A stretch of DNA of 64,000 nucleotides from a virus. Where the stretch lies: the IMG/VR virus record IMGVR_UViG_3300013132_005788, positions 1-64,000 of that record; one strand, 5' to 3'. Of this stretch, positions 1 to 64,000 are shown piece after piece. The translations under genes and the position numbers were made by a program. The notes beneath the pieces were generated by a model. The model was not told the origin of the DNA, searched no databases, and was given only the letters and a program-made list of their open reading frames with translations. Each line of letters starts with the position of its first letter. Positions within the stretch are counted from its first letter, which is position 1.

Positions 1-2
1 AT

Positions 3-2720
3 TCGGACCTTCCCTCAGGAACGATCCGAGATTTAAGAGTTAGATACTATAGTGACAATGAATGGTATCTTTGGATTGCAACCGATAATGGTGCGGCCAG
101 ATTTGATGGCATCGATTTTAGAGTATACAACTCCAATAACTCGGGTCTGCCTAGCAATGATGTGTATTCTATCGAGATTGATAAACTCGGACATCTATGG
201 TTTGGAACTATGAATAATCTTGTTTATTACGATTACAATAGATGGACAGTATGGAACAACGGGACGAATCCTGATCTATATTTAGGTGCAATCACAGACG
301 TTGTTGAAACTCGAAATGCAAATATCTGGTTTGTTGTTGATTCTGGATCGCCTGGCAATAGGCTTCTTTATTACTTCAATGGATATAATTTCACCAAATA
401 TGAATTTAAGGCTGATGGTATTACGCCTTTAGCTCCATTAAAACTAATGTCAGCCCCATGGAAAACCATCAAAAACGGATTTACCGTTTTTCCTATGAAT
501 ATACTATTCCTAAATGATACGGAGCTTAGCTTTGTTGATTACATAGTTCCCCATATTCATGCAGTTCCTAAATTTCCTGGATCTGAGGGATATCAATTTA
601 TTTATCATGAACCAAAAGGTCCTCTTCCTTCATTAACATATACATCCACAATGGGGGACGGTTACGGAAATCTAAATTTTAATTGGTCCCCAGGTCCTTT
701 ATACGATAATGTCACTCTAAACTCTGATGGCTTTAGACCAGATCTCCCCAATGTCGACAGATACTCGTGGAGTAAACCAATCTGGCAGAGATATAGCGTG
801 GACAGTCTGAAAAACAGATTTCCTTCACTAGATCTCGATCACTCTTTTCTTTATGCTCCATTGAGAGATATTATCAACGGAAAAGCAACTAATGAGTATT
901 ATTGGAAGAATCTCCCAATCGAAAGAAGTTCCAGCAGAAAACAGAACCTTTTGATCAGCGATGTTGAATGGCTCATATCAATAGGAGATATAAGTAATGA
1001 CTATCTTTTTTCTAGTATAGTGGATAAGGAGGGAGACGTAATTGTCACCGGAAGGTATACAGGAACTATATTTGCAGGTGAAGTAAATAATATTGCAACA
1101 CAGAATGTTTTTCTAACCTCGGGTAATTCTGGGGCTAATCAATCTGGATTAGTTTCCAAATACAATTCAGCGGGGGTTCTACAATGGGCAAGATCAATAG
1201 ACAATTTGTCTCAAAATGTATCCATATTTAGCGTTAAAACTGATTTATTTGGTAACATATATGTAACAGGATATTACACTGATATAATTACTTCTAATAA
1301 CGAATATGTGTTTATTAACAAGTATTCTAATGATGGTAATTTATTGGTCTCTGGAATAGCCAGCACGGTGGGTACTGGACAGATTCAGTCTTTTGACATA
1401 GAGCTGGACAGATTCGGAAACATTTTTATTTCTGGAAGATTCTCTGGAACAATAACATTAGGAACTCAGTCTTTCACCACATTAGGTGTATCAGTATTTG
1501 TTTCTAAGTTGGATGAAATTTTAAATTTTGTTTGGACAAAAAGATTTGATTCAGTGTCTGCAGGAACTGATGATATGATCATCATGGAGGATATCTATAT
1601 CTATTTAACTGGATCGTTTTCAACCTCGATTGATTTTGATGGCACTGTGTTAACATCCACAGGATCAGATTTATATTTTACCAAACTGAATGCTGGAAAT
1701 GGAAGCGTTTTATGGACTAAAAACTTTGGAGCTTCGTTTTCCGATAATTCTAAGATTTGTTATGATCCTAAAGGAAATTTAATTCTTAGTGGATTATATT
1801 CGGGTACTATTACAACCGATTCCAATTCGATCTCATCTCCATCGACGTCTCTATATCTTCTTAAATTTACTCCAACTGGAAAGTCTATTTGGTCTAAAAC
1901 CACTAGTGGTGGATTAGTATCTGGTTATGATGTGATTAGTGATTCAGAGGAATATATTTATGTCACCGGGATCTATAGCGGATCTGCAACTTTTTCACCA
2001 TCGACTGCGAATCCGATTGGAATGGATGATATATTTCTGGGCAAATGGGACAAGGATGGGGTTTTAATAGATTTAGTGACCATGGGGGGAATCAACATGG
2101 ACGGGGGAACATCGCTTTCCATGGATAAGAATGAAGACCTATATCTTTCGGGGTATTTCACAGGGGCAGATTCACAATTTAGCCCATTCGTTACTGCATC
2201 TCCACAGCCCGGGGGAACAGAAGGATTCTTATTGAAGATACCAAAGAAAAAGTACTACACTGGACTTTCTATTGGAAATATATCATCATGGCTTGGATCG
2301 CACTCTTGGTCTTGGAAGGAATCAAAGTTGTACAAGAATGAGTTTGAGATCCCCCTTGCTTCAACCATATTTATTAATCCGATAGATTCACTTGTACCCG
2401 GAAAGAAAAACCACGTATGGACGTTATTAGACTCCGATACAGGAGAAATATTATTGAAGGTAAGGAAAACACCTTATTTTATTTATACGTTCACTAAAGA
2501 GGGGTTTTATGACGTTATATGCGATCTCGAAGATGCAAACGGAAACCCGGTATCTGTGAAGCACCAGGGAAAAATAAGGGTGATAGATCACAAAAACCCG
2601 GATGCTGAAGATCTAATACCTGAATTAGTTAATAGTTTTGATTACAGATATAGAACCATCTATGGAGGTCAGAACGACAACCAGAATGCTTTTCAACCTG
2701 AAGTGAATATTGTGATCTAA
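3..2720 (+). CDS. Beta-propeller adhesin / tail-fibre-like protein (5' partial)
   Basis: The frame is open to the left edge, so the gene starts before the window; the GTG at 162 is only the first start-type codon inside it. The first ~75 codons hold Reg_prop-like repeats (LWIATDNGAARFDG, HLWFGTMNN). From about 987 to 2220 there is a series of SBBP-like propeller blades with G-N-I-Y-V-T-G / G-T-I patterns. From about 2390 to 2620 lies a PKD-like beta-sandwich (HVWTLLDSDTGE, then FTKEGFYDVIC). Such propellers are common in Bacteroidetes surface proteins; on a phage next to a tail module I infer a fibre or adhesin that contacts the host surface. The 3' end overlaps the convergent phoH by 4 nt. 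The domain class is well supported, the role is inferred. Confidence 0.7.
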   Translation, partial: SDLPSGTIRDLRVRYYSDNEWYLWIATDNGAARFDGIDFRVYNSNNSGLPSNDVYSIEIDKLGHLWFGTMNNLVYYDYNRWTVWNNGTNPDLYLGAITDVVETRNANIWFVVDSGSPGNRLLYYFNGYNFTKYEFKADGITPLAPLKLMSAPWKTIKNGFTVFPMNILFLNDTELSFVDYIVPHIHAVPKFPGSEGYQFIYHEPKGPLPSLTYTSTMGDGYGNLNFNWSPGPLYDNVTLNSDGFRPDLPNVDRYSWSKPIWQRYSVDSLKNRFPSLDLDHSFLYAPLRDIINGKATNEYYWKNLPIERSSSRKQNLLISDVEWLISIGDISNDYLFSSIVDKEGDVIVTGRYTGTIFAGEVNNIATQNVFLTSGNSGANQSGLVSKYNSAGVLQWARSIDNLSQNVSIFSVKTDLFGNIYVTGYYTDIITSNNEYVFINKYSNDGNLLVSGIASTVGTGQIQSFDIELDRFGNIFISGRFSGTITLGTQSFTTLGVSVFVSKLDEILNFVWTKRFDSVSAGTDDMIIMEDIYIYLTGSFSTSIDFDGTVLTSTGSDLYFTKLNAGNGSVLWTKNFGASFSDNSKICYDPKGNLILSGLYSGTITTDSNSISSPSTSLYLLKFTPTGKSIWSKTTSGGLVSGYDVISDSEEYIYVTGIYSGSATFSPSTANPIGMDDIFLGKWDKDGVLIDLVTMGGINMDGGTSLSMDKNEDLYLSGYFTGADSQFSPFVTASPQPGGTEGFLLKIPKKKYYTGLSIGNISSWLGSHSWSWKESKLYKNEFEIPLASTIFINPIDSLVPGKKNHVWTLLDSDTGEILLKVRKTPYFIYTFTKEGFYDVICDLEDANGNPVSVKHQGKIRVIDHKNPDAEDLIPELVNSFDYRYRTIYGGQNDNQNAFQPEVNIVI

Positions 2721-3388
2721 GACCCGTATTCCTTGTAGACCTCAAGAATAGCAGGAACAACTTCATGTCTATGGTTTTTCTTCAGTGTGAATACTTTTAC
2801 CCCTGATACTCTTGAAGACAAGGTGTTAAGGAAATCAAATCCAGATTCTTTCTTGTTTTTAAGATCTATTTGGGATGAGTCTCCGCAAACAGCCATTTTA
2901 GATCCAATCCCAAGTCTGCCTAATACCATTTCCATTTGGTTCATAGTTACGTTTTGAGCTTCGTCAACTATCACAAATGAATTTACTAGAGTCCTTCCCC
3001 TCATAAAGGGAAAAGGGAGGATTTCTATTAGCTGATCTGCGATCATTTTGTCAACCTTGTCCTTGTCATAAAGCATGTAGAGGTTTGAATAGATCGGCGC
3101 CAGCCATGGATCCATTTTCTCTTTTAGATCTCCCGGAAGAAATCCAATGTCCTCTTTTGCCACTGTAGGTCTTGTGATGACGATCTTCTCGATCTCACGA
3201 GTAAACATAAGATCCAAAGCAACCTGAACAGCTAATAAGGTTTTACCTGATCCCGCTGCTCCTCTTAGAACCGTAACTGGGTTTGCTAAGATGATTGATT
3301 TTGCTTCCTTTTGTTCCTCGTTGAGAGAGATTTTAAACCTAATTGGATTCTTAGGCTTTCTTTTTTGAGTGTTGTTTTGTTTCTCCAT
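2717..3388 (-). CDS. phoH: PhoH-like P-loop ATPase
   Basis: A 223-residue protein with a clear Walker A (GAAGSGKT) near residue 42, a Walker B (VIVDEAQN) near 140, and the PhoH signatures ITRPTV and GDSSQIDL. It is the short, ATPase-only form usual in phages. PhoH proteins are predicted RNA/DNA-linked ATPases, and their role in phage infection is unsettled. It is the only convincing minus-strand gene here and converges on the adhesin gene. A GATATATA octamer lies in its own orientation 49 nt before its ATG, divergent from the motif serving the next plus-strand gene. Family assignment is firm. Confidence 0.93.
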   Translation of the reverse strand: MEKQNNTQKRKPKNPIRFKISLNEEQKEAKSIILANPVTVLRGAAGSGKTLLAVQVALDLMFTREIEKIVITRPTVAKEDIGFLPGDLKEKMDPWLAPIYSNLYMLYDKDKVDKMIADQLIEILPFPFMRGRTLVNSFVIVDEAQNVTMNQMEMVLGRLGIGSKMAVCGDSSQIDLKNKKESGFDFLNTLSSRVSGVKVFTLKKNHRHEVVPAILEVYKEYGS

Positions 3389-3437
3389 GTTTTTCCACTT
3401 GTATGTCGGAACATTTGTAAGTATCGGATCTTTAAGT

Positions 3438-3445
3438 TATATATC
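3438..3445 (-). promoter_or_regulatory. GATATATA late-promoter-like octamer (phoH side)
   Basis: Reads GATATATA on the minus strand, 49 nt upstream of the phoH start, and is divergent from the identical octamer at 3484-3491. The longer spacing makes this the least certain member of the set. Confidence 0.4.
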
Positions 3446-3473
3446 AAACCACTCTAAGTTAATTAGAGGGTTT
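3446..3473. other. Inverted repeat in divergent intergenic region
   Basis: AAACC-A-CTCTAA pairs with TTAGAG-GGTTT around a 5-nt loop (one bulged A), giving an 11-bp stem followed on the plus strand by a T-rich run. It lies between two outward-facing GATATATA motifs. It could be a terminator insulating the two transcripts or a protein-binding palindrome. Confidence 0.5.
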
Positions 3474-3483
3474 GTTTCTTTTC

Positions 3484-3491
3484 GATATATA
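3484..3491 (+). promoter_or_regulatory. GATATATA late-promoter-like octamer
   Basis: Exact octamer 18 nt before the ATG of the first fibre gene of the structural module. Position and AT composition resemble the T4 late -10 box (TATAAATA). Confidence 0.5.
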
Positions 3492-3509
3492 TAACTAAAA
3501 AACTCTCAA

Positions 3510-4412
3510 ATGGCTATTACGATAACCGAAATTCTTGGAACTGATTCTATTTCCGGATCGAGACTCACGATTAACTCAAATTTTCTATTGTTAGAGAATT
3601 CTTATAATGATCTTGAGGACGCATTTAATATAAACGTATTGACTGGATCAATGGACGTTTCTGCTGCTTCGAGTGGACAAATAAAAGCTAAAAGTTTCAT
3701 TGGAAATAGTTTGGTTATGCCTTCTTCTGGTACACCAACTATTCAAGCTTATGGAACTGGAGCTTCTGCGGGAAATATAACAGCTTCCGGAACAATAGCA
3801 GGTGGAACGGGATTATTTTCCACCTTTCTTTCAACTAATGGAATGTCAGCTTCAGGACCTGCAGTATTCGGGGCAACCGCAACCTTTTCCGCTGTCGCTG
3901 TTAATGATGGACAATTCATTAATGGTGTAAGTGGAACATATATCGAAAAAAATAGAAGAGCATCGGTCGGATCCGCTACTCCTTTTTCTTCTCCCCCTTC
4001 CAGCGGGGTAACAGGGACATATGCAAGTCCATATGCTCTCGCCCTAACAGAAAGAGTAATTTATGCACAATGTGATTATGCTAGCGGTGGATATGTCGGA
4101 TTTTTTATGTATGCAACAACAGGAACCGGAGCAACTGCATCCGCTATTCCAGCAGGTTACACAGTCACTATAATTAATACGGGAACAACCCTCGGATACA
4201 TTCCAACTGGAGTCACCGGAGCTGCTCCATATTATTACACTGGATTTTCAACAGGCGATGGCCAATATTCAGGAGCACCCGGCATAACCTTAGGGGCAAG
4301 TCCTTATAAAAGCTCGGTAACGCTAATGTGGGAGCCTAGAATTGGACAAGGAGCAGTGACTCAGCAGGGATCTTGGGTGGTTATATCAGACTCTGGATCA
4401 ATATCATACTAA
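3510..4412 (+). CDS. Putative tail fibre / structural protein
   Basis: A 300-residue protein very rich in Gly, Ser, Thr and Ala, with no catalytic motif. The N-terminus (ITEILGTDSISGSRLTINSNF followed by a helix-forming LLLENSYNDLEDAF) resembles in layout the start of the collagen-containing fibre at 15752, suggesting a shared attachment domain. The middle is a repetitive beta-rich shaft (SASGPAVFGATATFSAVAV). It is the first gene of the structural run, with a GATATATA box 18 nt upstream. Structural protein is likely; its exact position in the virion cannot be told. Confidence 0.55.
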   Translation: MAITITEILGTDSISGSRLTINSNFLLLENSYNDLEDAFNINVLTGSMDVSAASSGQIKAKSFIGNSLVMPSSGTPTIQAYGTGASAGNITASGTIAGGTGLFSTFLSTNGMSASGPAVFGATATFSAVAVNDGQFINGVSGTYIEKNRRASVGSATPFSSPPSSGVTGTYASPYALALTERVIYAQCDYASGGYVGFFMYATTGTGATASAIPAGYTVTIINTGTTLGYIPTGVTGAAPYYYTGFSTGDGQYSGAPGITLGASPYKSSVTLMWEPRIGQGAVTQQGSWVVISDSGSISY

Positions 4413-4431
4413 TTAAAAAATCGGGAGATAA

Positions 4432-6618
4432 ATGGCAAAAACCCCTTTTATAAGACCTTTACAAACTCAGGGCGGAACTTTTTATACGTTTAGCTCTGCT
4501 GCGGAAGATCTTTCTTTAACTTTTAATAATTCGCTTAGAAAGTTTAAATTTTCCAAGTTTGTTCTTCTCAAAATCCCAGATTTTGCTAGTCCTGTTTATG
4601 GAGAAAACTCAATACAGTTTGATTCAATTGATACTACATTCCTTGATGCTTCTTCAGGAACATACAATCTTTCTAATCCAAGCAACACTACTCCTAGCTT
4701 AGAGATATCATTTCAAAACTACTGTCTTAATTTTGAGACGACTATACTTAGTGATCCTAACTATGATCCTAATTTAAAAAAGACTGTTTCTGAGAAGGTA
4801 TTTTGGAAATGGATGAAGGAGATAGGAGCTGTTAGGTTTAGAGGTGCAAACCAAAATGAGGTTGTTGCTTCCTTGGATCAGGTAAATACATCCATTATTG
4901 ATGGATTTCCATATTCTGAAAAAAGATGGACTGAGGAAGATGATTATTTAACGGGCAACGGAACACCCACGCCCAGATATGAAAGAGTCGTAAGATATAT
5001 CGGTGAATGTGACATAGTCAACTCGGTTCAGAATAATTTTAATTCATACTCGGAAGTTTATATACACGTTCCAACTAATGACGGGGGAACACCTTATTCA
5101 CTATTTAAAACTTCCTCTGATATAAATTACTATCCAGGAAAAACGTGGAAGCATAATCCTTCAGATCCTCTTGACATCGAATATCTTCAGGGCAGAAGCA
5201 ACACGATAGGTCTTTATGGCCCAAACGGATTACCAACTTTGGCCATATTCGATCAGGATGTTTTGGGTGAGCCTGGTATTTCAGGAACAGATTCCTTAGG
5301 AAATCCTATAACAACAAATTGGTACCAACCTAGAGATGAGGCTAATTCATATTTCTCCGAAAATTCATTTTTCGATGGAACAACTGATAATCTCACTAAA
5401 TATCTTAACGCGTCCGGCCCTTTTGGTCCATCTGTTTCCTATAAAAGATCTAGGCTTGATGGAGTAGAACTTGATTTTTCTCCAACATCATACAAGCAGA
5501 TTCAAAACTATGTGGGAATATCCACTATAGAGGAATGGAATGGAACCCCAATAACGAAATCGTTTGATTTTAATGCGGTTCTTATTTATTATGATGTGTA
5601 TGATCCAAACAATGTTCAGGACTCAGCAACCAACTTGTATGGTATATTATTCTTAGGACCAGCTGAATCCATTTCTATAAACGCTGCAAGAATTCAATCA
5701 TTTAAAAAATATAAGCCAGATCCAATAACCAAACTTAATGGTAATTCGTATGGATTAAAGCTTAATATAAAGTTTGATACTGATATAGAAAGCACGGGAG
5801 TTGAGCAGGCAATAAACGACTACTCATCTTTCTCTCTTTCAATGTTTATGGACTCAGCTACTGTTCTACAGGAAGCTGCTAGAACCCTGAATGATCAAAC
5901 TCTTGAAATTATCAGAATGAAAGAGAGAATGTCAGTACTGGAGGATTTAATTATTAACCAGGATGATAATACTGAGATCAGAAGTAGATTAGAGCTAGTC
6001 GAAAATTCTTTACAGGTTAATCAGGCTCTTTTTGATAACACTCAGGATATTATGATTCTAATAGAAAGGAATTCTGATGATATTCAAAGCATATTGAATA
6101 ATCAGACGTCCATTCAAATGAGTTATAATCTGGATCTTTTGAAATCCGGCATTGGTACTTTTGTTGATAGGTCCGTTCCGAACAGAGTGGCTGTAGATAG
6201 CACTACTCAGTCTTATAATTTTAATAGCAATTCTATAATAACAATTAATCCTGTTTCCGGAAACACCTATGTGCTCCAACCATTCTCTAACTATATAAAA
6301 CATAAAAACAACGGATTATCAATAACAGCAACTGGAGATATTATTATAAAAATAGACGATTCTGTAAATAAATGGAAAAAGGGACAGACCCTAAGGTTTT
6401 CTTTTGGTGATCAATTAGATCTAGGAAACTATACCCTAGTTCTTCTTACAGATTCAACTGGTTTATACCCAATTGGAAACCCTGTCGGTAATCCATATTC
6501 AACGATAGTTACCTCATTCAATCAGAATAATTTCGTAAATTCTGGATTTAAGCCAATCTTTGAAATTATATGTACGGATGATGTAAATCTTACTTTTGAA
6601 GTTGATCAAATAAAATAA
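4432..6618 (+). CDS. Virion structural protein with coiled coil (tail/baseplate-associated)
   Basis: A 728-residue protein I do not recognise by family. Residues 1-470 look like mixed beta structure with frequent Asn, Ser and Gly. Residues ~478-560 form a long heptad-rich helix (TLEIIRMKERMSVLEDLII, then RLELVENSL, QDIMILIERNSDDIQSIL), followed by a beta-rich C-terminal domain of ~160 residues. This head-coiled coil-tail layout is typical of trimeric tail or baseplate components. It sits 19 nt after the previous gene and 5 nt before the next, with an A-rich non-Shine-Dalgarno leader, so it is co-transcribed with structural genes. Confidence 0.5.
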   Translation: MAKTPFIRPLQTQGGTFYTFSSAAEDLSLTFNNSLRKFKFSKFVLLKIPDFASPVYGENSIQFDSIDTTFLDASSGTYNLSNPSNTTPSLEISFQNYCLNFETTILSDPNYDPNLKKTVSEKVFWKWMKEIGAVRFRGANQNEVVASLDQVNTSIIDGFPYSEKRWTEEDDYLTGNGTPTPRYERVVRYIGECDIVNSVQNNFNSYSEVYIHVPTNDGGTPYSLFKTSSDINYYPGKTWKHNPSDPLDIEYLQGRSNTIGLYGPNGLPTLAIFDQDVLGEPGISGTDSLGNPITTNWYQPRDEANSYFSENSFFDGTTDNLTKYLNASGPFGPSVSYKRSRLDGVELDFSPTSYKQIQNYVGISTIEEWNGTPITKSFDFNAVLIYYDVYDPNNVQDSATNLYGILFLGPAESISINAARIQSFKKYKPDPITKLNGNSYGLKLNIKFDTDIESTGVEQAINDYSSFSLSMFMDSATVLQEAARTLNDQTLEIIRMKERMSVLEDLIINQDDNTEIRSRLELVENSLQVNQALFDNTQDIMILIERNSDDIQSILNNQTSIQMSYNLDLLKSGIGTFVDRSVPNRVAVDSTTQSYNFNSNSIITINPVSGNTYVLQPFSNYIKHKNNGLSITATGDIIIKIDDSVNKWKKGQTLRFSFGDQLDLGNYTLVLLTDSTGLYPIGNPVGNPYSTIVTSFNQNNFVNSGFKPIFEIICTDDVNLTFEVDQIK

Positions 6619-6623
6619 AATAG

Positions 6624-9600
6624 ATGCCAAACACAAAGAATTCTATTTCATCGTTAATTGCACAGTTTTTAAGACTGCAGAAGAATTCTCTGGAGATAAT
6701 TAATAAATTGTCAGAGATAACGACTTCTCCTAATGATAGCGTAGAAGTTGAGTTTATCAATGATAATAATACGGTAGAGTCCATACAAATTCCAAGCCTT
6801 GGATTTTTTAAGAATGAAATTAGGAGACTAGATCAGAATATTATGGCTCTTTCAGGAATGGAAGATGCCACTGCTAACGTCAAAAAGCCTGATGGAACTG
6901 TAGCTAAAATCTATACTGCTTCACTTCTTAAAGATCCGGATGCTCCTTCATCTTTGCAGGTGCCTTCCACTTTTAAAACTAGAAATAATTGGTTTTTTGA
7001 AAGCTTTTTGAATCCTTTACTCTATGTTTCAATGAATGTGGAGAATCAAATACCAACTGATTGTAAGAAGGTAGTCGTCAGAAGAGTTATTGCCGATACC
7101 CAAACTGATGCGAAAAGAAATTATTTTGACGCTAATTTAAAAGGAAGAAATGATCTCACCTACGATCAATATATTTCATCCCTAGCTGGCCAGGGTATAG
7201 GATACTTCATGGACGAAAGCATCGTCGATCTTCCTTTACAGGTTATAAGATATAAGGGATCTTTTTCTATCTTAAGAATATTCGACGAAAAAACAACGCT
7301 AACTGTTGCAGGGAACACCCAGACTTCCACCGTGAGAAAATATAAATTAGACACCCTTAGATATACGGACATTCTTTCTACTACTACCAATTCTAGAACA
7401 TTGGTTCAGGGGGATTCTCTAATAACTCAGGATGGAACTAAATTTGAAATCACTGCGATAGACGCCACAGAATCAACTGTTATTCTAAAGAGAGTATTTG
7501 GATTTGGTGTCATACAAAATGGCGCAAACTCGCTGTCAATTTACAGCAGTGCTCTTTCTCCGAGAACGGTTGATGTAAACGTTGGGCATGATGAGAGACA
7601 GGCAATTTTTATTAAAACAATTGAAGATAAATTTAATGTTGCAGGAAGCTCGTTCAGCCCAGGTATTTGCATATGGACAAACGAATTAAGAATTAACACC
7701 TCAGAGGGAGTTAAAACGCTGGACGAGTTTTATAAAATGGAAGTTGCTGACTTCGGTCAACAATTTGTAGCATCCGCAAAAGAAAAATTAATTCCTTCCA
7801 TTTATGGACAGGTACCTAATTCTCCTTCTCTTTCAACCAATAATTTTAAGGTTGTACAGATCAATAAACAGGTAACAGATTCCAAAGTAGCAGACACTTT
7901 TAAGCAGAAGATTCAGAGCAAAGTATCATTAAAAAATGAGATTGAAGCTTTGGATAAGTCTATTGACACCGCTAAAAAGCAATTAAATGATCTTGTAACG
8001 GCTAATACTAGTGGGGCATCTAGCACAGAGTATCAAAAATTAAACTCTAAGATTGATCAGCTTACTAAGACAAAATCAACAAAGACTAATTTACTCTCTT
8101 CCACTATTACCGATTTAAACAATCTCGTTCAGACTGCACCAGAAATAAAGGAATCTCCAAAATATAGGATCAGGGGATTTTGGCCTATTCCTAGTTCAAT
8201 AGAAGATCCTAAAACTGGGTCGCAGGAGATAGTTCAATTTAGAGTTAGATATAGATATCTGAGCAAAGGTGGAAACACCCAGGGAACAGAAGAAATATCA
8301 TTTGTCGATAATAACGGAAACGAGAAAAAAGGAGCATTTTCTAACTGGAACGAGTTCAAGACCGATATCAGGAAGAAAATTTTTGATGAAGCCACGGGAA
8401 AATATATTTGGAAGGTTGAAAACGTAGAAGATGCCGACACTCCAAACATAAATCAATTGGATATCCCTATCACTAAGGGAGAAAAAGTTGAGATCAAAGT
8501 TTCTTCCATATCGGAAGCTGGATGGCCTAATAATGCACTAGAATCTCCATTTTCAGAATCAGTAATAATTGATTTTCCTGATGATTTATCCGTTCAAATT
8601 GATAATGGATCCTTTCTTGCACAAAACAATACGGACACAACACTGGTACAAATCCAACAGGATTTGGCAGCCAAAGGATTGGATACTCACTTATCTGGAT
8701 CCTTTACCTCCGGCGACAAATATTATTCCCATTCCACAAGCTCTATAGCTTCTGGATTTTTTGATGCCTCCGGAAATGCAATAGATCTATTCCAAAAGCT
8801 CATTCAAATAGATCAGGAACTTTCATCACTTAAAGCTCTTATCGCTAAGGCTAAAGGAACTCTCGGTGTTTATCTTAGACAGGGATCGAGTACCACTAAA
8901 ATTAAAAACGGTAGCACTGTTTCACTCTTTGGCGGGTATTACGATGAGATCATCGATCTTACCAATCCTAGCAATAGGGGTAAAATTGCCACTGTTATCT
9001 ATTATTTGGAAATCCGAAATGATGCCGCAACTCCATTAGAACTTGCCTCATTGATTCCAGGTGGACAATCTTTGCCAGCACCTGAATTTCTTCCTGTTCC
9101 TAATAATGACTACGACACAAACAGGAAATATGGATTGACACCAATCCAGTTGACCGGAACTACAACAGGAAAAATATCTGATTCTGCTTCATCAACTGTT
9201 GATTATGTACAAAGGCCACCATTTCAGAGCGTAAATGCTAATTCTCAATTTGTTTATACCAGATATAAGTCAGTTGGATTAAACGAGGATCTTTATTTTG
9301 GGCAATTGAATACAAGCTCATGGACATTGGCTTCGGGAGAATCAGGACTATATCCTATAGCATCTAATGGCCTACTTATACCATTTACTCCAACATCGGG
9401 AGCTATTCCCGGATCTGCAAATCCTAGTATATGGGACGGAACCTATACAGGAACAACACCTGATGGCGGTGGAAAATTAAATGAATTTTGTATACATGTT
9501 GGCCACCCGGAAATAGCTGGTGGCAGTCCTTCATTTGAATCACTAATAAGGCCTACACCTTCTGGATCAACACCCAATTTCACGCTTACTTTTTATCCGG

Positions 9601-10160
9601 CATTTAGACATGCTCTGGGATTCGAATTGGATGCTGCTTCAACAATTTCCGCAGCTAACCAGGGAAACCAAGTTTCTAGCATCCAACAAATAGAATATAT
9701 TAAACCAGATTTTTATGATACTACCACCTTTAGTACCTCTGATCCAAGTGATTCCACAGATCGAATGTTTCCCTCTAAACTTGGATTTCTAAATAGCGAT
9801 GAATTTTTGGTCGGAAAATATTCCTGCGGATCTTATTTATATCTTGCACCCAAAGATCATGCCTCCATACAAGTAGAAGGATCTACTTCCCTTGCCAAAA
9901 GAACTTTAGAATTTGGCGAACAAAATGCCATAGTGGTTCCGGTGGTTTTCCAGTTTAGAGCTCAGGACAAATTAGGATTTATAGGTGGATTTAGAACAGC
10001 GGGTACCCTAAAAAACGTAACCTATACTAAAAAAATAGGAATAGACATCCAAGTTAAAAACGAGGATCTATTCTCATTTGACATTCTATCATCTGGAAGC
10101 TATACTAGAACATCGCTTGTTTCACCTGCATATACACAATCGATAAATACAGTAAGCTAA
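6624..10160 (+). CDS. Large virion structural protein with coiled coil and FN3-like segment
   Basis: 1178 residues, no enzyme motif. Residues ~425-502 are a two-segment coiled coil (KNEIEALDKSIDTAKKQLNDL, then KLNSKIDQLTKTKS). The following ~515-640 look like a fibronectin-III-type strand pattern with a typical end (VEIKVSSISEAGWPNNA). The C-terminal half is beta-rich with many Ser/Thr/Gly. The length, layout and place between two other giant tail proteins suggest a baseplate or tail-fibre connector. Start ATG is 5 nt after the previous stop, implying translational coupling. Confidence 0.5.
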   Translation: MPNTKNSISSLIAQFLRLQKNSLEIINKLSEITTSPNDSVEVEFINDNNTVESIQIPSLGFFKNEIRRLDQNIMALSGMEDATANVKKPDGTVAKIYTASLLKDPDAPSSLQVPSTFKTRNNWFFESFLNPLLYVSMNVENQIPTDCKKVVVRRVIADTQTDAKRNYFDANLKGRNDLTYDQYISSLAGQGIGYFMDESIVDLPLQVIRYKGSFSILRIFDEKTTLTVAGNTQTSTVRKYKLDTLRYTDILSTTTNSRTLVQGDSLITQDGTKFEITAIDATESTVILKRVFGFGVIQNGANSLSIYSSALSPRTVDVNVGHDERQAIFIKTIEDKFNVAGSSFSPGICIWTNELRINTSEGVKTLDEFYKMEVADFGQQFVASAKEKLIPSIYGQVPNSPSLSTNNFKVVQINKQVTDSKVADTFKQKIQSKVSLKNEIEALDKSIDTAKKQLNDLVTANTSGASSTEYQKLNSKIDQLTKTKSTKTNLLSSTITDLNNLVQTAPEIKESPKYRIRGFWPIPSSIEDPKTGSQEIVQFRVRYRYLSKGGNTQGTEEISFVDNNGNEKKGAFSNWNEFKTDIRKKIFDEATGKYIWKVENVEDADTPNINQLDIPITKGEKVEIKVSSISEAGWPNNALESPFSESVIIDFPDDLSVQIDNGSFLAQNNTDTTLVQIQQDLAAKGLDTHLSGSFTSGDKYYSHSTSSIASGFFDASGNAIDLFQKLIQIDQELSSLKALIAKAKGTLGVYLRQGSSTTKIKNGSTVSLFGGYYDEIIDLTNPSNRGKIATVIYYLEIRNDAATPLELASLIPGGQSLPAPEFLPVPNNDYDTNRKYGLTPIQLTGTTTGKISDSASSTVDYVQRPPFQSVNANSQFVYTRYKSVGLNEDLYFGQLNTSSWTLASGESGLYPIASNGLLIPFTPTSGAIPGSANPSIWDGTYTGTTPDGGGKLNEFCIHVGHPEIAGGSPSFESLIRPTPSGSTPNFTLTFYPAFRHALGFELDAASTISAANQGNQVSSIQQIEYIKPDFYDTTTFSTSDPSDSTDRMFPSKLGFLNSDEFLVGKYSCGSYLYLAPKDHASIQVEGSTSLAKRTLEFGEQNAIVVPVVFQFRAQDKLGFIGGFRTAGTLKNVTYTKKIGIDIQVKNEDLFSFDILSSGSYTRTSLVSPAYTQSINTVS

Positions 10161-10171
10161 TATAGATCTCA

Positions 10172-13100
10172 GTGGTAAAGAAAATTTTTAAACAGAATTC
10201 TTCATTCGGAGTTTTAAGAGCAAACCCCAAAATTTCCGGAAACGTCAAGATATCTACGGATTCTAGAGGAGATATTTGGCTCAATTCTATCGATTCAAAC
10301 GAGGAAATGAGTAAGTCTCAATATAAGGCCTTTAGAATTTCTCCAGATTCATCATATAATCTAGATCTCTATAATTTCTTCAATAAGGGAGAAACACCAG
10401 TGGATTTTGTTTTTGGTATAAAAAACGAGATTTCACCACAGAAAACTCAGGTAAACGATCCTAATTTAATTTATGATTTCACCTATGCAACAGGAGTTGA
10501 GCCTCTTATATCTGATAAATATGATGAGGATTTTAGATATCTAGCTCCCCTATGGATGGGTGGAGATATACCTGAATATTTTGTGATATTTAGATTGTCA
10601 GATCCTATTGATTACTCTTATTCTGTTCCCGTTTCTTCGCTTGTAATTGGTAACTCATACAAAGTTGTACAAAATATAAATGTTGACGCGACAGCCACTG
10701 GATATGTTCCATATTCGATTACCTCTGGTTCTATTATTTATAATGATGGACAGACCTTTGTTGCCTCCTCTACAACATTCTCGGAAAATGGAGGAGTTGG
10801 CAATGTCATTTTACTAGATCCACTTTTTAATCTCTCCAATGTAGAGGATCCTTCGAGTCATTTTTTAGAAAAAATTCTTCCAAAAGCAACCATAGTTGCT
10901 ACATATGACATGGGAGAGTCATCAAAATTAGGAAAATACCTAAGGGGAATAAAAAACTCTAGAGAATATTCCGAATCAATGATAGATGTTAAATTTGAGG
11001 AGAACCTTCTGACTACATATAATGGAGTCAATTATCAGAGAGGAATATTTGATAAAAAAGGAGAATATTTTTATGGTTATGCGTCGGATCCTAAATCCCA
11101 GATAGAATTTGAGGAATATGTGACAAATGGATTTCAGAGAAATGGAATTATTGGATCCAAACTATTGAATCTTGAGTTCTTTTTTGATGACGAGCAGTCC
11201 AACCTTTTTAGCATTAATAGATACTTTGGACTTTATGTGAATGCAATAGATCTGGGCAAATTTAAGCTCGATGGCAATGCTCTTTATAGAGACAACGGAA
11301 ACTCGGGAAACACTCCGATTCCAAGTATGAACAACAAGGGATATTATAAAAATTCGGAAGATTACTATCAGTATAATGAGAACGGAGTAAGACTCTTTAT
11401 AAATTCAGAAGACGCATTTGGATTTATTCCTAGCTCCGATGACGCCAATGTTCTAGAAGACACCAAGCTATTCTATATTCAGAATAAAAATGGGGAATTT
11501 CATTCTCTTAAGAGAGATTTCGATTATAGCTCATCATCCCCACGACCATTTCATAGTTCATATGGAATACCTGGATATGAAAATCAATTAGTTTTACAGG
11601 ATATAAAGGTAAATCTAGGTGATTTTACGGGCGGAGATCCAACAACCAGAAAACAGTACCCAGCGGGACAAACCGGTGAAAAGGGGAGATCACATTTTGT
11701 TATTAGAGTTGGGGGACAGCTATCGAACACAAATTCAGATTCTTTTATATTTTATCATCCTTTGGGATCCTTGGGAATTCCTGGTGAGAGATATGATATT
11801 TTTCTCGCTTCTGATATGTCTTCTGTTATCGATGAATGGGGCCCAGGAAGTTATTATTCTGAATCCGGAGCTTATTATTTCCATCCATTTGGTACCAATG
11901 AACAAATTGCTTCTTCTGTCGCTGGATTAATAAACGCATATAAATATAATTCATTCGAAGCATTTTCGGACGGAGACGAAGTAGCCATCAGAATCAAGGC
12001 AACAGGGTTGAGCCAGAACAATTTATATGCTCTGGATTTCTTCCAAAATTTCTCCACACTGACGAGAATGCCCGATACCAGAAGGGGAGTTATATTCTTC
12101 AATGATGATGATGTTGCCGATATAAACTCAAAGAGGATTTTCATTGGTGGATCGGATTACCCTAAGATTCGGGTTAAAATGAAGATAGAGGATTCAAGAA
12201 AGATTATTCCCGGAAAAACTTACGTAGAAACCGATCTTGGTATTTCCAAAGTGTCGGGAGTTTATAGATTTGTTGATCAATACTCTATCAGAAGGGGTGA
12301 AATTTTAGGTCTCAAGGATTTCAAAACGCATGCAACGGTAGAACTTTCGGATTTTACCCATAAGGCTTCTTTTGGTGAAGGATTAATATCAGCATATGAA
12401 ATATATGAGATTCCAACGGGATTATTCTCTTTTCTTGGACTTAGAGAAGTTGATATGGATTTTTGGAGTAGTGATTATGGATACACACCAACCGAAGAGT
12501 ATTACAAATATCTAGACGCTCAGCCTGATGGAAAATCTCTAATTGTTCCTGGAGTAACTTATTTCGTTACCGACGGAACAGTGATAAATTATAATAGCTC
12601 AGTTATAACCGGACCGGATTTTTTTGAAGGAGTTGTGGGTGTAGAAAGCTATTCCTTAATAACTCAATCATCCGTTTCTGAAGTTGGAGTTATACCAACC
12701 AGATTTACGAGAAATAGTCCAACACAAAACACAATTGCATCACCCTCCCTTTTTGATGGAAACATCTATCCTGATTTGGATAAATTCCCGGGTTTTTATG
12801 GTGTACAGGATTTTAAATTTTACGATGATTCTCTAGCCATTACTAAAAAATATGATCAGATGTTTTTTGGTAAATTAGATTCTGAATATGAATACACTAA
12901 GGATAATTATTTAAAAGAGTATGTCCTTAAAAGTAGGATAGAACCATACATTACAAAATGGGCCTTGAATGGAGGGACAGACGCCAGAGGAAACGGATAC
13001 AGATTAAATTCAAATTCAGCTTTTAGCCCTTTGAATTTTTCCCCTAGTTTTTTTAGAAGAACCCAGGATCCCAAGTATTTTACTCATGAATGGTACACCT

Positions 13101-15709
13101 TACAGACTCCCCCAGAGATTCTGCCCGAGGAGAATATGCACAAGGATAAATCCTATGGATCTTCCCTCTTTTCACTAACTGATATTAAAGATGCAGACCC
13201 TAATAGAAGAGATTATTTCGTGGATTATTTTGTTCAGGAAGGTGAGGATTTTGTGTCTTTTTATCCTAATTCATCCACGATAGAGAATGTCAATTTAACT
13301 GAGAGATTTACTTTTATTAAATTCAATGATGAGTCTGGATTTTGTGAAACCCTTTTCAGAGGAGCAAGAGTTAAATTCAAAAGGAAGTTAGAAAATTTTA
13401 CTGGAGAACAGGGAGCTAAGTTTTTCACAGATGACAAATTTTTCGACGGATATAAATTTTCTTGTATTTTAAAGGTTATTCAAAATATAGACGACCAGAT
13501 CCAGACTCCCACTAAGCTTAGAATAATTGAAAACAGAACTTTCAAGACGATCACATTTGTTGCTGAGGTTCTTATCGATGAGCTAAGAGCAGAGAATCTG
13601 TACGACTCCAGTCCAGCCCAAATGGGAGCTCTTGACTATTTTCTGCTATATTCGTTAACCGATAAATTGAAAAGGAGCGATGTCTCCTATTCCTCCCCAT
13701 CATTTATTCAATTACCTGTAATAGGGGATGTCAAATTAAGCTGCGGGTTAAACATAACTTTCATCCCCACAACGGGTGGTCAGGTTTCCAATGTTAACTC
13801 CGGTACTCCTCTTGATAACGGTAAGATATACATAGTTGAAAATCCTGATTACGATGTGGACCTTAGAGAGGAGATTTTACTTGTTTATCCTAAAACTACT
13901 TTGCCCTCTACTGTTTCATCGACCGGACCGGGATCTTTCTATGGAATCCCATCTTTTAGTGGTACATATACCCTTCCTTGGCCAACCGGAGTACAGCAGG
14001 ATGTGTTGAACTTTAGAGAAACCGAGCCAGCATACTTCTTTGATTTTTCAGCGATAGGATATACCGCTCCGCAGGACGTCCCCGTTCCAGCGAGTTATCC
14101 GACTATATCCCAAATCCCTATCTATCAGGTTGAGGGAGGTTTAGGGCATATGAAGCCATTGATGGAGAAGCTTTCTTTTGCTAGTATCTCGATTCAGGTC
14201 AATACGGAGAATCCATTTATAGAATATACCACATGCGTTTGGAACGAGGCTTCACAGTCTACGAATCAGCTACCAAATAAATTTAACCTTGAGTTTTCTA
14301 GTCCTTCCTTAATAGAACAAAACACCTATGCTATTCCTCGTTTAGACGCAAATAAGCCATCCGAACTAAATGTTCAAGATATTGGATATACCATCAATAA
14401 AATAAGCGCTAGAACTGAATTATATAGGTATGGCGGAGGCTATAATCCTATCTTTAGAGATGTTCTTAAGTTTGAAAGAACCAAGACGGATTATTTATTA
14501 TCTTATGTTCCAAACGGAACAACATTTAATGTGAAATTCGATACTAAAAGCACGGAAAACGATCTTTATGATCTGGGATCAACTAAATGTTTTTGGATTG
14601 ATGATGTGGAGGCGGATGATATAAATCTCATAAGAGGAAACACATATTATTTCGATCTCAGCGATCCGTCCAATGTCGGGAATCTTCTTTATTTCTCAGA
14701 CTCTGAGATAGGATCTGGAATATCTGGAAGTTTCATAACGTATGGATACACTTCATCCGGAAATCCTGGATCCCCATCTTCTTATGTTTCCCTGTACGTT
14801 GGATATAATTTACCGGATGAAATATTTTACGTTTCTGCAGGATCTAAATATGCGGGAGGAAAAATTAACATCATAGATCCGTTGCATTATGCTCAGACTT
14901 CTTTTGGTCCTCATAAGGACAATTTTGGAGTGGTTAAAAATGTAAACTATAATAAGTATTCACTCAGCTATATTTTTGCTATATCACAGAATTCATCATA
15001 TTCTCTGGTCTATCCTCTAGTTAATCAAACTCCTATAGATAAAAGAGATCTTTCGCTCTTTTTGAGTTCTTGGGATCCTGGTTTTATTCGCGAATATGTG
15101 AATTCCTCCAACTATAATTCTCTGCCGGGAACCAGAAGTATGAAGGAATCTAAAAGCTTCTTTGGCAGCAAAATTATGAAAACACCAGAGCTGTTCACCC
15201 AATCAAAACAGAATCTATATGGAACACCGGTTATAGATGTGTTAAATCAGGATCCTGCTAATTTCCCATCCTATGAAATACTATTCGAGGAAACTCTCGA
15301 TGAGATCAGAGGAATTGTATTGCTGGATAGAATGCTAGTGAGATTCTTTAATGAAAATGGGGCGGATAAAATATTCGAAAAGATTATAATTCCTGAATTT
15401 GGATTTGGATCATTAAGCACTGTTTCTGATGATGTTGAGGAATATATTTCTCAGAACATTATTCAAACCTACGAAGCTAAAGAGTTAAGGGCTTATGTGA
15501 GAAAAATTCCAATTGCCAATGCAGCAACTAATCCTTATGGAGCTGTTGTTGCTAACCTTGCAGATTATGAGAAGGTTGTAAATGGATTTATACCTACGGC
15601 TGATGCAAGATTTGTTAAAAGAACAGAACGGGTTTATGAATTCTATTTGACCAAGGATCCGTCTTTTGATTACTCCATAGCATTTTCTTTTCAAATTGGA
15701 AAAATTTAG
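10172..15709 (+). CDS. Giant virion structural protein (1845 aa), probable baseplate/tail
   Basis: The longest gene in the window. It starts at a GTG 11 nt after the previous stop; no upstream ATG is available. The protein is aromatic-, Asp- and Tyr-rich with repeated short beta segments and no recognisable catalytic or membrane motif. Its size exceeds T4 gp7 (about 1030 aa), the largest T4 baseplate wedge protein, and its position between tail proteins makes a baseplate or fibre-network role plausible, but I could not match it to a named baseplate family. The next transcript appears to start in the gap after it. Confidence 0.5.
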   Translation: MVKKIFKQNSSFGVLRANPKISGNVKISTDSRGDIWLNSIDSNEEMSKSQYKAFRISPDSSYNLDLYNFFNKGETPVDFVFGIKNEISPQKTQVNDPNLIYDFTYATGVEPLISDKYDEDFRYLAPLWMGGDIPEYFVIFRLSDPIDYSYSVPVSSLVIGNSYKVVQNINVDATATGYVPYSITSGSIIYNDGQTFVASSTTFSENGGVGNVILLDPLFNLSNVEDPSSHFLEKILPKATIVATYDMGESSKLGKYLRGIKNSREYSESMIDVKFEENLLTTYNGVNYQRGIFDKKGEYFYGYASDPKSQIEFEEYVTNGFQRNGIIGSKLLNLEFFFDDEQSNLFSINRYFGLYVNAIDLGKFKLDGNALYRDNGNSGNTPIPSMNNKGYYKNSEDYYQYNENGVRLFINSEDAFGFIPSSDDANVLEDTKLFYIQNKNGEFHSLKRDFDYSSSSPRPFHSSYGIPGYENQLVLQDIKVNLGDFTGGDPTTRKQYPAGQTGEKGRSHFVIRVGGQLSNTNSDSFIFYHPLGSLGIPGERYDIFLASDMSSVIDEWGPGSYYSESGAYYFHPFGTNEQIASSVAGLINAYKYNSFEAFSDGDEVAIRIKATGLSQNNLYALDFFQNFSTLTRMPDTRRGVIFFNDDDVADINSKRIFIGGSDYPKIRVKMKIEDSRKIIPGKTYVETDLGISKVSGVYRFVDQYSIRRGEILGLKDFKTHATVELSDFTHKASFGEGLISAYEIYEIPTGLFSFLGLREVDMDFWSSDYGYTPTEEYYKYLDAQPDGKSLIVPGVTYFVTDGTVINYNSSVITGPDFFEGVVGVESYSLITQSSVSEVGVIPTRFTRNSPTQNTIASPSLFDGNIYPDLDKFPGFYGVQDFKFYDDSLAITKKYDQMFFGKLDSEYEYTKDNYLKEYVLKSRIEPYITKWALNGGTDARGNGYRLNSNSAFSPLNFSPSFFRRTQDPKYFTHEWYTLQTPPEILPEENMHKDKSYGSSLFSLTDIKDADPNRRDYFVDYFVQEGEDFVSFYPNSSTIENVNLTERFTFIKFNDESGFCETLFRGARVKFKRKLENFTGEQGAKFFTDDKFFDGYKFSCILKVIQNIDDQIQTPTKLRIIENRTFKTITFVAEVLIDELRAENLYDSSPAQMGALDYFLLYSLTDKLKRSDVSYSSPSFIQLPVIGDVKLSCGLNITFIPTTGGQVSNVNSGTPLDNGKIYIVENPDYDVDLREEILLVYPKTTLPSTVSSTGPGSFYGIPSFSGTYTLPWPTGVQQDVLNFRETEPAYFFDFSAIGYTAPQDVPVPASYPTISQIPIYQVEGGLGHMKPLMEKLSFASISIQVNTENPFIEYTTCVWNEASQSTNQLPNKFNLEFSSPSLIEQNTYAIPRLDANKPSELNVQDIGYTINKISARTELYRYGGGYNPIFRDVLKFERTKTDYLLSYVPNGTTFNVKFDTKSTENDLYDLGSTKCFWIDDVEADDINLIRGNTYYFDLSDPSNVGNLLYFSDSEIGSGISGSFITYGYTSSGNPGSPSSYVSLYVGYNLPDEIFYVSAGSKYAGGKINIIDPLHYAQTSFGPHKDNFGVVKNVNYNKYSLSYIFAISQNSSYSLVYPLVNQTPIDKRDLSLFLSSWDPGFIREYVNSSNYNSLPGTRSMKESKSFFGSKIMKTPELFTQSKQNLYGTPVIDVLNQDPANFPSYEILFEETLDEIRGIVLLDRMLVRFFNENGADKIFEKIIIPEFGFGSLSTVSDDVEEYISQNIIQTYEAKELRAYVRKIPIANAATNPYGAVVANLADYEKVVNGFIPTADARFVKRTERVYEFYLTKDPSFDYSIAFSFQIGKI

Positions 15710-15725
15710 GAGAGGTTGAAAATCT

Positions 15726-15733
15726 GATATATA
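15726..15733 (+). promoter_or_regulatory. GATATATA late-promoter-like octamer
   Basis: Exact octamer in the 42-nt gap after the giant structural gene, 18 nt before the ATG of the collagen-repeat fibre gene. The spacing equals that at 3484 and 32238. Confidence 0.55.
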
Positions 15734-15751
15734 AATGAACTAAAAGAAGAG

Positions 15752-18700
15752 ATGCCACAAATCAATATTTTAAATCTATTAGAAGGTGATAACCAGTCTA
15801 ATTTAGTTGACAAGATTAATTATAATTTTGATCAGATTTTATCTGCAGGTGGAGGACCACAAGGAGCAGTTGGACCCGCTGGACCAACTGGACCTATCGG
15901 ACCTCAGGGACCTCAAGGACCCCAGGGGGTTCAGGGATTACAGGGATCAAAATGGTTTGTTCAGGATGGACCATCCGGACCATCAGGATCTTCTGGACCT
16001 TTAGGCCCAACATCCATAACGGGGGGAAACCCGGCTTCTTTTCCTAATGTTGGAGATTACTGGTTGGATATTAACTCATCAAATCAGGACGTATACATTT
16101 ATCTTGGCGCAACTGCAGGATGGACTTTTACTGGATATGGATTAGCGCAGGGAGATGTTTTTCAGAGAATTAGTCCCGTTCAATTCCAAGGGGGTGGTGT
16201 TGGAACTGCTATTATGATTGCGGGAACTGGAGCTTCTAACGACACCGTTATTCTTTCTGATCATAATATAGTTGACTATGCAACTCCTTCAGTAACAGGG
16301 CTTAATTATGAAAACTCGAAATTTAAAATCACAACAGATAGCAGGGATAAACTTATTTCTTTTGGAAAAAGTCAATTTGAATCATCTGGAGGCGGATCAG
16401 GTGGAGCCCAATCCCTTTTTAATCCTTACATTGGATGGGATTCTATCTCTTCCTCCTATAATCTATTAATAGACAATCCAACCGGTTCCGTTAGAATATC
16501 TTCAAGCTCCTCTGCTACAGGCGGGCAAGGAGTTAATATCATTGCAATTGGTCCTACCGGAGAAGTAAGCTTAACATCTACCCAATCTTATATTATAGCT
16601 TCCCCCGCCGGAGGACATGGGGTTTATGCCGATGTGGGATCTGCAGGAACTGGATGGCTAGAAGTTTCTAATCAGCCATCAGGAACCCCTTCTCCTCAAT
16701 CGGGAGCTTATCTATATGTGGATTCGAGTGGTGCTGGAATTGGTTTCGGGAGAACCAATTTAACCACAAATAGGAGAAAGCTATCAGTTAATGGAAATCT
16801 TGCTGTTGGAGGTGATTTATCATGGCATAACACTGCAACATCCGGATCGTCCAATTCGGGATTAATATTTTCAGCAACATCCAATAGTGGCGTTGGTGGA
16901 TCCGTTGGTTCATATTCAATACTTTCACAGGGATATTTGGGAGTTGGATCCTTGGGTCCCGGAGCAAGAAACGGGGTTACCCCTTCTGTTTCCTCTAATC
17001 CATATAACTACGCCAATCCTAGGATGTGGGTAGTTACACAATCTAACTCCGCATCGAATCCACAAGCTGCTGCAGATTTCAGATCTGAGGATTCGTGGAC
17101 TACTAATTACCCTGGAAGGGTTCAGATAGGAATAGGAAGTCCAATTTTTAATGATGATAAGGGATTATCATCTAGAATAGCGCAGGATATCTTTTTCGGA
17201 ACAACCGGGATCTCTCCAGTAGAGCTGGGAATGCTTTCATCTGATCATAGAATTTCTAATTCTGGTTCACAGCTTTCTCGAGTTTTTTCATCAACCACCT
17301 ACTTTCAGGGAACTGGACCATCAAGATCGGTCATAAATACCACAGGAGCTAATAAATTCTTGGATATAAGGGCAACCCCATCCTCCACCGGTGGACAGGT
17401 TAGGATAGGGGTCAACGGAGGAACATCATCCGAAGGACCTATTATTTTAGCTGCTGGTGGATCAGGAGCGGGAGTAAGCGGTCCTAATTCTGTGGCTATA
17501 GGGGAAAATGCACAGAACTTCTTTTCCCCGAACACCACAGCTCTTGGATATAGAGGTGGTGCACAACCTAATCAGAAATATCACAGACTTTCCGTTCAGG
17601 GTGGGGTCTCAATAGGAGAGAAAGACACATTGACGTCGCCAGAAACCCTCATTCCGAACATACTTCCTCATGATAACTCATCGTCAGTTGGAAGATTTTC
17701 AATGCTGAAGGTCCACCGTGATCGTGATACTACCACCAGCAGGGCAAATAATTATCCGAATGGTATAGAAATAAGCATAGGAGGAAATTCTAACACCGGT
17801 GCGGCAACGGGAGCTAAAAACAACAGCTTAGCTCTTTGTGTTTGGGATACGGACCTTAATAGCAGGGGATTTTTTGCGCTTTCCCCCGGATTTAGTGTTT
17901 CAGATAGCGGAGAAAACGTCAATATAGGGCCCGGCTTTCCAACGAGAAATAATCTTTCTGTTGTAGGTAATGCCTGCTTTGGAGATTATTCCTTTGTACA
18001 AACTAATGGATTTACTGGACCAACCAATGGTATTAGGGTGCAGGGAAATTCCGTCATGGGAAGTACAGGACTCGGTGGAACAGCAGGATGTCCAAAATTG
18101 ACTATATTTGATGATGCACAATCCAGCGGAGGATTATTAATTAGTACGGGAGTAAATCTCAATATAACTAACAACGCAACTCCTAAAGGATCTTTGGGCG
18201 TGGAGGGACAAGCTTGGATAGGAGGACCACTTGCCTATATCATTGGAGGGTTTGGAGCCGGAGCCAGGGTCGTAATAGCCGGAGGAACTGGAGGTAATGG
18301 GCCCTCTGTAGGAGCAACAGCTTTATATACTGCAACATCAATGAACGGTCTTCCTGCTGGCTCGGTGGCAGCTAATTCAACATTTGTTTCCACAGATACT
18401 AACATAAGCTACCAAACAGCAATAAATAAAAGGACCGGCTCTGGAAATAAACATGAATGGAGAGCAATACAGGTTAACGATGATGCTGGATATACTTCTG
18501 GAACATTAGCTCCTATTCCCTCAGGTAATACGATATTTCAAGTGGATGGGGTTGGAAACACATTTTCTGAGAGATCTGTAAGAACCAGAGAATATCACAA
18601 GAAAAATGATGCGGATCAATATGTCAGCTATCAAAACACGGGAACCTCTACTGGAGGATTAGTTAATGGTAAGGTACAATTAGGTGAAAATGAAATATAT

Positions 18701-19321
18701 GGAGTAAAAAAGAATGAAGAACTAATCTGTTCTGGCGTTGTATATCTAAAGGCTGGGTGGGGAGAGCCACCATACGCTGGACAATACATGACATTTCTGT
18801 CGGGACAATCTCAAATGAGAGTAAAAGTAAAAAATGCTCTAGGCCAATATACTACCAGAGTTAATGGTGTATTTAATAGTTTTGGCGGATCAGGAATATC
18901 TGGACCCGTAGGTCCTGGCTCGAAATTTGATTACTTAGAGGCATTTATTATGTGGAGTAGGGTTGGAGCTATGGTCAATTGCTCATTGATTCTTAATCGG
19001 TTTTATGGAAGGTTTAATGGAGGAATAGGAAAAGAGGCTTTGATATTTTTCCCCGTCGTTCTTGTTCAAGATTTTGGATCGACCGAAGCCACTAATATAA
19101 TATATCCAGGCAGACCCTCAGATGCCTTTAGTGGTATAGCTGGAATTGGAGGTGGAAACGGATACTATTGTATTGGATCCGGAACTTCATTTAGAGATGG
19201 GCCTCATTTTGTAGAAATAAAATCAGCCCCTGATAGCTTCCCGTATTTTTCTTTATCCGATTCTGGTCCTAATGGCACGGACGGAGCAGTTAGAGCAACA
19301 TTTCAATATCTATTATACTAA
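15752..19321 (+). CDS. Collagen-repeat tail fibre protein
   Basis: 1189 residues. A short N-terminal domain (NLLEGDNQSNLVDKINYNFDQ) is followed by perfect collagen-like Gly-X-Y triplets at residues ~35-66 (GPAGPTGPIGPQGPQGPQG) and a second run at ~73-87 (GPSGPSGSSGPLGP). The rest is a long Gly/Ser/Asn-rich beta shaft with several near-repeats of the form L-S-V-x-G-x-x-x-x-G (KLSVNGNLAVGGD, RLSVQGGVSIGEKD, NLSVVGNACFGDY), typical of trimeric fibre shafts. The C-terminal ~200 residues look like a compact beta-rich tip. I infer a trimeric receptor-contacting fibre. Confidence 0.75.
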   Translation: MPQINILNLLEGDNQSNLVDKINYNFDQILSAGGGPQGAVGPAGPTGPIGPQGPQGPQGVQGLQGSKWFVQDGPSGPSGSSGPLGPTSITGGNPASFPNVGDYWLDINSSNQDVYIYLGATAGWTFTGYGLAQGDVFQRISPVQFQGGGVGTAIMIAGTGASNDTVILSDHNIVDYATPSVTGLNYENSKFKITTDSRDKLISFGKSQFESSGGGSGGAQSLFNPYIGWDSISSSYNLLIDNPTGSVRISSSSSATGGQGVNIIAIGPTGEVSLTSTQSYIIASPAGGHGVYADVGSAGTGWLEVSNQPSGTPSPQSGAYLYVDSSGAGIGFGRTNLTTNRRKLSVNGNLAVGGDLSWHNTATSGSSNSGLIFSATSNSGVGGSVGSYSILSQGYLGVGSLGPGARNGVTPSVSSNPYNYANPRMWVVTQSNSASNPQAAADFRSEDSWTTNYPGRVQIGIGSPIFNDDKGLSSRIAQDIFFGTTGISPVELGMLSSDHRISNSGSQLSRVFSSTTYFQGTGPSRSVINTTGANKFLDIRATPSSTGGQVRIGVNGGTSSEGPIILAAGGSGAGVSGPNSVAIGENAQNFFSPNTTALGYRGGAQPNQKYHRLSVQGGVSIGEKDTLTSPETLIPNILPHDNSSSVGRFSMLKVHRDRDTTTSRANNYPNGIEISIGGNSNTGAATGAKNNSLALCVWDTDLNSRGFFALSPGFSVSDSGENVNIGPGFPTRNNLSVVGNACFGDYSFVQTNGFTGPTNGIRVQGNSVMGSTGLGGTAGCPKLTIFDDAQSSGGLLISTGVNLNITNNATPKGSLGVEGQAWIGGPLAYIIGGFGAGARVVIAGGTGGNGPSVGATALYTATSMNGLPAGSVAANSTFVSTDTNISYQTAINKRTGSGNKHEWRAIQVNDDAGYTSGTLAPIPSGNTIFQVDGVGNTFSERSVRTREYHKKNDADQYVSYQNTGTSTGGLVNGKVQLGENEIYGVKKNEELICSGVVYLKAGWGEPPYAGQYMTFLSGQSQMRVKVKNALGQYTTRVNGVFNSFGGSGISGPVGPGSKFDYLEAFIMWSRVGAMVNCSLILNRFYGRFNGGIGKEALIFFPVVLVQDFGSTEATNIIYPGRPSDAFSGIAGIGGGNGYYCIGSGTSFRDGPHFVEIKSAPDSFPYFSLSDSGPNGTDGAVRATFQYLLY

Positions 19322-19325
19322 AAAT

Positions 19326-19616
19326 ATGACACACCCGAGAATATTTGAATTTATTGCGACCTATCAGGGAATCTGGAATTCGATCGAGTTGCTAGAAAAT
19401 GAGCTTAAATCTGAAAAGTATACTCCTGGAGCTATAGATTCCTACGAGGAAGCAGATCAAAAACTCGATGAGATCCAAAGCATCTCTCAAAAAATCAAAG
19501 ATAAACTAAGCGAGCTTGAAGAAACAAGAACCCAAGAAAGAATTTTTCTGAACGATCTGGTTAACCAACATGGTGAGGAGTACGTTCAAGAAATGCTTGA
19601 AGAAATAAAAATCTAA
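19326..19616 (+). CDS. Small coiled-coil protein
   Basis: I place the start at ATG 19326 (MTHPRIFEFIATYQG), after the fibre stop, rather than at an in-frame ATG inside the fibre gene. The resulting 96-residue protein is almost entirely helical and charged (KLDEIQSISQKIKDKLSELEE; EEYVQEMLEEIKI). It lies 1 nt before the next gene, a membrane-anchored protein, so the two may act together. Function unknown; chaperone or assembly factor for the neighbouring fibre is one possibility. Confidence 0.6.
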   Translation: MTHPRIFEFIATYQGIWNSIELLENELKSEKYTPGAIDSYEEADQKLDEIQSISQKIKDKLSELEETRTQERIFLNDLVNQHGEEYVQEMLEEIKI

Positions 19617-19617
19617 T

Positions 19618-20415
19618 ATGGATTACAAACAAAAATTAAAGGATTTCTCAATAAGGAAGGATCTCTGGTATATTCTTATTATTGCAATCACGATCATGCT
19701 TCTTCTGAGACAGTGTGATGCAACTAAAAAGGCGGAGATTAGAGAGAAAATGTCTAATGTTAATATCGAGGCTTTAAAAGATTCAGTTAGGACGGAAAAG
19801 AACAAAGTTGGAGACCTAATCTCTGTGAAAAAAGCTCTGCTAGCTGATAATGATAATCTTGCCATTCTTAATAAAGATTTGGATGCCGAAGTCAAGAAGT
19901 TAAAAGGTAAAATTATTACCATTCAGAAAATCGGGGGTAGCATAACAATCCCTGATCCTATTACAATAACTAATGAGGTCATCAAATATAGAGATGGTGT
20001 ATATGGACTTGCGTGGAACTATGACACAGTTTATTCAGAGGGTAATTACAGAAAATTCTCTGGTGAAACATCGGTTCTGGTCGATTCCGCCAGGAATATC
20101 TCATCTAAGGGAACAACAATCAAGCAAGATGAATTGGCTCTGACCCTCGTTACCGGACTAAGAGAAAAGAACGGAACACTTGAAATATATGTGGATCCTC
20201 AATATCCGGGTATGTCAATAACTAGGATCGACGGGGCAATTATAGAACCACAGAAGTCGGATGTGATTAAAAAATATTTTCCACAGAAAAAATGGTCAAT
20301 AGGTCCGATGTTAGGAGTTGGAATGTCAGCAGGATATGGTATCAACGGACAGCCTATCTTTGGACCCACAGTTACCTTTGGAATCGGTATAAGCTACGGA
20401 CTCTTCAAATTCTAA
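19618..20415 (+). CDS. Membrane-anchored coiled-coil protein with beta-hairpin C-terminus
   Basis: 265 residues. Residues ~15-32 form a hydrophobic helix (WYILIIAITIMLLL), followed by a Lys/Glu-rich coiled coil at ~45-100 (DNDNLAILNKDLDAEVKKLKG), then a mixed domain. The last ~35 residues alternate Gly and hydrophobics and end in Phe (SIGPMLGVGMSAGYGI, GIGISYGLFKF), as in the final strands of outer-membrane proteins. The layout would allow bridging of inner and outer membranes, so a spanin-like lysis role is conceivable. There is no lipobox with signal peptidase II context. Function is not established. Confidence 0.5.
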   Translation: MDYKQKLKDFSIRKDLWYILIIAITIMLLLRQCDATKKAEIREKMSNVNIEALKDSVRTEKNKVGDLISVKKALLADNDNLAILNKDLDAEVKKLKGKIITIQKIGGSITIPDPITITNEVIKYRDGVYGLAWNYDTVYSEGNYRKFSGETSVLVDSARNISSKGTTIKQDELALTLVTGLREKNGTLEIYVDPQYPGMSITRIDGAIIEPQKSDVIKKYFPQKKWSIGPMLGVGMSAGYGINGQPIFGPTVTFGIGISYGLFKF

Positions 20416-20432
20416 AGGATCCTAAAATATCC

Positions 20433-20440
20433 GATATATA
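20433..20440 (+). promoter_or_regulatory. GATATATA late-promoter-like octamer
   Basis: Exact octamer ending 4 nt before the ATG of the 795-aa structural gene. If it is a -10 element, the transcript would be leaderless or nearly so. Confidence 0.45.
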
Positions 20441-20444
20441 AGGC

Positions 20445-22832
20445 ATGCCATATACAACCTCACAAAGATTTGTACAGATTTCTCCATATTTGCTTGTAGA
20501 GTACCTATACGCTGCAGCACCCAACCCCGAACAATATTTTGTTAATACAGGAGTACCTAGCATTGGATTTGAAAAAATAACCAATGGGTATTTTGATGGA
20601 GCATCTCAGGTTCTTAATAGAATTCAAGATGTAGGAACCACTGGTAACACACGAGATAGGAGTGTGGTTCAAACTGGAAGAAGTAGATTTGTTACTCTGG
20701 ACATAGACAGGTTAACGCAATATCTAGACTTTGATTCTAACCTCACCAACACCTCAAATCTTGCGGTGAATTTTCCCTATAATATTGGGGTTTATTATGA
20801 TACTATTAAATATCATTTTGTCTCTGGTTATAATTTCGATGACCTTGATGGTGTTATTTTACAGGTACAGTTCACCGAAAGAAACGGAAAGAAAACCACA
20901 GTATCACAGATTCTATTTGAAAAGGGGGATATAAGCACGCCAATTCTTAATCCCAATCCAATATATCTAAATGGAGCTATTTATGACAGATATATTGAGA
21001 TTAAGATTCCTTCTTATGCAAACACAACATTTGAGTTCGATCTTTTAAATGGGCAGTCACTACAGTCTTCAACATTAGCGGCCAAGATATCATCCGACGG
21101 GAATGGATATGTGAGAAATGCACCGATCAACATATCTTTATATGAGATCAGAGAAACCTCTCTGGTTAATGGATATGAAAATTACATAGCAGATCTAAGA
21201 AATTCTCTTTCGCTGAGTTCTTCCGATGAATATGGGGATTTGGTTGCAGTTGTACAGGAAAACACAACATACGATTACATTGAATATTATCCAACTTGGC
21301 AGGGAAACTTCATAGAGGACTTTATATTCACAGAGAATTCCCTGGGAAATATCTATTATGTTATACATGAAATAGAAGTGAGAGAACAAGTGGGACTGGG
21401 AATTTTCACTAGTTCAAGATTTAGTACAATACAGGAAACAGGTTTTGAATCCCCGTATCTTTTTAGGCCTATTCTTCAGAATCCACTGGTAACATCATTT
21501 ACTGTTAATTATACCCTCAGGTTATTTAATAAAACAAATTCCAATCAGACTATTAGAAGATCCTCAGTGACTTCTATGAATGTTAACAGGTACGGAAAAC
21601 AAAATAATTTGATCAGCGTTTTACAGGGGGTACTTCCACAAAAAGTATACAATAAGGTAGTTGAATCACCTAGACTAACATCAAATTACTCCACATCCAG
21701 CGGACCTTCGATAATTAAGGACAGAAAGATTCCTGTTTTCTATAAGGATATGAATATAGCCGTTTCGAAGGAGAATCTTTTTGTTGATCTCAATGGCAAT
21801 CTAACATCTGAATCTGGGGTATCGCAAACTGCAACCATTTATGGGCAGGGACTTGCCAACATCACTGTGGATCCTTTTGATAACTTCTATAAGTTCACGG
21901 TGTATGAGAAAAAAGGAAATGGAAATCCACAGATATTAGATCTTGGGAACTCCCTATCCTACTATTTAGTTTTCCTTGATTCGGGAAATCAAAGCGTCAA
22001 GATTGAAAACCTAAAGAATAATGTTTCCATTTCTAATCCTAATTTTGGACAGATAGCTTTCAAATGTGTGGAGCAAAATTCCAAAAAAATACTGGGATTC
22101 ACCAATAGAGATTTTTATATAGTTTCTAAAACCCCAGACTCAGTTGAGACTAAATTATATCAGGGAAAATGGCAGACAGCAGCAGAGTTTTCTGCTAACG
22201 CCGATACCGGACCAGCAGGAACAACAGGAACTGGAGGATCTACGGGAACTACAGGGTCTACGGGGACAACCGGAGCAACTGGAACGACCACGGTATCTGT
22301 TGTTACTTCCCCTACACTAATAAAGGGTGACCAGGTAATTAGTTCGGTTCCTCAATCAAATGCTGAAACGATTAATTCAGATATTATACCTTTGTCAGGA
22401 AGAGATTTTTATGAATTTGGAACTGGCTCTGTTTCTGCACAGCTACCTAAAGCTGTTATTCTTGGACAAGTATTAACGACTGCATCTAATGCAACTGGAA
22501 CATCCTCAACATCCGTGGCTGCATCAGGAACACAAATAAAGAAAAGCTGGACGATAACTTCATTGGCTCAGTCTATAGCAGGCAACGAAGGATTAGGAAT
22601 GGTAACCGATAAAATAGTTGACTATTATTTTAAACCTGGTAATCCGGGAAATAGTTTATTTAGTGGGGTAACATCAACAGATTTTCTAAAGGCTGCTTTG
22701 GAAATACATCCTAAGAAATCGAATGGTAAATATGATGACCAATACCTGGCTTACGCAAATTATTTGAATTTTCCTCCCTATGAGAATTCAGAATTAGAAG
22801 CGGGCAAATCGAAATTTAAAAAGAAGAAGTAA
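20445..22832 (+). CDS. Virion structural protein with Gly-Thr-rich collagen-like stretch
   Basis: 795 residues. Most of it is a beta-rich Asn/Ser/Tyr protein like its structural neighbours. Residues ~587-615 are a low-complexity Gly-X-Thr run (GPAGTTGTGGSTGTTG...) resembling a Thr-rich collagen-like linker, separating the main body from a ~180-residue C-terminal domain. That domain begins with a Ser/Thr/Val-rich segment and ends with an alpha-helical part (SIAGNEGLGMVTDKIVDYYF) and a Lys-rich tail. It is followed 3 nt later by the tail-tube candidate, so a tail or baseplate role is likely. Confidence 0.5.
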   Translation: MPYTTSQRFVQISPYLLVEYLYAAAPNPEQYFVNTGVPSIGFEKITNGYFDGASQVLNRIQDVGTTGNTRDRSVVQTGRSRFVTLDIDRLTQYLDFDSNLTNTSNLAVNFPYNIGVYYDTIKYHFVSGYNFDDLDGVILQVQFTERNGKKTTVSQILFEKGDISTPILNPNPIYLNGAIYDRYIEIKIPSYANTTFEFDLLNGQSLQSSTLAAKISSDGNGYVRNAPINISLYEIRETSLVNGYENYIADLRNSLSLSSSDEYGDLVAVVQENTTYDYIEYYPTWQGNFIEDFIFTENSLGNIYYVIHEIEVREQVGLGIFTSSRFSTIQETGFESPYLFRPILQNPLVTSFTVNYTLRLFNKTNSNQTIRRSSVTSMNVNRYGKQNNLISVLQGVLPQKVYNKVVESPRLTSNYSTSSGPSIIKDRKIPVFYKDMNIAVSKENLFVDLNGNLTSESGVSQTATIYGQGLANITVDPFDNFYKFTVYEKKGNGNPQILDLGNSLSYYLVFLDSGNQSVKIENLKNNVSISNPNFGQIAFKCVEQNSKKILGFTNRDFYIVSKTPDSVETKLYQGKWQTAAEFSANADTGPAGTTGTGGSTGTTGSTGTTGATGTTTVSVVTSPTLIKGDQVISSVPQSNAETINSDIIPLSGRDFYEFGTGSVSAQLPKAVILGQVLTTASNATGTSSTSVAASGTQIKKSWTITSLAQSIAGNEGLGMVTDKIVDYYFKPGNPGNSLFSGVTSTDFLKAALEIHPKKSNGKYDDQYLAYANYLNFPPYENSELEAGKSKFKKKK

Positions 22833-22835
22833 AGA

Positions 22836-23387
22836 ATGCTACTGAATTCCCGGCAAAACGGTTTTATATTTAACTTTCCTAAGGGGTTTTTCTATCCCGA
22901 GGTGGAAGAAAAGTATGCCCCGTACATCAAAAGAATGCCCATTCCGTATGATACTATTCTGGACTTCATGAATTCGACTATTCAATCCGTGACCTTCCCC
23001 ACCCTTAGAACAGTGGATAGTGTGGAACAGATCAGACCTGGTGGATTTAGACAATCATACAAAAGCGCAACAACCATACAAAACCTCATTCAAAGAGAAT
23101 TCAACGTCACATTTAAGCTTGGAGAGGGATTCATTAATTATTGGGTGATGTATGAGAATTTAATTAAATTTTTAGACTTTCAGAATAAGGAAGAATATTT
23201 TCCGGATCTCACTTTAAGACTTTTAGATAACGAGGGTATTATTATGGCATCAGTTGCATTTCAACAGGTAATCGTCACAAGCTTGGGAGAGGTCCAGTTA
23301 AACTATTCGTCCACAACCCCACAGTTTGCAGCTTTCACTGTTGGGTTCAAATGTAATTATGTCAATGTCAAACTCGAAATCGGATAA
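22836..23387 (+). CDS. Tail-tube-like protein (T4 gp19-type fold candidate)
   Basis: 183 residues, close to T4 gp19 (163 aa). The C-terminal half has features usual in gp19-like tube proteins: an internal amphipathic helix (FINYWVMYENLIKFLD), a YFPDLTLRLLDNEG strand, and a final pair of strands with a small turn (VAFQQVIVTSLGEVQLNY, then FAAFTVGFKCNYVNV). The early strand SVTFPTLR also fits tube or tube-initiator proteins, which bind through such strands. It could equally be a tube-initiator (gp54/gp48-type) protein. Call rests on pattern recognition only. Confidence 0.45.
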   Translation: MLLNSRQNGFIFNFPKGFFYPEVEEKYAPYIKRMPIPYDTILDFMNSTIQSVTFPTLRTVDSVEQIRPGGFRQSYKSATTIQNLIQREFNVTFKLGEGFINYWVMYENLIKFLDFQNKEEYFPDLTLRLLDNEGIIMASVAFQQVIVTSLGEVQLNYSSTTPQFAAFTVGFKCNYVNVKLEIG

Positions 23388-24069
23388 TTTTAAATATATC
23401 GGGGTAGATTTCAGTTTGAATTCGCCAGCCTTCTGTGTCTTATCGAATGGTGAATCCCATATTGGTTCTCTCCATAGAACATCTGATCATCCCGATAAGG
23501 TATGGAAGAAAAAGAATTCTGCTTTTAAAGAGCTGGAATCGATCGGTGCTGCTATCGAGGTTTACCAAAAAGACAATATAGATGGTGAGTATCACGTCAA
23601 GGAGGCAATGAAAATGCGGGCATTCATTCATTTGACCGACGAATTTTTTTCACTGATAGAACCCCACATAGATGATAACACAATCATAGGAATGGAAGGG
23701 CTTTCTTTTGGATCTAGCGGGAATTCTCTGATTGATATCTCAATGGCAACTTCTCTTTTGAGACTTAAAATTCTTGGAAAGATCCCGGATAATCGATTCT
23801 TTGTTTTCTCCCCATCAACCATCAAAAAATTTGCAGTCAAGGGAAACGCCAAGAAAGATGAATTGTATAGAGCTTTAATAGAAATAACTAAAAAAGAAGG
23901 TAGGGAGGACCTTAAAAAATTTACGGAAACACTTGAAACAAATCAGGACCTTTGGATTAAAAAATCGAAGACAGTGGAGACTCCTTGTTCGGATATGATA
24001 GACGCAACTTGGATATCTTTGTTTTTAGAGAGAAATTCAGAGAAACTTTTAAACCAACCAATGGTATAA
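23359..24069 (+). CDS. RuvC-like Holliday-junction nuclease (RNase H fold)
   Basis: I choose ATG 23359 (or 23365, two codons on) over an earlier in-frame ATG at 23326 because RuvC proteins begin just before the first strand; overlap with the tube gene is 29 nt. Key residues fit the RuvC family: Asp in IGVDFS near residue 17, Glu in GMEGLSFG near 113, and a C-terminal Asp pair in DMIDATW. SPSTIKKFAVKGNAKKDEL matches the RuvC-type basic DNA-binding segment. It likely resolves recombination junctions before packaging, a job done by endonuclease VII in T4, and it precedes the gp32/primase/UvsY/UvsW group. Confidence 0.75.
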   Translation: MSMSNSKSDNFKYIGVDFSLNSPAFCVLSNGESHIGSLHRTSDHPDKVWKKKNSAFKELESIGAAIEVYQKDNIDGEYHVKEAMKMRAFIHLTDEFFSLIEPHIDDNTIIGMEGLSFGSSGNSLIDISMATSLLRLKILGKIPDNRFFVFSPSTIKKFAVKGNAKKDELYRALIEITKKEGREDLKKFTETLETNQDLWIKKSKTVETPCSDMIDATWISLFLERNSEKLLNQPMV

Positions 24070-24110
24070 ATTGGGAACATTTTAAAAACAAATTAAAAAA
24101 ATTAGAAAAA

Positions 24111-25097
24111 ATGGAAGAAAATTTTGACATCTTTAACTTGGACAATGAGGCATTTGTAAAGAAAGAAGCTAAGAGGGACGAGGATGAAAACATCTACAAG
24201 CCCTACCCAGAATTGGGAAAAGACGGGGTTTATAAATCCCTAATCAGATTTCTGCCTAACTTGGCAAATCCAAAGAAATCTAAAATCCATCAGTACTATG
24301 TGTGGTTGAAAGACCCAGTCGATGGTTCCAACTTTAAGGCTCTTTGCCCTTCGACAGTTGGAAAGAAATCAATCCTTAAGGATTTATTCTGGAAGCTAAA
24401 GAATTCCAACTCTGCAAAGGATCAGGAGTTATCTAAGAATTTCTCCAGAAAAGAGGATTTCTATTCTCTCGTTCAGATTGTGAAAGATCCCAACAGACCA
24501 GATCTTGAAGGTAAAATTATGGTTTTGAAATTCGGAAGAAAAGTTAATGATCTTATCGAACAACAAATTAAACCGGAGTTTGGATCTCCTTCTAATCCAT
24601 ACGACCTTTTCGAAGGAAGAGCATTTGGCCTTCATGTTAGAAAAGTTGGAGAATGGAACAACTACGATCTTTGTCAGTTCGTCGGAGAAAAATCAGCTCT
24701 TCTGATTAGCGGAGTATCTGTTGAAAAAGACGAGGAATCAAGAGGAAGAATCGTAAACTATCTTAAAACTGGTCCACAGGATCTTGAAAAATATGATTTT
24801 AAAGATTGGACTGAAGATGAGCATGAGAAAATCATGAAGATAGTGAGAAACACTATTCCTGATGGAAGAATGGTTGCAGAGATCATGTCAGGAAGTTCTT
24901 CTGGATCCTCCAGTAAGGCCTCTACGTCTGCCGATGATTTCTTAGGAACCCCGAGCAGCTCAGTTACTTCAGCCAAAAAATCAACTCCTCCTAGCGAAGA
25001 GTTCTTTGGATCTGAAGAAGCACCTGCTACATCTCAGAATAAATCTGGTTCTAAAAAATCATCTCCTTCATTGGACGATTTATACCAGGATCTTTAA
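24111..25097 (+). CDS. 32: Single-stranded DNA-binding protein, T4 gp32-like
   Basis: Start ATG 24111 (MEENFDIFNLDNEAF) is chosen because it follows an A-rich leader and gives 328 residues, near T4 gp32 (301). Matches to gp32 include the SLIRFLP strand, LVQIVKDPNRPDLEGKIMVLKFGRK (T4: [24 protein letters not shown]), NNYDLCQF, and a Ser/Gly-rich linker ending in an acidic tail LDDLYQDL (T4 ends LDDLLNDL). That tail recruits partner proteins in T4. Of the four T4 zinc ligands, only one His and one Cys have counterparts; the CPVC pair is missing. The protein organises ssDNA in replication and recombination. Confidence 0.9.
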   Translation: MEENFDIFNLDNEAFVKKEAKRDEDENIYKPYPELGKDGVYKSLIRFLPNLANPKKSKIHQYYVWLKDPVDGSNFKALCPSTVGKKSILKDLFWKLKNSNSAKDQELSKNFSRKEDFYSLVQIVKDPNRPDLEGKIMVLKFGRKVNDLIEQQIKPEFGSPSNPYDLFEGRAFGLHVRKVGEWNNYDLCQFVGEKSALLISGVSVEKDEESRGRIVNYLKTGPQDLEKYDFKDWTEDEHEKIMKIVRNTIPDGRMVAEIMSGSSSGSSSKASTSADDFLGTPSSSVTSAKKSTPPSEEFFGSEEAPATSQNKSGSKKSSPSLDDLYQDL

Positions 25098-25122
25098 TAA
25101 TCACATAAAATGATAAAGATCT

Positions 25123-26196
25123 ATGGCCACCCTAGAGAAGCCGGTGTCTATTGATCCGGCAAGAGTTAAAAACCTCGTAAAAGCGGTACTGGACTCAAGT
25201 TTTAAAAACGAACCTCTTAGAGCTGTAATCTACCAAGCGGGCAACAGATTAAATTTTTGTTGCCCGTACTGTGGAGACGGAAGGGATTATAAAAAGAAAA
25301 GAGGAAATCTTTATATTGATACCCTTTCTTTTAAGTGCTATAATGGAGGATGCGGCGTTTTTAAATCTCTGACCTATTTTCTGGACGATTTTGGATTTTC
25401 CGATCTTCTCTCATCTGACGAGAGATCTGAGTTAATTTCCCTATCCAGAGAATCCGCGGCAAAAAGAAAAGTCAGAAGCACAGTAGACCACTTTATTTCT
25501 GAAAATTATAGGGACATAATAATCGGAAGAGAGCACCTCAAGGAAAAATTGGGACTCACGGAGTGCTCTGGATTGATTAAAAAATATCTCGAAGATAGAA
25601 ATCAGAAGGTTGATTCAAAATTTCTTTGGGATCAAAGCAGGAGGAATCTCTATATACTGAATCTCACCGCAGATGAAAATAATGTGATTGGATTACAAAT
25701 CCGAAACATGTCTAAAAAAACGGGATCTAGTAAATATTATACCTATAAACTTTCTGGGATATACAAGAAGCTTCTGAAAATAGAGGATTCCGCCATTATT
25801 CTTAAGGCAGAAGAGGTTGACCCCGTTTCAACCGTTTTTGGATTCTCAAATGTGGACCTGAATTCTAATATCACGGTATTTGAAGGTCCTATGGATTCAT
25901 TTCTTTGTCCCAATTCCATAGCGCTCTGTTCAATTAATAATCCATTTCCATTTGAGGTTGATAACAAAAGGTGGCTTTTAGACGGAGACCAAGTTGGTAG
26001 AGACAAGATGAGAGATCTTATTACCAACGGGGATACTGTTTTTCTCTGGGAGAAATTTATCAGAGAAAATAATCTTCCGCTAAGGGATAAATGGGATTTA
26101 AACGACATCGTAAATTATGTTAGATCCGAGGGAATTAAGATAAAAAAATTAGATAACTATTTTTCGAATAATAAATGGGATCTTTTGGAAATATAG
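25123..26196 (+). CDS. 61: DNA primase, T4 gp61-like
   Basis: 357 residues (T4 gp61 is 342). The N-terminal zinc-binding domain shows CCPYCGDG (residues ~45-52) and a second pair in CYNGGCG (~74-80). The TOPRIM core has FEGPMDSFLC, with the conserved Glu, and LLDGDQVGRDKM, with the Asp-x-Asp motif. It makes RNA primers for lagging-strand synthesis together with a gp41-type helicase, which is not in this window. It follows gp32 by 25 nt and heads a run into the UvsY/UvsW pair. Confidence 0.88.
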   Translation: MATLEKPVSIDPARVKNLVKAVLDSSFKNEPLRAVIYQAGNRLNFCCPYCGDGRDYKKKRGNLYIDTLSFKCYNGGCGVFKSLTYFLDDFGFSDLLSSDERSELISLSRESAAKRKVRSTVDHFISENYRDIIIGREHLKEKLGLTECSGLIKKYLEDRNQKVDSKFLWDQSRRNLYILNLTADENNVIGLQIRNMSKKTGSSKYYTYKLSGIYKKLLKIEDSAIILKAEEVDPVSTVFGFSNVDLNSNITVFEGPMDSFLCPNSIALCSINNPFPFEVDNKRWLLDGDQVGRDKMRDLITNGDTVFLWEKFIRENNLPLRDKWDLNDIVNYVRSEGIKIKKLDNYFSNNKWDLLEI

Positions 26197-26203
26197 ATAT
26201 ATT
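26196..26203 (+). promoter_or_regulatory. GATATATT, one-mismatch variant of the late-type octamer
   Basis: One base off GATATATA, at the end of the primase gene and 4 nt before the ATG of the next small gene, the same spacing as at 20433 and 37353. It also overlaps coding sequence, so chance is a real alternative. Confidence 0.25.
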
Positions 26204-26207
26204 GTAC

Positions 26208-26429
26208 ATGGAAAATCTACAGAAAGACTGGGATAAAATCGTAGAAAGGGAAGGAGGTAAACAACCGATAAAATTTCCTATTCTAATGGACAAACCAGAT
26301 CTTTCTGGGATTGATTTAAAATTTGAAAATTTTAGTTCTTCCCCATCTATAAATAATACACCTAAGGTTGTTAGAACTGAAGAGGTGATTTTAAAAAAGA
26401 ATAAAAGGAAATGCAGCAGCCTAATGTAG
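26208..26429 (+). CDS. Small hypothetical protein
   Basis: Start at ATG 26208 (MENLQKDWDKIVEREGG), just after the primase stop, rather than an upstream in-frame ATG inside the primase gene. The 73-residue product has a helical N-terminus, a Ser/Pro-rich middle and a basic end (ILKKNKRKC). It overlaps the UvsY-like gene by 19 nt, so the two are translationally coupled. Not recognised; it may be a small partner of the recombination proteins. Confidence 0.55.
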   Translation: MENLQKDWDKIVEREGGKQPIKFPILMDKPDLSGIDLKFENFSSSPSINNTPKVVRTEEVILKKNKRKCSSLM

Positions 26430-26878
26430 ATGAACAGAAGCAGGATTTTTCATCCATATTCTCCACAGAGAGGGAGGAATGGAAGGAAAAGATCCGGGGG
26501 CTTTCAATCAGATCTAGAAACATCAGGGAACTTGGAGAAGTCCAAATAGAATTATATTCAAGTAGACAGATGCTTTTAGAATACGCATATAAACTTGGCC
26601 AGATTTTAATAAAACTCAATACGAGATACCGAAGAGATAGAGGTGATAGAATGAAGTTTTATTCGGAAATGTCTCAGGTTAAGTATGGATCAAATGAAAA
26701 AACCCCTCTAATAGAGGCGGATCTATCAGAGCTTAAAGAAAGAATAGATCTGGTAGATAATCATATGGCATATATGAATGAAACGATTAAAACCGTTGAT
26801 CATTTCCTATATGGCGTCAAAAGCCGAATTGCACTGGAAGAATATATGAGATCCGGAGCAGTTAAAAGCGGCTACTAA
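26411..26878 (+). CDS. uvsY: UvsY-like recombination mediator
   Basis: 155 residues (T4 UvsY is 137), all-helical. Similarity to UvsY is seen in layout: a helix with LYSSRQMLLEYAYKLGQILIKL, then RRDRGDRMKFYSE (T4 has LDYYSGRGDGDEF in this area), then a long C-terminal helix DLVDNHMAYMNETIKTVDHFLYGVKSR with EEYMRSG (T4: FCSGALDAIKSRGFAIKHIQDMRAFEAG). UvsY loads the RecA-like UvsX onto gp32-coated ssDNA. Placement directly before uvsW mirrors T4, where these genes are close. No UvsX is present in the window. Sequence similarity is weak, context is strong. Confidence 0.6.
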   Translation: MQQPNVDEQKQDFSSIFSTEREEWKEKIRGLSIRSRNIRELGEVQIELYSSRQMLLEYAYKLGQILIKLNTRYRRDRGDRMKFYSEMSQVKYGSNEKTPLIEADLSELKERIDLVDNHMAYMNETIKTVDHFLYGVKSRIALEEYMRSGAVKSGY

Positions 26879-26891
26879 ATAATCAATATGA

Positions 26892-28418
26892 ATGGTCAGA
26901 TTAGTAGCAAGTGAAGATTTAAAATGGCTTACGATAGTGGATTATGACGAGGAATTCGAAAGGAAACAGCTTGAACTCTCTCTAACAAGAAAAATACACA
27001 ATCACTTTTTTCATCCCTTGGTTAAAAAGAAGCATTGGGATGGAGCTATATGCTTTATAGATAAAAGACTCCCTGTATGGAGAATCCCAATGGGACTGTG
27101 GAGTGAGGTCTATTCTATAGGGGAAAAGTACAAAATTGATATATCGATCGAAGGATTAGATCTCTTGATTGACACCGGGATTTCATTAGATGATTTTACT
27201 CTGTGGTGCAATGAATTCTTCAAGGATAAAAAATTCAAGCCAAGAGACTATCAGATAGAATCAGCATGGAAGATCATCAGATTTAAACTAAGCGTTTCTG
27301 AGGTTGCAACATCATCAGGCAAGACTCTTATAGCATTTATGGTTCTAGCATACCTCAAAAAGGTTCACGGGATTAAAAAATTCTTAATGGTGGTTCCCAA
27401 CGCAAACCTCATCATGCAGGGAAGCGAGGATTTTGAGGAATATGGATTGGATGAGCTCGAAGACTGCGAATTACAGCAGATTCACGGGGGAAACAAGAAG
27501 AAGATTTCTTCTGGATTAATGATTGGAACATATCAGTCGTTGGTCAAGATGGAGCCTGAATTTTTTGATGATATTGAGGCTGTTTTTGTGGATGAGTGTC
27601 ATCAATCACATTCACAATCAATTAAAAAAGTTGTGTCTCTCTGCAATGATGCTAAGTGGAGATTTGGCCTTTCCGGAACCCTGGCCAATAAGGGAACAGC
27701 AGAATACCTTACCATCCAGCAATTCCTGGGTCCCTTGGTGATGGAGATTTCCCCTAAATTTCTTTTTGATAACAATTACGCCACCCCGGTTTCCATTAAG
27801 ATAGTCAAGATGGACTGGCTGGATCCCGAGATAAAAGAAAAGCTCTCAAGTCTGAAAGAAAACAAGGAAGAGATGGAAGGAAACGAGATCTTCAATATTG
27901 AGAGAAAGCTCGTGGTTTCCTCTGATAAAAGACTTAAATATATCCTTGATTTTATCTGCAAAGTTTCCAAGAATTCTCTCGTGTTGTTTCAGTCTGTTGG
28001 TGAAGGGTACGGAAAAAGAATCTATGACGGTATCAGGGAAATCACTGCAGACAAGGAGGTCTATTATATAGACGGCGACACACACACGGAACTGAGGGAC
28101 TATTTTATAAATAAGATGGAGGAGGGAACTAATAAGATTCTTGTGGCATCTTTTGGAACGCTATCAACCGGAATCTCTATTAAGAATATACATAACATTT
28201 TTCTAACTGAATCCTACAAATCAGAGATTATCATAAAACAAACATTGGGTAGGGGAATGAGACTTTTCGAAGGAAAGGATAAGGTTATAGTAATAGATTT
28301 TGTTGACGATTTTTCTTTCAACGGGAAAGCCAATTATCTTCTCAAGCATTCCCAAGAAAGAGTGGAAATATACAAGAGAGAACACTTTGAATACAGAACA
28401 TATGAAGTTAAACTTTAG
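26892..28418 (+). CDS. uvsW: ATP-dependent DNA/RNA helicase UvsW
   Basis: 508 residues, as in T4 UvsW (about 503). An N-terminal UvsW-type DNA-binding domain (SLTRKIHNHFFHPLVKKKHW) precedes the SF2 core: FKPRDYQIESAW (Q-motif region), Walker A ATSSGKTLIAF, Walker B VDECH, FGLSGTL (motif III), and motif VI IIIKQTLGRGMRLFEGKD. UvsW remodels R-loops and branched DNA and shifts T4 from origin- to recombination-dependent replication. ATG is 13 nt after the mediator gene. Assignment is firm. Confidence 0.9.
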   Translation: MVRLVASEDLKWLTIVDYDEEFERKQLELSLTRKIHNHFFHPLVKKKHWDGAICFIDKRLPVWRIPMGLWSEVYSIGEKYKIDISIEGLDLLIDTGISLDDFTLWCNEFFKDKKFKPRDYQIESAWKIIRFKLSVSEVATSSGKTLIAFMVLAYLKKVHGIKKFLMVVPNANLIMQGSEDFEEYGLDELEDCELQQIHGGNKKKISSGLMIGTYQSLVKMEPEFFDDIEAVFVDECHQSHSQSIKKVVSLCNDAKWRFGLSGTLANKGTAEYLTIQQFLGPLVMEISPKFLFDNNYATPVSIKIVKMDWLDPEIKEKLSSLKENKEEMEGNEIFNIERKLVVSSDKRLKYILDFICKVSKNSLVLFQSVGEGYGKRIYDGIREITADKEVYYIDGDTHTELRDYFINKMEEGTNKILVASFGTLSTGISIKNIHNIFLTESYKSEIIIKQTLGRGMRLFEGKDKVIVIDFVDDFSFNGKANYLLKHSQERVEIYKREHFEYRTYEVKL

Positions 28419-28425
28419 GGTCTGG

Positions 28426-28433
28426 GATATATA
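28426..28433 (+). promoter_or_regulatory. GATATATA late-promoter-like octamer
   Basis: Exact octamer 7 nt after the uvsW stop and 15 nt before the next ATG, at the boundary between a replication gene and a leader-bearing, probably virion, gene. Confidence 0.5.
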
Positions 28434-28448
28434 GATAAAAAACAAGTA

Positions 28449-29057
28449 ATGCAGAATCTTTTGGAATATGAGGCTTTTTATGAGGCTAAAAAAGAGGATC
28501 TCTTTTTTTCCAGACATAATATGCCAACAAATTATGCTGATCGGGCAAGAACCTATGGAATTCCCGTTCCCGGTAACTCTTTTTTGACTAAGGTTTCCAA
28601 TTTTCTAGGGGGATTCGAGACGTATTTAGACAGATTTGCCTCCAGCTACTCCTCCGCTATGAAAGGCAGAAGGTCGGAAAGAAGGGGCGGGCCAGACACT
28701 GGAATAGAAAGCATATTTAAGCTTTTTTCGGTTGTCCCTGGTGTTCTGAAAAGAATATTTGGACCCTCTATTATGCAATATAAAGGAGCAGAAAAAGACG
28801 AGATAAGTTTGGAGCTAATGAGACACACTAATGATGTGTATATAAAGGACGAACTTCCTAAAATTAAAAATCAGAATGATCTGGCTAATAATTTAGCCAG
28901 TCTTTACCAGAAAGGTGGAGTTAAACCCAAACAAAATCCGGTACTAGATGAAATAGCTAGAAATAGAACGGCACTTTATTTTTCTAAAAATCCAAACGAA
29001 GTCCCCATGAGAAGTGGATCATTAAACCCAGTACCAGAAATAGCGACGATCTATTAA
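28449..29057 (+). CDS. Unknown protein with capsid-targeting-like N-terminus
   Basis: 202 residues. The N-terminus MQNLLEYEAFYEAKKED fits the leader shared by nine proteins here and recalls the T4 capsid-targeting peptide MKTYQEFIAEA, which is cut after a hydrophobic-x-Glu site by the prohead protease. The rest is helical, with a basic patch GRRSERRGG and a hydrophobic helix IFKLFSVVPGVLKRIF. No enzymatic motif seen. A GATATATA octamer lies 15 nt upstream. I infer a late, possibly internal head protein; no family is recognised. Confidence 0.5.
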   Translation: MQNLLEYEAFYEAKKEDLFFSRHNMPTNYADRARTYGIPVPGNSFLTKVSNFLGGFETYLDRFASSYSSAMKGRRSERRGGPDTGIESIFKLFSVVPGVLKRIFGPSIMQYKGAEKDEISLELMRHTNDVYIKDELPKIKNQNDLANNLASLYQKGGVKPKQNPVLDEIARNRTALYFSKNPNEVPMRSGSLNPVPEIATIY

Positions 29058-29073
29058 AATAAATTCCTAAAAA

Positions 29074-29838
29074 ATGAACAAGAAGTTTTCAACAGCAGTT
29101 AAAGAATCCAGAGAAAAACTGGTGGAACAAGAGATAATTCAAGAAAGAAACAAATATCTTGAATTCTCCAAAAAATATCACAAGAAACAAGGAGTTTCCG
29201 GCCCATTCGATAAAAAATTTGGGGGAGATAAAAAGAAGCAAGAGAAATACATGGAGGAACTTGCCGCAGCTTGGGAAAAATACAAAAAAAGCCACGGCAT
29301 AAAAAACAAGAGCAATAAGAAATTCGATTGGGTCAAGGAGGGAGTTATGGAATCCACACAAAAAGCTTCTGAATTAGCTAGCTCTATGATTGGTGACGGA
29401 GGTGATCCTAACTATTGCTTCGTAACCGTTTCTGATGATTATTATTTCACGAAGGACAACAAGAAAACTAAATATTCCGAAGCTTTCAGAGAAGCTCCGG
29501 TTGCTATCAAGACGACTCCAGATTTTGGTGCAGTTACGTTTGGACCTTTTATGAATATTGAAGAGTCTAAAGCATTTTCAAACAGCATAGAGCTGGATGA
29601 ATTGAATGGACCTAGAATGATTAAAATTGAGGACAGAAAAACTGGATTGGTTTTTGAAAAAGCATTGACATGCGTTCTTCAGCCAACTTGGTTTGAGGAG
29701 ACAAAAGAGGAAGAATCCACTTCTCACCAACATGATATGATGGGACAAGTTGGAGAGCCCGAGGATGAAGACACTGATTCAGAAACAGAAATAGAGGATG
29801 ATGAGGAAGACTTTGAATTCTCTGGAGACGAAGAATAA
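29074..29838 (+). CDS. Unknown charged protein with acidic tail
   Basis: 254 residues. Residues 1-100 are a highly charged helical region (KESREKLVEQEIIQERNKYL, AAAWEKYKKSHG). Residues ~115-210 form a compact domain (YCFVTVSDDYYFT, VTFGPFMNIEESKAF). The last ~45 are almost purely acidic (DEDTDSETEIEDDEEDFE). The acidic tail could mimic nucleic acid or bind a basic partner. It lies 16 nt after the leader-bearing gene and 4 nt before the next, so it is in the same transcript. Not recognised. Confidence 0.55.
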   Translation: MNKKFSTAVKESREKLVEQEIIQERNKYLEFSKKYHKKQGVSGPFDKKFGGDKKKQEKYMEELAAAWEKYKKSHGIKNKSNKKFDWVKEGVMESTQKASELASSMIGDGGDPNYCFVTVSDDYYFTKDNKKTKYSEAFREAPVAIKTTPDFGAVTFGPFMNIEESKAFSNSIELDELNGPRMIKIEDRKTGLVFEKALTCVLQPTWFEETKEEESTSHQHDMMGQVGEPEDEDTDSETEIEDDEEDFEFSGDEE

Positions 29839-29842
29839 AAAA

Positions 29843-30289
29843 ATGATTGAGAAAAGTTTTCAAAAAAATATACTGATACCGCTTCTAGAGCATTTTGTCG
29901 GAATCCAGGTTTTTGGAATAAAAATAGTGGATAATTCGGTGATATTCAAGACAGAGGTTGGATCGGATGGATTTGTATCCAGAAATATTAATGGTGATTG
30001 GGACATAAATATAGAAAATGAAGTGATATATGAGGTCGAGGACGAGCTAATGGATGTGTTAATACCAAAGGCGGGAAAAATGGAAATAGATGATTATTAC
30101 GAAAAACTAAATACGCTTCTTTCCCGTGATCTCAAATACAGATCTAGATCTCTGGTACTCCAAATTGTTAAAACCCTGGAATACTTTATATTAAATGCTC
30201 AGATAAGTCCAAGTAAGCCTATAAAAATTGGACCTTTTTTGGTCTATGCTGATAAAATAAAGGGTAGAAATATAATCTGTCTTAATTAA
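29843..30289 (+). CDS. Hypothetical protein
   Basis: Start at ATG 29843 (MIEKSFQKNILIPLLEHF), 4 nt past the previous stop, with an AAAAAA leader; an earlier in-frame ATG lies inside the preceding gene. The 148-residue product has a mixed alpha/beta pattern: a beta segment (VFGIKIVDNSVIFKTEV), an acidic strand (ENEVIYEVEDELMDVLIP) and a helical C-terminal half with basic residues (SRDLKYRSRSLVLQIVKTLEYF). No family recognised. Confidence 0.5.
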   Translation: MIEKSFQKNILIPLLEHFVGIQVFGIKIVDNSVIFKTEVGSDGFVSRNINGDWDINIENEVIYEVEDELMDVLIPKAGKMEIDDYYEKLNTLLSRDLKYRSRSLVLQIVKTLEYFILNAQISPSKPIKIGPFLVYADKIKGRNIICLN

Positions 30290-30296
30290 AAACAAA

Positions 30297-32246
30297 ATGG
30301 CTGGAATTAATCAATTATCTGATATTTATAAGAAAAAAGGTAAAGAGTTTGTTGATAAACTTTTTAACCAGATAGTAACCGTTAGTGAAAAACTAGACGG
30401 ATCTATTTTTTCATTTGAGAAAAATCTGATTGACGAGGATATCTCTTTCTATAAAAGGGATCAGGATAATCCTATCACCAGGATTGACCGAATATTGATG
30501 TCATACTATGAACGTCCGATAAATTATATCGGATCTCTTTCTCATGATATTAAGAGGCAAATTCCTAATGGATGGAGGTTTGGTATGGAATATTTCTGTG
30601 ATAATAAACCAGTAAATATCGCTTATCAGAGAGAGCCTAAGAATGGGCTTGTTTTAACACATATTATCGTTAAGGATGAACTAGGAAATCCGGTGAGAAC
30701 TATAGTGGAAAAAAAAGAGCTTGATCACTGGGCAGACTTGCTGGAAGTTGAAAGATCTCCTATGATCTTTCAGGGCAGGCTAAACGAGGATCAGAAGTTA
30801 AAAATCCTAGAATACCTATCCACATCATATTTAGATATACTCAAAAAATATAAGACTGATAGCTTTGTTAGGTTCATGGTCTCTATATTGAACCCTGAAC
30901 TTGAAAAAAGTGCCCTTAATGATTCACTGGATTCCCCTATCGAGGGAGTAGTCTTCAGATTTGGTGATTTAGCAGGAACTGGTGAAAGCTATGTTGCTAA
31001 AATAGTAGACCCTGTTTTTTTGGAAATAATTAGAGAGAGAAAAGTAACCTCTAAAGATAATCTCCCAAATGACATATATTCACTTGCTCTAATAGATGTA
31101 ATGAATTTCGTTCTTGAAAAAGGAGTGGATTCTTTTGAGATCAAAGGAGAAGAACCCGAGTCAAGATACATTAGTTTTGTCTTTGATGTTTTCCTTAAAT
31201 TTGTTGATCTGCACGGAGACAAATACAAAGGAGTAGATTTTAACGAACCGGAATATTTCAAGAGAGAAGAATTCAAGATCAATAAAGAACTTATTTTAGA
31301 TCAGGATATTAGAGAAAAAATAGAAGAAGACGAGAGTTACGAAACTCTTCTACAGATCCTTCTATCCGCCTTTAGAAAATTAAAGAAAAAAGCACATGGG
31401 TTCTTCACCGAGGGGGTAGTTGAGCAATTTAATCTATTAATCAGAGATATTGCAGATTATATAAATGCTAGAAAAGCAGAGCCTGTCCAAGAATCGGGGA
31501 TTCCAACTTTTGTTCAATTTAGAAAAAGCTCTGCTGTTTTCTCCCCTATCAACGAGAGTGAAAATGAGCCAGATGAAACAACTGAATCTGATGAAGATGA
31601 TGAAAATACTGGCGCAAAAGAAGACGAAAAAACCAATGAGTTTTTTGCTTATGATGATTTTAAGAAGGTAATTAAAACTCCAAAAGAAAAAAGAAAATCC
31701 AAGAAGTTAAACGAAAACGCAGAGAAAGTCAATCTTATCATAGGAAAATTCCAGCCGTTTAGCAATGGTCATTTAAAGATGGCTATGAGAGCCAAGAAAG
31801 AAAATGGATATCCTAGCGTACTTTGTGTGCACCATCCAGGGACAACATCTAAAAAATACCCATTTAGTCAGGAAACTGTTGAGAAAATGCTCCTCGGGAT
31901 TAAGGAAGAGCACTCCGATATTATCAGGGAATCATATGTGATTAATAAAGATTTTTTGGATGAGGTGTTTGAAAATCTTCCCGAAACTTTCTTCCCAGTC
32001 AGCATATGTGTGGGTGAAAAAAATTATTCAAATCTATATCTTCAGAGAGATTGGTCCAAGAATAACGGAACCTTAATCAATGAAGAAATTAAGCTATTTA
32101 AAACCCCGACCTGGAATTCAGGTAGAGATATCAGAGATTTCATCAGGAATGAAAACTTTTCACAATTCAAAAAATCCGTACCTAAAAGTGTAGGCCTTTT
32201 GTATAATCAATTTGTTACGGAAATTAGGGAAACCGGGGATATATAA
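30297..32246 (+). CDS. Fusion: ligase-like nucleotidyltransferase + NMNAT-like adenylyltransferase
   Basis: 649 residues in two parts. Residues 1-~240 carry covalent nucleotidyltransferase motifs: EKLDGS (I, Lys32), WRFGMEYF (III-like, ~93-100), IEGVVFRFG (IV, ~215-223) and VAKIVDP (V, Lys235), as in RNA/DNA ligases. A helical region (~240-400) and an acidic linker (~421-449) follow. Residues ~475-649 match NadM/NadR-type cytidylyltransferases: GKFQPFSNGH at 483-492 (the usual H/TxGH, here SNGH) and SGRDIRDFI at 608-616. The first half would seal nucleic acid ends through a Lys-AMP intermediate; the second would adenylylate NMN or a related substrate. Substrates are inferred. Confidence 0.75.
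   Translation: MAGINQLSDIYKKKGKEFVDKLFNQIVTVSEKLDGSIFSFEKNLIDEDISFYKRDQDNPITRIDRILMSYYERPINYIGSLSHDIKRQIPNGWRFGMEYFCDNKPVNIAYQREPKNGLVLTHIIVKDELGNPVRTIVEKKELDHWADLLEVERSPMIFQGRLNEDQKLKILEYLSTSYLDILKKYKTDSFVRFMVSILNPELEKSALNDSLDSPIEGVVFRFGDLAGTGESYVAKIVDPVFLEIIRERKVTSKDNLPNDIYSLALIDVMNFVLEKGVDSFEIKGEEPESRYISFVFDVFLKFVDLHGDKYKGVDFNEPEYFKREEFKINKELILDQDIREKIEEDESYETLLQILLSAFRKLKKKAHGFFTEGVVEQFNLLIRDIADYINARKAEPVQESGIPTFVQFRKSSAVFSPINESENEPDETTESDEDDENTGAKEDEKTNEFFAYDDFKKVIKTPKEKRKSKKLNENAEKVNLIIGKFQPFSNGHLKMAMRAKKENGYPSVLCVHHPGTTSKKYPFSQETVEKMLLGIKEEHSDIIRESYVINKDFLDEVFENLPETFFPVSICVGEKNYSNLYLQRDWSKNNGTLINEEIKLFKTPTWNSGRDIRDFIRNENFSQFKKSVPKSVGLLYNQFVTEIRETGDI
32238..32245 (+). promoter_or_regulatory. 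GATATATA late-promoter-like octamer
   Basis: Exact octamer overlapping the end of the ligase fusion gene and 18 nt before the metallopeptidase ATG; it would start the peptidase/VWA/MoxR transcript. Confidence 0.5.
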
Positions 32247-32263
32247 CAAAAATAATCTCCAAA

Positions 32264-33061
32264 ATGCAGGGAAAAAGAATTGCTTCCTGGAATGATTTCC
32301 AGCTTTTTGAACAAGTCTATCGGGACTTGGAAGACGACAATCAAAAAATTTCACAAGAAGCTTTTAGAAAAATAAGATCCGCTTGTTTTAAAGTAATGGG
32401 TCAATATCCTTTTTTTAGAAGCGTACTAAGCAGCCTTATTATAAAGGAAAATAGAAATCTCCGATATAAAACTATGGCGACCGACGGAGCTAGTATACAT
32501 TACGATCCTGGATTTGTACTAGATCAGCCGCTTGATGTGGTAACTTGGGTGATTGTCCATGAAATAATGCACAATGTTCTAAAGCATTTCGATAGAAAAG
32601 AATTAGATGCTGATACTGTAACTTGGAACATGGCAGCGGATTATGCTCTTAATCAGTTAATCACTTATAATAAATCCAACCCCTCTCTTCCTCCAACCAA
32701 AGCTGACTATGAGGCTGCAATGGGAAAGGGAGGATTATTTCCAGGGTGTGGACAAACCAAGGGAGACGACAAATTTGAAAATTTAACAGCCGAACAGATT
32801 TTCAAGATTCTACTTAAAAATCCACCGGTCTGTCCTCAGTGCGGAAAAAATCCTTGTGAGTGTCAGAAGCCTACTCCACCTCCACGTGATCCTGATCCAT
32901 TACAGGTCGGAGATATCATATACGACGAGAAAACGGACGAGTATGGCGTGGTAACTTCTTTTGACGAAGCAACAGGTGAGGTGACTTTGGATCCTATGGA
33001 TAAAGATGCTGTTAGGGAAGAAGTTAAGAGACAGTATGAAGAAAAATACGGAACCGTTTAA
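32264..33061 (+). CDS. DUF2201-like metallopeptidase
   Basis: 265 residues. The zinc-protease motif HEIMH lies in WVIVHEIMHNVLKHFD near residue 100, followed by WNMAADYALNQLI, the pattern of the putative metallopeptidase domain that pairs with VWA domains (DUF2201 type). A small Cys cluster near residue 195 (CPQCGKNPCECQKP) could bind a second zinc. The C-terminal ~50 residues form a small beta domain (DPLQVGDIIYDEKTDEYGVV). In bacteria this domain occurs with VWA and MoxR ATPases, exactly the next two genes here. Family and catalytic motif are clear; the substrate is unknown. Confidence 0.75.
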   Translation: MQGKRIASWNDFQLFEQVYRDLEDDNQKISQEAFRKIRSACFKVMGQYPFFRSVLSSLIIKENRNLRYKTMATDGASIHYDPGFVLDQPLDVVTWVIVHEIMHNVLKHFDRKELDADTVTWNMAADYALNQLITYNKSNPSLPPTKADYEAAMGKGGLFPGCGQTKGDDKFENLTAEQIFKILLKNPPVCPQCGKNPCECQKPTPPPRDPDPLQVGDIIYDEKTDEYGVVTSFDEATGEVTLDPMDKDAVREEVKRQYEEKYGTV

Positions 33062-33078
33062 TAAAATATAAAAGCTGG

Positions 33079-34125
33079 ATGAAAACGAAAATAGATAGAG
33101 TAATCAGAATCAGACTTAAGGATTCTGAAAATAAAGGACCAGGAGATCCCGAAGTTGGAGACCCAAAAACAATATATCTAGAAAAAGATCCTCCTGAGAA
33201 TGGAGATGGCCCTGGCGGAACTGGTGATTTTCCTACAGGCGATAGAGAGGGTGAAGGGGAAGGACAGGGTGGAGGACCTATTCCAAATCCATCGAATACG
33301 TATTCAAGGGATAAGGCAGAATGGGACAGACAGATGGAAGAGGATGTTGATTATGGCAGGGATAAAACCAAAGTTACCTGGGGAGAAGTACTTCCTGCAG
33401 GATCACTTGGTGACACTGACATGGGAAAATCCCAAATATCCTCCAAAATGGATGAATTGGTTCAAAGTGCAATGGCGCAGAATCTGGATAATGACCCAGT
33501 TTCAAAAAGAATCGCCAAAAGATTAGAGGGTCTTAAGGCCCCGATCGTTGATTGGAAATCTGAACTTGCCAGATTTATAGAAAAAATTGTAACCAAGACT
33601 CAATATAAGCTTCCTTCTAGAAGATTTGGTTCCCAAAGAACCGCTCAATATGGATATAAGAGAACAAAAGAGCAGACAGAATGTATTGTGGTTGCCATAG
33701 ACACGTCTGGATCAATATCAGATAAAATGGTTCATAGATTCTTGAGTGAGACCCAGTCAATAGTTCAATCGTTTGATCCAAAAGATCTCTATGTTATATT
33801 TTGTCACACTAGTATATACAGGGTAGACCATTATTTACCTGGTGAAAAAATATCCGATGGAGAGCTAAAGACCGGGGGAACGGAATTTTGGCCACCTTTC
33901 AAATGGGTAGAACAGAATCTTTTGGATGAGGGAATATCTCCTTCCGTTTTCATATATTTTACAGACGGAGAGGCATCTTTCCCAAGTACCGGGGATTACT
34001 CCATAGGTGACTATCTAGACAGAGTTATTTGGGTGGTTCTTGGATTTGGACAAGCCAGTGACGTTCCTGTTCCATGGGGCAACAGAATGGACATAGTTCT
34101 TCCAAATAAATCTTCTGAACTATAA
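33079..34125 (+). CDS. VWA-domain protein (DUF2201 C-terminal type)
   Basis: 348 residues. An N-terminal low-complexity Gly/Asp/Pro/Glu region (~20-85) precedes a helical segment and a von Willebrand A domain with a MIDAS metal site: CIVVAIDTSGSIS (DxSxS, ~residues 210-218), a Thr in KTGGTEFWPP, and an Asp in YFTDGEASF. The DUF2201 family often has metallopeptidase and VWA in one chain; here they are two adjacent genes 17 nt apart. VWA partners usually present substrates to a MoxR ATPase, encoded next. Confidence 0.8.
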   Translation: MKTKIDRVIRIRLKDSENKGPGDPEVGDPKTIYLEKDPPENGDGPGGTGDFPTGDREGEGEGQGGGPIPNPSNTYSRDKAEWDRQMEEDVDYGRDKTKVTWGEVLPAGSLGDTDMGKSQISSKMDELVQSAMAQNLDNDPVSKRIAKRLEGLKAPIVDWKSELARFIEKIVTKTQYKLPSRRFGSQRTAQYGYKRTKEQTECIVVAIDTSGSISDKMVHRFLSETQSIVQSFDPKDLYVIFCHTSIYRVDHYLPGEKISDGELKTGGTEFWPPFKWVEQNLLDEGISPSVFIYFTDGEASFPSTGDYSIGDYLDRVIWVVLGFGQASDVPVPWGNRMDIVLPNKSSEL

Positions 34126-34133
34126 GATATATA
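34126..34133 (+). promoter_or_regulatory. GATATATA late-promoter-like octamer
   Basis: Exact octamer beginning right after the VWA gene's stop codon and 22 nt before the MoxR ATG. It would give the ATPase and the small leader-bearing genes behind it their own late transcript. Confidence 0.55.
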
Positions 34134-34155
34134 GTCTATAAAAAATAAAAAAGAA

Positions 34156-35667
34156 ATGAAGAGAATATCTAATTTTAACCAATTCGTAAACGAATCATAT
34201 CTTTCCAAAGCAATGCAGACAGTTAAGAACTGGGCTTCTTCCTTTATGAAGAGCCTGCAGGATGGATTGGTAAGAATGATTCCGTCCGGTTTAAAAGCAG
34301 GAAAACCTGTTGCAGTCCTATTTGATGGAGAAAAAGGACCTATTGCTGACCAGCTATTAAAATTCTATAAAGGAACTCCATATGCAGAGGCAATAGAAGA
34401 AGCTAAGGTTCCTATGGAGTATCCAAGACAAGACGACGTTTTGAATGTTGATGTTAACGAGCTTAAGAAAATGCTCAAAACCAGACTGAAAGCAGTATTG
34501 AGAGCTAAGGGCGACGAAAAAGAGGTTTTAACTATTAAGCCATTCTTTATATTCGGAGCACCTGGAATCGGTAAAACAATGATTGTTGCTCAAGTACTTG
34601 ATGAGTTGAGCGAAGAATTAGGATTACCACATAGATTAAATCTACACAACGTTGATGGAGAATTTGCTGAGCCAGTCGACTTTGCCGGTGTTCCTTCCGT
34701 TGTTGATGTAGAACAGCCAAGTGCAGAATCCCCTTACGGAAAAGGCGTAACAAGATCAAACGTATCTGTTAACCTCCTTCCTGCTGATAATGGACCGGGA
34801 GATGCAGGCGGTATAATCTTTATTGATGAGATCAACCGTATGGATAAAGAGGTTGTTAAAGTATTCATGAAATTAGCCCAGAGTAGAAGACTTGGGGCAT
34901 CTTATACTATTCCACCAAAATGGTATATTGTAGCTGCTGGTAACAGAAGGGAAGATGATCCATCAACAGTTAAAGACCTTGGGACTGCACTTAGAGATAG
35001 ATTCTCTGTAGTAAACTATGTTCCTTCCACTAAATCATGGATTAAATATGTTTCTAGCGATCCTAAGCTTAAGACCGTGGTTTTACCTGAGTTGGTTGAC
35101 TTCTTTGAATTTAGCGAGGATTACTTCCATAATCTAGATCCTTCTAAAGGCCTAGTAAAATTCCCTACGCCTAGAGCGTGGGTTGATGCTTCTTATGGTC
35201 TTAAGAGAAGAATGGAAGAACTCGAGGAAGAAGGAAAGGGTAGTGTCACTATGGACGAAATTAAAAAGCTGTTCCAACTTGAAGTTGGAGCTGATGCAGC
35301 TCAAGCATTTGTTGATTTCTATAGATTGGTATCAGAGATCAACATTAAGGATGTTGTTAAAGTTTTTGAAGATCCAGAAAACGCACCATTGCCTAAGAAA
35401 ATGTCAGCCGGAGGAAGATCTTATGATCCTGCTCATGCACATGCTTGGATTTGCGCAGTTATTAAGAAAAGTAGAGAATTGCAGATTACCACAAAAGAGG
35501 TTAAGAATTTCACTGATTATTTAATTAGAATGGGATCGCCAGAACTTGGAGCTGCTGCTTTAACATCATTCACAAAATCTCATCCTGAATTAAGAAAAAA
35601 TCCAGAGGCGATAGAAATTCTAGCTGAATTAGCAGAAGAATGGAGCGCTGATGTAGATCTAGAGTAA
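34156..35667 (+). CDS. MoxR-type AAA+ ATPase with capsid-targeting-like leader
   Basis: 503 residues. Walker A is GAPGIGKT (~residue 135), Walker B GIIFIDEINRMD (~225), then a sensor-1-type segment YIVAAGNRRED and an arginine-finger region LRDRFSVVNYVP, as in MoxR/McrB-like AAA+ proteins. MoxR ATPases remodel proteins with a VWA partner; here the VWA and metallopeptidase genes lie just upstream. The N-terminus MKRISNFNQFVNESYLSK matches the nine-protein leader, unusual for an ATPase and possibly meaning that it is packaged in the head. It ends with TAATG, overlapping the next start. Confidence 0.85.
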   Translation: MKRISNFNQFVNESYLSKAMQTVKNWASSFMKSLQDGLVRMIPSGLKAGKPVAVLFDGEKGPIADQLLKFYKGTPYAEAIEEAKVPMEYPRQDDVLNVDVNELKKMLKTRLKAVLRAKGDEKEVLTIKPFFIFGAPGIGKTMIVAQVLDELSEELGLPHRLNLHNVDGEFAEPVDFAGVPSVVDVEQPSAESPYGKGVTRSNVSVNLLPADNGPGDAGGIIFIDEINRMDKEVVKVFMKLAQSRRLGASYTIPPKWYIVAAGNRREDDPSTVKDLGTALRDRFSVVNYVPSTKSWIKYVSSDPKLKTVVLPELVDFFEFSEDYFHNLDPSKGLVKFPTPRAWVDASYGLKRRMEELEEEGKGSVTMDEIKKLFQLEVGADAAQAFVDFYRLVSEINIKDVVKVFEDPENAPLPKKMSAGGRSYDPAHAHAWICAVIKKSRELQITTKEVKNFTDYLIRMGSPELGAAALTSFTKSHPELRKNPEAIEILAELAEEWSADVDLE

Positions 35668-35957
35668 TGGTAAAAATCAAAAGATATACTGAATATGTGG
35701 GAGAGGGCCAGAAAAAAGATTCTGGCCTTTTTTCTACTGTAGATAAGGTAAAGGAAGCTAGAGACAAGCTTCATGAGGCTTCTATGGAATGTAAAAATGA
35801 TCCTAGAATTGATGAGAGCAAGATAATGGAGTGCTACGAGGGTTTGAATAAATACTATGAGAATCTTTCTATGCAGGCTCCATATGTTGACACTATTAAG
35901 TATGGAAAGATTCCAAACACCTCAATGAATATATTGACCAAAAAAGGAGACAGCTAA
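35667..35957 (+). CDS. Small protein with capsid-targeting-like leader
   Basis: 96 residues; its ATG shares the final A of the MoxR stop codon (TAATG), so the two are coupled. The N-terminus MVKIKRYTEYVGEGQKK fits the shared leader with Tyr in both aromatic positions. The body is helical (STVDKVKEARDKLHEASMECKN, then ECYEGLNKYYENL). No family recognised. Position suggests a partner or co-packaged protein of the MoxR ATPase. Confidence 0.5.
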   Translation: MVKIKRYTEYVGEGQKKDSGLFSTVDKVKEARDKLHEASMECKNDPRIDESKIMECYEGLNKYYENLSMQAPYVDTIKYGKIPNTSMNILTKKGDS

Positions 35958-35958
35958 G

Positions 35959-36492
35959 ATGAAACACCTAATGTTATTTGAAGATTTCCTATTCGAAGAC
36001 GGATATGGTAAAAACTTTTTCTTCCCTGAGAAGAGAGAAAAAGCAATTTATTATTATTTCAAGATTAACGAGGGAGAGAGCCAGAAAGGATTTATTCTTA
36101 AGATCTCTAAAAACTGCGTTTTAATGACTCCCGAAGGATCAGAAAATTCTTATGGATGCCTTAGAATAGAACCTATTTCTATAGCCACAATGGATGATCA
36201 TTTAGCTAATGAGACGGATTTTAAATTCAGAGAGGATGATATGATAGAGATCGAGGAGGATGAATTTCCTAGAATCTATAAAATTGTCTCCGAAGCAATA
36301 CAGAATTATCTACAAAAGAATCCAAAGGTCACTAAGATATACGATGAGATGCTCCTTAATGTTCCAATGTCAAGAAAGGAATATAAAAACGATGTCGAAG
36401 CCATGATATCTGGGTGGAGCTACGGAAAATGGTCCATTCAAGATGGCCCAGAAAAAAAGATCCTAATATATCAAAAAAGAGATCACGAATAA
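35959..36492 (+). CDS. Unknown protein with capsid-targeting-like leader
   Basis: 177 residues, starting 1 nt after the previous stop. The N-terminus MKHLMLFEDFLFEDGYG is one of the best leader matches (F-x-x-F-L-F-E). The body has a beta segment (QKGFILKISKNCVLMTPEG), an acidic segment (FREDDMIEIEEDEFPRIYK) and a helical C-terminal part. Overlaps the next ATG by one base (TAATG). No family recognised. Confidence 0.5.
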   Translation: MKHLMLFEDFLFEDGYGKNFFFPEKREKAIYYYFKINEGESQKGFILKISKNCVLMTPEGSENSYGCLRIEPISIATMDDHLANETDFKFREDDMIEIEEDEFPRIYKIVSEAIQNYLQKNPKVTKIYDEMLLNVPMSRKEYKNDVEAMISGWSYGKWSIQDGPEKKILIYQKRDHE

Positions 36493-36797
36493 TGTCCCGT
36501 ATTTTAAGTTATAGCGGCTTTATTAATGAATCAAGGATTGCTATTGCTTGGACCGGAAAGAATGAAACTAGGGACTCTATATTGAGTTTTATAGGGGAAA
36601 AGGAAAAGGTCACAATGATAGAGCTTGATGAATTCCTGCTTTCCCTTCCCGAGGAAAAAGGCAAAAAGGCGGATTTCAAATGGATCAAGAGAAACAAACA
36701 TTTAGTCAAAAGACATATAGACGAAAATGGACCCAACTTTTACACTCTAACTTCACTAGGAAAAAGAATTCTTAGATTATCCAGGGTTAATGATTGA
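36492..36797 (+). CDS. Small protein with capsid-targeting-like leader
   Basis: The start is ATG 36492, coupled through TAATG to the previous stop; an earlier in-frame ATG lies inside that gene. The 101-residue product begins MSRILSYSGFINESRIA, matching the leader. The rest looks like a small basic winged-helix-type fold (MIELDEFLLSLPEE, then KWIKRNKHLVKRHIDENG, then FYTLTSLGKRILRL), which would suit DNA binding, though I cannot assign a family. Confidence 0.5.
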   Translation: MSRILSYSGFINESRIAIAWTGKNETRDSILSFIGEKEKVTMIELDEFLLSLPEEKGKKADFKWIKRNKHLVKRHIDENGPNFYTLTSLGKRILRLSRVND

Positions 36798-36841
36798 AAC
36801 TATTTTTACCTTATGCTGTAAAAAAGGTAAAAGTAAACAAA

Positions 36842-37021
36842 ATGGAAAATTACAACAAAATCGTAGCTCTAATCGAGCTCATGAAAGAAGACGTTGATAA
36901 ATTCTTTGAAAAAGGAAACAAATCAGCAGGAACAAGAGTAAGAACTGCATGTCAGGATCTTAAAAAATTAGCTCAGGAACTTCGAATGGATGTTCAGGAC
37001 GCAAAGAAATCCACCAAGTAA
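36842..37021 (+). CDS. Histone H1-like protein (Hc1 family, short form)
   Basis: 59 residues starting at ATG 36842 (MENYNKIVALIELMKEDV) after AAACAAA; an upstream in-frame ATG at 36794 gives a less plausible extension. The pattern KGNKSAGTRVRTACQDLKKLAQELR closely matches the Hc1 histone-like proteins of Bacteroidetes (NKAAGTRARKSSLELEKL type). Hc1 proteins bind and compact DNA. The gene sits in the late-type operon behind the leader-bearing proteins, which fits a role in condensing phage or host DNA late in infection. Family recognition is fairly strong given the length. Confidence 0.7.
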   Translation: MENYNKIVALIELMKEDVDKFFEKGNKSAGTRVRTACQDLKKLAQELRMDVQDAKKSTK

Positions 37022-37048
37022 TAATTAATTAATTTTAAATAAATCAAA

Positions 37049-37282
37049 ATGGGATATTATATTTGTAAAGTCAATTTCTCTAGCGGAGAGGTTTCTAAAA
37101 GCGGTAAAGCTAAAGTTACTAAATCACAAATCTTAGTTGAGGCAGAAAGTGTCACTGATGCCGAAACTAGCCTTCACAAACATCTAGGTGGAGATGCCAC
37201 TACGGCTCACCTTGATTTTGAGGTTACCTCTGTTTCTCAGTCTCCAATCGAGTCTGTTCTACAGATTAAAGATGTTAGATAA
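37049..37282 (+). CDS. DUF4494-like small protein
   Basis: 77 residues with a ferredoxin-like strand/helix alternation: YYICKVNFSS, then KSQILVEAESVTDAETSLHKHLG, then LDFEVTSVSQSPIESVLQI. This resembles DUF4494 proteins of Bacteroidetes and their phages (an N-terminal W/Y-Y-x-x-K-V strand, then 'vdAxSfxeAE' and 'vxxIkk'). Last gene before a strong terminator, so it closes the operon that begins at 32264 or 34156. Function unknown. Confidence 0.45.
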   Translation: MGYYICKVNFSSGEVSKSGKAKVTKSQILVEAESVTDAETSLHKHLGGDATTAHLDFEVTSVSQSPIESVLQIKDVR

Positions 37283-37302
37283 TTAAAGACATTAATGACA
37301 CT

Positions 37303-37330
37303 AAAAGCCAGCTATAATGCTGGCTTTTTT
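37303..37330 (+). terminator. Rho-independent terminator
   Basis: AAAAGCCAGC-TATAAT-GCTGGCTTTTTT: a 6-bp GC-rich stem extended by A-T pairs with a 6-nt loop and a T run. It ends the metallopeptidase/VWA/MoxR/leader-protein operon. Confidence 0.9.
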
Positions 37331-37352
37331 GTGTGTGTGGATTTTTGTTCTG

Positions 37353-37360
37353 GATATATA
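37353..37360 (+). promoter_or_regulatory. GATATATA late-promoter-like octamer
   Basis: Exact octamer 23 nt after the terminator and 4 nt before the ATG of another leader-bearing gene. Being directly behind a terminator supports a promoter role. Confidence 0.6.
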
Positions 37361-37364
37361 AAGA

Positions 37365-37577
37365 ATGAAGAATTTAATGAGCTTTGATCTCTTCCTAATC
37401 GAATCTGCTAATATTGAAAAATACGAGGCACCTAATAGCCCGGTAAAGATACCCGCCGGCGACAAAGGATTTGAGACAGTTCAGAAGCACTATAATAGAT
37501 TTATGTGGACACTGAACGATCTGAAGAAAAGGAAGAAAAAGAAGTTAAATAAGACTTCAATTCAAAAACAGCAGTAA
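37365..37577 (+). CDS. Small basic protein with capsid-targeting-like leader
   Basis: 70 residues. MKNLMSFDLFLIESANI is a near-perfect leader, ending in Leu-Ile-Glu, the T4 prohead-protease type of cleavage site (L/I-x-E). The remainder has an aromatic-rich helix (FETVQKHYNRFMWTLNDL) and a very basic tail (KKRKKKKLNKTSIQKQQ) suited to binding DNA in the head, much like T4 internal proteins. A terminator and GATATATA lie directly upstream, so it has its own transcript. Confidence 0.55.
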   Translation: MKNLMSFDLFLIESANIEKYEAPNSPVKIPAGDKGFETVQKHYNRFMWTLNDLKKRKKKKLNKTSIQKQQ

Positions 37578-37655
37578 AACGTTATGCTTCAGTTTCGAAA
37601 AGCCAATAGTGATCATGCTGACTCTTTTGAAAATATTTTTATGTGATGAATTTAT

Positions 37656-38438
37656 ATGTATATTAGCTGGTTAGATAAAAAATTCTGTAAGAATTGCAAT
37701 TCTGAATTAAAAATTAGGAACAAGAGAGATATTTCCCGTAAAAACTTTTGCTCCAGATCATGTAATGCAATATTCAACGGGAAAAAAAGATTATCGGATC
37801 CAGATTTTAAATTGAAATTCATAGAGGCTTCCAAAAATCCAGAAAGCCGATTGAAGAAAGGCCATAAATTGGAAAAACATCCCTTATGGAAGGGTAGAAA
37901 AAAGATATTCTGCCTATCTTGTGATAATGAATTTGAGGTAAAAATAAATTCAAAAAGGAAATATTGTAGTAAAATATGTTCTTTGAAAAAAATACATTCC
38001 GATGCTATTGGAAGAAGTAGAGTTAATAAGATTAAACATGAATGCGTGATTTGTCATAGGACTTTTGAAAGATCTGAAAATTATAAATCACCCGCTAAAT
38101 ATTGCTCCAGAAAATGTCATTGTATAGGAATAGTGAAATTCTCCAATAAAAAATATACCAGCATTGAAAAAATTGTGGAAAATATTTTAATTGAGTTGAA
38201 CGTAGAATATCATACCCAGTATCCTATATGTAATATATCAGTAGCGGATTTTAGAATAAATAATTTACTAATATTTGCTGATGGAGATTATTGGCATAAT
38301 TTACCAGGTAGAAGGGATAAAGATATATTACAAGCATCCAAACTACAGCAATTGGGGTATATAGTTATTAGATTCGATGGGAGTTTAATAGAAAAAGATT
38401 ATAATAAAGTCAAAGATAAAATAAGAGAAATTTTATGA
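37656..38438 (+). CDS. Vsr-like (EDxHD-type) homing endonuclease with zinc-finger repeats
   Basis: 260 residues. Three Cys-rich units, each CxxC...CSxxC (CKNCNSEL..CSRSC; CLSCDNEF..CSKIC; CVICHRTF..CSRKC), form zinc-finger repeats that probably read DNA. The C-terminal domain has the Vsr/PD-(D/E)XK-like core: SVADFRINNLLIFADGDYWHN then IVIRFDGSLI. Such proteins are free-standing homing endonucleases in phages. The gene is visibly more A/T-rich and Lys/Ile-rich than its neighbours and is flanked upstream by a 78-nt gap, both signs of insertion. Its stop overlaps the next start (ATGA). Confidence 0.8.
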   Translation: MYISWLDKKFCKNCNSELKIRNKRDISRKNFCSRSCNAIFNGKKRLSDPDFKLKFIEASKNPESRLKKGHKLEKHPLWKGRKKIFCLSCDNEFEVKINSKRKYCSKICSLKKIHSDAIGRSRVNKIKHECVICHRTFERSENYKSPAKYCSRKCHCIGIVKFSNKKYTSIEKIVENILIELNVEYHTQYPICNISVADFRINNLLIFADGDYWHNLPGRRDKDILQASKLQQLGYIVIRFDGSLIEKDYNKVKDKIREIL

Positions 38439-38785
38439 TACAAGAAAAATCCGTTTCAAGGAGCCAACAGAGATTAATGGGACAAGCCTATGGCGTTAGA
38501 CAGTTCAAGGACTCCCACGGGAAAAAAGGATTGGACCCAAAAGACGTAGATCCCAAATACCGAAAAACAATTGTTTCAATGTCTGATAGTATGACAAAGA
38601 AGCAACTAAAGGATTTTGCAGAGACCAAACATAAAAAGCTTCCTGAAACCGTGGAGGAAGAATCTATTAAAGATATTTACTTTAAGCTTTCTCCCGATGC
38701 ACAATATGATAAGTCCAAAACAGCCCAGAGAAAACTCCAGAATCTAGTTGACTATAGAGAATGGATTGAAAAAAATAAAAGATAA
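38435..38785 (+). CDS. DUF3008-like protein
   Basis: 116 residues. SRSQQRLMGQAYGVRQ near the start and SMTKKQLKDFAETKHKKLPE in the middle match the DUF3008 pattern (S-x-x-Q-Q-R-x-M/F-G ... K-D-F-A-x-T-K-H-x-x-L-P), a short family of unknown function found in bacteria and phages. The start ATG overlaps the endonuclease stop (ATGA); the first residues MIQEKSV may therefore have been altered when the endonuclease inserted. Confidence 0.6.
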   Translation: MIQEKSVSRSQQRLMGQAYGVRQFKDSHGKKGLDPKDVDPKYRKTIVSMSDSMTKKQLKDFAETKHKKLPETVEEESIKDIYFKLSPDAQYDKSKTAQRKLQNLVDYREWIEKNKR

Positions 38786-38787
38786 AA

Positions 38788-39246
38788 ATGGAAGAACTAA
38801 ATGAAGATTGTGGATGCGGCGGGGCACATTACGAGCCCACCGAACACACGATGTCAAATCAAAGATCCCCCGATCCAATGGTGGGAAAAAATGTTAGACT
38901 TCAGGACGGTAGAAGTGGATTAGTTGACGATTCAATCAGAAACTCGAGAGGAGAAGTTATAGGATATGTTATCGAGGGAGACAAGGGAAATTTCCGTGTT
39001 TTCAGGGATAAGATAGCTGAGATATTGGATGAATCCGAAGTTATGGCTACACCAGCAAACGTTCCAGGAATGGGCGATGTGGCGCCTCCGACACGAACAT
39101 CTACCGGATCTGGAGATCAGTTTCCGACTCTAACCGTGGGAACCCCGGGTGCTAAGAGTAAAAAGAAAAAGCCAATGGAAAAAAGAAAATCGTCTGTGAT
39201 GAGCTTTGATGATTTTATGGGACATGCTAAAAAGACACAACCTTAA
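38788..39246 (+). CDS. Hypothetical protein
   Basis: 152 residues. The N-terminus has a small Cys cluster (CGCGGAHYEP). Residues ~35-80 form a compact beta domain (NVRLQDGRSGLVDDSIRNS, VIGYVIEGDKGNFRVF). A Pro/Thr/Gly-rich linker follows, then a basic stretch and the C-terminal SVMSFDDFMGHAKK, which echoes the F-x-x-F/M core of the shared leader but at the wrong end. The gene is followed by a terminator. No family recognised. Confidence 0.5.
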   Translation: MEELNEDCGCGGAHYEPTEHTMSNQRSPDPMVGKNVRLQDGRSGLVDDSIRNSRGEVIGYVIEGDKGNFRVFRDKIAEILDESEVMATPANVPGMGDVAPPTRTSTGSGDQFPTLTVGTPGAKSKKKKPMEKRKSSVMSFDDFMGHAKKTQP

Positions 39247-39278
39247 ATATTAAGGTGACAAAATCACCACCTATATTG

Positions 39279-39309
39279 AAAAACCTCGTCGAAAATGTCG
39301 GGGTTTTTT
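39279..39309 (+). terminator. Rho-independent terminator
   Basis: AAAAACCTCG pairs with CGGGGTTTTT around a 10-nt loop, with a T run at the end. A smaller hairpin (GGTGA-CAAAA-TCACC, 39254-39268) lies just before it. Ends the transcript carrying the endonuclease and DUF3008 genes. Confidence 0.8.
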
Positions 39310-39353
39310 GTTTGGCCTCTAATTTGCAATAGGATTATAAAAAAAATATTATT

Positions 39354-39746
39354 ATGAAAACAAAAAACCTATTTAGAGACCTAAACACAGAAATCAGAGA
39401 GATGTTTGACCTGGTAGAGCTTTCTGATCTACAGAAAGGAACATCAGACTTCTTCGTAAATGTTTTTAATGAAGTTGCTTCTCGCGAGAAAATAATGGTT
39501 AACGTACCAGGATTTTCCAAAGATGATCTAAAAATTTCTCTTGATGAAAAGGGATATCTTAAAATATCAGGAGAAAAAGAAGTGGAGGGTAAAACCAGAA
39601 AGATCCAAAGATCCTATTACATCCAGCATCTTAATTCATTAGATACCGATAAAATACAAGCGAAGGTAGAAAATGGGCTACTGGTCATCAATCTGGGAAA
39701 AAAGGATGAATCTAAGAAAGGGCCTAAGGAAATTATTATTCAGTAA
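39354..39746 (+). CDS. Hsp20 / alpha-crystallin small heat-shock protein
   Basis: 130 residues with a complete alpha-crystallin domain: IMVNVPGFSKDDLKISLDEKG (strand/loop typical of Hsp20), YLKISGEKEVEG, RSYYIQHLNSLDTDKIQAKVENGLLVINL. The final NGLLVINLGKKDE gives the conserved G-x-L hallmark, though the usual I-x-I tail anchor is only weakly seen as EIIIQ. Hsp20 holds unfolding proteins; small Hsps also occur in T4-like cyanophages. The gene sits between two terminators, so it is a single-gene transcript. Confidence 0.88.
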   Translation: MKTKNLFRDLNTEIREMFDLVELSDLQKGTSDFFVNVFNEVASREKIMVNVPGFSKDDLKISLDEKGYLKISGEKEVEGKTRKIQRSYYIQHLNSLDTDKIQAKVENGLLVINLGKKDESKKGPKEIIIQ

Positions 39747-39767
39747 CTTTCTGAAAAAAACATCTAT

Positions 39768-39797
39768 AAAAAGGGAATCTTTGGATTCCTTTTTTTA
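39768..39797 (+). terminator. Rho-independent terminator
   Basis: AAAAAGGGAATC-TTTG-GATTCCTTTTTTT: a 6-bp core stem extended by A-T and G-T pairs, a 4-nt loop and a T run, right after the Hsp20 gene. Confidence 0.85.
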
Positions 39798-39818
39798 TTT
39801 TTACAAAAAATTTCAATT

Positions 39819-40031
39819 ATGTTATATTCTTATCAAGAACAAATCGATAGATTTGCAGTCGAATTAGCTGATGAATCTATTCAGAAGAAAAAAAATTCTG
39901 AGTATAAAGAATCATTTACTCTCGAAAACATTGCTAGATCAATATCCAGCATATATGATGTTGAATACGAGAAAGCTCTGAAAGATCTTAGCTATAAAAA
40001 GAATCTACATTTTGCTAAGCTCATGAACTAA
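39819..40031 (+). CDS. Small hypothetical protein
   Basis: 70 residues, helical and charged (SYQEQIDRFAVELADESIQKK, FTLENIARSISSIYDVEYEKAL). It follows a terminator, and precedes the glycosylase gene by 3 nt, with which it is probably co-transcribed. No family recognised. Confidence 0.5.
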   Translation: MLYSYQEQIDRFAVELADESIQKKKNSEYKESFTLENIARSISSIYDVEYEKALKDLSYKKNLHFAKLMN

Positions 40032-40034
40032 TTC

Positions 40035-40442
40035 ATGAGGCTCATTCAGGATGAATACAGAGGCGAGCCATGGAAAATTATGGTTTGCTGTATTCTACTT
40101 AACCAAACATCCAATAAACAGGTTCGCCCGTTATTGGATGTTTTGTTTGGTAGGTTTCCTGGACCATCTTCCGTTAAAGAATGTGACCATCTCGAAATAT
40201 CTGAAATAATAAGGACCACCGGATTTCAGAATGTCAAAGCGAGCAGGATCATAAGAATGAGTCAAAAATTCACCTTGGGATTTAAGGATCCTATAGAACT
40301 TCCGGGAATTGGTAAATACGGAGTTGAATCGTGGAAAATATTTGTTGATGATTTTATAGAATTTAATCCATCTGACAGAAGATTAAAAGAATATATAGCT
40401 TATTTAAAGGATGGAAATAAAGATAGGAATAACCCAGACTAA
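40035..40442 (+). CDS. MBD4-like HhH-GPD DNA glycosylase
   Basis: 135 residues, only the catalytic domain. PWKIMVCCILLNQTSNKQVRPLLDVLFGRFP, then IIRTTGFQNVKASRIIRMSQKF, then IELPGIGKYGVESWKIF and NPSDRRLKEYIAYL follow human MBD4's glycosylase domain segment by segment (PWKLLIATIFLNRTSG..., IELHGIGKYGNDSYRIF, HPEDHKLNKYHDWL). The Asp in NPSDRRL occupies the MBD4 catalytic position. MBD4 removes T or U from G:T/G:U mismatches. It has no Fe-S cluster cysteines, unlike Nth. A phage version could protect against deaminated or modified cytosine. Overlaps the next gene by 32 nt. Confidence 0.72.
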   Translation: MRLIQDEYRGEPWKIMVCCILLNQTSNKQVRPLLDVLFGRFPGPSSVKECDHLEISEIIRTTGFQNVKASRIIRMSQKFTLGFKDPIELPGIGKYGVESWKIFVDDFIEFNPSDRRLKEYIAYLKDGNKDRNNPD

Positions 40443-41082
40443 ATTTATCTCAACATTTTCTGAATACAGAAGGTGGATCTCCTCTGCGTCTTCCCCTCGC
40501 CCGATAAAAATAATACAGCTCCAGACGACAAATTCAAGATCTATAGAATTTCCGGAATTGGACGGAATAGTATTTACTGGTGGAGCCGATATACATTCCA
40601 GTTTTTATGGTGTTCCCTCCGAGGAACAAATTTCGGAAAGAGATCTCTGCGAGAAGGAATATTTTAGCCATTACAAAAACACAACACCTATTTTGGGAGT
40701 TTGCAGAGGAATGCAATTGATTAACTCGCTAATGGGGGGTGATTTATATACGGATCTGATAACGGACCTTAACGAGAATTATTCAATTCATCTCACGCAT
40801 AATAAATTTTCATCGTATCATAAGATCATTTCAGAGGGCAGTAGTTTTATCCGAGATGGAGCGTATCTTGTCAATTCCAGACATCATCAGGCTGTAAAGA
40901 ATGTGGCCCCAGGTTTGAAGTTAAAAGCCAAGGCTGAAGACGGAACAATAGAGGTCCTAGAGGATGATAACAAGATATTAGTGCAATTTCATCCAGAGAG
41001 AGACGAAATATGCGGATTTGAAATATGCAATGCAATTTTATCTCAGTTTATAAGGATGATTCTAAATAACTCTTCGAGATAA
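40411..41082 (+). CDS. Class I glutamine amidotransferase-like hydrolase (peptidase C26/PuuD-like)
   Basis: 223 residues. The triad is visible: nucleophile Cys in LGVCRGMQLIN (~residue 97), His and Glu in VQFHPERDE (~190). DGIVFTGGADIHSSFYG and VNSRHHQAVKNVAPGL are typical of gamma-glutamyl-GABA hydrolase (PuuD) relatives. These cleave gamma-glutamyl bonds; the phage substrate is unknown and might be a gamma-glutamyl nucleotide or polyamine adduct. It overlaps the glycosylase gene by 32 nt, so the two are coupled. Family clear, substrate not. Confidence 0.8.
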   Translation: MEIKIGITQTKFISTFSEYRRWISSASSPRPIKIIQLQTTNSRSIEFPELDGIVFTGGADIHSSFYGVPSEEQISERDLCEKEYFSHYKNTTPILGVCRGMQLINSLMGGDLYTDLITDLNENYSIHLTHNKFSSYHKIISEGSSFIRDGAYLVNSRHHQAVKNVAPGLKLKAKAEDGTIEVLEDDNKILVQFHPERDEICGFEICNAILSQFIRMILNNSSR

Positions 41083-41139
41083 TTATCCTTTTTGTGCTTT
41101 TTTTGGAAACCTTAATCGTAGTGGTCCATAAAAAGTATA

Positions 41140-42549
41140 ATGATAATAGATATTGAAAACCAAGGTAATTCTCTTAAGATCTCTCATTATAATGATGAGG
41201 GTGATCTAGAGTTTATGAATCTGGACATTCCCAAGTCCCAAAGATTCATCTGGAGGAAAACTTCAGAGAGCGATAAAAGTAAAGATCCCGTTTGGAGATC
41301 GTGGGACGGATTCCCCGTCAAAAAATCGATGGGTGAAAGATTTGATAAGTATCGGATAGTTGAAATTCTGGAGAGCTTCGACAAGAGTATCACTAAGCCG
41401 CTCTGGGAAACACAGGTTCCCAAGAAATACTTTGTCGATATTGAAACAGAGATCACAGATAACCGGGCGGATTCACTTGATACCGCCCAGGCTAAAAACA
41501 AGATCCTCTCGATTGGTATTGCTTCATCTATGGGAAAGATATTAATTCTGGGTATAGATGATATGCCGAATGAAAAGATTCTAAGCATAGAAAACAGAGT
41601 AAAAGAGCATTTTAAGGGATTCAAGGGTGATTGGACTTTTAACTATCGAAAGTTCGAAAGCGAATTCGATATGATCTATACATTTCTAGCCAAGCTCCTT
41701 CATAAGATGCCACTGGTTACAGGATGGAACTGGTTTGGATATGACTGGCCTTATATTCTGGGAAGATGTAAGAGATTGGGAATCGACCCATCGATTGCTT
41801 CTCCCAGCGGAATACTTCTAGGTAAGAACCAAATACCAATGCATGTGCTCATGGTTGACTACTTGGATATCTACAAGAAATGGGATAGGGTCATTAAGAT
41901 CAGAGAGTCAAATTCCCTTGATTATGTTGCTAATGCTGCACTTGGAGTGAAGAAGATCAAATATGATGGAACTCTGAAGGATCTTTATGAATCGGATTTT
42001 GAAACATATATCTTCTATAACGCAGTCGACTGTGTTCTGCTTCACTATATAGATCAGAAGCTGAACACAATGGCCACATTCTTTAAAATAGCTAATGTAA
42101 GTGGAGTTGAGATCAATCGTGCTCTTTCTCCTGTTTGGACGACGGAAGTTCTTATGCTCAGAAAATTCCTGGCTAGAAATCAGGTCATAGTCTACGAAAG
42201 AAAGGATGATGTGGCTGTTAAATTTGAGGGAGCTTACGTGAAACAACCAGAGAAAGGGATGTATGAATGGATAGCATGTTTTGACTTTGCCTCCCTGTAT
42301 CCCAACACGATGATGCAATGGGGAATATCCCCGGAGATCTTCATTGGAAAAAACATTCAGAATCCACCGGAAGGAGCAATCCACACTTCTTCTGGGGCTT
42401 ATTTTTATAGCAAAAATGGAGAAGAACCCGTTCTAAGAGATGTTCTTAAATCCTTATATGCCCAAAGAAAATCTGCTAAAGGAAAGTACATGGATTGTCA
42501 AAGAGAAATCGAAAAAATTGAAAAACTCATAAAACAAAAATCAAATTAA
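41140..42549 (+). CDS. 43: DNA polymerase family B, N-terminal (exonuclease) half; split gp43-like
   Basis: 469 residues where T4 gp43 has about 898. Proofreading motifs are complete: ExoI FVDIETE (Asp100/Glu102), ExoII WNWFGYDWPYI (Asp202), ExoIII YNAVD (Tyr293/Asp297). The palm's motif A is present (FDFASLYPNT, 381-390), then SLYAQRKSAKGKYMDCQRE and a charged helix, where the chain stops. Missing are the fingers motif B, the DTDS motif C and the thumb, so this chain alone cannot polymerise. The stop falls in the fingers region, as in naturally split family-B enzymes. The second half is not in this window. A downstream gene begins 2 nt later. Confidence 0.87.
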   Translation: MIIDIENQGNSLKISHYNDEGDLEFMNLDIPKSQRFIWRKTSESDKSKDPVWRSWDGFPVKKSMGERFDKYRIVEILESFDKSITKPLWETQVPKKYFVDIETEITDNRADSLDTAQAKNKILSIGIASSMGKILILGIDDMPNEKILSIENRVKEHFKGFKGDWTFNYRKFESEFDMIYTFLAKLLHKMPLVTGWNWFGYDWPYILGRCKRLGIDPSIASPSGILLGKNQIPMHVLMVDYLDIYKKWDRVIKIRESNSLDYVANAALGVKKIKYDGTLKDLYESDFETYIFYNAVDCVLLHYIDQKLNTMATFFKIANVSGVEINRALSPVWTTEVLMLRKFLARNQVIVYERKDDVAVKFEGAYVKQPEKGMYEWIACFDFASLYPNTMMQWGISPEIFIGKNIQNPPEGAIHTSSGAYFYSKNGEEPVLRDVLKSLYAQRKSAKGKYMDCQREIEKIEKLIKQKSN

Positions 42550-42550
42550 T

Positions 42551-43054
42551 ATGGCAAACACAGACAACCGCTGCGCAAATCTTGAGATCGAAGATATATG
42601 GTCTACGAAAGTTACCAACGATGGAGAATTCATCGGTCAAGAATCCATCGACACTCTTGGGGACATCCTAAATCTTCAGGCTGAAACTCAGAAGAATGTT
42701 TATGGATATGATTTTGAAAACATGACTCTCAGAGAGATTATGGAATTCTGGCACATGAATTCTCATTCGTTAATAGATGAAATTCACGAAGCTACTGATG
42801 CACTGGGTGGTATAAAGGATGGCAACGGAAATGCTATATGGAAGAAATGGAAGAAGGCTTATTCTACCTATTCTGATAAGAAATTCTCGGATCTCTCCGA
42901 ATCCGATCAGATTGAGTGTAAGTTTGAAATAATAGACATGCTTCATTTCTTTATGAATTATGCAGCAGCTATCGGCATGACATCTCAAGAAATGTACAAC
43001 ATGTATATGAGTAAAAACATGGAGAATAGAGCAAGACAACAAAGGGGATACTAA
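42551..43054 (+). CDS. dut: Dimeric all-alpha dUTPase (MazG-like fold)
   Basis: 167 residues, all-helical, with the metal-binding pattern of dimeric dUTPase/dCTPase: SLIDEIHEATDALGG (E-x-x-E...), then KFEIIDMLHFFMNYAAAIGMT (E-x-x-D), then MYMSKNMENRARQQRGY (K-N-x-x-N-x-x-R). It hydrolyses dUTP to dUMP and so keeps uracil out of DNA. It lies directly between the polymerase half and nrdB, a nucleotide-metabolism group. ATG is 2 nt after the polymerase stop. Confidence 0.85.
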   Translation: MANTDNRCANLEIEDIWSTKVTNDGEFIGQESIDTLGDILNLQAETQKNVYGYDFENMTLREIMEFWHMNSHSLIDEIHEATDALGGIKDGNGNAIWKKWKKAYSTYSDKKFSDLSESDQIECKFEIIDMLHFFMNYAAAIGMTSQEMYNMYMSKNMENRARQQRGY

Positions 43055-43070
43055 ATATATAGGATAAAAT

Positions 43071-44057
43071 ATGCACATGGAAGAACCATTATTAAAATCA
43101 AACCCATCGAGGTTTTCGTTATTACCGATTCACTGTCAAGATATCTGGAAGATGTATAAGACAGCAGAGGCGTCTTTTTGGACCGCAGAAGAAATAGATC
43201 TAAACCAGGACTTGGTGGATTGGAGAGAAAAACTCAATGACAATGAGAGATATTTCATTAAGAATGTTTTGGCATTCTTTAATAATTCAGATGGAATTGT
43301 CAATGAGAATCTGGCCCTGAATTTTCTAAACCAAGTTCAATTCCCCGAGGCTAGATGCTTCTATGGGTTTCAATTGATGATGGAGAATATTCACTCCGAG
43401 ACCTATTCCCTTTTGATTGACACGTACATCAATGACGATGAGGAAAAGAAGCACCTATTTAATGCCATAGAAACGGTTCCCTCTGTGAAGAAGAAAGCGG
43501 AATGGGCTTTTAGATGGATCGATAATGGTACATTTATCGAGAGACTGATAGCTTTTGCTGCAATTGAAGGAATATTTTTTTCTGGATCCTTCTGCTCTAT
43601 ATTCTGGTTGAAGAAAAGAGGTCTGATGCCAGGTCTTTGTTTCTCCAATGAATTAATTTCGAGGGATGAAGGATTGCACTGCGATTTTGCATGTATGCTC
43701 TATAACAACTATATCCAGAATAAGCTTCCTCTGGAAACTATTCAGTCCATCATTAAAGAAGCAGTGGAAATAGAAAAAGAGTTCATCACAGCATCTTTGC
43801 CCGTAAGACTTATCGGTATGAACTCAGATCTCATGAGCCAGTATATTGAATATGTGGCTGATAGACTCTTAGTCACCCTAGGATGTCCCAAGATTTGGAA
43901 TTCTAAGAATCCTTTTGACTTTATGACTAATATAGCAATGGAGGTTAAGGGAAATTTCTTTGAAGGAAGAATAGGATCTTATCAAAAAGCGGGTGTTTTG
44001 AAAAACGAGGGAGGCAGCGAAACGTCTAAGGTATTTACTATAGACGCTGATTTTTAA
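43071..44057 (+). CDS. nrdB: Ribonucleotide reductase class Ia, beta subunit
   Basis: 328 residues. Di-iron ligands and the radical tyrosine are visible: ENIHSETY gives Glu, His and Tyr in the E. coli 115/118/122 spacing; the second set lies in [13 protein letters not shown] (Glu) and [10 protein letters not shown] (Glu, His). [12 protein letters not shown] marks the first ligand region. It produces the tyrosyl radical used by NrdA to make deoxynucleotides. Start ATG 43071 (or the next ATG, two codons on). nrdA lies 7 kb downstream, so the subunits are not adjacent as they are in T4. An AT-rich ATATATAGG tract (43054-43062) is upstream. Confidence 0.93.
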
Positions 44058-44073
44058 AAAATGTATTTCGATA

Positions 44074-44499
44074 GTGATTCATATCTTATGGCTGATTTTT
44101 GCGGGAATTAAATTTCCATTTGCATTATTCTATTCTGCTATAATCTGGACATCTCCTATAATGATTTTAGAGACGCTGATTGGAGGAATTCTCTCGGCGT
44201 CTCTATTTTCTTTTTTGGGATCAAAGATAGAAAGATACATCATGAAAAAATTTCCAGGTAGATTTAAAGTGTTCTCTAAAAAAAATAGAATGCTGGCAAG
44301 AGTACGAAGGATAGGAGGAATAAGGGGAATCTCTTTTTTATCCCCCGTTTTATTGGGAATTCCCATTGGGGTTTTGCTATGTCTCACCCTTACGACGGAT
44401 AAAAACAGGATTATGGGTCCAATGACGGCATCCATTAGCTTTTGGATTATGGTCTTCACGATTATGGGATATATAATTAAAATTTACAGCTCAAATTAG
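44074..44499 (+). CDS. Small integral membrane protein
   Basis: 141 residues beginning at a GTG 16 nt after nrdB; the ATG at 44061 is in another frame. Hydrophobic helices are seen at ~5-25 (WLIFAGIKFPFALFYSAII), ~30-48 (IMILETLIGGILSASLFSFL), ~88-106 (LLGIPIGVLLCLTL) and ~118-137 (ISFWIMVFTIMGYII), with a basic loop (KKFPGRFKVFSKKNRMLARV) between the second and third. The arrangement slightly recalls the putative small multidrug-export family, but I do not claim it. Possibly a holin or envelope modifier. Confidence 0.55.
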   Translation: MIHILWLIFAGIKFPFALFYSAIIWTSPIMILETLIGGILSASLFSFLGSKIERYIMKKFPGRFKVFSKKNRMLARVRRIGGIRGISFLSPVLLGIPIGVLLCLTLTTDKNRIMGPMTASISFWIMVFTIMGYIIKIYSSN

Positions 44500-44510
44500 C
44501 TAGAAAATAA

Positions 44511-45419
44511 ATGGGCAAGAAAAAACACGTTATATTATCAGAGGTTGCGACGGCTTCGTTGTCTCCAGCCCAGTCGGGAAAAGTACCAGTTTATAATCCC
44601 ACAACCAATGACTTCGATCTGGGTAATTCATCGGGGGGTGGTAATCTTTACTATCAATCTGAATGCCCAGCTGGATACACGCCGGAAGAAATTCCTCTGG
44701 GATCTTTCTGGTACAACTCGGTGACGGGAGTTCTATATGTTAGAATTTATCATGAGTCATCGGATCAATATCTTTGGGTGACTCCATCGTCGGAATGTTG
44801 TGGCGGGGTCTCTTTTTTTTACAGAGACACATGTCCCGATATACAACCTGGAGAGATTCTTCCGGGATCACTTTGGTATAACTCTGAAACTGGGATTCTT
44901 GCCATTTACATATATGATTCGGTACAGGATCAATATCTTTGGGCTTCACCAGCTATAAATTGTTGCGATACTGGAACTGGTACCGATGGATCGACTGGTC
45001 CAACGGGACCAATGGGACCAATGGGATCTCCCGGATCAGATGGAATTACTTATGCTAAATTATCATTCAGCGAAATTCCGATAAAAAATTTAAATTCAGC
45101 TCCACAAACTCTAGTTTATGCAGCAGGAGCTGGTACAGCTATATGGCTTCATTCGGCTATAGTGAAGTTTAATTATGGGGGTACTCCTCTATCGGGATCA
45201 TCATATTTACTGCAGATCTATCATGATGGAAGTCCGGATCATCTAATGTCTAATAAAATTATGGATTCCACAACTTCCATAATAAATCAGATGACTCCAT
45301 CAACAAATAGAGAGATATTATCAAATGCAGATCTCAAAATAGGAACTACGAGTAACTATACCGGGGGAGAAGGAACAACAATGGATGTATACGTAGCTTA
45401 CAAAATATTGACTCTATAA
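44511..45419 (+). CDS. Fibre protein with duplicated Cys domain and collagen-like stretch
   Basis: 302 residues. Residues ~46-98 and ~102-152 are a tandem repeat: both have C-P-x-x-x-x-x-x-E-I-x-x-G-S-x-W-Y-N-S, V/I-L-x-x-I-Y, DQYLW and a closing Cys-Cys. A short collagen-like run (STGPTGPMGPMGSPGSDG, ~161-178) links to a beta-rich C-terminal trimer-like domain. The layout (repeat modules, collagen stalk, globular tip) fits a receptor-binding fibre. It begins a second structural cluster with the two CCPP-domain genes downstream. Confidence 0.6.
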   Translation: MGKKKHVILSEVATASLSPAQSGKVPVYNPTTNDFDLGNSSGGGNLYYQSECPAGYTPEEIPLGSFWYNSVTGVLYVRIYHESSDQYLWVTPSSECCGGVSFFYRDTCPDIQPGEILPGSLWYNSETGILAIYIYDSVQDQYLWASPAINCCDTGTGTDGSTGPTGPMGPMGSPGSDGITYAKLSFSEIPIKNLNSAPQTLVYAAGAGTAIWLHSAIVKFNYGGTPLSGSSYLLQIYHDGSPDHLMSNKIMDSTTSIINQMTPSTNREILSNADLKIGTTSNYTGGEGTTMDVYVAYKILTL

Positions 45420-45435
45420 AATAATTAAAAATAAA

Positions 45436-45594
45436 ATGGAACAACAAATCACACCACAAAATTTCATGGAGAAGCTCAGGAATTCTGCTATTTTGTTAGC
45501 TGAAGTTAAGAAATTAAGGGACGCTAATCCCACTGCAGATTTTTCGGATATCATTAGAGAGGCTAAAAGAAACATAGAACAAAATAAATCCTAA
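45436..45594 (+). CDS. Small helical protein (52 aa)
   Basis: A short gene starting at ATG 45436 after AAATAAA and ending in TAATG, whose ATG is the start of the next fibre gene. The product is helical: MEQQITPQNFMEKLRNS, then AILLAEVKKLRDANP, then a second short helix. Spacing on both sides and coupling to the fibre gene make it a likely real gene, perhaps a fibre chaperone. No family recognised. Confidence 0.55.
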   Translation: MEQQITPQNFMEKLRNSAILLAEVKKLRDANPTADFSDIIREAKRNIEQNKS

Positions 45595-47036
45595 TGCCAT
45601 ACGGAGAAATAAACTGGCCTAAAAATGCAAAGATTGGCGATGTTTATCAGGGACCAAATGGAAGATATTGGATCTTTGATGGGTGCGCCTGGACTGGAAC
45701 TTGTTGTCCACCAATTTCGGAGTGTAATAATATTTCAGAAGGAGTACTTTTAACTTTCGGGGTTATCAACCTTTTTGAAACTTCTATAGGTCCTTATGTA
45801 GAGGCGAATCTCACATATTTTGGAGATGACTCCTATGGAAATCCTGTTTACCATCTAAAATCCTATTATGATGGACCCGACAAGGTTGAGTTTTTTTTCA
45901 CGCTTCTTTTCAATCAAGATATTAACTCCTGGACTCTTTACCTTTCTGTGTCGGTCCTCGACGGGATCTCCGGGGGAGCTGAAATAGCATATCTTCCTGG
46001 TGTTGCCTCTGGTGAATCCATAGAGGGAAATTGGGAATTTACTAATCCGTACGGAAATGAACTATATTTCTCCATTTCATCTGCGTGTGGAGCAGACAAT
46101 GGGATATGTGTGACCCAATTTAATGATGGATTCACATACACATACAATCTTTTTCCCTGGAAATCCGAGATAGACTCACCAATCGAAGGGTATTTAGCCC
46201 TACCGAATGTTTTTCTTCTTTGGGACTCGATAACGGAAGAATGGATATTTGTAGACCATAGTGGCAATAATTATTCTATTGCAGGAACATCTACCCAGCC
46301 ACCGAGCGGACTATATCTAGAAACGCCTCTCGGGGATCTAACATTCAATTCTGGGTATTGCTCCTGTGATCCTATGGTTAGCGGGATTGGTCTGAATGTT
46401 TACGAGGAAGGACTAGATCTTGCATATTTAGTTGTGCTTTATTATGATGGAATGGATGTGAATGGTAATCCTGTTTTTAGATATGGCTATTCCGTGGGCG
46501 GAACTGAGGGATTACAATTTACGATCTCTTTCAACACCTCCACTTCCAAGTGGGAATTAATATTTTCAACTGGAGATTATGTTGGGGGATCCTTTGTTTC
46601 CTCAACTAATTCTTTGGTCTGTACTAATGATTACTTTTATCTGGGAAATCAATGGGGAACTCCATCGATTCCGGAGTTTGGAACTGCAGTTTGGACCCAT
46701 TGTGGACCTTTCGTGGAGCCTTTCTGTATCACCGTGGCCACTAATGACGATATTCCTGAGGTTAGAACATGGCCTGTTTGGGGATTTATAACGGGGGGAC
46801 AGTTTGTATATTTTATTCCATCTGATGAACCCATAGGGTTTATATTCTGGAATGGGTCCAATTGGGAAGGAACTCTCCCGTATTATTCTGCATCCCCTCC
46901 GATAACAATAACATTCTCCGGGACACCTAATGAATATTTTAATCCGATTGGATCATGGACTAATGATGGAGGATTTTTATCAGTTGAAACCAGTGAGGGA
47001 CCTTGTGAGTTCGCTGATAATCCACCAATACCTTAA
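45594..47036 (+). CDS. Fibre/adhesin with N-terminal CCPP domain (paralogue 1)
   Basis: 480 residues. The N-terminal ~40 residues (EINWPKNAKIGDVYQGPNGR, then YWIFDGCAWTGTCCPP) match the start of the next gene, giving the shared pattern NWP-x-N-x-x-x-G-x-x-Y ... G-R-x-W-x-x-x-G-C-x-W-x-x-T-C-C-P-P. The rest is made of three repeated beta-sandwich units marked by Y-x-G-D/M-D-x-x-G-N-P-V/I-F/Y-x-x-x-Y and by FTISFNTSTSKWEL-type strands. Many acidic and aromatic residues and several cysteines suggest an extracellular carbohydrate-binding or receptor-binding protein. Function is inferred. Confidence 0.55.
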   Translation: MPYGEINWPKNAKIGDVYQGPNGRYWIFDGCAWTGTCCPPISECNNISEGVLLTFGVINLFETSIGPYVEANLTYFGDDSYGNPVYHLKSYYDGPDKVEFFFTLLFNQDINSWTLYLSVSVLDGISGGAEIAYLPGVASGESIEGNWEFTNPYGNELYFSISSACGADNGICVTQFNDGFTYTYNLFPWKSEIDSPIEGYLALPNVFLLWDSITEEWIFVDHSGNNYSIAGTSTQPPSGLYLETPLGDLTFNSGYCSCDPMVSGIGLNVYEEGLDLAYLVVLYYDGMDVNGNPVFRYGYSVGGTEGLQFTISFNTSTSKWELIFSTGDYVGGSFVSSTNSLVCTNDYFYLGNQWGTPSIPEFGTAVWTHCGPFVEPFCITVATNDDIPEVRTWPVWGFITGGQFVYFIPSDEPIGFIFWNGSNWEGTLPYYSASPPITITFSGTPNEYFNPIGSWTNDGGFLSVETSEGPCEFADNPPIP

Positions 47037-47053
47037 TATCAATCTAAAAAACA

Positions 47054-47776
47054 GTGAACTACCTAGAAATAAATTGGCCAACTAACCCCTTAACCGGACA
47101 ACCCTACACAAGCTCATTCGGCAGAACGTGGGTCTGGAACGGTTGTGGATGGGAAGCAACGTGTTGTCCCCCTGCATCATGCAAATATTATGATGGACTG
47201 GATGTCACATTTACCTTTTCTGGTGCTGGTGGAGTGTATTATAATCTAGCATTTAACTATTCTGGTGACGATGGAAACGGAAACCCAATCTTCGAGTTTG
47301 AAGCATCTAATGTTTTTTCTTTCACCATAGAATACAACACATCGATATCTAAATGGGAGTTTCTTTTTGGCGGATCACCAGTAGCTTATTCTTCTGAGTT
47401 ATATGGAAGTTATGGAACTGAATGGTTTGAGTATTCTCCATCCAATTTGGAATATCTGACCACTACCTGTGGGGCTACATTCCCAGTTCTTTGCATGGAA
47501 GTGGTTTCAGAAGTAAGTGTACCCCAGTTCAATCTCCTAACCGCGGGATATTCTCCCGGTGAGGTATCAGTATTTGTTCCTATAGAGGGGGATCCGATAA
47601 TGTGGGATGGTTCCCAATGGAGTGGGGCCTTGGGATCATCGGGTAACGTTTTAATATCCATTTCCGGATCTGAAAGTATACCGCCAGTAGGATCTTGGAA
47701 TATAGTGGATCTTAATTACCCTGAATCGGTCACATCGGTAACCACTACTCTTGGTCCATGTAATTTTGTTGGATGA
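47054..47776 (+). CDS. Fibre/adhesin with N-terminal CCPP domain (paralogue 2)
   Basis: 240 residues from a GTG start 17 nt after paralogue 1; no ATG fits. The N-terminal NWPTNPLTGQPYTSSFGR then TWVWNGCGWEATCCPP parallels paralogue 1. It contains one beta-sandwich unit (NYSGDDGNGNPIFEF, FTIEYNTSISKWEFLFGG) where paralogue 1 has three, and the same kind of C-terminal unit (ISGSESIPPVGSW). The pair looks like tandem duplication with expansion or loss of units. Its stop overlaps the next ATG (ATGA). Confidence 0.55.
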   Translation: MNYLEINWPTNPLTGQPYTSSFGRTWVWNGCGWEATCCPPASCKYYDGLDVTFTFSGAGGVYYNLAFNYSGDDGNGNPIFEFEASNVFSFTIEYNTSISKWEFLFGGSPVAYSSELYGSYGTEWFEYSPSNLEYLTTTCGATFPVLCMEVVSEVSVPQFNLLTAGYSPGEVSVFVPIEGDPIMWDGSQWSGALGSSGNVLISISGSESIPPVGSWNIVDLNYPESVTSVTTTLGPCNFVG

Positions 47777-47973
47777 TTATATTCAGATTCATAAAAGCTA
47801 TTCTGAGATATGTATTTTTTGGTACGGATCTTCCTGATCCTGAGATTAATTACAGACGGAGTATTTGTGGATCTTGTGAATATAATATAGATAGAAGGTG
47901 CTCTCAGTGTGGATGTTATATAAAATACAAGACGAGAATGTCAACAGAATCTTGTCCTGAAAATAAATGGTAA
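47773..47973 (+). CDS. Small zinc-ribbon protein
   Basis: 66 residues. A short hydrophobic N-terminus (FIKAILRYVFFG) is followed by CGSCEYNIDRRCSQCGCYIKYK and a final Cys in STESCPENKW. The spacing (CxxC ... CxxCxC ... C) is that of a zinc ribbon frequently found in small phage proteins ending in CP-x-x-K-W. Coupled to the fibre gene through ATGA. Role unknown. Confidence 0.6.
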   Translation: MIIFRFIKAILRYVFFGTDLPDPEINYRRSICGSCEYNIDRRCSQCGCYIKYKTRMSTESCPENKW

Positions 47974-47975
47974 AT

Positions 47976-48149
47976 ATGGCTTGTGGATGTTCAGATGACA
48001 ATAAAAATAAAACGGCCGGACAGGGTATCCCAAAGGTATCAGAGACTGCTAAAAAAATAGCGGAAAGAATATCAGCTAAATCTGAGGTTATCCGTAGAAT
48101 ATGGAATAACTCCAAGCAGGAAAGCTATATTAATAGAGTTAGAAAATAA
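47976..48149 (+). CDS. Small hypothetical protein
   Basis: 57 residues from ATG 47976 (MACGCSDDNKNK); an ATG three codons earlier overlaps the previous stop and is less likely. After a CGC motif and a Lys/Asn linker it forms a basic helix (AKKIAERISAKSEVIRRIWNN). It is the last gene before the glycosyltransferase. No family recognised. Confidence 0.45.
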   Translation: MACGCSDDNKNKTAGQGIPKVSETAKKIAERISAKSEVIRRIWNNSKQESYINRVRK

Positions 48150-48190
48150 CTCAAGTAACAAAATTATCTCATCACTCTATAATATGATGA

Positions 48191-50941
48191 ATGAAAAGAG
48201 TGCACGTTCCCAATGTCTCCGGACACAGTCTTAATAAGATAAACCAGGATATTAAAAAATCTCTGGACCAACATTTCTCCTTCGTTGATGGATCACCTGC
48301 TGACATTTTGGTTCAGCACTATGTTTCTGGAATCGGTACCTCCAAGAAGTATAATAGAAAAATACTAATACAGCCCATAGACGGAACCCGGATTAACCAG
48401 GGAATGGTTAAAAGTATAAATCAATTTGACCTCATATTAGCTCCTGCTGAAGCATCCAAGAAAATAATGGAGTCTTCCGGCGTGATTAAGCCGATTAGGA
48501 TTATTTCCAACTATTATGACGATGATCTCTTGGATATAAAGAGCAATTTCTTCGATGTCAGATACAGCTCTAAAAAATATACATTCTATTCAGAAACCAC
48601 TGGAATCAAGAGAAAGAATGTTGATAATCTCCTCCGATATTTTTTAGATGAATTCTCAGGAAAGCCAGAAGCCGAAAAAGTCAGACTTGTCCTAAAACTT
48701 TCATCCGGCGATAAAACTAAGATGAGCACTCTGGAAAAAATCAGGAATTCGTATCAGAATGCTCCAGAAGTCGATATTTATAATCAGTGGCTTGATGATG
48801 CTGATCTTAATTCATTGAGAAGGGGAATGGATTGTTATGTTATGCTCTCCTATATGGAGGGATTTTGCATACCTCTGCTTAATGCCGCGGTTTTAAAGAA
48901 GGATATAATATGTCTTAATTCCACGATTAGTGGATATATGGATTTTATTAACAAAGGAAATTCAATCTTGGTTCCTGTTAAGAAAATCCCAATAGATCAA
49001 AAACACGAAAGTCTTTTGATCTATGATAAGACATCAACATGGGAGGAACCCATATATCCTGAATATCAGAGAGCCCTTAGAAAAGCCTATACTGGAGAGT
49101 ATCAATTCGATAAAGTCGACGATTTTTCCGACTTCTCCAAACGATCCGTAATGGAGAAATATAGAGAAGAGATAGAAGGTAGAGACTCGTTGGGCTGCTG
49201 TATATCACAGGAATCCAGTAGAGATGCTTACTCTGCTGTGTGTAGGGATCTGGAAAGAATAGGTGTGGACGGATGCGATTTTTTTGAGTATTCCAAAATA
49301 ATTAGATCTCATATAAAAAGGAGCGGAATTCCAAGAAATTCTTTCGTCAATAATATTATACAAACTCATATTGATGTTTTAAAAACAAGGGAATCGTCCA
49401 AACTGGAATATTCTCTGATCTGCGATGATGATGTGATAGTGATCAGGGATGACGAGAAAATTCTTGACATTGTGAGAAAAGCTCCTGAGGATTGGGACAT
49501 TATATTTCTAGGAGGTATGAATCATTATCATCCTCCTTTTATTATCGATGATGATTTTTACAGGTGCAGATTTTCATTTAATCCACATTGTTATCTGATT
49601 AAGACATCCTTTATTCCAGTTGTTTTGTCGGAGCTAGAAAAAAGAGAAGCTGAATGTGATGTGATATTTGCCAAAATGCAAGAATCTGGAATTGGAAACT
49701 GGTATGGATTAAAAAGAGATATGATCATTCCATCCGGCAGGAATGGAACCAAATATATTAGTCTCTTTCCGCCCGCATATGCACAGGTTAAAAATTTGGA
49801 AAGAAAAAGAACCGGGGATTTAAGGATCTCCAGAATATCTTCAGATTCCTCTATAAAAGGAATAAAATATGTTGCGGTCAGAGGAAGTTCCGGATATGCA
49901 AATTGTGCAAAGGATTATATTATTGGAATAAGCGATTCCGGGATTCCAGTTACACCGCATCTTCTTAAGCATAATGATTCTTCCTACCTTACTGGCGATA
50001 AAAATTCCAGAGTTAACTCACTAAAAGACGACGGAATGGATTACGACGCCTTAATTATTCATCTTTTGCCGGATCTCTGGAAGAACGAGGTGGATACTCA
50101 TGGCGCAAATGTTCGCGATAAGATAGGATATTTTGCATGGGAAGCGGATAAAATTCCTGATGAGTGGTCCGAAGGATTTGATGTGGTTGATAAAATAGCT
50201 GTTCCGTGTGAATGGAACAGAAAGGTACTAATAGATTCAGGAGTCACAAAACCTATTTGTGTTATACCCCATATTTACGATGAAATCGTTCCCAAATCAT
50301 TTGGTATACCAGGATACAATGGCGAATTTGTGTTTTATACCATAGGACAATTTCTGGAAAGAAAGGGCATAGAGGACTCGGTTCGTTCGTATTTGGGAGC
50401 ATTCACATCAGAGGATAATGTTTGTCTTATAGTTAAAACGGAAGGTAGGGAATATAATAAATCAGATAGAGAAATAGTGAGAAAAGAGATAGAAAAAATC
50501 ATAAGTGAATTTCCAAATCCCGCCAAAGTTATTACTATCGTGGATGAAATTTCAGACGGTAACATTGCATATCTGCACTCAATTGGGGATTGTTTTATTT
50601 CCCTTTTTAAAGCGGAAGGATGGGGATTATCTCTGTTTGATGCCACGATAAAAGGAACACCGGTCATTTGTACTGGATATGGTGGATCGCTTGATTTCAC
50701 CTGTGGCCCTTATGTTAATTATGAGATTGGTCCAATAACAGATCACTATAAGTGGTTCAACGAATCACAGAAATGGGCTTATCCGGACATTTCCCGTGGA
50801 TCTCTTATCATGAGAGATGTCTACGAAAATATAGACTCATATAAAAAAATAGCTGAAGATCACTCTGCGATAGTTAAAGAGAAATTTTCCACTAAAAAAA
50901 TCATAGAAAAATTTATAGGGTTCATAAAAGAAAAACCATAA
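48191..50941 (+). CDS. Three-domain glycosyltransferase (GT4 - GT25-like - GT4)
   Basis: 916 residues. Part 1 (~1-320) is a GT-B glycosyltransferase with the family-4 signature near EGFCIPLLNAA (~222). Part 2 (~333-540) resembles a GT25-type LPS glycosyltransferase: DISQ-like start (CCISQESSRDAY), then LICDDDVIVI (~410) with a DxD-like metal motif, WDIIFLGG, and NPHCYLIKTSF. Part 3 (~558-916) is a second GT-B unit with KAEGWGLSLFDATIKGTPVICT (~806 on) as sugar-nucleotide site. One polypeptide could build a short glycan on a virion protein, phage DNA or host surface. Acceptor and sugars cannot be told. Confidence 0.75.
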   Translation: MKRVHVPNVSGHSLNKINQDIKKSLDQHFSFVDGSPADILVQHYVSGIGTSKKYNRKILIQPIDGTRINQGMVKSINQFDLILAPAEASKKIMESSGVIKPIRIISNYYDDDLLDIKSNFFDVRYSSKKYTFYSETTGIKRKNVDNLLRYFLDEFSGKPEAEKVRLVLKLSSGDKTKMSTLEKIRNSYQNAPEVDIYNQWLDDADLNSLRRGMDCYVMLSYMEGFCIPLLNAAVLKKDIICLNSTISGYMDFINKGNSILVPVKKIPIDQKHESLLIYDKTSTWEEPIYPEYQRALRKAYTGEYQFDKVDDFSDFSKRSVMEKYREEIEGRDSLGCCISQESSRDAYSAVCRDLERIGVDGCDFFEYSKIIRSHIKRSGIPRNSFVNNIIQTHIDVLKTRESSKLEYSLICDDDVIVIRDDEKILDIVRKAPEDWDIIFLGGMNHYHPPFIIDDDFYRCRFSFNPHCYLIKTSFIPVVLSELEKREAECDVIFAKMQESGIGNWYGLKRDMIIPSGRNGTKYISLFPPAYAQVKNLERKRTGDLRISRISSDSSIKGIKYVAVRGSSGYANCAKDYIIGISDSGIPVTPHLLKHNDSSYLTGDKNSRVNSLKDDGMDYDALIIHLLPDLWKNEVDTHGANVRDKIGYFAWEADKIPDEWSEGFDVVDKIAVPCEWNRKVLIDSGVTKPICVIPHIYDEIVPKSFGIPGYNGEFVFYTIGQFLERKGIEDSVRSYLGAFTSEDNVCLIVKTEGREYNKSDREIVRKEIEKIISEFPNPAKVITIVDEISDGNIAYLHSIGDCFISLFKAEGWGLSLFDATIKGTPVICTGYGGSLDFTCGPYVNYEIGPITDHYKWFNESQKWAYPDISRGSLIMRDVYENIDSYKKIAEDHSAIVKEKFSTKKIIEKFIGFIKEKP

Positions 50942-51160
50942 ACCATTCAAATACAATTGAATTTATGAGGAAATTGACGACCTTATTTTTTACCGATTTC
51001 TTGTGTGGATGGTATATAAAAACAGAATGAAGGAAATACTGGATTTAGTGACTCAAATATTTTTTCTTATACCTGGGAATTCCTCAGGTTTTTTTATCTA
51101 GAACATATTGAAAAAGATACCATACACCCGCAGTATTTCTGTGCTTAAAAAAACTATAAA
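50942..51160. other. 219-nt intergenic leader before nrdA
   Basis: Holds an AT-rich GGTATATAAAA tract (51011-51021), a 24-codon frame starting at ATG 51027, and the hairpin terminator at 51070. The nrdA ATG follows a CTATAAA sequence at its immediate 5' side. No tRNA or riboswitch fold is evident to me. Confidence 0.5.
51070..51096 (+). terminator. Rho-independent terminator
   Basis: ACCTGGG-AATTC-CTCAGGT pairs (7 bp with one G-T) and is followed by seven T residues. It ends the glycosyltransferase transcript, or a short transcript started at the GGTATATA tract, before nrdA. Confidence 0.75.
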
Positions 51161-53536
51161 ATGGAAGTAATTAAAAGAGACGGATCAAAAGAAAAAGTGA
51201 AATTGGACAAGATCTTAAATCGTATTAAAAAACAATGCTATGGACTCAATATGGACTATATAGAGCCAATGGAGATAGCAAAAAAAGTTATCAATGGACT
51301 TTATGATGGAATAAGCTCAGTTGAGTTGGATGTTTTGGCCGCAGAGACTGCGGCTTCACTTACACCCACCCACCCGGATTATTCTCTGCTCGCTGCAAGA
51401 ATTTGTGTGACATCACTTCACAAGAAAACACCCAAGCTTTTTTCACAGGTTATAGAATCACTTTATCATTATGTTGATCCTAAGACGGGACTTAAAGCAC
51501 CTCTAATTTCTGAAGATGTTTACGAGATAGTGAAAAATAACTCCAAGGAAATAGATTCAACTATTATTTATGACAGAGATTTAGATTATGATTATTTCGG
51601 ATTTAAGACCCTGGAAAAGTCATATCTTCTTAAACTTAACGGTCAAGTCGCCGAGAGACCTCAGCATATGATAATGAGGGTTGCCATTGGAATTCATAAG
51701 AATGATCTCGAAAGTGCATTTAAAACTTATGATCTGATGAGCCAGGGATTCTTTACACATGCCACACCGACCCTCTTTAATGCGGGAACACCCAGACCTC
51801 AATTGTCTTCGTGCTTTCTCTTAACTATGTCGGACGATTCTATTCAGGGAATTTATAAGACATTATCAGATGTGGCCCAGATCTCTAAAAATGCTGGTGG
51901 AATAGGATTATCTGTTCATAATATCAGAGCAACCGGATCATATATCAAGGGGACCAATGGAACATCAAATGGTTTGATCCCGATGTTAAAGGTGTTCAAT
52001 GAAACGGCTAGATATGTTGATCAAGGAGGCGGAAGAAGAAAGGGATCATTTGCGATCTACCTTGAACCATGGCACTTTGATGTTGAAGATTTTCTGAATC
52101 TCAGAAAGAATCACGGAAAAGAAGAAATGAGAGCTAGAGATCTTTTCTTGGCTCTTTGGGTCCCAGATCTTTTTATGGAAAGAGTTAGTGACAATGGAGA
52201 ATGGACTTTATTTTCCCCTGATGAAGCACCAGGTCTTGCTGATGTGTACGGAACAGAATTCACTACTCTCTATGAAAAATATGAATCAGAAGGGAAGGGG
52301 AGGAAAAAAATCAAAGCACAGGATTTATGGTACAGAATCATAGAGGCTCAAATAGAAACTGGGGTTCCGTATATGCTTTATAAAGACGCAGCAAATTCAA
52401 AGTCAAATCAGAAAAATCTTGGAACGATTAAATCATCTAATCTCTGCACAGAAATTATAGAATACAGCTCGCCTGATGAAAGTGCAGTTTGTAATTTAGC
52501 ATCCATTGCTCTTCCAAAATTTGTTGTTAATAGAGGAAGAAAAGCCTATTTTGATTTTGATGCTCTTAAGGAAATAGCTTACACAGCCACAGTGAATTTG
52601 AATAGGGTCATAGATGTTAATTACTATCCAACTCTTGAGACGAAAAATTCTAATATGAGACACCGTCCGATAGGTCTGGGCGTTCAGGGACTGGCCGACA
52701 CTTTTGCGATTCTAAGAATGCCATTCGATTCACAGGCAGCTAAGGATCTAGATCGGGAAATATTTGAATCCATTTACTATGGGGCTATGGAAGCTTCAGT
52801 TGATCTGGCTGAAAAAGAGGGACACTACGAGTCTTTTAAAGGATCTCCTCTTTCCGAAGGTAAATTCCAGTTTGATCTTTGGGATGTTAAGCCATCTGAC
52901 CGATGGAATTGGGAACTTCTGAGAAAGAGAGTGATCAAATCAGGAGCTAGAAATTCTCTGTTGCTTGCTCCAATGCCTACTGCTTCTACTTCCCAAATTA
53001 TGGGAAACAATGAGGCTTTTGAAGCCTTCACCTCTAACATATACGTGAGAAAAACCCTCTCTGGAGAATTTCCGGTTGTCAATAAACATCTAGTGAGAGA
53101 TCTTGACAGAATAGGTATCTGGGACGACAATATGAGGAACCAAATCATCTTAAATAACGGCTCTGTACAAGCCATACCGGAGATTCCGAATGATATCAAA
53201 GAAATCTATAAGACAGCATGGGAAATGAGCCAGAAAGTGATTATAGACCATGCTGTGGAGAGAGCACCATTCATATGTCAGAGCCAAAGTATGAATCTCT
53301 TCTTCAGCGATGCCAATTTTGCAAAGCTATCTTCTGCCCACTTTTATGCTTGGGGAAAAGGACTAAAGACCGGATCATATTATATTAGGACCAAGGCGGC
53401 CGCCACTGCGATTAAGGGATTGGGCATAGACCTGAGCGAATCTAAGCCAGTAGAGATTAAGACGACCGATGAAAATCTACAGGATCTTGCTTGTAGTTTA
53501 GATAATCCCGAGGCATGTGAGGCATGCGGATCTTAA
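51161..53536 (+). CDS. nrdA: Ribonucleotide reductase class Ia, alpha subunit
   Basis: 791 residues, the usual length. An N-terminal ATP-cone ([20 protein letters not shown]) indicates allosteric control by ATP/dATP. Catalytic residues are visible: Cys in LSSCFLLTM, the N-x-C-x-E motif in [11 protein letters not shown], and the third Cys in [11 protein letters not shown]. The tail ends CEACGS, a CxxC pair that relays electrons from thioredoxin or glutaredoxin. With NrdB (43071) it converts NDPs to dNDPs for phage DNA synthesis. Confidence 0.95.
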
Positions 53537-53560
53537 GAGAAATCATTTTAAATTTCATTC

Positions 53561-53568
53561 TATAAATA
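53561..53568 (+). promoter_or_regulatory. TATAAATA, T4-type late -10 box
   Basis: Exact T4 late consensus octamer, 14 nt before the ATG of the GT2-TPR gene, in the short gap after nrdA. It is a single occurrence in an AT-rich gap, so chance cannot be excluded. Confidence 0.35.
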
Positions 53569-53582
53569 ATAAACTAGAGAAA

Positions 53583-54836
53583 ATGTCAGAAGAAAAAAAC
53601 AGAAAAACTATTTGTTTGACGATGATCGTCAAAAACGAGTCTAAAACTATCCAAAGATGTGTTGAGTCTGTGGAAAAATTCATAGACTATTGGGTGATAG
53701 TTGACACCGGATCCACCGATGGAACTCAGGAGATTATTACTAATCTAATGAAAGAAAAAGGAATTCTAGGAGAATTACATGAGAGATCATGGGTGGATTA
53801 TTCAACAAACAGAAATCAAAGTCTGGAATTATCCGAGGGAAAAGCTGATTATAGACTAATAATCGATGCGGATGATGTTCTTGCAACTAAGGATGATAGT
53901 GTTTTTGACAATCTGGATAAGGATTCCTATAAGGTCATGATCCGATTGGGAAATCTTTCTTATTACAGAACCCAACTCGTCAGAGGGGATCAGGATTGGA
54001 AATATAAGGGCGTTATACACGAATACATAACAGGTCCAGAAGGGAACACAGACGAGTTTTTGAATGGAGTTGAGATGCACGCATCTGTTTCGGGAGACAC
54101 CAGGGAAATCAAAGGCAAGGATAAGTATTATAATGATGCTTTAGTTATTGAAAAAACTCTGCTAACAGACCCAAGTCTAGAACAAGACGAGGACCTAAAG
54201 AGAAGATACGTGTTTTATCTCGCCCAAAGTTATAGAGATGGGGGAGTATACGATAGAGCACTGGAGAATTATGAAAAAAGAGCATCCATGGGAGGATGGG
54301 AAGAAGAAGTTTACATCTCCATGTATTGGATCGCTAATCTGAAGAAGATTCTAGGAAAAGCCAAAGAAGAGATTATAGATTCATATATGAGAGCCTGGGA
54401 GTATAGACCATTCAGACTTGAGGCAATGTATAGCCTTGTCAGATTCCTAATAGAGGAGAAAAGATACAATTTTGCCTTTGCACTAACAACTGTGGCAATG
54501 AGATCTCCTGCATGTAATGATGTGTTATTTGTGGAAGAGGAAATCTGGAGATGGAGAATGCCCGATGAGTATTCTGTTTTGTGCTATTACACTGGCAATT
54601 TTAAAGAGGCATACAATAGCGCTAAAAAATTATCAGAGAATAAATTCTATCAGATTATTCCGGATGCCGAGAAGGAAAGAATACAGAAGAATCTTCAAGC
54701 CTTTCATGAAGCAGCTTTCCCAGAGGAATATCAAAACAAGCAGTCTGAAAGTATAGCAGAGAATTCCCTTTTGTCTCAAGAAGAAGCATTGGAGTTAAAA
54801 GCAGAAAACGAGCTGACCGGATATGAAAACGGTTAA
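53583..54836 (+). CDS. Family-2 glycosyltransferase with TPR-like C-terminus
   Basis: 417 residues from ATG 53583 (MSEEKNRKTICLTMIVKNES); an in-frame ATG at 53517 lies inside nrdA. The GT-A fold is clear: CLTMIVKNESKTIQRCVES, DTGSTDGT (residues ~46-53), then the DxD metal motif LIIDADDVL. GVIHEYI matches the acceptor loop seen in SunS/TPR-type GT2 enzymes. From ~210 the chain is TPR-like (YVFYLAQSYRDGGVYDRALENYEK). Such enzymes often glycosylate peptides. It follows nrdA and precedes a leader-bearing gene. Confidence 0.82.
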   Translation: MSEEKNRKTICLTMIVKNESKTIQRCVESVEKFIDYWVIVDTGSTDGTQEIITNLMKEKGILGELHERSWVDYSTNRNQSLELSEGKADYRLIIDADDVLATKDDSVFDNLDKDSYKVMIRLGNLSYYRTQLVRGDQDWKYKGVIHEYITGPEGNTDEFLNGVEMHASVSGDTREIKGKDKYYNDALVIEKTLLTDPSLEQDEDLKRRYVFYLAQSYRDGGVYDRALENYEKRASMGGWEEEVYISMYWIANLKKILGKAKEEIIDSYMRAWEYRPFRLEAMYSLVRFLIEEKRYNFAFALTTVAMRSPACNDVLFVEEEIWRWRMPDEYSVLCYYTGNFKEAYNSAKKLSENKFYQIIPDAEKERIQKNLQAFHEAAFPEEYQNKQSESIAENSLLSQEEALELKAENELTGYENG

Positions 54837-54842
54837 GAAGAA

Positions 54843-54850
54843 GATATATA
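54843..54850 (+). promoter_or_regulatory. GATATATA late-promoter-like octamer
   Basis: Exact octamer directly after the GT2 stop and 22 nt before the ATG of a leader-bearing gene, the same spacing as at 34126. A CTATAAAA sequence sits just before the ATG. Confidence 0.55.
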
Positions 54851-54872
54851 GGAGTAAATAACTACTATAAAA

Positions 54873-55301
54873 ATGGTTTTAAGATTCACACAATTTGCGG
54901 AAAGAATAAACGAGGGAGCTATCCCAATTTACAGAGGAACATCCCTTCAGCCAGAAAGAAACATTAAAGGAACTTCTATTATGAGCGAATTAAAGGCCGC
55001 TTTGGAACAAATAAAAATGGGACAAATATCTGAAGTTTCCGTTGTTGCAGGAATACCTACTCAAGGAAAAAGAGCACCGGAGTATTTAAAAGATGTGTTT
55101 GCTGCAGCAGGAGTAAATTCTCCGGAGGATATGTACGATGCTAGGGGACAAGAGAGAAATATATTTGTAGATTCTGAATTTATCGTGAAAGGCTTAAATC
55201 CAGAGAAGGGAACTATAATCGGAACCCCATATTCTCTTAGAAGAAAGGGAATAGAGATCGAGATAGATCCAATGGATGTACAGGAAATATTCTATAAGTA
55301 A
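54873..55301 (+). CDS. Unknown protein with capsid-targeting-like leader
   Basis: 142 residues. MVLRFTQFAERINEGAI fits the leader with one extra residue between the second aromatic and the Ile-x-Glu site. The body is alpha/beta (SELKAALEQIKMGQISEVSVVAGI, PEYLKDVFAAAGV, IFVDSEFIVKGL) and ends with EIDPMDVQEIFYK. The sequence IYRGTSL resembles the start of ADP-ribosyltransferase strands, but the required catalytic Glu context is not seen, so I do not claim it. The stop abuts the next gene. Confidence 0.5.
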   Translation: MVLRFTQFAERINEGAIPIYRGTSLQPERNIKGTSIMSELKAALEQIKMGQISEVSVVAGIPTQGKRAPEYLKDVFAAAGVNSPEDMYDARGQERNIFVDSEFIVKGLNPEKGTIIGTPYSLRRKGIEIEIDPMDVQEIFYK

Positions 55302-55679
55302 TTGGAAAACAATATTAAACATAAATCCTCCAATTTTATTCTTTGTAAATTGGGGGATTTTTTATTTACTCTGGAAGTTTGTAGAGACCATGAGAAGGGC
55401 CTTATGGGTAGAAACAATGTTCCACCCAAGGGAGGTATGATATTTTTCTATGATGAACCATCTCAAAGGGATTTTCATATGAAGAATTGTTTAATCGACT
55501 TAGATATAATATTTTGTAAGGATGGAAAAATACAAAAGATATTTCATGAATGTCCTCCTTGCTCGGATAGAGAATGCGACACCTATTCTCATCATGATTC
55601 AGACTGTATTATAGAGCTTCCCGGAGGCTCCTGCGAAAGATATAATCTTAGCGAGGGATTAATATACAGATTTTTTTAG
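55302..55679 (+). CDS. DUF192-family protein
   Basis: 125 residues from a TTG directly after the previous stop. The DUF192 pattern is complete: RDHEKGLMGRNNVPPKGGMIFFY, then HMKNCLIDLDIIFCKDGKIQKI, then ECPPCSDRECDTY and IIELPGGSCERYNLSEG. The family is a small beta-barrel of unknown biochemical role. The start codon is the weakest point, since no ATG exists upstream in frame. It is co-transcribed with the leader-bearing gene before it. Confidence 0.78.
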   Translation: MENNIKHKSSNFILCKLGDFLFTLEVCRDHEKGLMGRNNVPPKGGMIFFYDEPSQRDFHMKNCLIDLDIIFCKDGKIQKIFHECPPCSDRECDTYSHHDSDCIIELPGGSCERYNLSEGLIYRFF

Positions 55680-55696
55680 AAAACCTTTTTGAATTA

Positions 55697-55713
55697 ACAG
55701 CTATAAAAGCTGT
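55697..55713 (+). other. Small hairpin before topoisomerase gene
   Basis: ACAGCT-ATAAA-AGCTGT, a perfect 6-bp stem with a 5-nt loop, 15 nt before the gp39-like ATG. No T run follows, so it is not a standard terminator; it may affect translation or bind a repressor. Confidence 0.4.
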
Positions 55714-55728
55714 CTAACTAGAATTATC

Positions 55729-57525
55729 ATGTTCAAAGAAGAAAAGAAGGAAATCATTGTCCTTAGTGAAAAGGACCACATCAGGCAAAAACCCACAGTA
55801 TATGTTGGATCAGTAAAAGCATCAGAGGAAAAACTCCCGATGATTAAAGGCGGGAGAATTTATATTGAGACGCAAAATATATCAGTTGGACTTTACAAGC
55901 TGTTTGATGAAGTATTCTCAAATTCTCTAGATGAGGCTAAGAGAATGAAGGGAAAAATGAAACTCATAGAGGTTCGGGTTGAAAGCGGGCCAAACAGAAT
56001 GATTATCAGGGATTCTGGTAATGGGTTTTATAAGGGAACTGAAATCAATAAAGTGTCAGGAAAATCCAACATAGAAACAGCAGTTTCTGAATTAAGAGCG
56101 GGATCAAACTTTAGAAATGATGATGTGGAAGAAAGCTTGGTCGGAACCAATGGTATGGGAGTTAGCCTTGTTAATGTTCTTTCTAAAAAATTCAAGATAA
56201 TCACCACAAATGATAAATTTTACTATGAACAGGAATGGGATGATTATAATGTTACCCCTGCGATAATCAAAAAGAATACTGGCGAATTTCAGAAGGGAAC
56301 CGAGGTTTCATTCCAACCTCTGTGTTCTGTTTTTAGTCCATGTAAGTGGGACAAGGATATCCTAACCTCAACATTAACATTTAAGAGAGACCTGATCAGA
56401 AAGGACCCAGAGATATCCAAACTAGAAATCAAATTCTATTGGGATGACCAAGAGGTAAAACTTCCCGATAGTATTTTTGGTAAGGAATCGTATCTTATAG
56501 AAACACCAATAGGTCAGATTGCAATATGGGAAAAATACGAGGGAAGCGGATCTATTAGTTTTGTCAACTCTGCAATGTGTAGCGGAATACATCAAAAGAT
56601 ATTCAATGATTTCATCAATGAAAAATTGGACGACACGCTAGGACATCATTTCTATGACACGTATATCACACTAAATCTACCTCCTAAGGCAGTTAGATTT
56701 GGGGATCAGAATAAAACAAAGTTCGTCTCCCAGAGAGAAGAGGTTGAACCATTTATCTCTAGAAATTTTGGTAACAAGATTCAGGCATTCTTTAAGACCA
56801 CTTTATTTGAATTCATTAAGAAAAAAGTAGAGGAGAGAAGAAACGACGGATTTGTGAAGAAATTAAAGGCGGAAAAAAGAAAGGTCAATCTCAAAAATTC
56901 TCATAAGTATTTTCCCGCAGATAGAAGTAATGCGGAGAACCTATTTATTGTGGAAGGACTTTCTGCGATGGGATCTATTCTACAGAAAAGAAATCCCAAG
57001 GATGATGGCGTTTATGCACTCAAGGGTAAAATCAAGAATTGTAAAACGATTGGGGATCTTTCGGAGAATAAAGAGATCCTTGAACTTATGCACATTCTTG
57101 GACTAGATCCAACTATTAAATCAGGGACACTGAGCGGCTATAAAAAAGCTGTGATATCAACCGATGCAGATCCTGATGGAGCTCACATAACTTCTTTGAT
57201 TATAAATCTTTTCCATAAATGGTTTCCTCAGGTTGTAAGAAGCGGACAGCTCATGATTCTCAGAACACCCTTGGTTTCAACCGGTGATGGAAAAAGAAGA
57301 AAATATTATTTTGATCTCGATGATTTCAAGAAGAACCATAAAAATGGATCGGGCCCTATTAGATATTTAAAGGGATTGGGATCTCTTTCCCCAGAGGATT
57401 GGGAATATGTGATGTCCAATAAGGACCTAATTTCCATAACAAATTCATCAGAGGATGATAAATACTTAGAAATGGCCTTTGGTGATTCGTCGGATCTCAG
57501 AAAGAAATGGCTTTCTGGTTCCTAA
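55729..57525 (+). CDS. 39: DNA topoisomerase II large subunit (gp39/gp60-type)
   Basis: 598 residues in one chain, combining what T4 splits between gp39 and gp60. The GHKL ATPase has EVFSNSLDEAKR (Asn ligand), IIRDSGNGF and LVGTNGMGVSLVNVLS. The transducer and the TOPRIM domain follow: LFIVEGLSAMGSI and STDADPDGAHITSLI (metal-binding Asp residues). There is no long C-terminal GyrB-type tail. With the gp52-like subunit at 62287 it relaxes supercoils ahead of phage replication forks. Confidence 0.92.
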   Translation: MFKEEKKEIIVLSEKDHIRQKPTVYVGSVKASEEKLPMIKGGRIYIETQNISVGLYKLFDEVFSNSLDEAKRMKGKMKLIEVRVESGPNRMIIRDSGNGFYKGTEINKVSGKSNIETAVSELRAGSNFRNDDVEESLVGTNGMGVSLVNVLSKKFKIITTNDKFYYEQEWDDYNVTPAIIKKNTGEFQKGTEVSFQPLCSVFSPCKWDKDILTSTLTFKRDLIRKDPEISKLEIKFYWDDQEVKLPDSIFGKESYLIETPIGQIAIWEKYEGSGSISFVNSAMCSGIHQKIFNDFINEKLDDTLGHHFYDTYITLNLPPKAVRFGDQNKTKFVSQREEVEPFISRNFGNKIQAFFKTTLFEFIKKKVEERRNDGFVKKLKAEKRKVNLKNSHKYFPADRSNAENLFIVEGLSAMGSILQKRNPKDDGVYALKGKIKNCKTIGDLSENKEILELMHILGLDPTIKSGTLSGYKKAVISTDADPDGAHITSLIINLFHKWFPQVVRSGQLMILRTPLVSTGDGKRRKYYFDLDDFKKNHKNGSGPIRYLKGLGSLSPEDWEYVMSNKDLISITNSSEDDKYLEMAFGDSSDLRKKWLSGS

Positions 57526-57539
57526 GTTATTTTCGAAGG

Positions 57540-57547
57540 GATATATA
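57540..57547 (+). promoter_or_regulatory. GATATATA late-promoter-like octamer (first of two)
   Basis: Exact octamer 14 nt after the topoisomerase stop and 23 nt before the next ATG; paired with a second copy 16 nt further on. Confidence 0.55.
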
Positions 57548-57555
57548 CTTATCTA

Positions 57556-57563
57556 GATATATA
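57556..57563 (+). promoter_or_regulatory. GATATATA late-promoter-like octamer (second of two)
   Basis: Second exact copy, 7 nt before the ATG of the ParB-like gene. Two copies in one 45-nt gap argue against chance. Confidence 0.5.
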
Positions 57564-57570
57564 CAATAAG

Positions 57571-58296
57571 ATGCTGAAGAGATTAAAAGATTTCGTTTTT
57601 GAGCAAGAAGAGTCGGCTTCGGTCGGTGCTTCAGGTAAGCTCTCAATAAAATGGCTCAAGCCCGACCTAGCAGAGGAAGTTGAGTCATATGACGATGCTG
57701 CAAGGATTGAATTTTACCAGCATAATATAGATATACCCAATAAGGACGTAAGCAAAGTTGCTGCAAGATCAACTAAATTTTATAAATACCTTATTGAGCC
57801 ATTTAAGAAAGGCGAATTAAAAACACTTCCAACCACATCTGATGACGAATTTCAGGTGACTAAAATTCAAAATTTGATGCACTATGAATTCGAAAACATC
57901 TCAGCAGGTGCTTATGGAAGAACATATGCTGATGTGATTAATCAAATGGCGGAGGATCTAAAATCGGGAGGCAGTTTAAATTTGCCGGCCCCGATCGTAA
58001 TTAGATTCATCAACTTTGGCGAAACTAGAAGATCATCAGAGGCAAGTTATTATTTGTTTTCTGGTAACAGAAGAATAAATCTAGCTCTTCATTACGGAAT
58101 ACCCATTAAAGTCTGGGTTGTTGATTTAATTCCATCCAGAAGGGACGTAAGAGAATTTGCAGAAAAATCAGGAATTATGTCTAAAGGATCAGAATCATTT
58201 AAGGAATTTCTGAGAGGCAAAACTGGAAAAGAGACAATCGACGATCTCACTGCAAGAGAAAGATTCAGAGTTATTCAAGGACTCAAGGAAATTTAA
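57571..58296 (+). CDS. ParB/Srx-fold-like protein with capsid-targeting-like leader
   Basis: 241 residues. The N-terminus MLKRLKDFVFEQEESAS is a shortened leader ending Val-Phe-Glu. Residues ~145-195 resemble the ParB-type nuclease/CTPase fold: PAPIVIRFINFG, then YYLFSGNRRINLALHYGIPIKVWVV, containing the G-x-R-R box. Preceding helices (YADVINQMAEDLKSGG) fit as well. ParB-like domains bind CTP or cut DNA. The leader suggests packaging. The fold call is moderate; activity is unknown. Confidence 0.55.
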   Translation: MLKRLKDFVFEQEESASVGASGKLSIKWLKPDLAEEVESYDDAARIEFYQHNIDIPNKDVSKVAARSTKFYKYLIEPFKKGELKTLPTTSDDEFQVTKIQNLMHYEFENISAGAYGRTYADVINQMAEDLKSGGSLNLPAPIVIRFINFGETRRSSEASYYLFSGNRRINLALHYGIPIKVWVVDLIPSRRDVREFAEKSGIMSKGSESFKEFLRGKTGKETIDDLTARERFRVIQGLKEI

Positions 58297-58332
58297 TTTT
58301 TTATTTTGGATTATTTTTATTACCTTTGATCT

Positions 58333-59265
58333 ATGGATCACAGTAAAAATAATTTTGGATATTGCTGTCTGTGTCTTTCCCTTGAGAATCAGGGGATTAC
58401 AACTAACAGAGGAATGGTTAAAAAAACTTTTCTGGAAAAAGGAATCTCATATGCTGCTGAGCTTGCTCTTAAAAATACTGAGGACCTGATAAAGATTATA
58501 GAATGGAACATTTCACAGGGAATTAAAATGTATAGAATGAGCTCTGATATGTTCCCTTGGTGTTCTGAATATGAAATATCAGACCTTCCCCGTTTTGATT
58601 TGATTGCAGGAAATCTTAAAAAAGCCGGGGATCTAGCAATGGGTTCTAATTTAAGACTTAGCTTCCATCCATCACCATATTGCGTTATTGCTTCACAGAA
58701 CCCAGATGTGGTGACTAAATCAATTAAGGAGCTTCGTCAGCACGGAGAGATTATGAATTTTATGGGTCTACCACAGAACCATTTTTATCCCATAAATATC
58801 CACGTTAACACTTCTAAGCCTTCCAAGGAGGAATCAGCTTCTAGATTTTGCAGGGAATTTCAGGGGCTTCCTGAATTTGTCAAAAGTAGACTCGTTATAG
58901 AGAATGACGATAAAAAATCACTTTTTACTCCTAATGAGCTTTACTCCCTTCTGCATGAAAATATAGGAATCCCTATAACATTTGATTTCCTTCACTATAA
59001 ATGTAATCCTGATGTGGATTCTACTGAAGAGGATTCTTTAAGAAAATGCCTTTCGACCTGGCCGGATGGTATTGTTCCTCTGACTCACTACTCCGATTCT
59101 AAAAAGATCTATGAGGATGCAAGCGCCAAGGAATTATCTCATACTGATTGGATATACAATAAGATAGAGACGTATGGCTTGGAGTTTTCTATCGAGCTCG
59201 AAGTCAAGATGAAGGATCTGGCACTATTAAAATACCTCCAGGATTTCCATTCCGATTCCCTGTAA
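58333..59265 (+). CDS. uvsE: UV damage endonuclease (UvdE/UvsE)
   Basis: 310 residues, TIM-barrel AP-endonuclease-like family. Signature segments are visible: FGYCCLCLSL at the start, IKMYRMSSDMFPW, LRLSFHPSPYCVI, INIHVNTSKPSKEES, RLVIENDD and ITFDFLHYKCNPD, which supply the metal-binding His, Glu and Asp residues. The enzyme nicks DNA 5' of UV photoproducts. T4 uses DenV instead. Together with the MBD4-like glycosylase it suggests that the phage meets sunlight or DNA-damage stress. Confidence 0.88.
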   Translation: MDHSKNNFGYCCLCLSLENQGITTNRGMVKKTFLEKGISYAAELALKNTEDLIKIIEWNISQGIKMYRMSSDMFPWCSEYEISDLPRFDLIAGNLKKAGDLAMGSNLRLSFHPSPYCVIASQNPDVVTKSIKELRQHGEIMNFMGLPQNHFYPINIHVNTSKPSKEESASRFCREFQGLPEFVKSRLVIENDDKKSLFTPNELYSLLHENIGIPITFDFLHYKCNPDVDSTEEDSLRKCLSTWPDGIVPLTHYSDSKKIYEDASAKELSHTDWIYNKIETYGLEFSIELEVKMKDLALLKYLQDFHSDSL

Positions 59266-59314
59266 TGAAAACTATTGGATAAATAGTACTATAATAGATT
59301 AAAAAATCAAAAGA

Positions 59315-59518
59315 ATGAAAAATCAAGAAATCGACGCAACTAAAGCTACTGTTACTCCAGACGAGGAAATGATGCTGAACGTTTTATCCTCTGTTATTGG
59401 ATATGGATTTAATAAAGAATCTATGGCGGAAGATATTAAAGCTGGAAAATTAAAGCCTTCGGAAATAGTTGCAAATCCCACAATTTTGGAGAAATATAGG
59501 ATCTCCAATAATGCCTAA
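59315..59518 (+). CDS. Small hypothetical protein
   Basis: 67 residues beginning MKNQEIDATKATVTPDEEMM, then a helical segment (LNVLSSVIGYGFNKESMAEDIKAG) and PSEIVANPTILEKYRISNNA. ATG follows AAAAAATCAAAAGA, an A-rich leader. It overlaps the next gene by 8 nt. No family recognised. Confidence 0.5.
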   Translation: MKNQEIDATKATVTPDEEMMLNVLSSVIGYGFNKESMAEDIKAGKLKPSEIVANPTILEKYRISNNA

Positions 59519-59723
59519 CATAAAGCCGATTAAAATAGAGGATGCGTTACAGTCGTGTCTTTTCAGCTATTGTTCATCGGAAAATCCCAGATTTGTAAGT
59601 CTGGTTAGGAGCGAAGGAAAAAGTATCCTTTCTTTTATGCTTCCCTATTGGGAAAAGAAAGAAGAATATGAAAAGTGCTCTATAATACTTTCTAAAATTA
59701 AAGCTTACTATGAAATGGATTAA
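59511..59723 (+). CDS. Small hypothetical protein
   Basis: 70 residues from ATG 59511 (MPNIKPIKIEDALQSCLF); an in-frame ATG at 59469 would overlap the previous gene by 50 nt and is less likely. Helical and charged ([23 protein letters not shown]). It overlaps the following membrane peptide gene by 14 nt. No family recognised. Confidence 0.45.
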   Translation: MPNIKPIKIEDALQSCLFSYCSSENPRFVSLVRSEGKSILSFMLPYWEKKEEYEKCSIILSKIKAYYEMD

Positions 59724-59850
59724 AGGTGTTGCTGCAATTATCTCTATGGGATTATTCTTGGCTGCAGTGTCTCTCACTTTCTTTTTTCTTTGGATTGATA
59801 ATTTCTTAGGTATGGTAGTTAATTACATATCAGGAAGAAGGAGAAGATGA
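59710..59850 (+). CDS. 46-aa single-span membrane protein
   Basis: A short gene overlapping both neighbours (14 nt before, 4 nt ATGA with dnaJ). The product [20 protein letters not shown] continues with [10 protein letters not shown], one clear hydrophobic helix, and ends in Arg-rich SGRRRR. Tight overlaps argue that it is translated. A small holin-like or DnaJ-associated membrane peptide is possible; nothing decides it. Confidence 0.5.
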
Positions 59851-60869
59851 AGAATTATTACGAAATATTAGGTGTGCAGAAAAATGCCACGGATGATGAA
59901 TTAAAAAAGGCCTATCGAAAATTAGCTTTGCAATATCATCCTGATAAGAACCCCGGAACCGAAGATAAATTCAAGGAGGTAGCGGAGGCTTATGAGACTC
60001 TCTCCAATCCAGAAAAGAGGAAAAAATATGACAATCCTCTGCGAGGATTTAGCGGTGGATTTGAAGGATTTGATTCGGCATATTCTGATTTATTTAATCA
60101 GTGGAACTCGAGAAACTCCAAAATAAGAAGCAAGGGTCAGAGCCTGAGCATTTACATTCAATTAGGTATAGACGATTCAATCACCGGGATCTCAAAAAAA
60201 ATCAGGCTAAAGAGAAAAGTCAGATGTAAACCTTGTGGCGGAAACGGATCCCTAAATGGATCATCATTTCAGTCCTGCGGAGAGTGTAATGGTAGGGGAA
60301 TGGTGGATGCCTACAGTAATAGGGGATTTGTTCAGATGATACAGACCGTGGCATGTCCCAAATGCCAGGGAAAGGGAAAGGTTATACTGGAGGGATGCGA
60401 TACATGTCTCTCCTCTGGACTTGCCGACATGGAAGATGTGATAGAAGTTAATATTCCTGCTGGAGCAGTTGAGGGAATGCAGTTTCAGGTGCACGGTAAG
60501 GGAAATGAAGATCCTATGGGTGGAGATAATGGGGATTTAATAGTGAACGTGAGGGAACTAAAAGATGCTAGATTTCAAAGGATAGGAAATAATATACAGA
60601 CGTCTAAGATAATATCTTTTATTGACGCTTGTGTGGGAACAACATTGGATGTGGAGCTTCCGCTTAATGAGAAAGCAACGATATCGGTGGATCCTGGAAC
60701 AAAATCAGGCACTATTCTCAAATTCACGGGCAAAGGAATTCCTCATTTAGGTATTGGAATAAAAGGAGATTTTTTGGTTGAGGTTAAAATACATGTTCCT
60801 GATAACCTCTCCGATGGGCAAAAAGAAATACTAGAAAAACTTAAACAAATTGATTTTATTTTACCATGA
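59847..60869 (+). CDS. dnaJ: DnaJ (Hsp40) co-chaperone
   Basis: 340 residues. J domain at 1-65 with HPD at 31-33 ([12 protein letters not shown]). A short Gly/Phe segment follows. The zinc domain has [24 protein letters not shown] and a degenerate fourth unit CDTCLSSG. Two C-terminal beta domains follow ([47 protein letters not shown]). It would direct host DnaK to phage proteins during assembly or replication. It overlaps the DUF1360 gene by 4 nt. Confidence 0.92.
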
Positions 60870-61165
60870 TTTCACTATTGACATTTATTCTTTCCTGTTG
60901 GGGGCTAACCCATATTATCGTTTCGGGTAAAATATTGGACGATATAAGAAATTACATCATAGTTAAAAGCCAATTTTTAGGAGATCTCATAACATGTCAT
61001 CAGTGTACTGGACTTTGGATTGGTATGGCTTTGAGTTTTTTGTTTCCTAATCTTCATGATGTTATTCCCAGATTCGGGTTTATATTATATGGATTTATTT
61101 CGTCCGGGTCCTGTTCCCTAATTATTTCGGTAATTTACATGATGAGTAGAGTTGGAAGAAATTGA
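60866..61165 (+). CDS. DUF1360-family membrane protein
   Basis: 99 residues with three hydrophobic segments: [28 protein letters not shown] and [33 protein letters not shown] is the DUF1360 hallmark (C-x-x-C-x-G-x-W). Known from Bacillus spores and from phages; role unknown. Coupled to dnaJ through ATGA. Confidence 0.72.
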
Positions 61166-61171
61166 TATATA
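61164..61171 (+). promoter_or_regulatory. GATATATA late-promoter-like octamer
   Basis: Exact octamer beginning at the end of the DUF1360 stop codon and 13 nt before the TTG start of a leader-bearing gene. Confidence 0.55.
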
Positions 61172-61184
61172 GAAGAAAAAAATC

Positions 61185-62225
61185 TTGAAGAACCTAAAGA
61201 ATTTTTACCAATTTGTAATAGAACAGGAAGATAGTTCCAAGATAGAAACTGATGCTCAAGTTAAGAGCAGAATTGCTAAGGCACTGGTTGGGTCTCTATT
61301 TGGAGCTGATGTTAGTACGGCTGGAGTGGACGCCATGATTGACGATACCAAAGAGACTAAAGGTTCTCTTCCCTACAGAGGATGCAGCAGATCAACTCCA
61401 TATCAGATAAGCAATAAAGAATTGCCAGTTTCATTTTTTTCGGGAGTGATGGATAATCTCCAGAAGAAACAAAATCTAGATTACTCTATGGCATTGGAAG
61501 ACCTTAAGGGTAAAAAATCCATCATAGTTGGGATAAGAAATAAGCTCAGTGTGAAGAAATCTGAAGGAGACGCTTTCTGTGATGTTCTATATTTTATTCC
61601 AGAAAATGCTAATCCAACTGATATGATCTCCCCTTATCAGATCACAACTTGTCCTTCATTGTCATATTACGGCGATAAGCCTCTTTCTGCTTCAGGGACT
61701 GCTATTAAAGCACCAGGTGATTCACTATACATATTGGCAAATCATAAACTTGAGCATGGAACATATAAGATGTTTCTAGAAGGAGAGCCAACAAAATTTT
61801 ATAGATATAATAAGGGAATAAAACAATTCGACACATATAAACCTGGACAGCTTCAGCAGGAATATATAGGTCTTCTGATTCACAGATCATCTTCATCGAA
61901 AGGAGTTTGTGTTGGCCCGTGGTCAGGAGGATGTCAAGTTTTTGATGAAAAGTCTAAATTTGATGAGTTTATTAAAAAAGCTGAAGCCCAATCATCAAAT
62001 CAGGGCAGATTCTATTATGCCTTAATTGAATTGGATTCGATATCTGATGATGATTTTTCCAAACTTTCGAAGGGAGAAGATTTAGTTGCTAGCGCTGAAG
62101 GGACAGATGTAAAGGATCAAGGAGATAAGAAGGAAAAAAGAGCGAAGAAAAAAATTAAAAAAAGCAAGCCGGAAGAAAAGGGATTCGTAGCAAAGACTAA
62201 AGAATTCTTTGGATTCTCTTCTTAA
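61185..62225 (+). CDS. Protein with capsid-targeting-like leader and possible L,D-transpeptidase-like motif
   Basis: 346 residues from a TTG; the leader MKNLKNFYQFVIEQEDS supports this start. The body (~60-290) includes IGLLIHRSSSSKGVCVGPWS followed by GGCQVFDEKSKFDEF. The His ... Ser-x-Gly-Cys spacing recalls the catalytic His/Cys of L,D-transpeptidases and related peptidoglycan enzymes, though it is not exact. The C-terminus is a Lys-rich helix (KKEKRAKKKIKKSKPEEKG), fitting DNA contact in a head. It could be an ejected cell-wall enzyme. The leader is clear, the enzyme call tentative. Confidence 0.5.
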   Translation: MKNLKNFYQFVIEQEDSSKIETDAQVKSRIAKALVGSLFGADVSTAGVDAMIDDTKETKGSLPYRGCSRSTPYQISNKELPVSFFSGVMDNLQKKQNLDYSMALEDLKGKKSIIVGIRNKLSVKKSEGDAFCDVLYFIPENANPTDMISPYQITTCPSLSYYGDKPLSASGTAIKAPGDSLYILANHKLEHGTYKMFLEGEPTKFYRYNKGIKQFDTYKPGQLQQEYIGLLIHRSSSSKGVCVGPWSGGCQVFDEKSKFDEFIKKAEAQSSNQGRFYYALIELDSISDDDFSKLSKGEDLVASAEGTDVKDQGDKKEKRAKKKIKKSKPEEKGFVAKTKEFFGFSS

Positions 62226-62286
62226 TCTTATCAATTACAAGAAACTTTACTGGTTTTTTGCTCTAAAATCTTAAAAAGATAAGATA

Positions 62287-63714
62287 TTGAGCCAGAAGCT
62301 AACAATTCCAGAGCAGATCAATAAAGACTACAGAAGGTATGCTCTTTATGTTATACAGAGCAGGGGAATCCCTAATTTTTATGATGGATTAACCCCGGTT
62401 CAGAGAATTATTCTCCAGATGGCTCCTAATTCATTTGATAAAACATTAGGAGTTGTCGGATCGGTTTTTAAGACCGGTCTATATCACCATGGAGATGCTT
62501 CCTTAGCTTCTGCCATATGCAAGCTTTCTAGACCCTTTGGATGTTCCGAGCAAATACTTTTAGGCGATGGATTTTTTGGAACCCCAGTAAATCCCACGCC
62601 ATCTGCTCCTCGATACACGCAAGTAAAGATATCACCTAAATTCAGAGGACTATTAGAGAAACATAGTGATCTAAATATTCCCAATGAAGAGGGTGGATTT
62701 GATTGGCTACATGTTGAGCTTCCGATGGGAATGGCAACTCACGTGGTTGGAATAGCTGTTGGATATAGATCTAATATTCTTCCGAGAAAATTGGAAGAGA
62801 TAGAAGCATATCTAAATGGTGATAAAAGCAAAAAACTAAAGCCTTATTTTAAAGGATTCAAGGGTAAGATCTCTAGAGTTGATGGACTTAGATCCTCTTG
62901 GCTAATTGAAGGAAATTTCGAGGAAGACATTGAGAATAAGACCATCAAAATAGATGGACTTTCACCTCTTCAGAGGTATGACTCTTTTATGAATAAACTT
63001 AACTCCTATCTTGATTCAAAGGGGTTTATTTATAAGATGAGCAACACCACAACTGATGAGGTGAGAATGACCATTAAATTCAGATGCACAACTGATGAAT
63101 TTAGAGACATATCCAAGCAGATTAGAAAAGACACCCAGCAAATAGTAACTGAAAATATAGTTATAGTTAAGGATGGATCAGTAATGGAATATGATTCATT
63201 GGAGCAATATTTGGACGAGTTTTCCGTCCATAGAGAGCTGGTTTTTCTTAGAAGAATTCTAAAAGACCTTGAGTATTCAAGCAATGAGCTTTCTTTTCTG
63301 GAAGCTAAACTTAATTTTTTGATTTTTATGTCAGAAAAAAAGAGGGCTAGCGATGAGATCCAGGATTTTCTAAGACAATTTGATTCCAGAATAAAATCAA
63401 AATTGGAATCAATCTCTCTAATCAAGCTGAACAAAGAGGAAATAGCTAAAACCAAAGAAGACATACAAAACAAGAAGGAAGAGATATCAAATCTTAAAAA
63501 GCTTCATAAAGATCAGCAGAAAAAGTATGATGCTATTCTTGTCGAATGGAACAGAGAGGGAATTAAAAAGGCCAAGAGAGCTTCACTTCTGGTTGAATCA
63601 TCAGGAGACGAATACTTTAACGGAGTTAAAATATGGAACCCAGAGGAGGACTTAGCAGAGCCAATTCCAGAGGGCGCAGAGGAATCTGAAGAATCATTAG
63701 AAACAAATCAATAA
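62287..63714 (+). CDS. 52: DNA topoisomerase II medium subunit (gp52-type)
   Basis: 475 residues (T4 gp52 is 442), starting at TTG 62287. The breakage-reunion core is clear: FYDGLTPVQRIILQM, YHHGDASLASAICKLSRPF and the catalytic tyrosine in APRYTQVKISP (~residue 119). A long coiled coil (~345-430) ends the protein, in place of GyrA's beta-propeller. It forms the cleaving subunit with the gp39-like ATPase subunit at 55729; they are 4.8 kb apart. Confidence 0.92.
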   Translation: MSQKLTIPEQINKDYRRYALYVIQSRGIPNFYDGLTPVQRIILQMAPNSFDKTLGVVGSVFKTGLYHHGDASLASAICKLSRPFGCSEQILLGDGFFGTPVNPTPSAPRYTQVKISPKFRGLLEKHSDLNIPNEEGGFDWLHVELPMGMATHVVGIAVGYRSNILPRKLEEIEAYLNGDKSKKLKPYFKGFKGKISRVDGLRSSWLIEGNFEEDIENKTIKIDGLSPLQRYDSFMNKLNSYLDSKGFIYKMSNTTTDEVRMTIKFRCTTDEFRDISKQIRKDTQQIVTENIVIVKDGSVMEYDSLEQYLDEFSVHRELVFLRRILKDLEYSSNELSFLEAKLNFLIFMSEKKRASDEIQDFLRQFDSRIKSKLESISLIKLNKEEIAKTKEDIQNKKEEISNLKKLHKDQQKKYDAILVEWNREGIKKAKRASLLVESSGDEYFNGVKIWNPEEDLAEPIPEGAEESEESLETNQ

Positions 63715-63744
63715 TCAATCTGTATTAATAATAAATCTAAAAAA

Positions 63745-64000
63745 ATGAGCAAAAAAGGGCAAACTTGGAAATTTAGAATAGTTAACACGTCTAATTTCAT
63801 TTCATTCCTAAGAAAGGTTAAACTTGTAGATAAAAGCGTTCCTCTCGAACTTGACGGAGACGATCTTTTTGGAAAAGTCAGAACAGTCGACAAATCTGTT
63901 GTGAAATTTGTTTCTATCAAAATCAAGGATGTTCTCGAGGGGGAATTACCTGCACAGAGAATAAAAATAGGAATCCAGGATATAGGGAAATTAATCGAGG
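63745..64000 (+). CDS. Protein start, possibly sliding-clamp-like (3' partial)
   Basis: The frame opens at ATG 63745 after an AAAAAA leader and runs off the window. The 85 visible residues are beta-rich (FRIVNTSNFISFLRKVKLVD, PLELDGDDLFGKVRTVD, VSIKIKDVLEG) and end IKIGIQDIGKLIE. The strand order vaguely recalls the first domain of a gp45-type clamp, which would fit the replication context, but no diagnostic residue is visible. Coding is likely; the name is a guess. Confidence 0.4.
   Translation, partial: MSKKGQTWKFRIVNTSNFISFLRKVKLVDKSVPLELDGDDLFGKVRTVDKSVVKFVSIKIKDVLEGELPAQRIKIGIQDIGKLIE

Follow-up and report, generated by a model that had tools for sequence, protein, structure and literature searches.

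Phage T4 encodes an RNA-repair enzyme, RNA ligase 2 (RnlB, gp24.1), without any NMN adenylyltransferase (NMNAT) domain; its gene rnlB lies 3.0 kb from uvsW, on the opposite strand to it, and about 5.3 kb from uvsY. The phage genes of NAD metabolism listed in the accessible parts of two surveys are NadV, NadM and NadR, with Nudix or kinase domains as the NMNAT partners (PMC9503650, PMC7824862). A related adenylyltransferase-like protein, the cyanophage cytidylyltransferase T4-GC190 (PHROG 395), has been detected in the virions of S-SM1 and S-CREM2 (PMC3037559, PMC10665884), although with a warning of possible carry-over (PMC10665884). In T4 itself, proteins are directed into the head by the ten N-terminal residues of IPIII, with gp21 cleaving after L/I-x-E (PMC9026906).

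The gene analysed here lies in a window of 64,000 nucleotides (the whole stretch of DNA examined) from a virus fragment of 69,328 bases, and encodes an RNA-ligase-type domain and an NMNAT-like domain in a single protein (Table 1). As in phage NadV-NadM/NadR salvage, an NMNAT domain thus occurs in large phages, but the partners described for those systems are NAPRT, Nudix and P-loop kinase, with no RNA ligase among them in the accessible parts of the surveys (PMC9503650, PMC7824862). An open-access keyword search likewise found no ligase-NMNAT fusion in these sources, an absence that is not proof. The uncultured Caudovirales phage protein A0A6J5NWC5 (623 aa) is a whole-length structural match with 30% identity, but its UniProt name goes no further than 'cytidyltransferase-like'.

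Table 1. Positions in the window of the fusion gene, its parts and two of its neighbours.
Feature	Residues	Position	Strand	Basis or remark
Weakly UvsY-like gene		26411..26878	+	PF11056 E 0.006, under cut-off; in 53/86 loci
UvsW-like helicase		26892..28418	+	PHROG 16 E 5e-72; in 56/86 loci
Ligase-NMNAT fusion gene	649 aa	30297..32246	+	ATG start
RNA-ligase-type nucleotidyltransferase domain	1-247	30297..31037	+	AlphaFold2 pLDDT 90; VIA matches
Motif I, EKLDGS	31-36	30387..30404	+	Candidate nucleophile Lys32, codon 30390-30392
Motifs IV to V	E216 (IV) to K235 (V)	30942..31001	+	Motif IV IEGVVF, motif V AKIVDP
Helical domain, fold assignment unsure	248-391	31038..31469	+	AlphaFold2
Linker motif VQESGIPTFVQF	397-408	31485..31520	+	Resembles phage capsid-targeting leaders
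Disordered acidic linker	422-468	31560..31700	+	pLDDT <50 (AlphaFold2)
NMN-adenylyltransferase-like domain	475-649	31719..32243	+	1f9a match, PF01467, PHROG 395
GKFQPFSNGH nucleotide-binding motif	483-492	31743..31772	+	Sequence
NSGRDIR motif, counterpart of ISGTxxR	607-613	32115..32135	+	Sequence

Domain structure of the fusion protein

The whole protein was modelled by AlphaFold2 with a mean pLDDT of 83 (alignment of 43 related sequences), and residues 1-400 alone with a pLDDT of 90 and a pTM of 0.85 (42 sequences). Structure comparison (Foldseek/VIA) matched residues 1-247 to RNA ligases of the Rnl2/NgrRnl/REL1 type over 185-197 residues (6vt9, Z 12.2; 1s68/2hvq, Z 11.9; 1xdn, Z 11.2), whereas DNA ligases reached only Z 7-8. 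The helical residues that follow are weakly covered, as far as residue ~320-329, by tRNA ligase and archaeal Rnl chains, and the alignments to Rnl2, whose C-terminal domain was sought there, stop short of them (VIA). As in T4 RNA ligase 2, motifs I, R, III, IV and V come in order; besides those in Table 1, K53-R54 and FGMEYF (E98) are present, and in the sequence alignment the ligase residue set of the window copy (K32, R54, E98, E216, K235) is complete. Unlike the T4 enzyme, the fusion has KxDG in motif I, where T4 has H, and one Lys in motif V. The direct sequence match between the two is very weak (hhalign probability 2%, E 0.026) and colinear, pairing EKIHGTNF with EKLDGSIF, AKR with YKR and FGEF with MEYF. 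Pfam RNA_ligase (PF09414) gave the window protein 20.3 bits (E 7e-4), under the cut-off of 27, but exceeded it in the relatives L015 (30.5 bits, E 5e-7) and L022 (39.9 bits, E 6e-10), the latter also matching a PHROG RNA ligase family (E 1.5e-7). Searches of PDB sequences found no match with a profile of alignment A3 and, by phmmer with the single sequence, one chance match in the linker and nothing else.

The C-terminal half is similar in fold to archaeal NMNAT (1f9a: Z 16.6, 151 residues, rmsd 2.1; also 4yp7 and 1m8g), and both Pfam CTP_transf_like (PF01467, over cut-off, E 2.5e-5) and PHROG 395 (E 1e-7) match it. With archaeal NMNAT/NadM it shares GxFxPxxxGH and SGxxxR; set against the full GRFxPxHxGH/ISGTxxR signature, it keeps the second His, the Ser and the Arg, but has SNGH instead of HxGH and K484 in place of the first Arg. 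It also misses the NCBIfam equivalog cut-offs (17.7 bits of 127 for NF002243, 17.5 of 409 for NF003791), and its partner is a ligase, not a Nudix or kinase domain. One relative, L020, carries the canonical GRFQPFHNGH and ISGTDVR and matches the archaeal NMNAT model with E 9e-7. In 11 loci the fusion gene has nearby a different protein with an N-terminal GRFQPFHKGH domain, of 1636 aa in L068:1023-5933, or its kin.

A first-pass annotation, made from the letters alone, had proposed this layout. Motifs I, IV and V, SNGH and SGRDIR are all at the residues it claimed, with Lys32 correctly numbered; the linker between the halves is indeed acidic, and in the model it is disordered; and structure prediction assigns the RNA-ligase fold (Z ~12) to one half and the NMNAT fold to the other.

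Distribution and architectures

Six huge-phage records in an annotated-phage collection matched, and proteins from five of them were aligned with the window protein (alignment A1). With A1, an IMG/VR scan yielded 179 relatives, of which the best 80 were read, while the window protein alone retrieved none; a GTDB scan with A1 produced 430 pattern matches, with no relative among them. The same fusion recurs among the IMG/VR relatives read: counting that of the window, 27 different fused sequences were read, and the fusion is therefore neither a chance event nor a sequencing join. This confirms the RNA-ligase-type and NMNAT-like fusion as real.

Four architectures occur: the ligase-like domain alone (~390-450 aa); ligase plus NMNAT (~560-660 aa); ligase plus NMNAT extended by further C-terminal sequence (L015, L022, L024, L034); and, in L042, L047 and kin, a ligase continued by ~550-690 aa of other sequence, with the NMNAT encoded by a gene of its own behind it. 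No family matched the additional C-terminal sequences of L024, L034 and L042, and comparison with one another and with a cyanophage 1006-aa neighbour revealed no clear similarity, except among L042/L047/L060. In L042:6001-9210 and its relatives, ~680 aa follow the ligase-like domain, and the separate downstream NMNAT gene carries two targeting-like leaders, one N-terminal and one internal. Fused forms stand in both main K-bearing branches of the tree, and the fusion is therefore probably old, splits and losses having come later. The fusion gene is a core gene in a group of large T4-related phages.

Retention and loss of the active sites

All five ligase residues (K32/R54/E98/E216/K235) are present in 16 of 70 sequences, 13 of which belong to the window's clade (n=16). 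Within this clade E98, E216 and K235 are invariant and K32 and R54 nearly so, at an N-terminal identity to the window protein of 33-57%. Across the family Lys32 is replaced by M (L007/L013), Q (L024/L025 and L032) or N (L002/L036), and all 19 stand-alone huge-phage proteins have D or N there; the tree calls for at least five such changes, and the motif I lysine is not kept family-wide. The adenylylated lysine of the first-pass annotation consequently fits the window copy, which has Lys32 and the full set, but does not extend to the family.

The GH motif (second His/Gly) of the NMNAT half has been lost at least four times among the fusions on the tree, with losses in L007/L013 (NNGD), L028/L032 (GI) and L023/L027. 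Three proteins (L007, L013, L032) have lost both active sites; a test of joint loss on the tree had four independent pairs, too few for statistical power. From the retained residues and the textbook L020, set against the degenerate copies, activity is likely in the window's clade, not certain for the window copy itself and unlikely in several relatives. Lineages in which the lysine or the GH motif has gone must still use the protein for binding or as a scaffold.

Gene neighbourhood

Our comparison covered 86 loci, many of which end at contig ends. The fusion gene lies 214-4498 bp from the uvsW-like gene in 55 loci, on the same strand in 54 of the 55, whereas in T4 the strands are opposite; a primase, named from reading its sequence and without a Pfam match, is nearby in 40 of the 86. 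This position near UvsW, within a few kb of uvsW/uvsY as for T4 rnlB, is an argument for descent of the fusion's ligase from an RnlB-like gene; the argument is positional, the direct Rnl2 match being weak.

Several other features of these loci deserve mention. A DUF2201 metallopeptidase, a VWA-like protein and a MoxR-type AAA ATPase stand in a row at window positions 32264-35667, the ATPase with a targeting-like leader, MKRISNFNQFVNE. The family B DNA polymerase ORF at 41140-42549 (469 aa) ends within the polymerase domain, which suggests a split gene, as in L002. In many relatives a second KxDG-like protein (EKLDGYALSI; L002:3704-4969) with a targeting-like leader, whose protein cluster occurs in 25 loci, lies upstream of the fusion gene; it has no Pfam match. 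No tRNA genes were found in the 64-kb window.

Relation to NAD supply

The three largest records searched (374-482 kb relatives) all carry NAPRT (PF04095), far from the fusion gene. Close to NAPRT, G003 encodes a TIGR00482-like protein and a Nudix, G002 a Nudix and a protein whose end is NMNAT-like, and G004 a NadM-like protein; other RNA ligase genes are present in these records as well, and a DNA ligase in two of the three. With these separate NMNAT-type and ligase genes, the fusion is not needed there as the only NMNAT or ligase, and the idea that it is the phage's sole enzyme of either kind is ruled out in the large relatives. Neither NAPRT nor a second hit was seen in the 69 kb record, itself an incomplete fragment. 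In the large relatives L112, L113, L115 and L116, genes for an NMNAT-type protein, Nudix, NAPRT, RNA ligase and DNA ligase are clustered, in L116 together with one for a Sir2-like protein.

The first-pass annotation had further suggested, as possible functions, repair of RNA or DNA ends tied to NAD supply, NAD-capping, or a response to defences that deplete NAD or cut RNA. The repair side of these suggestions has gained ground, from the Rnl2-type fold, a residue set complete here and in most members of the clade, and the uvsW/uvsY position; the NAD side has not, as three relatives have NAPRT with separate adenylyltransferase, CinA-NMNAT or Nudix genes elsewhere. NAD supply by the fusion is thus weakly supported.

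A leader-like motif in the linker

T4 internal protein I starts MKTFKEF. The window protein starts MAGINQLSDIYKK and has no such N-terminal leader, its TFxEF-type motif being internal; in 62 of 70 relatives a motif of this type comes after the ligase domain. AlphaFold2 predicts a helix at the motif (residues 405-411), and the acidic linker is flanked by I-N-E (418-420) and L-N-E (471-473). The internal position sets the fusion apart from the capsid-targeted internal proteins of T4, whose leader is N-terminal. T4-GC190 is of the same domain family (HMM E 1e-7) and likewise has a capsid-targeting-like leader ahead of the domain, but it is a separate gene with the leader at its N-terminus and no ligase domain, and the virion detection is the cyanophage protein's. 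It and the separate NMNAT genes of the L042 group start MKNLKNIDTFLVE or MKSFxxFLTEA.

Leaders resembling MKxFxxFLxE were found at 13.4% of the N-termini of 808 neighbouring proteins, as against 2.5% of internal windows, with a simple pattern that was picked after examples had been seen. In the window, leaders like MKxxxxFxxFLxE occur at 34156-35667, 35667-35957, 35959-36492, 36414-36797, 57571-58296 and 61185-62225. Such leader-bearing genes suggest that this phage group may have many head-packaged proteins. A T4-type prohead protease is present in 8 of 12 related records, and in L015 the fusion protein is joined to a homologue (E 1e-17) of the product of window gene 35959-36492, one of those that bear a leader. 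The linker of the fusion probably holds a head-targeting signal, and the protein or a cleaved half could therefore be packaged.

Discussion

Our preferred interpretation, held tentatively, is an RnlB-like RNA-repair ligase that carries an NMNAT module and is possibly packaged in the head. The fusion would be the counterpart of T4 RnlB by fold and gene position, joined to an archaeal-type NMNAT-like domain. In the window copy, the ligase half would most likely adenylylate its own Lys32 with ATP and, in the infected cell, seal RNA ends that carry a 5'-phosphate or adenylylate them. For the NMNAT half, binding of ATP/NMN or of NAD is most likely, and it may produce or sense NAD. The virion could take up the whole protein, or a half released by cleavage, and deliver it with the DNA. 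The analysis itself shows both folds, the set of ligase residues, the conservation and gene neighbourhood of the fusion and the repeated loss of active sites; from these we infer ligase and NMNAT activity, packaging and the repair role. Against this interpretation count the changes of Lys32, the weak hhalign match to Rnl2 and the other RNA and DNA ligases of the large relatives, so that the fusion is not the only ligase; the internal placement of the targeting-like motif, in a gene that stands among replication and not head genes; and the SNGH motif without its first His, K484 for Arg and the missed NCBIfam cut-offs.

RNA-end sealing nevertheless remains the best reading, with a non-catalytic role as its main rival. 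The latter, rather less probable in our judgement, supposes a structural or scaffolding protein made from two decaying enzyme folds, which would no longer be catalytic but would bind RNA, DNA, nucleotides or head-core proteins, the residues of the window copy being relics. The occurrence of M, Q, N or D at Lys32 in five lineages, including every stand-alone huge-phage member, points that way, as do the lost GH motifs and the three proteins lacking both sites; these proteins survive, with synteny kept, despite the loss. However, the window's clade retains E98, E216 and K235, and nearly always K32 and R54, at such a sequence divergence that drift would have preserved less.

The other explanations appear weaker. 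A device for NAD supply or against NADases, in which NAD+ rebuilt by the NMNAT half would serve the phage or an RNA-repair step, comparable to NadV/NadM/NadR and with the ligase half as the link to RNA repair, would be in keeping with the NMNAT fold, the canonical L020 and the NAPRT genes of the three large relatives; taken alone we think it improbable, given the separate adenylyltransferase or CinA-NMNAT/Nudix genes beside or near NAPRT and far from the fusion, the degenerate NMNAT motif of many fusions and a 69 kb record (a fragment) without NAPRT. Still less likely is a ligase for DNA repair or recombination that seals nicks at the UvsW/UvsY/primase stage under a regulatory NMNAT domain: UvsW, the UvsY-like gene, primase and DNA polymerase are its neighbours, but its structure is nearer to RNA than to DNA ligases, and true DNA ligases are present in some relatives. 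At the far end of the range, and very improbable, is a virion-delivered enzyme coupling RNA ligation with NAD chemistry, whose NMNAT half (NMN + ATP to NAD, or NAD + pyrophosphate to ATP) would feed or recycle the nucleotides of the ligase, or add NMN to 5'-triphosphate RNA; as infection starts, RNA would then be repaired with NAD as the driver, or NAD-capped after transcription. According to a review, enzymes for post-transcriptional NAD capping are not known (PMC8131947).

In the accessible parts of the surveys on NAD and RNA-repair genes of phages, this combination of domains is not described. An active fusion would unite RNA repair and NAD chemistry in a single protein, and a packaged one would help to account for the recurrent NMNAT-like proteins in phage virions. 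Finally, the repeated and lineage-specific loss of active sites provides natural variants with which catalytic and structural roles can be tested directly.

Follow-up and report, generated by a model that had tools for sequence, protein, structure and literature searches.

A MoxR-VWA-metallopeptidase gene set with T4-type leaders in uncultured phages, a candidate internal head cargo

What might a phage do with a metallopeptidase, a VWA protein and a MoxR AAA+ ATPase that are encoded side by side? We addressed this question at one such locus in a 64,000-nt stretch of viral DNA (the window; positions 1 to 64,000 of IMG/VR record IMGVR_UViG_3300013132_005788), using the genes themselves, their relatives, and the N-terminal leaders and promoter-like elements that accompany them.

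The three genes and their relatives

The genes are three intact adjacent ORFs on a common strand at 32264-35667, separated by gaps of 17 and 30 nt (Table 1). Pfam matched the peptidase to the DUF2201_N metallopeptidases (E=3.8e-18), the VWA protein to DUF2201 VWA-like (E=3.1e-16) and the ATPase to AAA_5 (E=5.9e-9). In PHROGs, the ATPase matched phrog_1297 (E=7e-48), and the peptidase and VWA protein matched the front and back halves of phrog_1314 (E=2.5e-25 and 6.3e-38, respectively), whose 'HNH endonuclease' label finds no support in the domains detected. Catalytic and metal-binding residues are invariant in 15-16 split-type relatives: H99, E100, H103 and H108 of the peptidase; the MIDAS D208-T-S210-G-S212, T268 and D296 of the VWA protein; and G134-x-P-G-I-G-K140-T141, D224 E225 and N263 of the ATPase. 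On these grounds the three-gene set is real, and the earlier note's description of a HEIMH peptidase, a VWA protein with an intact MIDAS and a MoxR ATPase with intact Walker motifs holds; the set is also a conserved unit, with gene order kept in ~15 contigs. Structure prediction with AlphaFold from alignments of 3 rows gave poor models for the peptidase and the ATPase (mean pLDDT 49.8 and 50.7, respectively), and these were excluded from fold searches. A sequence search of solved structures gave weak AAA or chance matches only, and no relative of the peptidase was found in the cellular genomes scanned.

Table 1. Features of the locus and of the genes downstream of it (positions in the window)
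Feature	Position	Strand	Length	Remark
GATATATA promoter-like element	32238..32245	+		5' of peptidase gene, ~26 nt before ATG
Zinc metallopeptidase (DUF2201_N)	32264..33061	+	265 aa	HEIMHxxxxH; leader IASWNDFQLFE
VWA protein (DUF2201)	33079..34125	+	348 aa	complete MIDAS; without leader
GATATATA promoter-like element	34126..34133	+		5' of ATPase gene
Codons for ATPase leader MKRISNFNQFVNE	34156..34194	+		predicted head-targeting; predicted cut after E13, before S14
MoxR AAA+ ATPase	34156..35667	+	503 aa	phrog_1297
Small protein	35667..35957	+		leader RYTEYVGE; directly 3' of ATPase; ORF at matching place in relative L002
Leader protein	35959..36492	+		leader LFEDFLFE; syntenic in relatives
Protein with leader from internal ATG	36492..36797	+		leader MSRILSYSGFINES; syntenic in relatives (MNNKILSYEEFVNES)
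Small protein	37365..37577	+		leader SFDLFLIE; GATATATA at 37353

A search for the triad in other phage genomes showed that MoxR/VWA/peptidase sets are not rare. As matches to the ATPase were found in 705 phage records and to a fused peptidase-VWA protein in 541, and as the pair has been published (PMC7650795, PMC7824862), the suggestion that a phage copy is in itself unusual had to be dropped. Judged by sequence, the set is of the known phage MoxR-VWA-metallopeptidase kind (phrog_1297/phrog_1314; N4 gp24/gp25). What is unusual here is the split between peptidase and VWA protein, together with leaders on the ATPase and peptidase but never on the VWA protein. Peptidase and VWA protein are two genes in this locus, a split kept in ~15 uncultured contigs, and form a single chain in the other relatives inspected; the peptidase of this locus has a C-terminal extension that was not found in the fused relatives inspected. 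Sequencing error was ruled out as the source of the split, because it recurs in ~15 contigs, in which the two genes start separately and lie 0-47 nt apart. One contig (L057) has a second VWA copy within the peptidase-VWA gap.

The closest named counterparts are found in N4-like and large phages, for which our literature search found no experiment on the function of the set. N4 gp24 (an AAA+ ATPase) and gp25 are conserved in N4-like phages (PMC7650795) and resemble the present set in combining phrog_1297 with phrog_1314, the ATPase lying beside the peptidase-VWA protein. They differ in having one peptidase-VWA chain, with no leader in the fused copies inspected, whereas the locus described here has two peptidase/VWA genes and the ATPase last. 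In group 2.2 jumbo phages, a MoxR-vWA(metallopeptidase) pair was described by Iyer et al. (2021), who proposed virion assembly and peptidolytic processing as its role (PMC7824862). The pair of RaK2, 121Q/phAPEC6 and GAP32 shares the domains and the virion-gene neighbours, but it has no leader and a fused peptidase-VWA protein, and its ATPase falls on a separate branch of the tree. In phAPEC6, gp265c (49.52 kDa) is present in virions, on a list that also holds a thymidylate synthase, a RecA-like protein and an SSB (likely non-structural) and from which the partner protein is missing (PMC7247149). We found that gp265c matches the MoxR protein of the close relative 121Q (49.51 kDa, gene order equal).

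More distant systems share part of the architecture. The archaeal virus ATV has a MoxR-VWA pair (p618 and p892) in which p618 is a major virion component that acts in tail development; it differs in that no peptidase is described, the assigned role is in extracellular tail growth and the virus is unrelated (PMC4124505). RavA-ViaA of Escherichia coli likewise joins a MoxR ATPase to a VWA partner, but it has no metallopeptidase and its role is cellular. As for MoxR-vWA ternary conflict systems, no VMAP Pfam match was found among the neighbours scanned (28449-36492).

Leaders and promoter-like elements

The leader has the form [F/Y]xx[F/Y][ILV]xE, which is the capsid-targeting pattern of T4 IPIII; codons 1-14 of the ATPase gene give MKRISNFNQFVNES. 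In the T4 IPIII leader, targeting needs positions 4 and 7 and processing needs positions 8 and 10 (PMC9026906), and all four are tested by our strict regular expression, M.{1,9}[FYW]..[FY][ILVMF].E. Only 2 of 249 T4 ORFs match this expression, and each carries MKTYQEFIAE, the IPIII/IPII leader. The contig studied here has 5 matches among its 67 ORFs, against 0.4 expected, and LR756500 has 22 among 628; the counts for five relatives are 6/89, 15/310, 8/227, 13/159 and 9/231. Shuffling gave means of 0.4-2.8 across the contig, the five relatives and LR756500. Many unrelated proteins of these phages carry the leader, including endolysin-like and OmpA-domain proteins.

Within the set, the strict expression matches the ATPase of all 16 orthologues (16/16), the peptidase (leader MQGKRIASWNDFQLFE in the window) has a leader in 13 of 15 in a relaxed form with 1-2 extra residues before [ILV]xE, and none of 15 relatives has a leader on the VWA protein. 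The capsid-targeting-like ATPase leader of the earlier note is thus far above chance; the leader on the peptidase had been overlooked there, the ATPase leader alone being named. The leader evolves under purifying selection, with pN of 0-0.03 and pS of 0.3-1.05 in six informative close pairs; for the ATPase leader, pN is about 0 and pS high in most pairs. In peptidases with a longer N-terminus, the extra segment ends in a second [LI]NE|A site. Some relatives hold two sets, one of them partly degenerate, and the second triads of two relatives have leader-like N-termini on the ATPase and peptidase only. The fused protein of LR756500 bears that phage's own leader, MKYIKSYENFIFE. However, the LR756500 ATPase and the peptidase-VWA protein of another relative (G008) have no clear leader, which counts against a head-cargo reading.

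The leader is accompanied by a promoter-like element, GATATATA, with 13 sites in the window versus 4.8 expected (0 of 100 shuffles reach 13). In nearly all relatives it is conserved 20-26 nt 5' of the peptidase gene, and it is also present 5' of tail-fibre and gp21 genes, in the gp21 case in two relatives. It is associated with leaders (pooled odds ratio 14.6, p 4e-18). No enrichment in the window was seen for the T4 late promoter TATAAATA (11 versus 7.6 expected). Late-type control, as first supposed, is thus supported by association, the element standing 5' of both the peptidase and ATPase genes and being common to virion genes.

Relatives encode a T4-type gp21 and a gp23-type capsid protein, the gp21-type protease being found in G003, G005, G007 and LR756500; in the 69 kb contig studied here gp21 is absent and no gp23 was seen. 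Two fused leaderless copies fall within the leader group, in T4-like phages with gp21 and gp23. As leaderless fused copies occur in these gp21/gp23 phages as well as in N4-like phages, RaK2 and 121Q, not every version of the set would depend on packaging.

Where the set may act

We consider it slightly better than an even bet (a probability of about 0.52) that the MoxR-VWA-metallopeptidase set has been recruited as internal head cargo in a large T4-like phage and acts after ejection. Predicted packaging of the ATPase and peptidase into the head is well supported by their leaders. The earlier note raised head or tail remodelling, disarming of a host system after injection and maturation of virion proteins as possible roles; the leader data favour head packaging. 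In this lineage, the ATPase and peptidase have gained short T4-style tags and a promoter common to virion genes, so that the set, instead of serving only as an assembly helper, is probably carried inside the head and delivered into the host. The parallel with T4 IPII/IPIII lies in the leader pattern [YF]xx[FY][ILV]xE and in the gp21-type protease of relatives (PMC9026906); it differs in that the cargo here would be an ATPase and a peptidase and not small internal proteins. By analogy, phAPEC6 gp265c and ATV p618 offer virion precedents for a viral MoxR protein.

Under the head-cargo reading, the set would be transcribed late from GATATATA elements common to head and tail-fibre genes. Like the leader of T4 IPIII, those of the ATPase and peptidase would then attach to the prohead core, and a gp21-type protease would remove them by cutting after [ILV]xE, two steps for which the sequence evidence is strong. 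Because the VWA protein is leaderless, its entry is conjecture: formerly joined to the peptidase, it might enter the head by binding its partners. The trimmed proteins would probably remain in the head until ejection and leave it together with the DNA. Once in the new host, with ATP at hand, the MoxR ring with the VWA protein as substrate adaptor may unfold or remodel a host target, which the zinc peptidase may cut early in infection. That an ATP-driven unfoldase, a peptidase and a VWA adaptor are pre-loaded in the head, injected and directed at a host target at once is a possible but more tentative claim; candidate target classes are defence, transcription and the envelope.

The leader, promoter and gp21 evidence would also fit a head-maturation machine. 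Here the leaders would bring the ATPase and peptidase into the prohead, where the two would work before or during DNA packaging and remodel or cut core and shell proteins alongside gp21, any copies in the mature head being bystanders. ATV p618 would be a precedent through its part in tail development (PMC4124505), and the assembly and peptidolytic processing that Iyer et al. suggest for the pair of jumbo phages also speak for this role (PMC7824862). Nevertheless, we regard it as rather unlikely: T4 has a gp21/gp23 head but no MoxR set; the version in two relatives that encode gp21 and gp23 is fused and leaderless; and the spread of leaders over many unrelated proteins is more in line with cargo than with an enzyme devoted to maturation.

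The same breadth of leader use, and its conservation on two of the three members in 15-16 relatives, would be left unexplained if the set were a cytosolic virion-assembly chaperone and protease engaged in folding or processing proteins of the tail or neck, with a leader not meant for packaging. This role, which has been proposed for the group 2.2 jumbo phages (PMC7824862), is consistent with the leaderless pair of 121Q, RaK2 and GAP32 adjoining structural genes, and the phAPEC6 ATPase could be virion-bound through contact (PMC7247149), but for the present lineage we judge it improbable. The leader might instead be a sorting signal of another kind, directing proteins for instance to a membrane or a phage compartment, with convergence accounting for its likeness to the T4 leader. 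In keeping with this, the 10 kb on either side of the capsid gene showed no excess of leader genes called by the regular expression (2/18 versus 11/211, and 0/13 versus 17/153), a result that also counts against the head-cargo reading. Against it stand the match at four T4-critical positions with the [ILV]xE end, the presence of gp21 in relatives and a promoter common to gp21, and the leader-like N-terminus that some relatives show on a gene two places 3' of the capsid gene, and we consider such convergence very unlikely.

Significance for N4-like and large phages

N4-like phages and many large phages conserve the set as a gene pair, and in the present lineage the leaders give it a concrete candidate place: the virion interior and the first minutes of infection. 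More broadly, the leader counts indicate that T4-type head targeting may be widespread among uncultured T4-like phages and extend to as many as two dozen proteins in a genome, so that candidate injected proteins could be listed simply from sequence.

A split form of a known phage gene set

Three adjacent genes in the window encode a putative metallopeptidase, a VWA protein and a MoxR-type ATPase. The earlier note's description of neighboring genes with intact motifs was confirmed by the open reading frames (ORFs), by Pfam matches and by motif residues that are invariant across split-type relatives, in which peptidase and VWA protein are likewise separate. In PHROGs, the ATPase falls into phrog_1297, while the peptidase and VWA protein correspond to the front and back halves, respectively, of phrog_1314; because they cover halves of one family, the triad is a split version of a two-gene phage set. 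PHROGs and many RefSeq phage records (for example NC_019526, NC_019401, NC_023719) label this family "HNH endonuclease," a name unsupported by the domains found here, DUF2201_N and VWA.

The same note had considered a phage copy with late-type control and a capsid-targeting-like leader unusual. Its interpretation is supported in part; phage copies as such are not rare: the ATPase has matches in 705 phage records and the RaK2 protein in which peptidase and VWA are fused in 541, and the set is published in N4-like and jumbo phages. In N4-like phages, ATPase and peptidase-VWA are gp24 and gp25, both in a panproteome table of conserved proteins (PMC7650795), and Iyer et al. (2021) described, for the jumbo phages of group 2.2, a MoxR-vWA pair that includes a fused metallopeptidase (PMC7824862). 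About 15 related contigs in IMG/VR share this gene order (peptidase, VWA, ATPase), each gene having its own start. In contrast to the two genes of the window, peptidase and VWA form a single chain in N4-like phages, RaK2, 121Q, GAP32, the related phage LR756500 and most other matches among the relatives inspected. The split-type peptidase carries a C-terminal extension (VGDIIYDEKTDEYGVV...) that was not seen in six fused relatives inspected. The triad is a phage set already known, in a variant form with split peptidase and VWA genes and with leaders.

Related genomes G004 and G005 carry second triads, in which ATPase and peptidase, but not the VWA protein, have leader-like N-termini; these triads are partly degenerate, the G004 VWA protein lacking D-x-SGS and the G005 peptidase lacking HExxH. 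The first set of G004 has two VWA genes, and G007, another relative, retains a short remnant with ATPase and VWA similarity (121667-122107). Elsewhere in the window are a DnaJ-type protein (59847-60869; phrog_14336, J-domain by eye), an Hsp20-like small heat-shock protein (39354-39746, by eye) and a 649-aa protein (30297-32246) that may join a ligase to a nucleotidyltransferase: its N-terminal part resembles RNA ligases (E=7e-4, short of the Pfam cut-off) and its C-terminal part cytidylyltransferases.

Coordinates of the triad, leader-bearing genes and GATATATA sites (window positions unless a genome is named)
Feature	Position	Strand	Basis or content
Three-gene triad	32264-35667	+	ORF positions
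First triad protein, 265 aa		+	DUF2201_N putative metallopeptidase, Pfam E=3.8e-18
Second triad protein, 348 aa		+	DUF2201 VWA-like domain, Pfam E=3.1e-16
Third triad protein, 503 aa		+	AAA_5/MoxR ATPase, Pfam E=5.9e-9
Other genes with leaders (examples)	28449, 35959, 37365, 54873, 57571, 61185		Leader pattern
Second triad	G004 47757-51249		ATPase, peptidase, VWA
Second triad	G005 67825-71186		ATPase, peptidase, VWA
GATATATA sites (examples)	3484, 15726, 20433, 28426, 32238, 34126, 37353, 54843, 57540, 61164		
Tail fibre genes behind GATATATA	15752, 20445, 44511	+	
Gene behind GATATATA	3510	+	
Leader or leader-like genes behind GATATATA	28449, 32264, 34156, 37365, 54873, 57571, 61185	+	

N-terminal leaders on the ATPase and peptidase

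The window ATPase begins with MKRISNFNQFVNE|S. In T4 IPIII (N-terminus MKTYQEFIAE), residues 4 and 7 mainly decide targeting, and residues 8 and 10 processing (PMC9026906). A strict regular expression for this leader pattern, M.{1,9}[FYW]..[FY][ILVMF].E, matched 2 of 249 T4 ORFs, both with an IPIII/IPII leader. Matches numbered 5/67 in the window contig, 6/89 in G001, 15/310 in G004, 8/227 in G005, 13/159 in G007, 9/231 in G008 and 22/628 in LR756500, with 0.4-2.8 expected by chance from residue shuffles. Head-targeting-like T4-type leaders stand on many unrelated proteins in the window, G004, G005, G007, G008 and LR756500; the last has a near-fixed MKYIxEYEEF[IL]xE on about 20 proteins, its fused peptidase-VWA among them. 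With up to two extra residues allowed ahead of [ILV]xE (the relaxed form), G004 has up to 27 such ORFs.

Within the split group, all 16 ATPases carry the strict leader and 13 of 15 peptidases the relaxed one, and neither pattern occurs on any of 15 VWA proteins. Leader codons in close pairs show many silent but almost no amino acid changes (for example, pN 0.00 and pS 0.79 for contigs L057/L155, 0.00 and 1.05 for L062/L063; rough values from few codons). In peptidases with longer N-termini, another [LI]NE|A site closes the extra segment, just where similarity to the window protein sets in again, as would be expected if protease sites are retained. T4-type gp21 (PF03420) is present in LR756500, G003, G005 and G007, and gp23 (PF07068) in these and G006; the window contig, an IMG/VR virus fragment of 69,328 bases (37.5% GC), gave no gp21 match. 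Close to its N-terminus, gp23 of G005 and G007 has SLNE|SAGAYN, which is built like the ends of the leaders and is the putative gp23 cut site.

One leader-bearing protein without a family match (54873-55301; L032:8385-8870 in a related contig) has a conserved IP[IL][YF]RGTS after the predicted cut, and is perhaps ADP-ribosyltransferase-like, as is T4 Alt, an ADP-ribosyltransferase.

In the ATPase tree, a branch with 100/100 support sets all leader-bearing copies apart from the RaK2-type and most other fused ones. Two fused leaderless copies (L074 and L076) nest within the leader-bearing side, and their genomes encode gp21 and gp23, which shows that the set can exist leaderless in a T4-like phage. 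The one of these genomes examined, G011, makes no general use of leaders (3/149 versus 0.7 expected); leader loss on the set therefore accompanies little leader use in the genome.

A promoter-like element shared with virion genes

The T4 late element TATAAATA is not enriched in the window. GATATATA occurs at 13 sites versus 4.8 expected, a count reached in 0 of 100 shuffles, and its plus-strand sites lie mostly 10-30 nt upstream of genes. It is absent before 13 of 14 DNA/RNA metabolism genes (class assigned partly by eye), and co-occurs with leaders across four pooled, related genomes (odds ratio 14.6, p 4e-18, a value made too small by their kinship). It also precedes gp21 in G005 and G007. 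In nearly all relatives, the peptidase gene is preceded by GATATATA or a close variant at a distance of 20-26 nt, and the ATPase gene at 22-33 nt; in none is the VWA gene so preceded. Late-type control, as the note had proposed, is supported by this association, as GATATATA precedes tail-fibre, leader, gp21, peptidase and ATPase genes. Judged from sequence, GATATATA probably serves these phages as their late promoter, replacing TATAAATA.

Possible action after ejection

We infer that the leaders would carry ATPase and peptidase into the prohead, where gp21 would remove them, and that the leaderless VWA protein would enter by binding; after ejection, the set would act on a host target, to which we assign a probability of about 0.5. 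AAA+ enzymes need ATP and T4 leader cargo is delivered into the host, and for these reasons we favor post-ejection action over head maturation, which is unlikely, and over a cytosolic assembly role, which is more improbable still. For the jumbo-phage pair, Iyer et al. (2021) proposed virion assembly and structural-protein processing (PMC7824862).

Virion data from other viruses bear on packaging. The phAPEC6 virion list contains gp265c, an "ATPase" of 49.52 kDa with six peptides (PMC7247149). The MoxR ATPase of its close relative 121Q has 49.51 kDa, and neighbors agree in mass and order (phAPEC6/121Q: gp262c 25.02/25.03, gp267c 35.96/35.95, thymidylate synthase 35.51/35.51). Peptidase-VWA was undetected in that list, which includes likely carry-over enzymes, and the phAPEC6/121Q ATPase, unlike that of the window, has no leader. 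Co-packaging of a MoxR-like ATPase has also been discussed for Staphylococcus phage UFV_DC4 (PMC10638138), and p618 of ATV, which binds a VWA protein, is among the major components of the virion (PMC4124505).

Other leader proteins are endolysin-like and OmpA-domain-like, which would fit cargo used at entry. Tentatively, the triad may be an injected ATP-driven protease or remodeller, and the proteins that share the leader pattern can be listed from sequence as candidates for injection.

What the first reader, a model, noticed from the sequence alone, without database searches (positions are those of the whole stretch)
41140..42549. Polymerase gene ends in the fingers region with no second half nearby
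All three exonuclease motifs and palm motif A are intact, then a stop after residue 469. Motif B, DTDS motif C and the thumb are not encoded in the 21 kb downstream or anywhere else in the window. The cut point matches where family-B polymerases have been split in some archaea and in some Aeromonas T4-like phages, but there the halves are close. Here either the C-terminal half is distant, or another polymerase does the synthesis.
Basis: partly seen in the sequence, partly recalled or inferred. Interest (0 to 1): 0.76.

Follow-up and report, generated by a model that had tools for sequence, protein, structure and literature searches.

The report
Phage DNA polymerase in two genes
This large phage makes its DNA-copying enzyme as two separate proteins from genes 22 kb apart (the second gene starts just past the end of the window), and every close relative examined, up to the giant Lak phages, keeps the same break, so the two halves very probably assemble into one working enzyme.

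Summary
The cause is the window edge. In the 69,328-base record the C-terminal half (388 aa: motif B KLTLNSIYG, motif C YIDTDS, thumb, conserved C-terminal LF) lies at 64540-65706, same strand, 22 kb downstream, directly after a sliding-clamp-like gene.

Against RB69 gp43 the halves cover about 103-504 and 529-812. The gap is the fingers tip, a stretch reported as disordered in some crystals.

The break is not an error. All 124 distinct N-half relatives examined stop near the same place; 42 records hold both halves 11-24 kb apart, 27 deeper relatives 1-7 kb apart, and Lak-A2 and four huge-phage records 100-281 kb apart on opposite strands. Both halves evolve under strong constraint and in step (mirror r 0.97). 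No PolA or PolIII-alpha domain was found in 13 records.

Most likely the two chains associate without splicing, as gp43A/gp43B of Aeromonas phage 25 do. Splits at the fingers tip are known. What seems undescribed is one that is old, lineage-wide and widely separated.

The parts
41140..42549 (+). N-terminal half of family-B DNA polymerase (469 aa): N-terminal domain, 3'-5' exonuclease, palm part 1 with motif A, first fingers helix
   Evidence: ORF; PF03104 and PF00136 16-147; phrog_2062 over 1-467; profile matches RB69 gp43 103-504, E about 1e-60; AlphaFold2 pLDDT 87, best Foldseek matches RB69 gp43
41437..41445 (+). ExoI motif DIE (residues 100-102)
   Evidence: invariant in alignment A2
42016..42030 (+). 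ExoIII motif YNAVD (residues 293-297)
   Evidence: Y293 and D297 invariant
42283..42303 (+). Motif A DFASLYP (residues 382-388), first catalytic aspartate of the polymerase site
   Evidence: D382, L386, Y387, P388 invariant; counterpart of RB69 D411 (PMC3792054)
42430..42543 (+). First fingers helix at the C-terminus of the N-half (residues 431-468)
   Evidence: AlphaFold2 helix H431-468; all N-half relatives end within or just after it
63745..64000 (+). Start of the sliding-clamp-like gene (255 aa, record 63745-64512) that runs past the window end. It is followed, OUTSIDE the window at record 64540-65706 (+), by the C-terminal half of the polymerase (388 aa: second fingers helix with motif B, motif C YIDTDS, thumb, C-terminal LF)
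   Evidence: ORFs. Clamp: profile of 27 relatives matches only sliding clamps in the PDB, best E 0.00098; next to the C-half in most relatives. C-half: PF00136 150-237; phrog_1918 over 3-374; profile matches RB69 gp43 529-812, E about 1e-28

Best explanation
The gene is one half of a two-part T4-type replicative DNA polymerase. The N-half (41140-42549) carries the exonuclease, the first part of the palm with catalytic motif A, and the first fingers helix. The C-half (record 64540-65706) carries the second fingers helix with motif B, the rest of the palm with motif C (DTDS), the thumb and a conserved C-terminal LF that may bind the clamp. The break removes only the tip of the fingers hairpin. 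The two proteins most likely bind each other without any splicing: the two fingers helices pair and the palm sheet closes, bringing the motif-A aspartate and the two motif-C aspartates together. Shown here: both intact genes, their homology, the break position, its conservation, co-inheritance and constraint. Inferred: physical assembly, activity and clamp binding. The split is probably old in this phage lineage; the halves are close together in deeper relatives and far apart in this phage's clade and in the giant phages.
For: C-half found in the same record. The halves tile RB69 gp43: 103-504 and 529-812; RB69 residues 504-530/534 were disordered in reported crystals (PMC3792054). 124 distinct N-half ORFs of under 560 aa at 26.5% identity or more, none running on into a C-half; the only ORFs carrying both halves are distant T4-like ones. 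Both halves in 42 IMG/VR records, 11.1-23.8 kb apart, all same strand and order; 27 further records 1.0-6.8 kb apart. Published phages PAU, pT24, MA9V-1, Lak-A2 and huge-phage records LR756500/501/502/504 and LR745206 also encode it in pieces. N and C distance matrices correlate at r 0.97 over 59 records, best of 2000 permutations 0.19; dN/dS about 0.01-0.04 in both halves where dS could be computed. No PolA or PolIII-alpha in 13 records. No intein residues at the break, no Rfam match of note at either end. AlphaFold2 of each half alone gives low confidence just where the palm needs the partner (N: 357-368 and 377-384, at motif A; C: 34-63 and 167-211). Precedent: phage 25 43A/43B co-purify and have polymerase activity (Petrov 2010, reported in PMC2988022).
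Against: No binding, activity or expression data. The complex was not modelled (one chain per job). The record is a 69 kb fragment, so another polymerase elsewhere in this phage cannot be excluded directly. Low pLDDT in the palm may partly reflect a shallow alignment. Bootstrap for one single split is moderate (74 concatenated, 56 N, 45 C), so the PAU-type split could be separate.
Confidence: 0.9

Rival explanations
1. The halves are joined covalently, by intein protein splicing or by trans-splicing of the two transcripts.
For: Relatives carry inteins in the C-half at DTD|S, contiguous or fractured; N. equitans PolB is split, non-adjacent and possibly intein-spliced (PMC4104785).
Against: At the fingers break the N-half ends in a plain helix (KLIKQKSN) and the C-half starts with a plain helix; no intein blocks. 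No group I intron or other relevant Rfam match around either end.
Confidence: 0.04
2. The N-half is a decayed or repurposed fragment (for example a stand-alone exonuclease) and another polymerase replicates the genome.
For: None beyond the stop codon seen inside the window.
Against: C-half present and intact; catalytic residues of exonuclease, motif A, B and C conserved in both halves; strong purifying selection and co-inheritance; no PolA or PolIII-alpha in 13 records.
Confidence: 0.02
3. The stop at 42547 is a sequencing or assembly error.
For: Single metagenomic contig.
Against: Same break in 124 distinct relatives from many assemblies, and a separate C-half gene with its own start in at least 69 records.
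Confidence: 0.005
4. The split arose several times within this group, rather than once in a common ancestor (a rival to the single-origin part of the explanation only).
For: At least two other splits at the same site exist (44RR/25; cyanophage ACG-2014f, whose nearest sampled relative S-CAM1 is unsplit); monophyly support only 45-74.
Against: Split members group together in all three trees with the unsplit outgroups outside; the clamp-like gene precedes the C-half in most of them.
Confidence: 0.2

Closest known systems
gp43A/gp43B of Aeromonas phages 44RR2.8t and 25
   Same: T4-type PolB broken in the fingers tip into exonuclease/palm-A and palm-B/thumb proteins; reported to co-purify and be active for phage 25 (PMC2988022)
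   Different: Halves are neighbours (untranslated gap in 44RR, a homing endonuclease gene between in 25) in an otherwise T4-like gene order; separate branch in the trees; here the halves are 22 kb apart and the clamp-like gene sits before the C-half
Split gp43 of cyanophage ACG-2014f
   Same: Same kind of break, two ORFs annotated gp43
   Different: Two small ORFs between the halves; nested with unsplit S-CAM1, so an independent event
Polymerase genes of Lak phage, huge phages LR75650x, PAU, pT24, MA9V-1 (and probably the freshwater 'moraphages')
   Same: Same break, same clade. PHROGs holds the halves as separate families 2062 and 1918; the moraphage paper lists two 'DNA-directed DNA polymerase' VOGs in its shared set and does not use the word split (PMC12619734)
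   Different: Distance, order and strand vary; several carry an intein at DTD|S in the C-half. Moraphage sequences themselves were not compared here
Nanoarchaeum equitans split PolB
   Same: PolB halves encoded by non-adjacent genes (PMC4104785)
   Different: There intein parts are attached to the two fragments; here there is no intein at the break
Rhodothermus phage RM378 polymerase
   Same: Exonuclease and polymerase parts about 57 kb apart
   Different: Broken between exonuclease and palm; its polymerase ORF keeps PF00136 from position 41, which should include motif A

Membership tests
T4 gp43-type family-B DNA polymerase | Three exonuclease motifs and motif A | tested here: met
   N-half, invariant in relatives
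T4 gp43-type family-B DNA polymerase | Motif B (KxxxNSxYG) and motif C (DTDS) | tested here: met
   In the C-half at record 64540-65706
T4 gp43-type family-B DNA polymerase | One continuous polypeptide | tested here: not met
   Two genes 22 kb apart
T4 gp43-type family-B DNA polymerase | Polymerase and 3'-5' exonuclease activity | not testable with these tools
   needs purified proteins
Aeromonas-type split gp43 (43A/43B) | Break at the fingers tip | tested here: met
   RB69 505-528 is the uncovered stretch; compare 44RR
Aeromonas-type split gp43 (43A/43B) | Halves are neighbours | tested here: not met
   21,990 bases between them
Aeromonas-type split gp43 (43A/43B) | Common ancestry of the split | tested here: not met
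   44RR branches outside unsplit cyanophage sequences in the N and concatenated trees, support 100
Split-intein PolB (N. equitans, fractured genes) | Intein fragments at the break | tested here: not met
   No intein blocks at the N-half end or C-half start
RM378-type two-gene polymerase | Break between exonuclease and palm | tested here: not met
   Break here lies after motif A
Sliding clamp (PCNA/gp45 superfamily), for the gene before the C-half | Sequence profile match to known clamps | tested here: inconclusive
   Only clamps matched, best E 0.00098, over about 80 residues; no Pfam or PHROGs match

The most novel reading that the evidence does not exclude
A whole lineage of large phages, probably infecting Bacteroidota, fixed a two-chain replicative polymerase once, never rejoined it, and then let the halves drift into different parts of the genome (one by dNTP synthesis genes, one by the clamp), so that assembly of the enzyme could depend on co-expression of two separate modules and serve as a control point for replication.
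Probability: 0.25. Interest if true: 0.65.

Novelty: new variant of a known kind. Interest (0 to 1): 0.52.

Why it matters
A replicative polymerase active site is nearly always built by a single chain. Here the three catalytic aspartates are divided between two proteins encoded tens to hundreds of kilobases apart, in a widespread group that includes the largest known phages. That gives natural, diverged partner pairs for studying how a polymerase can be cut at the fingers tip and still work, explains why annotation reports two 'DNA polymerases' in these genomes, and warns that marker-gene surveys using PolB may count halves separately or lose one of them.

Tried and rejected
Sequencing error: rejected by conservation. 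A second polymerase: PF00476 and PF07733 gave no match in 13 records, while the positive control genomes did ring. A 5'-3' exonuclease domain (PF02739) was found in Lak-A2, pT24 and weakly in PAU, not in the window's clade. Introns or trans-splicing: Rfam search of both ends gave only one sub-threshold, unrelated match. A consensus DNA pattern search in the window was uninformative. The clamp identity failed in Pfam and PHROGs and rests on a weak profile match. The C-half model is poor in the palm (pLDDT below 50 at 34-63 and 167-211) and its superposition on RB69 has a high rmsd, so it was used only to locate the fold. No paper was found that describes the split in PAU-, Lak- or moraphage-type phages, but the library holds open-access papers only and the searches were by exact terms.

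Full report
Observation. The ORF at 41140-42549 encodes 469 aa and ends at a clean TAA; the next ATG is at 42551. Its exonuclease motifs and motif A are intact and nearly invariant in relatives. Nothing else in the window matches the rest of the polymerase. The window, however, is bases 1-64000 of a 69,328-base virus record, and the rest of the record holds the missing part: PF00136 positions 150-237 at 64618-64899, inside a 388-aa ORF at 64540-65706 with KLTLNSIYG and YIDTDS. The halves are on the same strand, 21,990 bases apart.

Anatomy. A profile of the N-half and its relatives matches RB69 gp43 at 103-504 and that of the C-half at 529-812. Residues 504-530 or 504-534 of RB69 gp43 were disordered in reported crystal structures (PMC3792054), so the break falls in a flexible tip. 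The same paper names RB69 D411, D621 and D623 as the catalytic triad. D411 corresponds to motif A in the N-half, and the other two to DTDS in the C-half. AlphaFold2 predicts the N-half well (pLDDT 87) except at 357-384, which reaches motif A, and the C-half less well (74), with the palm segments 34-63 and 167-211 below 50 (the C-half model is of the 73%-identical L003 relative). Foldseek's best matches are RB69 gp43 for both. I read the low palm confidence as a sign that each half needs the other, but a shallow alignment is an alternative.

Conservation of the break. Scans of IMG/VR brought in about 180 loci with the N-half. Of 124 distinct sequences after filtering, every one is a short ORF; those inspected all end in or just after the first fingers helix, and the only ORFs carrying both halves are distant T4-like ones. 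42 records hold both halves at 11.1-23.8 kb (median 17.9), same strand and order. 27 deeper relatives have them 1.0-6.8 kb apart; in L248 the only sizeable ORF between them is the clamp-like one. PAU, MA9V-1 and pT24 have 2.4, 2.2 and 1.2 kb between them. Huge-phage records LR756504, LR756502, LR745206 and LR756501 and Lak-A2 have them 281, 132, 101, 118 and 221 kb apart on opposite strands (the LR756501 figure assumes a circular genome). In G038 the C-half lies about 19 kb upstream of the N-half.

Co-inheritance and constraint. Distances among N-halves and among C-halves correlate at 0.97 over 59 records, far above permutations. This shows shared history and is not by itself proof of binding. 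dN/dS is about 0.01-0.04 for both halves in the pairs where dS could be computed; dS is near or beyond saturation, so these are rough.

Neighbourhood. The C-half is preceded by a 255-aa gene in most relatives, usually within 5-30 bases. A profile of 27 such proteins matches only sliding clamps among PDB sequences, weakly (E 0.00098). The N-half is followed by a weak dUTPase_2 match and a ribonucleotide reductase small chain.

Evolution. Trees of the N-half, the C-half and both joined put the split large-phage sequences in one clade with unsplit T4, S-CAM1 and L206 outside; support is 56, 45 and 74. The Aeromonas split and the cyanophage ACG-2014f split are separate branches, so the fingers tip has been cut at least three times. 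The trend from close to distant halves is a pattern across records; its direction is inferred.

Another polymerase. Neither PolA nor PolIII-alpha was found in 13 records, including Lak-A2, PAU, pT24 and MA9V-1. A published analysis described a split minimal PolIII-alpha in jumbo-phage group 2.2 (PMC7824862); PF07733 would not necessarily detect it, so it remains possible as an accessory enzyme.

What is known. Splits at this site are known from Aeromonas phages 44RR and 25, with co-purification and activity reported for phage 25 (PMC2988022). Archaeal split PolB genes are known, including non-adjacent intein-bearing halves in N. equitans (PMC4104785). PHROGs already holds the two halves as separate families, and the moraphage study lists two polymerase VOGs in its shared set without remarking on a split (PMC12619734). 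I found no description of the old, separated split itself. I therefore rate it a new variant of a known kind.

Noticed in passing
L093 31721-35121 (LR756500); L096 4914-7065 (Lak-A2); L198, L200, L272 1080-2885: The C-half of several relatives carries a serine-type intein exactly at motif C (DTD|S): contiguous in L198, L200 and G038, fractured into two genes with separate ORF(s) between in LR756500 and Lak-A2, so the Lak polymerase is spread over three genes. The window phage has none.
   Followed up: partly
L270 591-3607 (cyanophage ACG-2014f, KJ019059): An independent split of gp43 at the fingers tip, with two small ORFs between the halves; nearest sampled relative S-CAM1 is unsplit.
   Followed up: partly
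window 28449, 34156, 35667, 35959, 37365, 54873, 61185: Seven of 70 plus-strand ORFs start with a similar short N-terminus (M-x(n)-F/Y-xx-F/Y-x-E, e.g. MKNLMSFDLFLIES, MKNLKNFYQFVIEQ), against a 2.4% background. It recalls, from memory, the capsid-targeting peptide of T4 internal proteins.
   Followed up: partly
window 37656-38438: 260-aa protein with zinc-finger-like repeats and a DUF559/MTES_1575-type nuclease domain, possibly a homing endonuclease.
   Followed up: no
window 40035-40442: Short HhH-GPD base-excision protein (135 aa), shorter than usual members.
   Followed up: no
window 48191-50941: 916-aa protein with glycosyltransferase-1 type domains at both ends and an unmatched middle.
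   Followed up: no
window 58333-59265, 59847-60869, 39354-39746: UvdE-type UV endonuclease, full DnaJ and Hsp20 genes on the phage record; heat-shock genes are also reported for moraphages (PMC12619734).
   Followed up: no
L272 1080-2885 (G038): In one relative the C-half lies about 19 kb upstream of the N-half and follows a thymidylate-synthase-like gene (ThyX type, judged by eye), not the clamp-like gene.
   Followed up: partly
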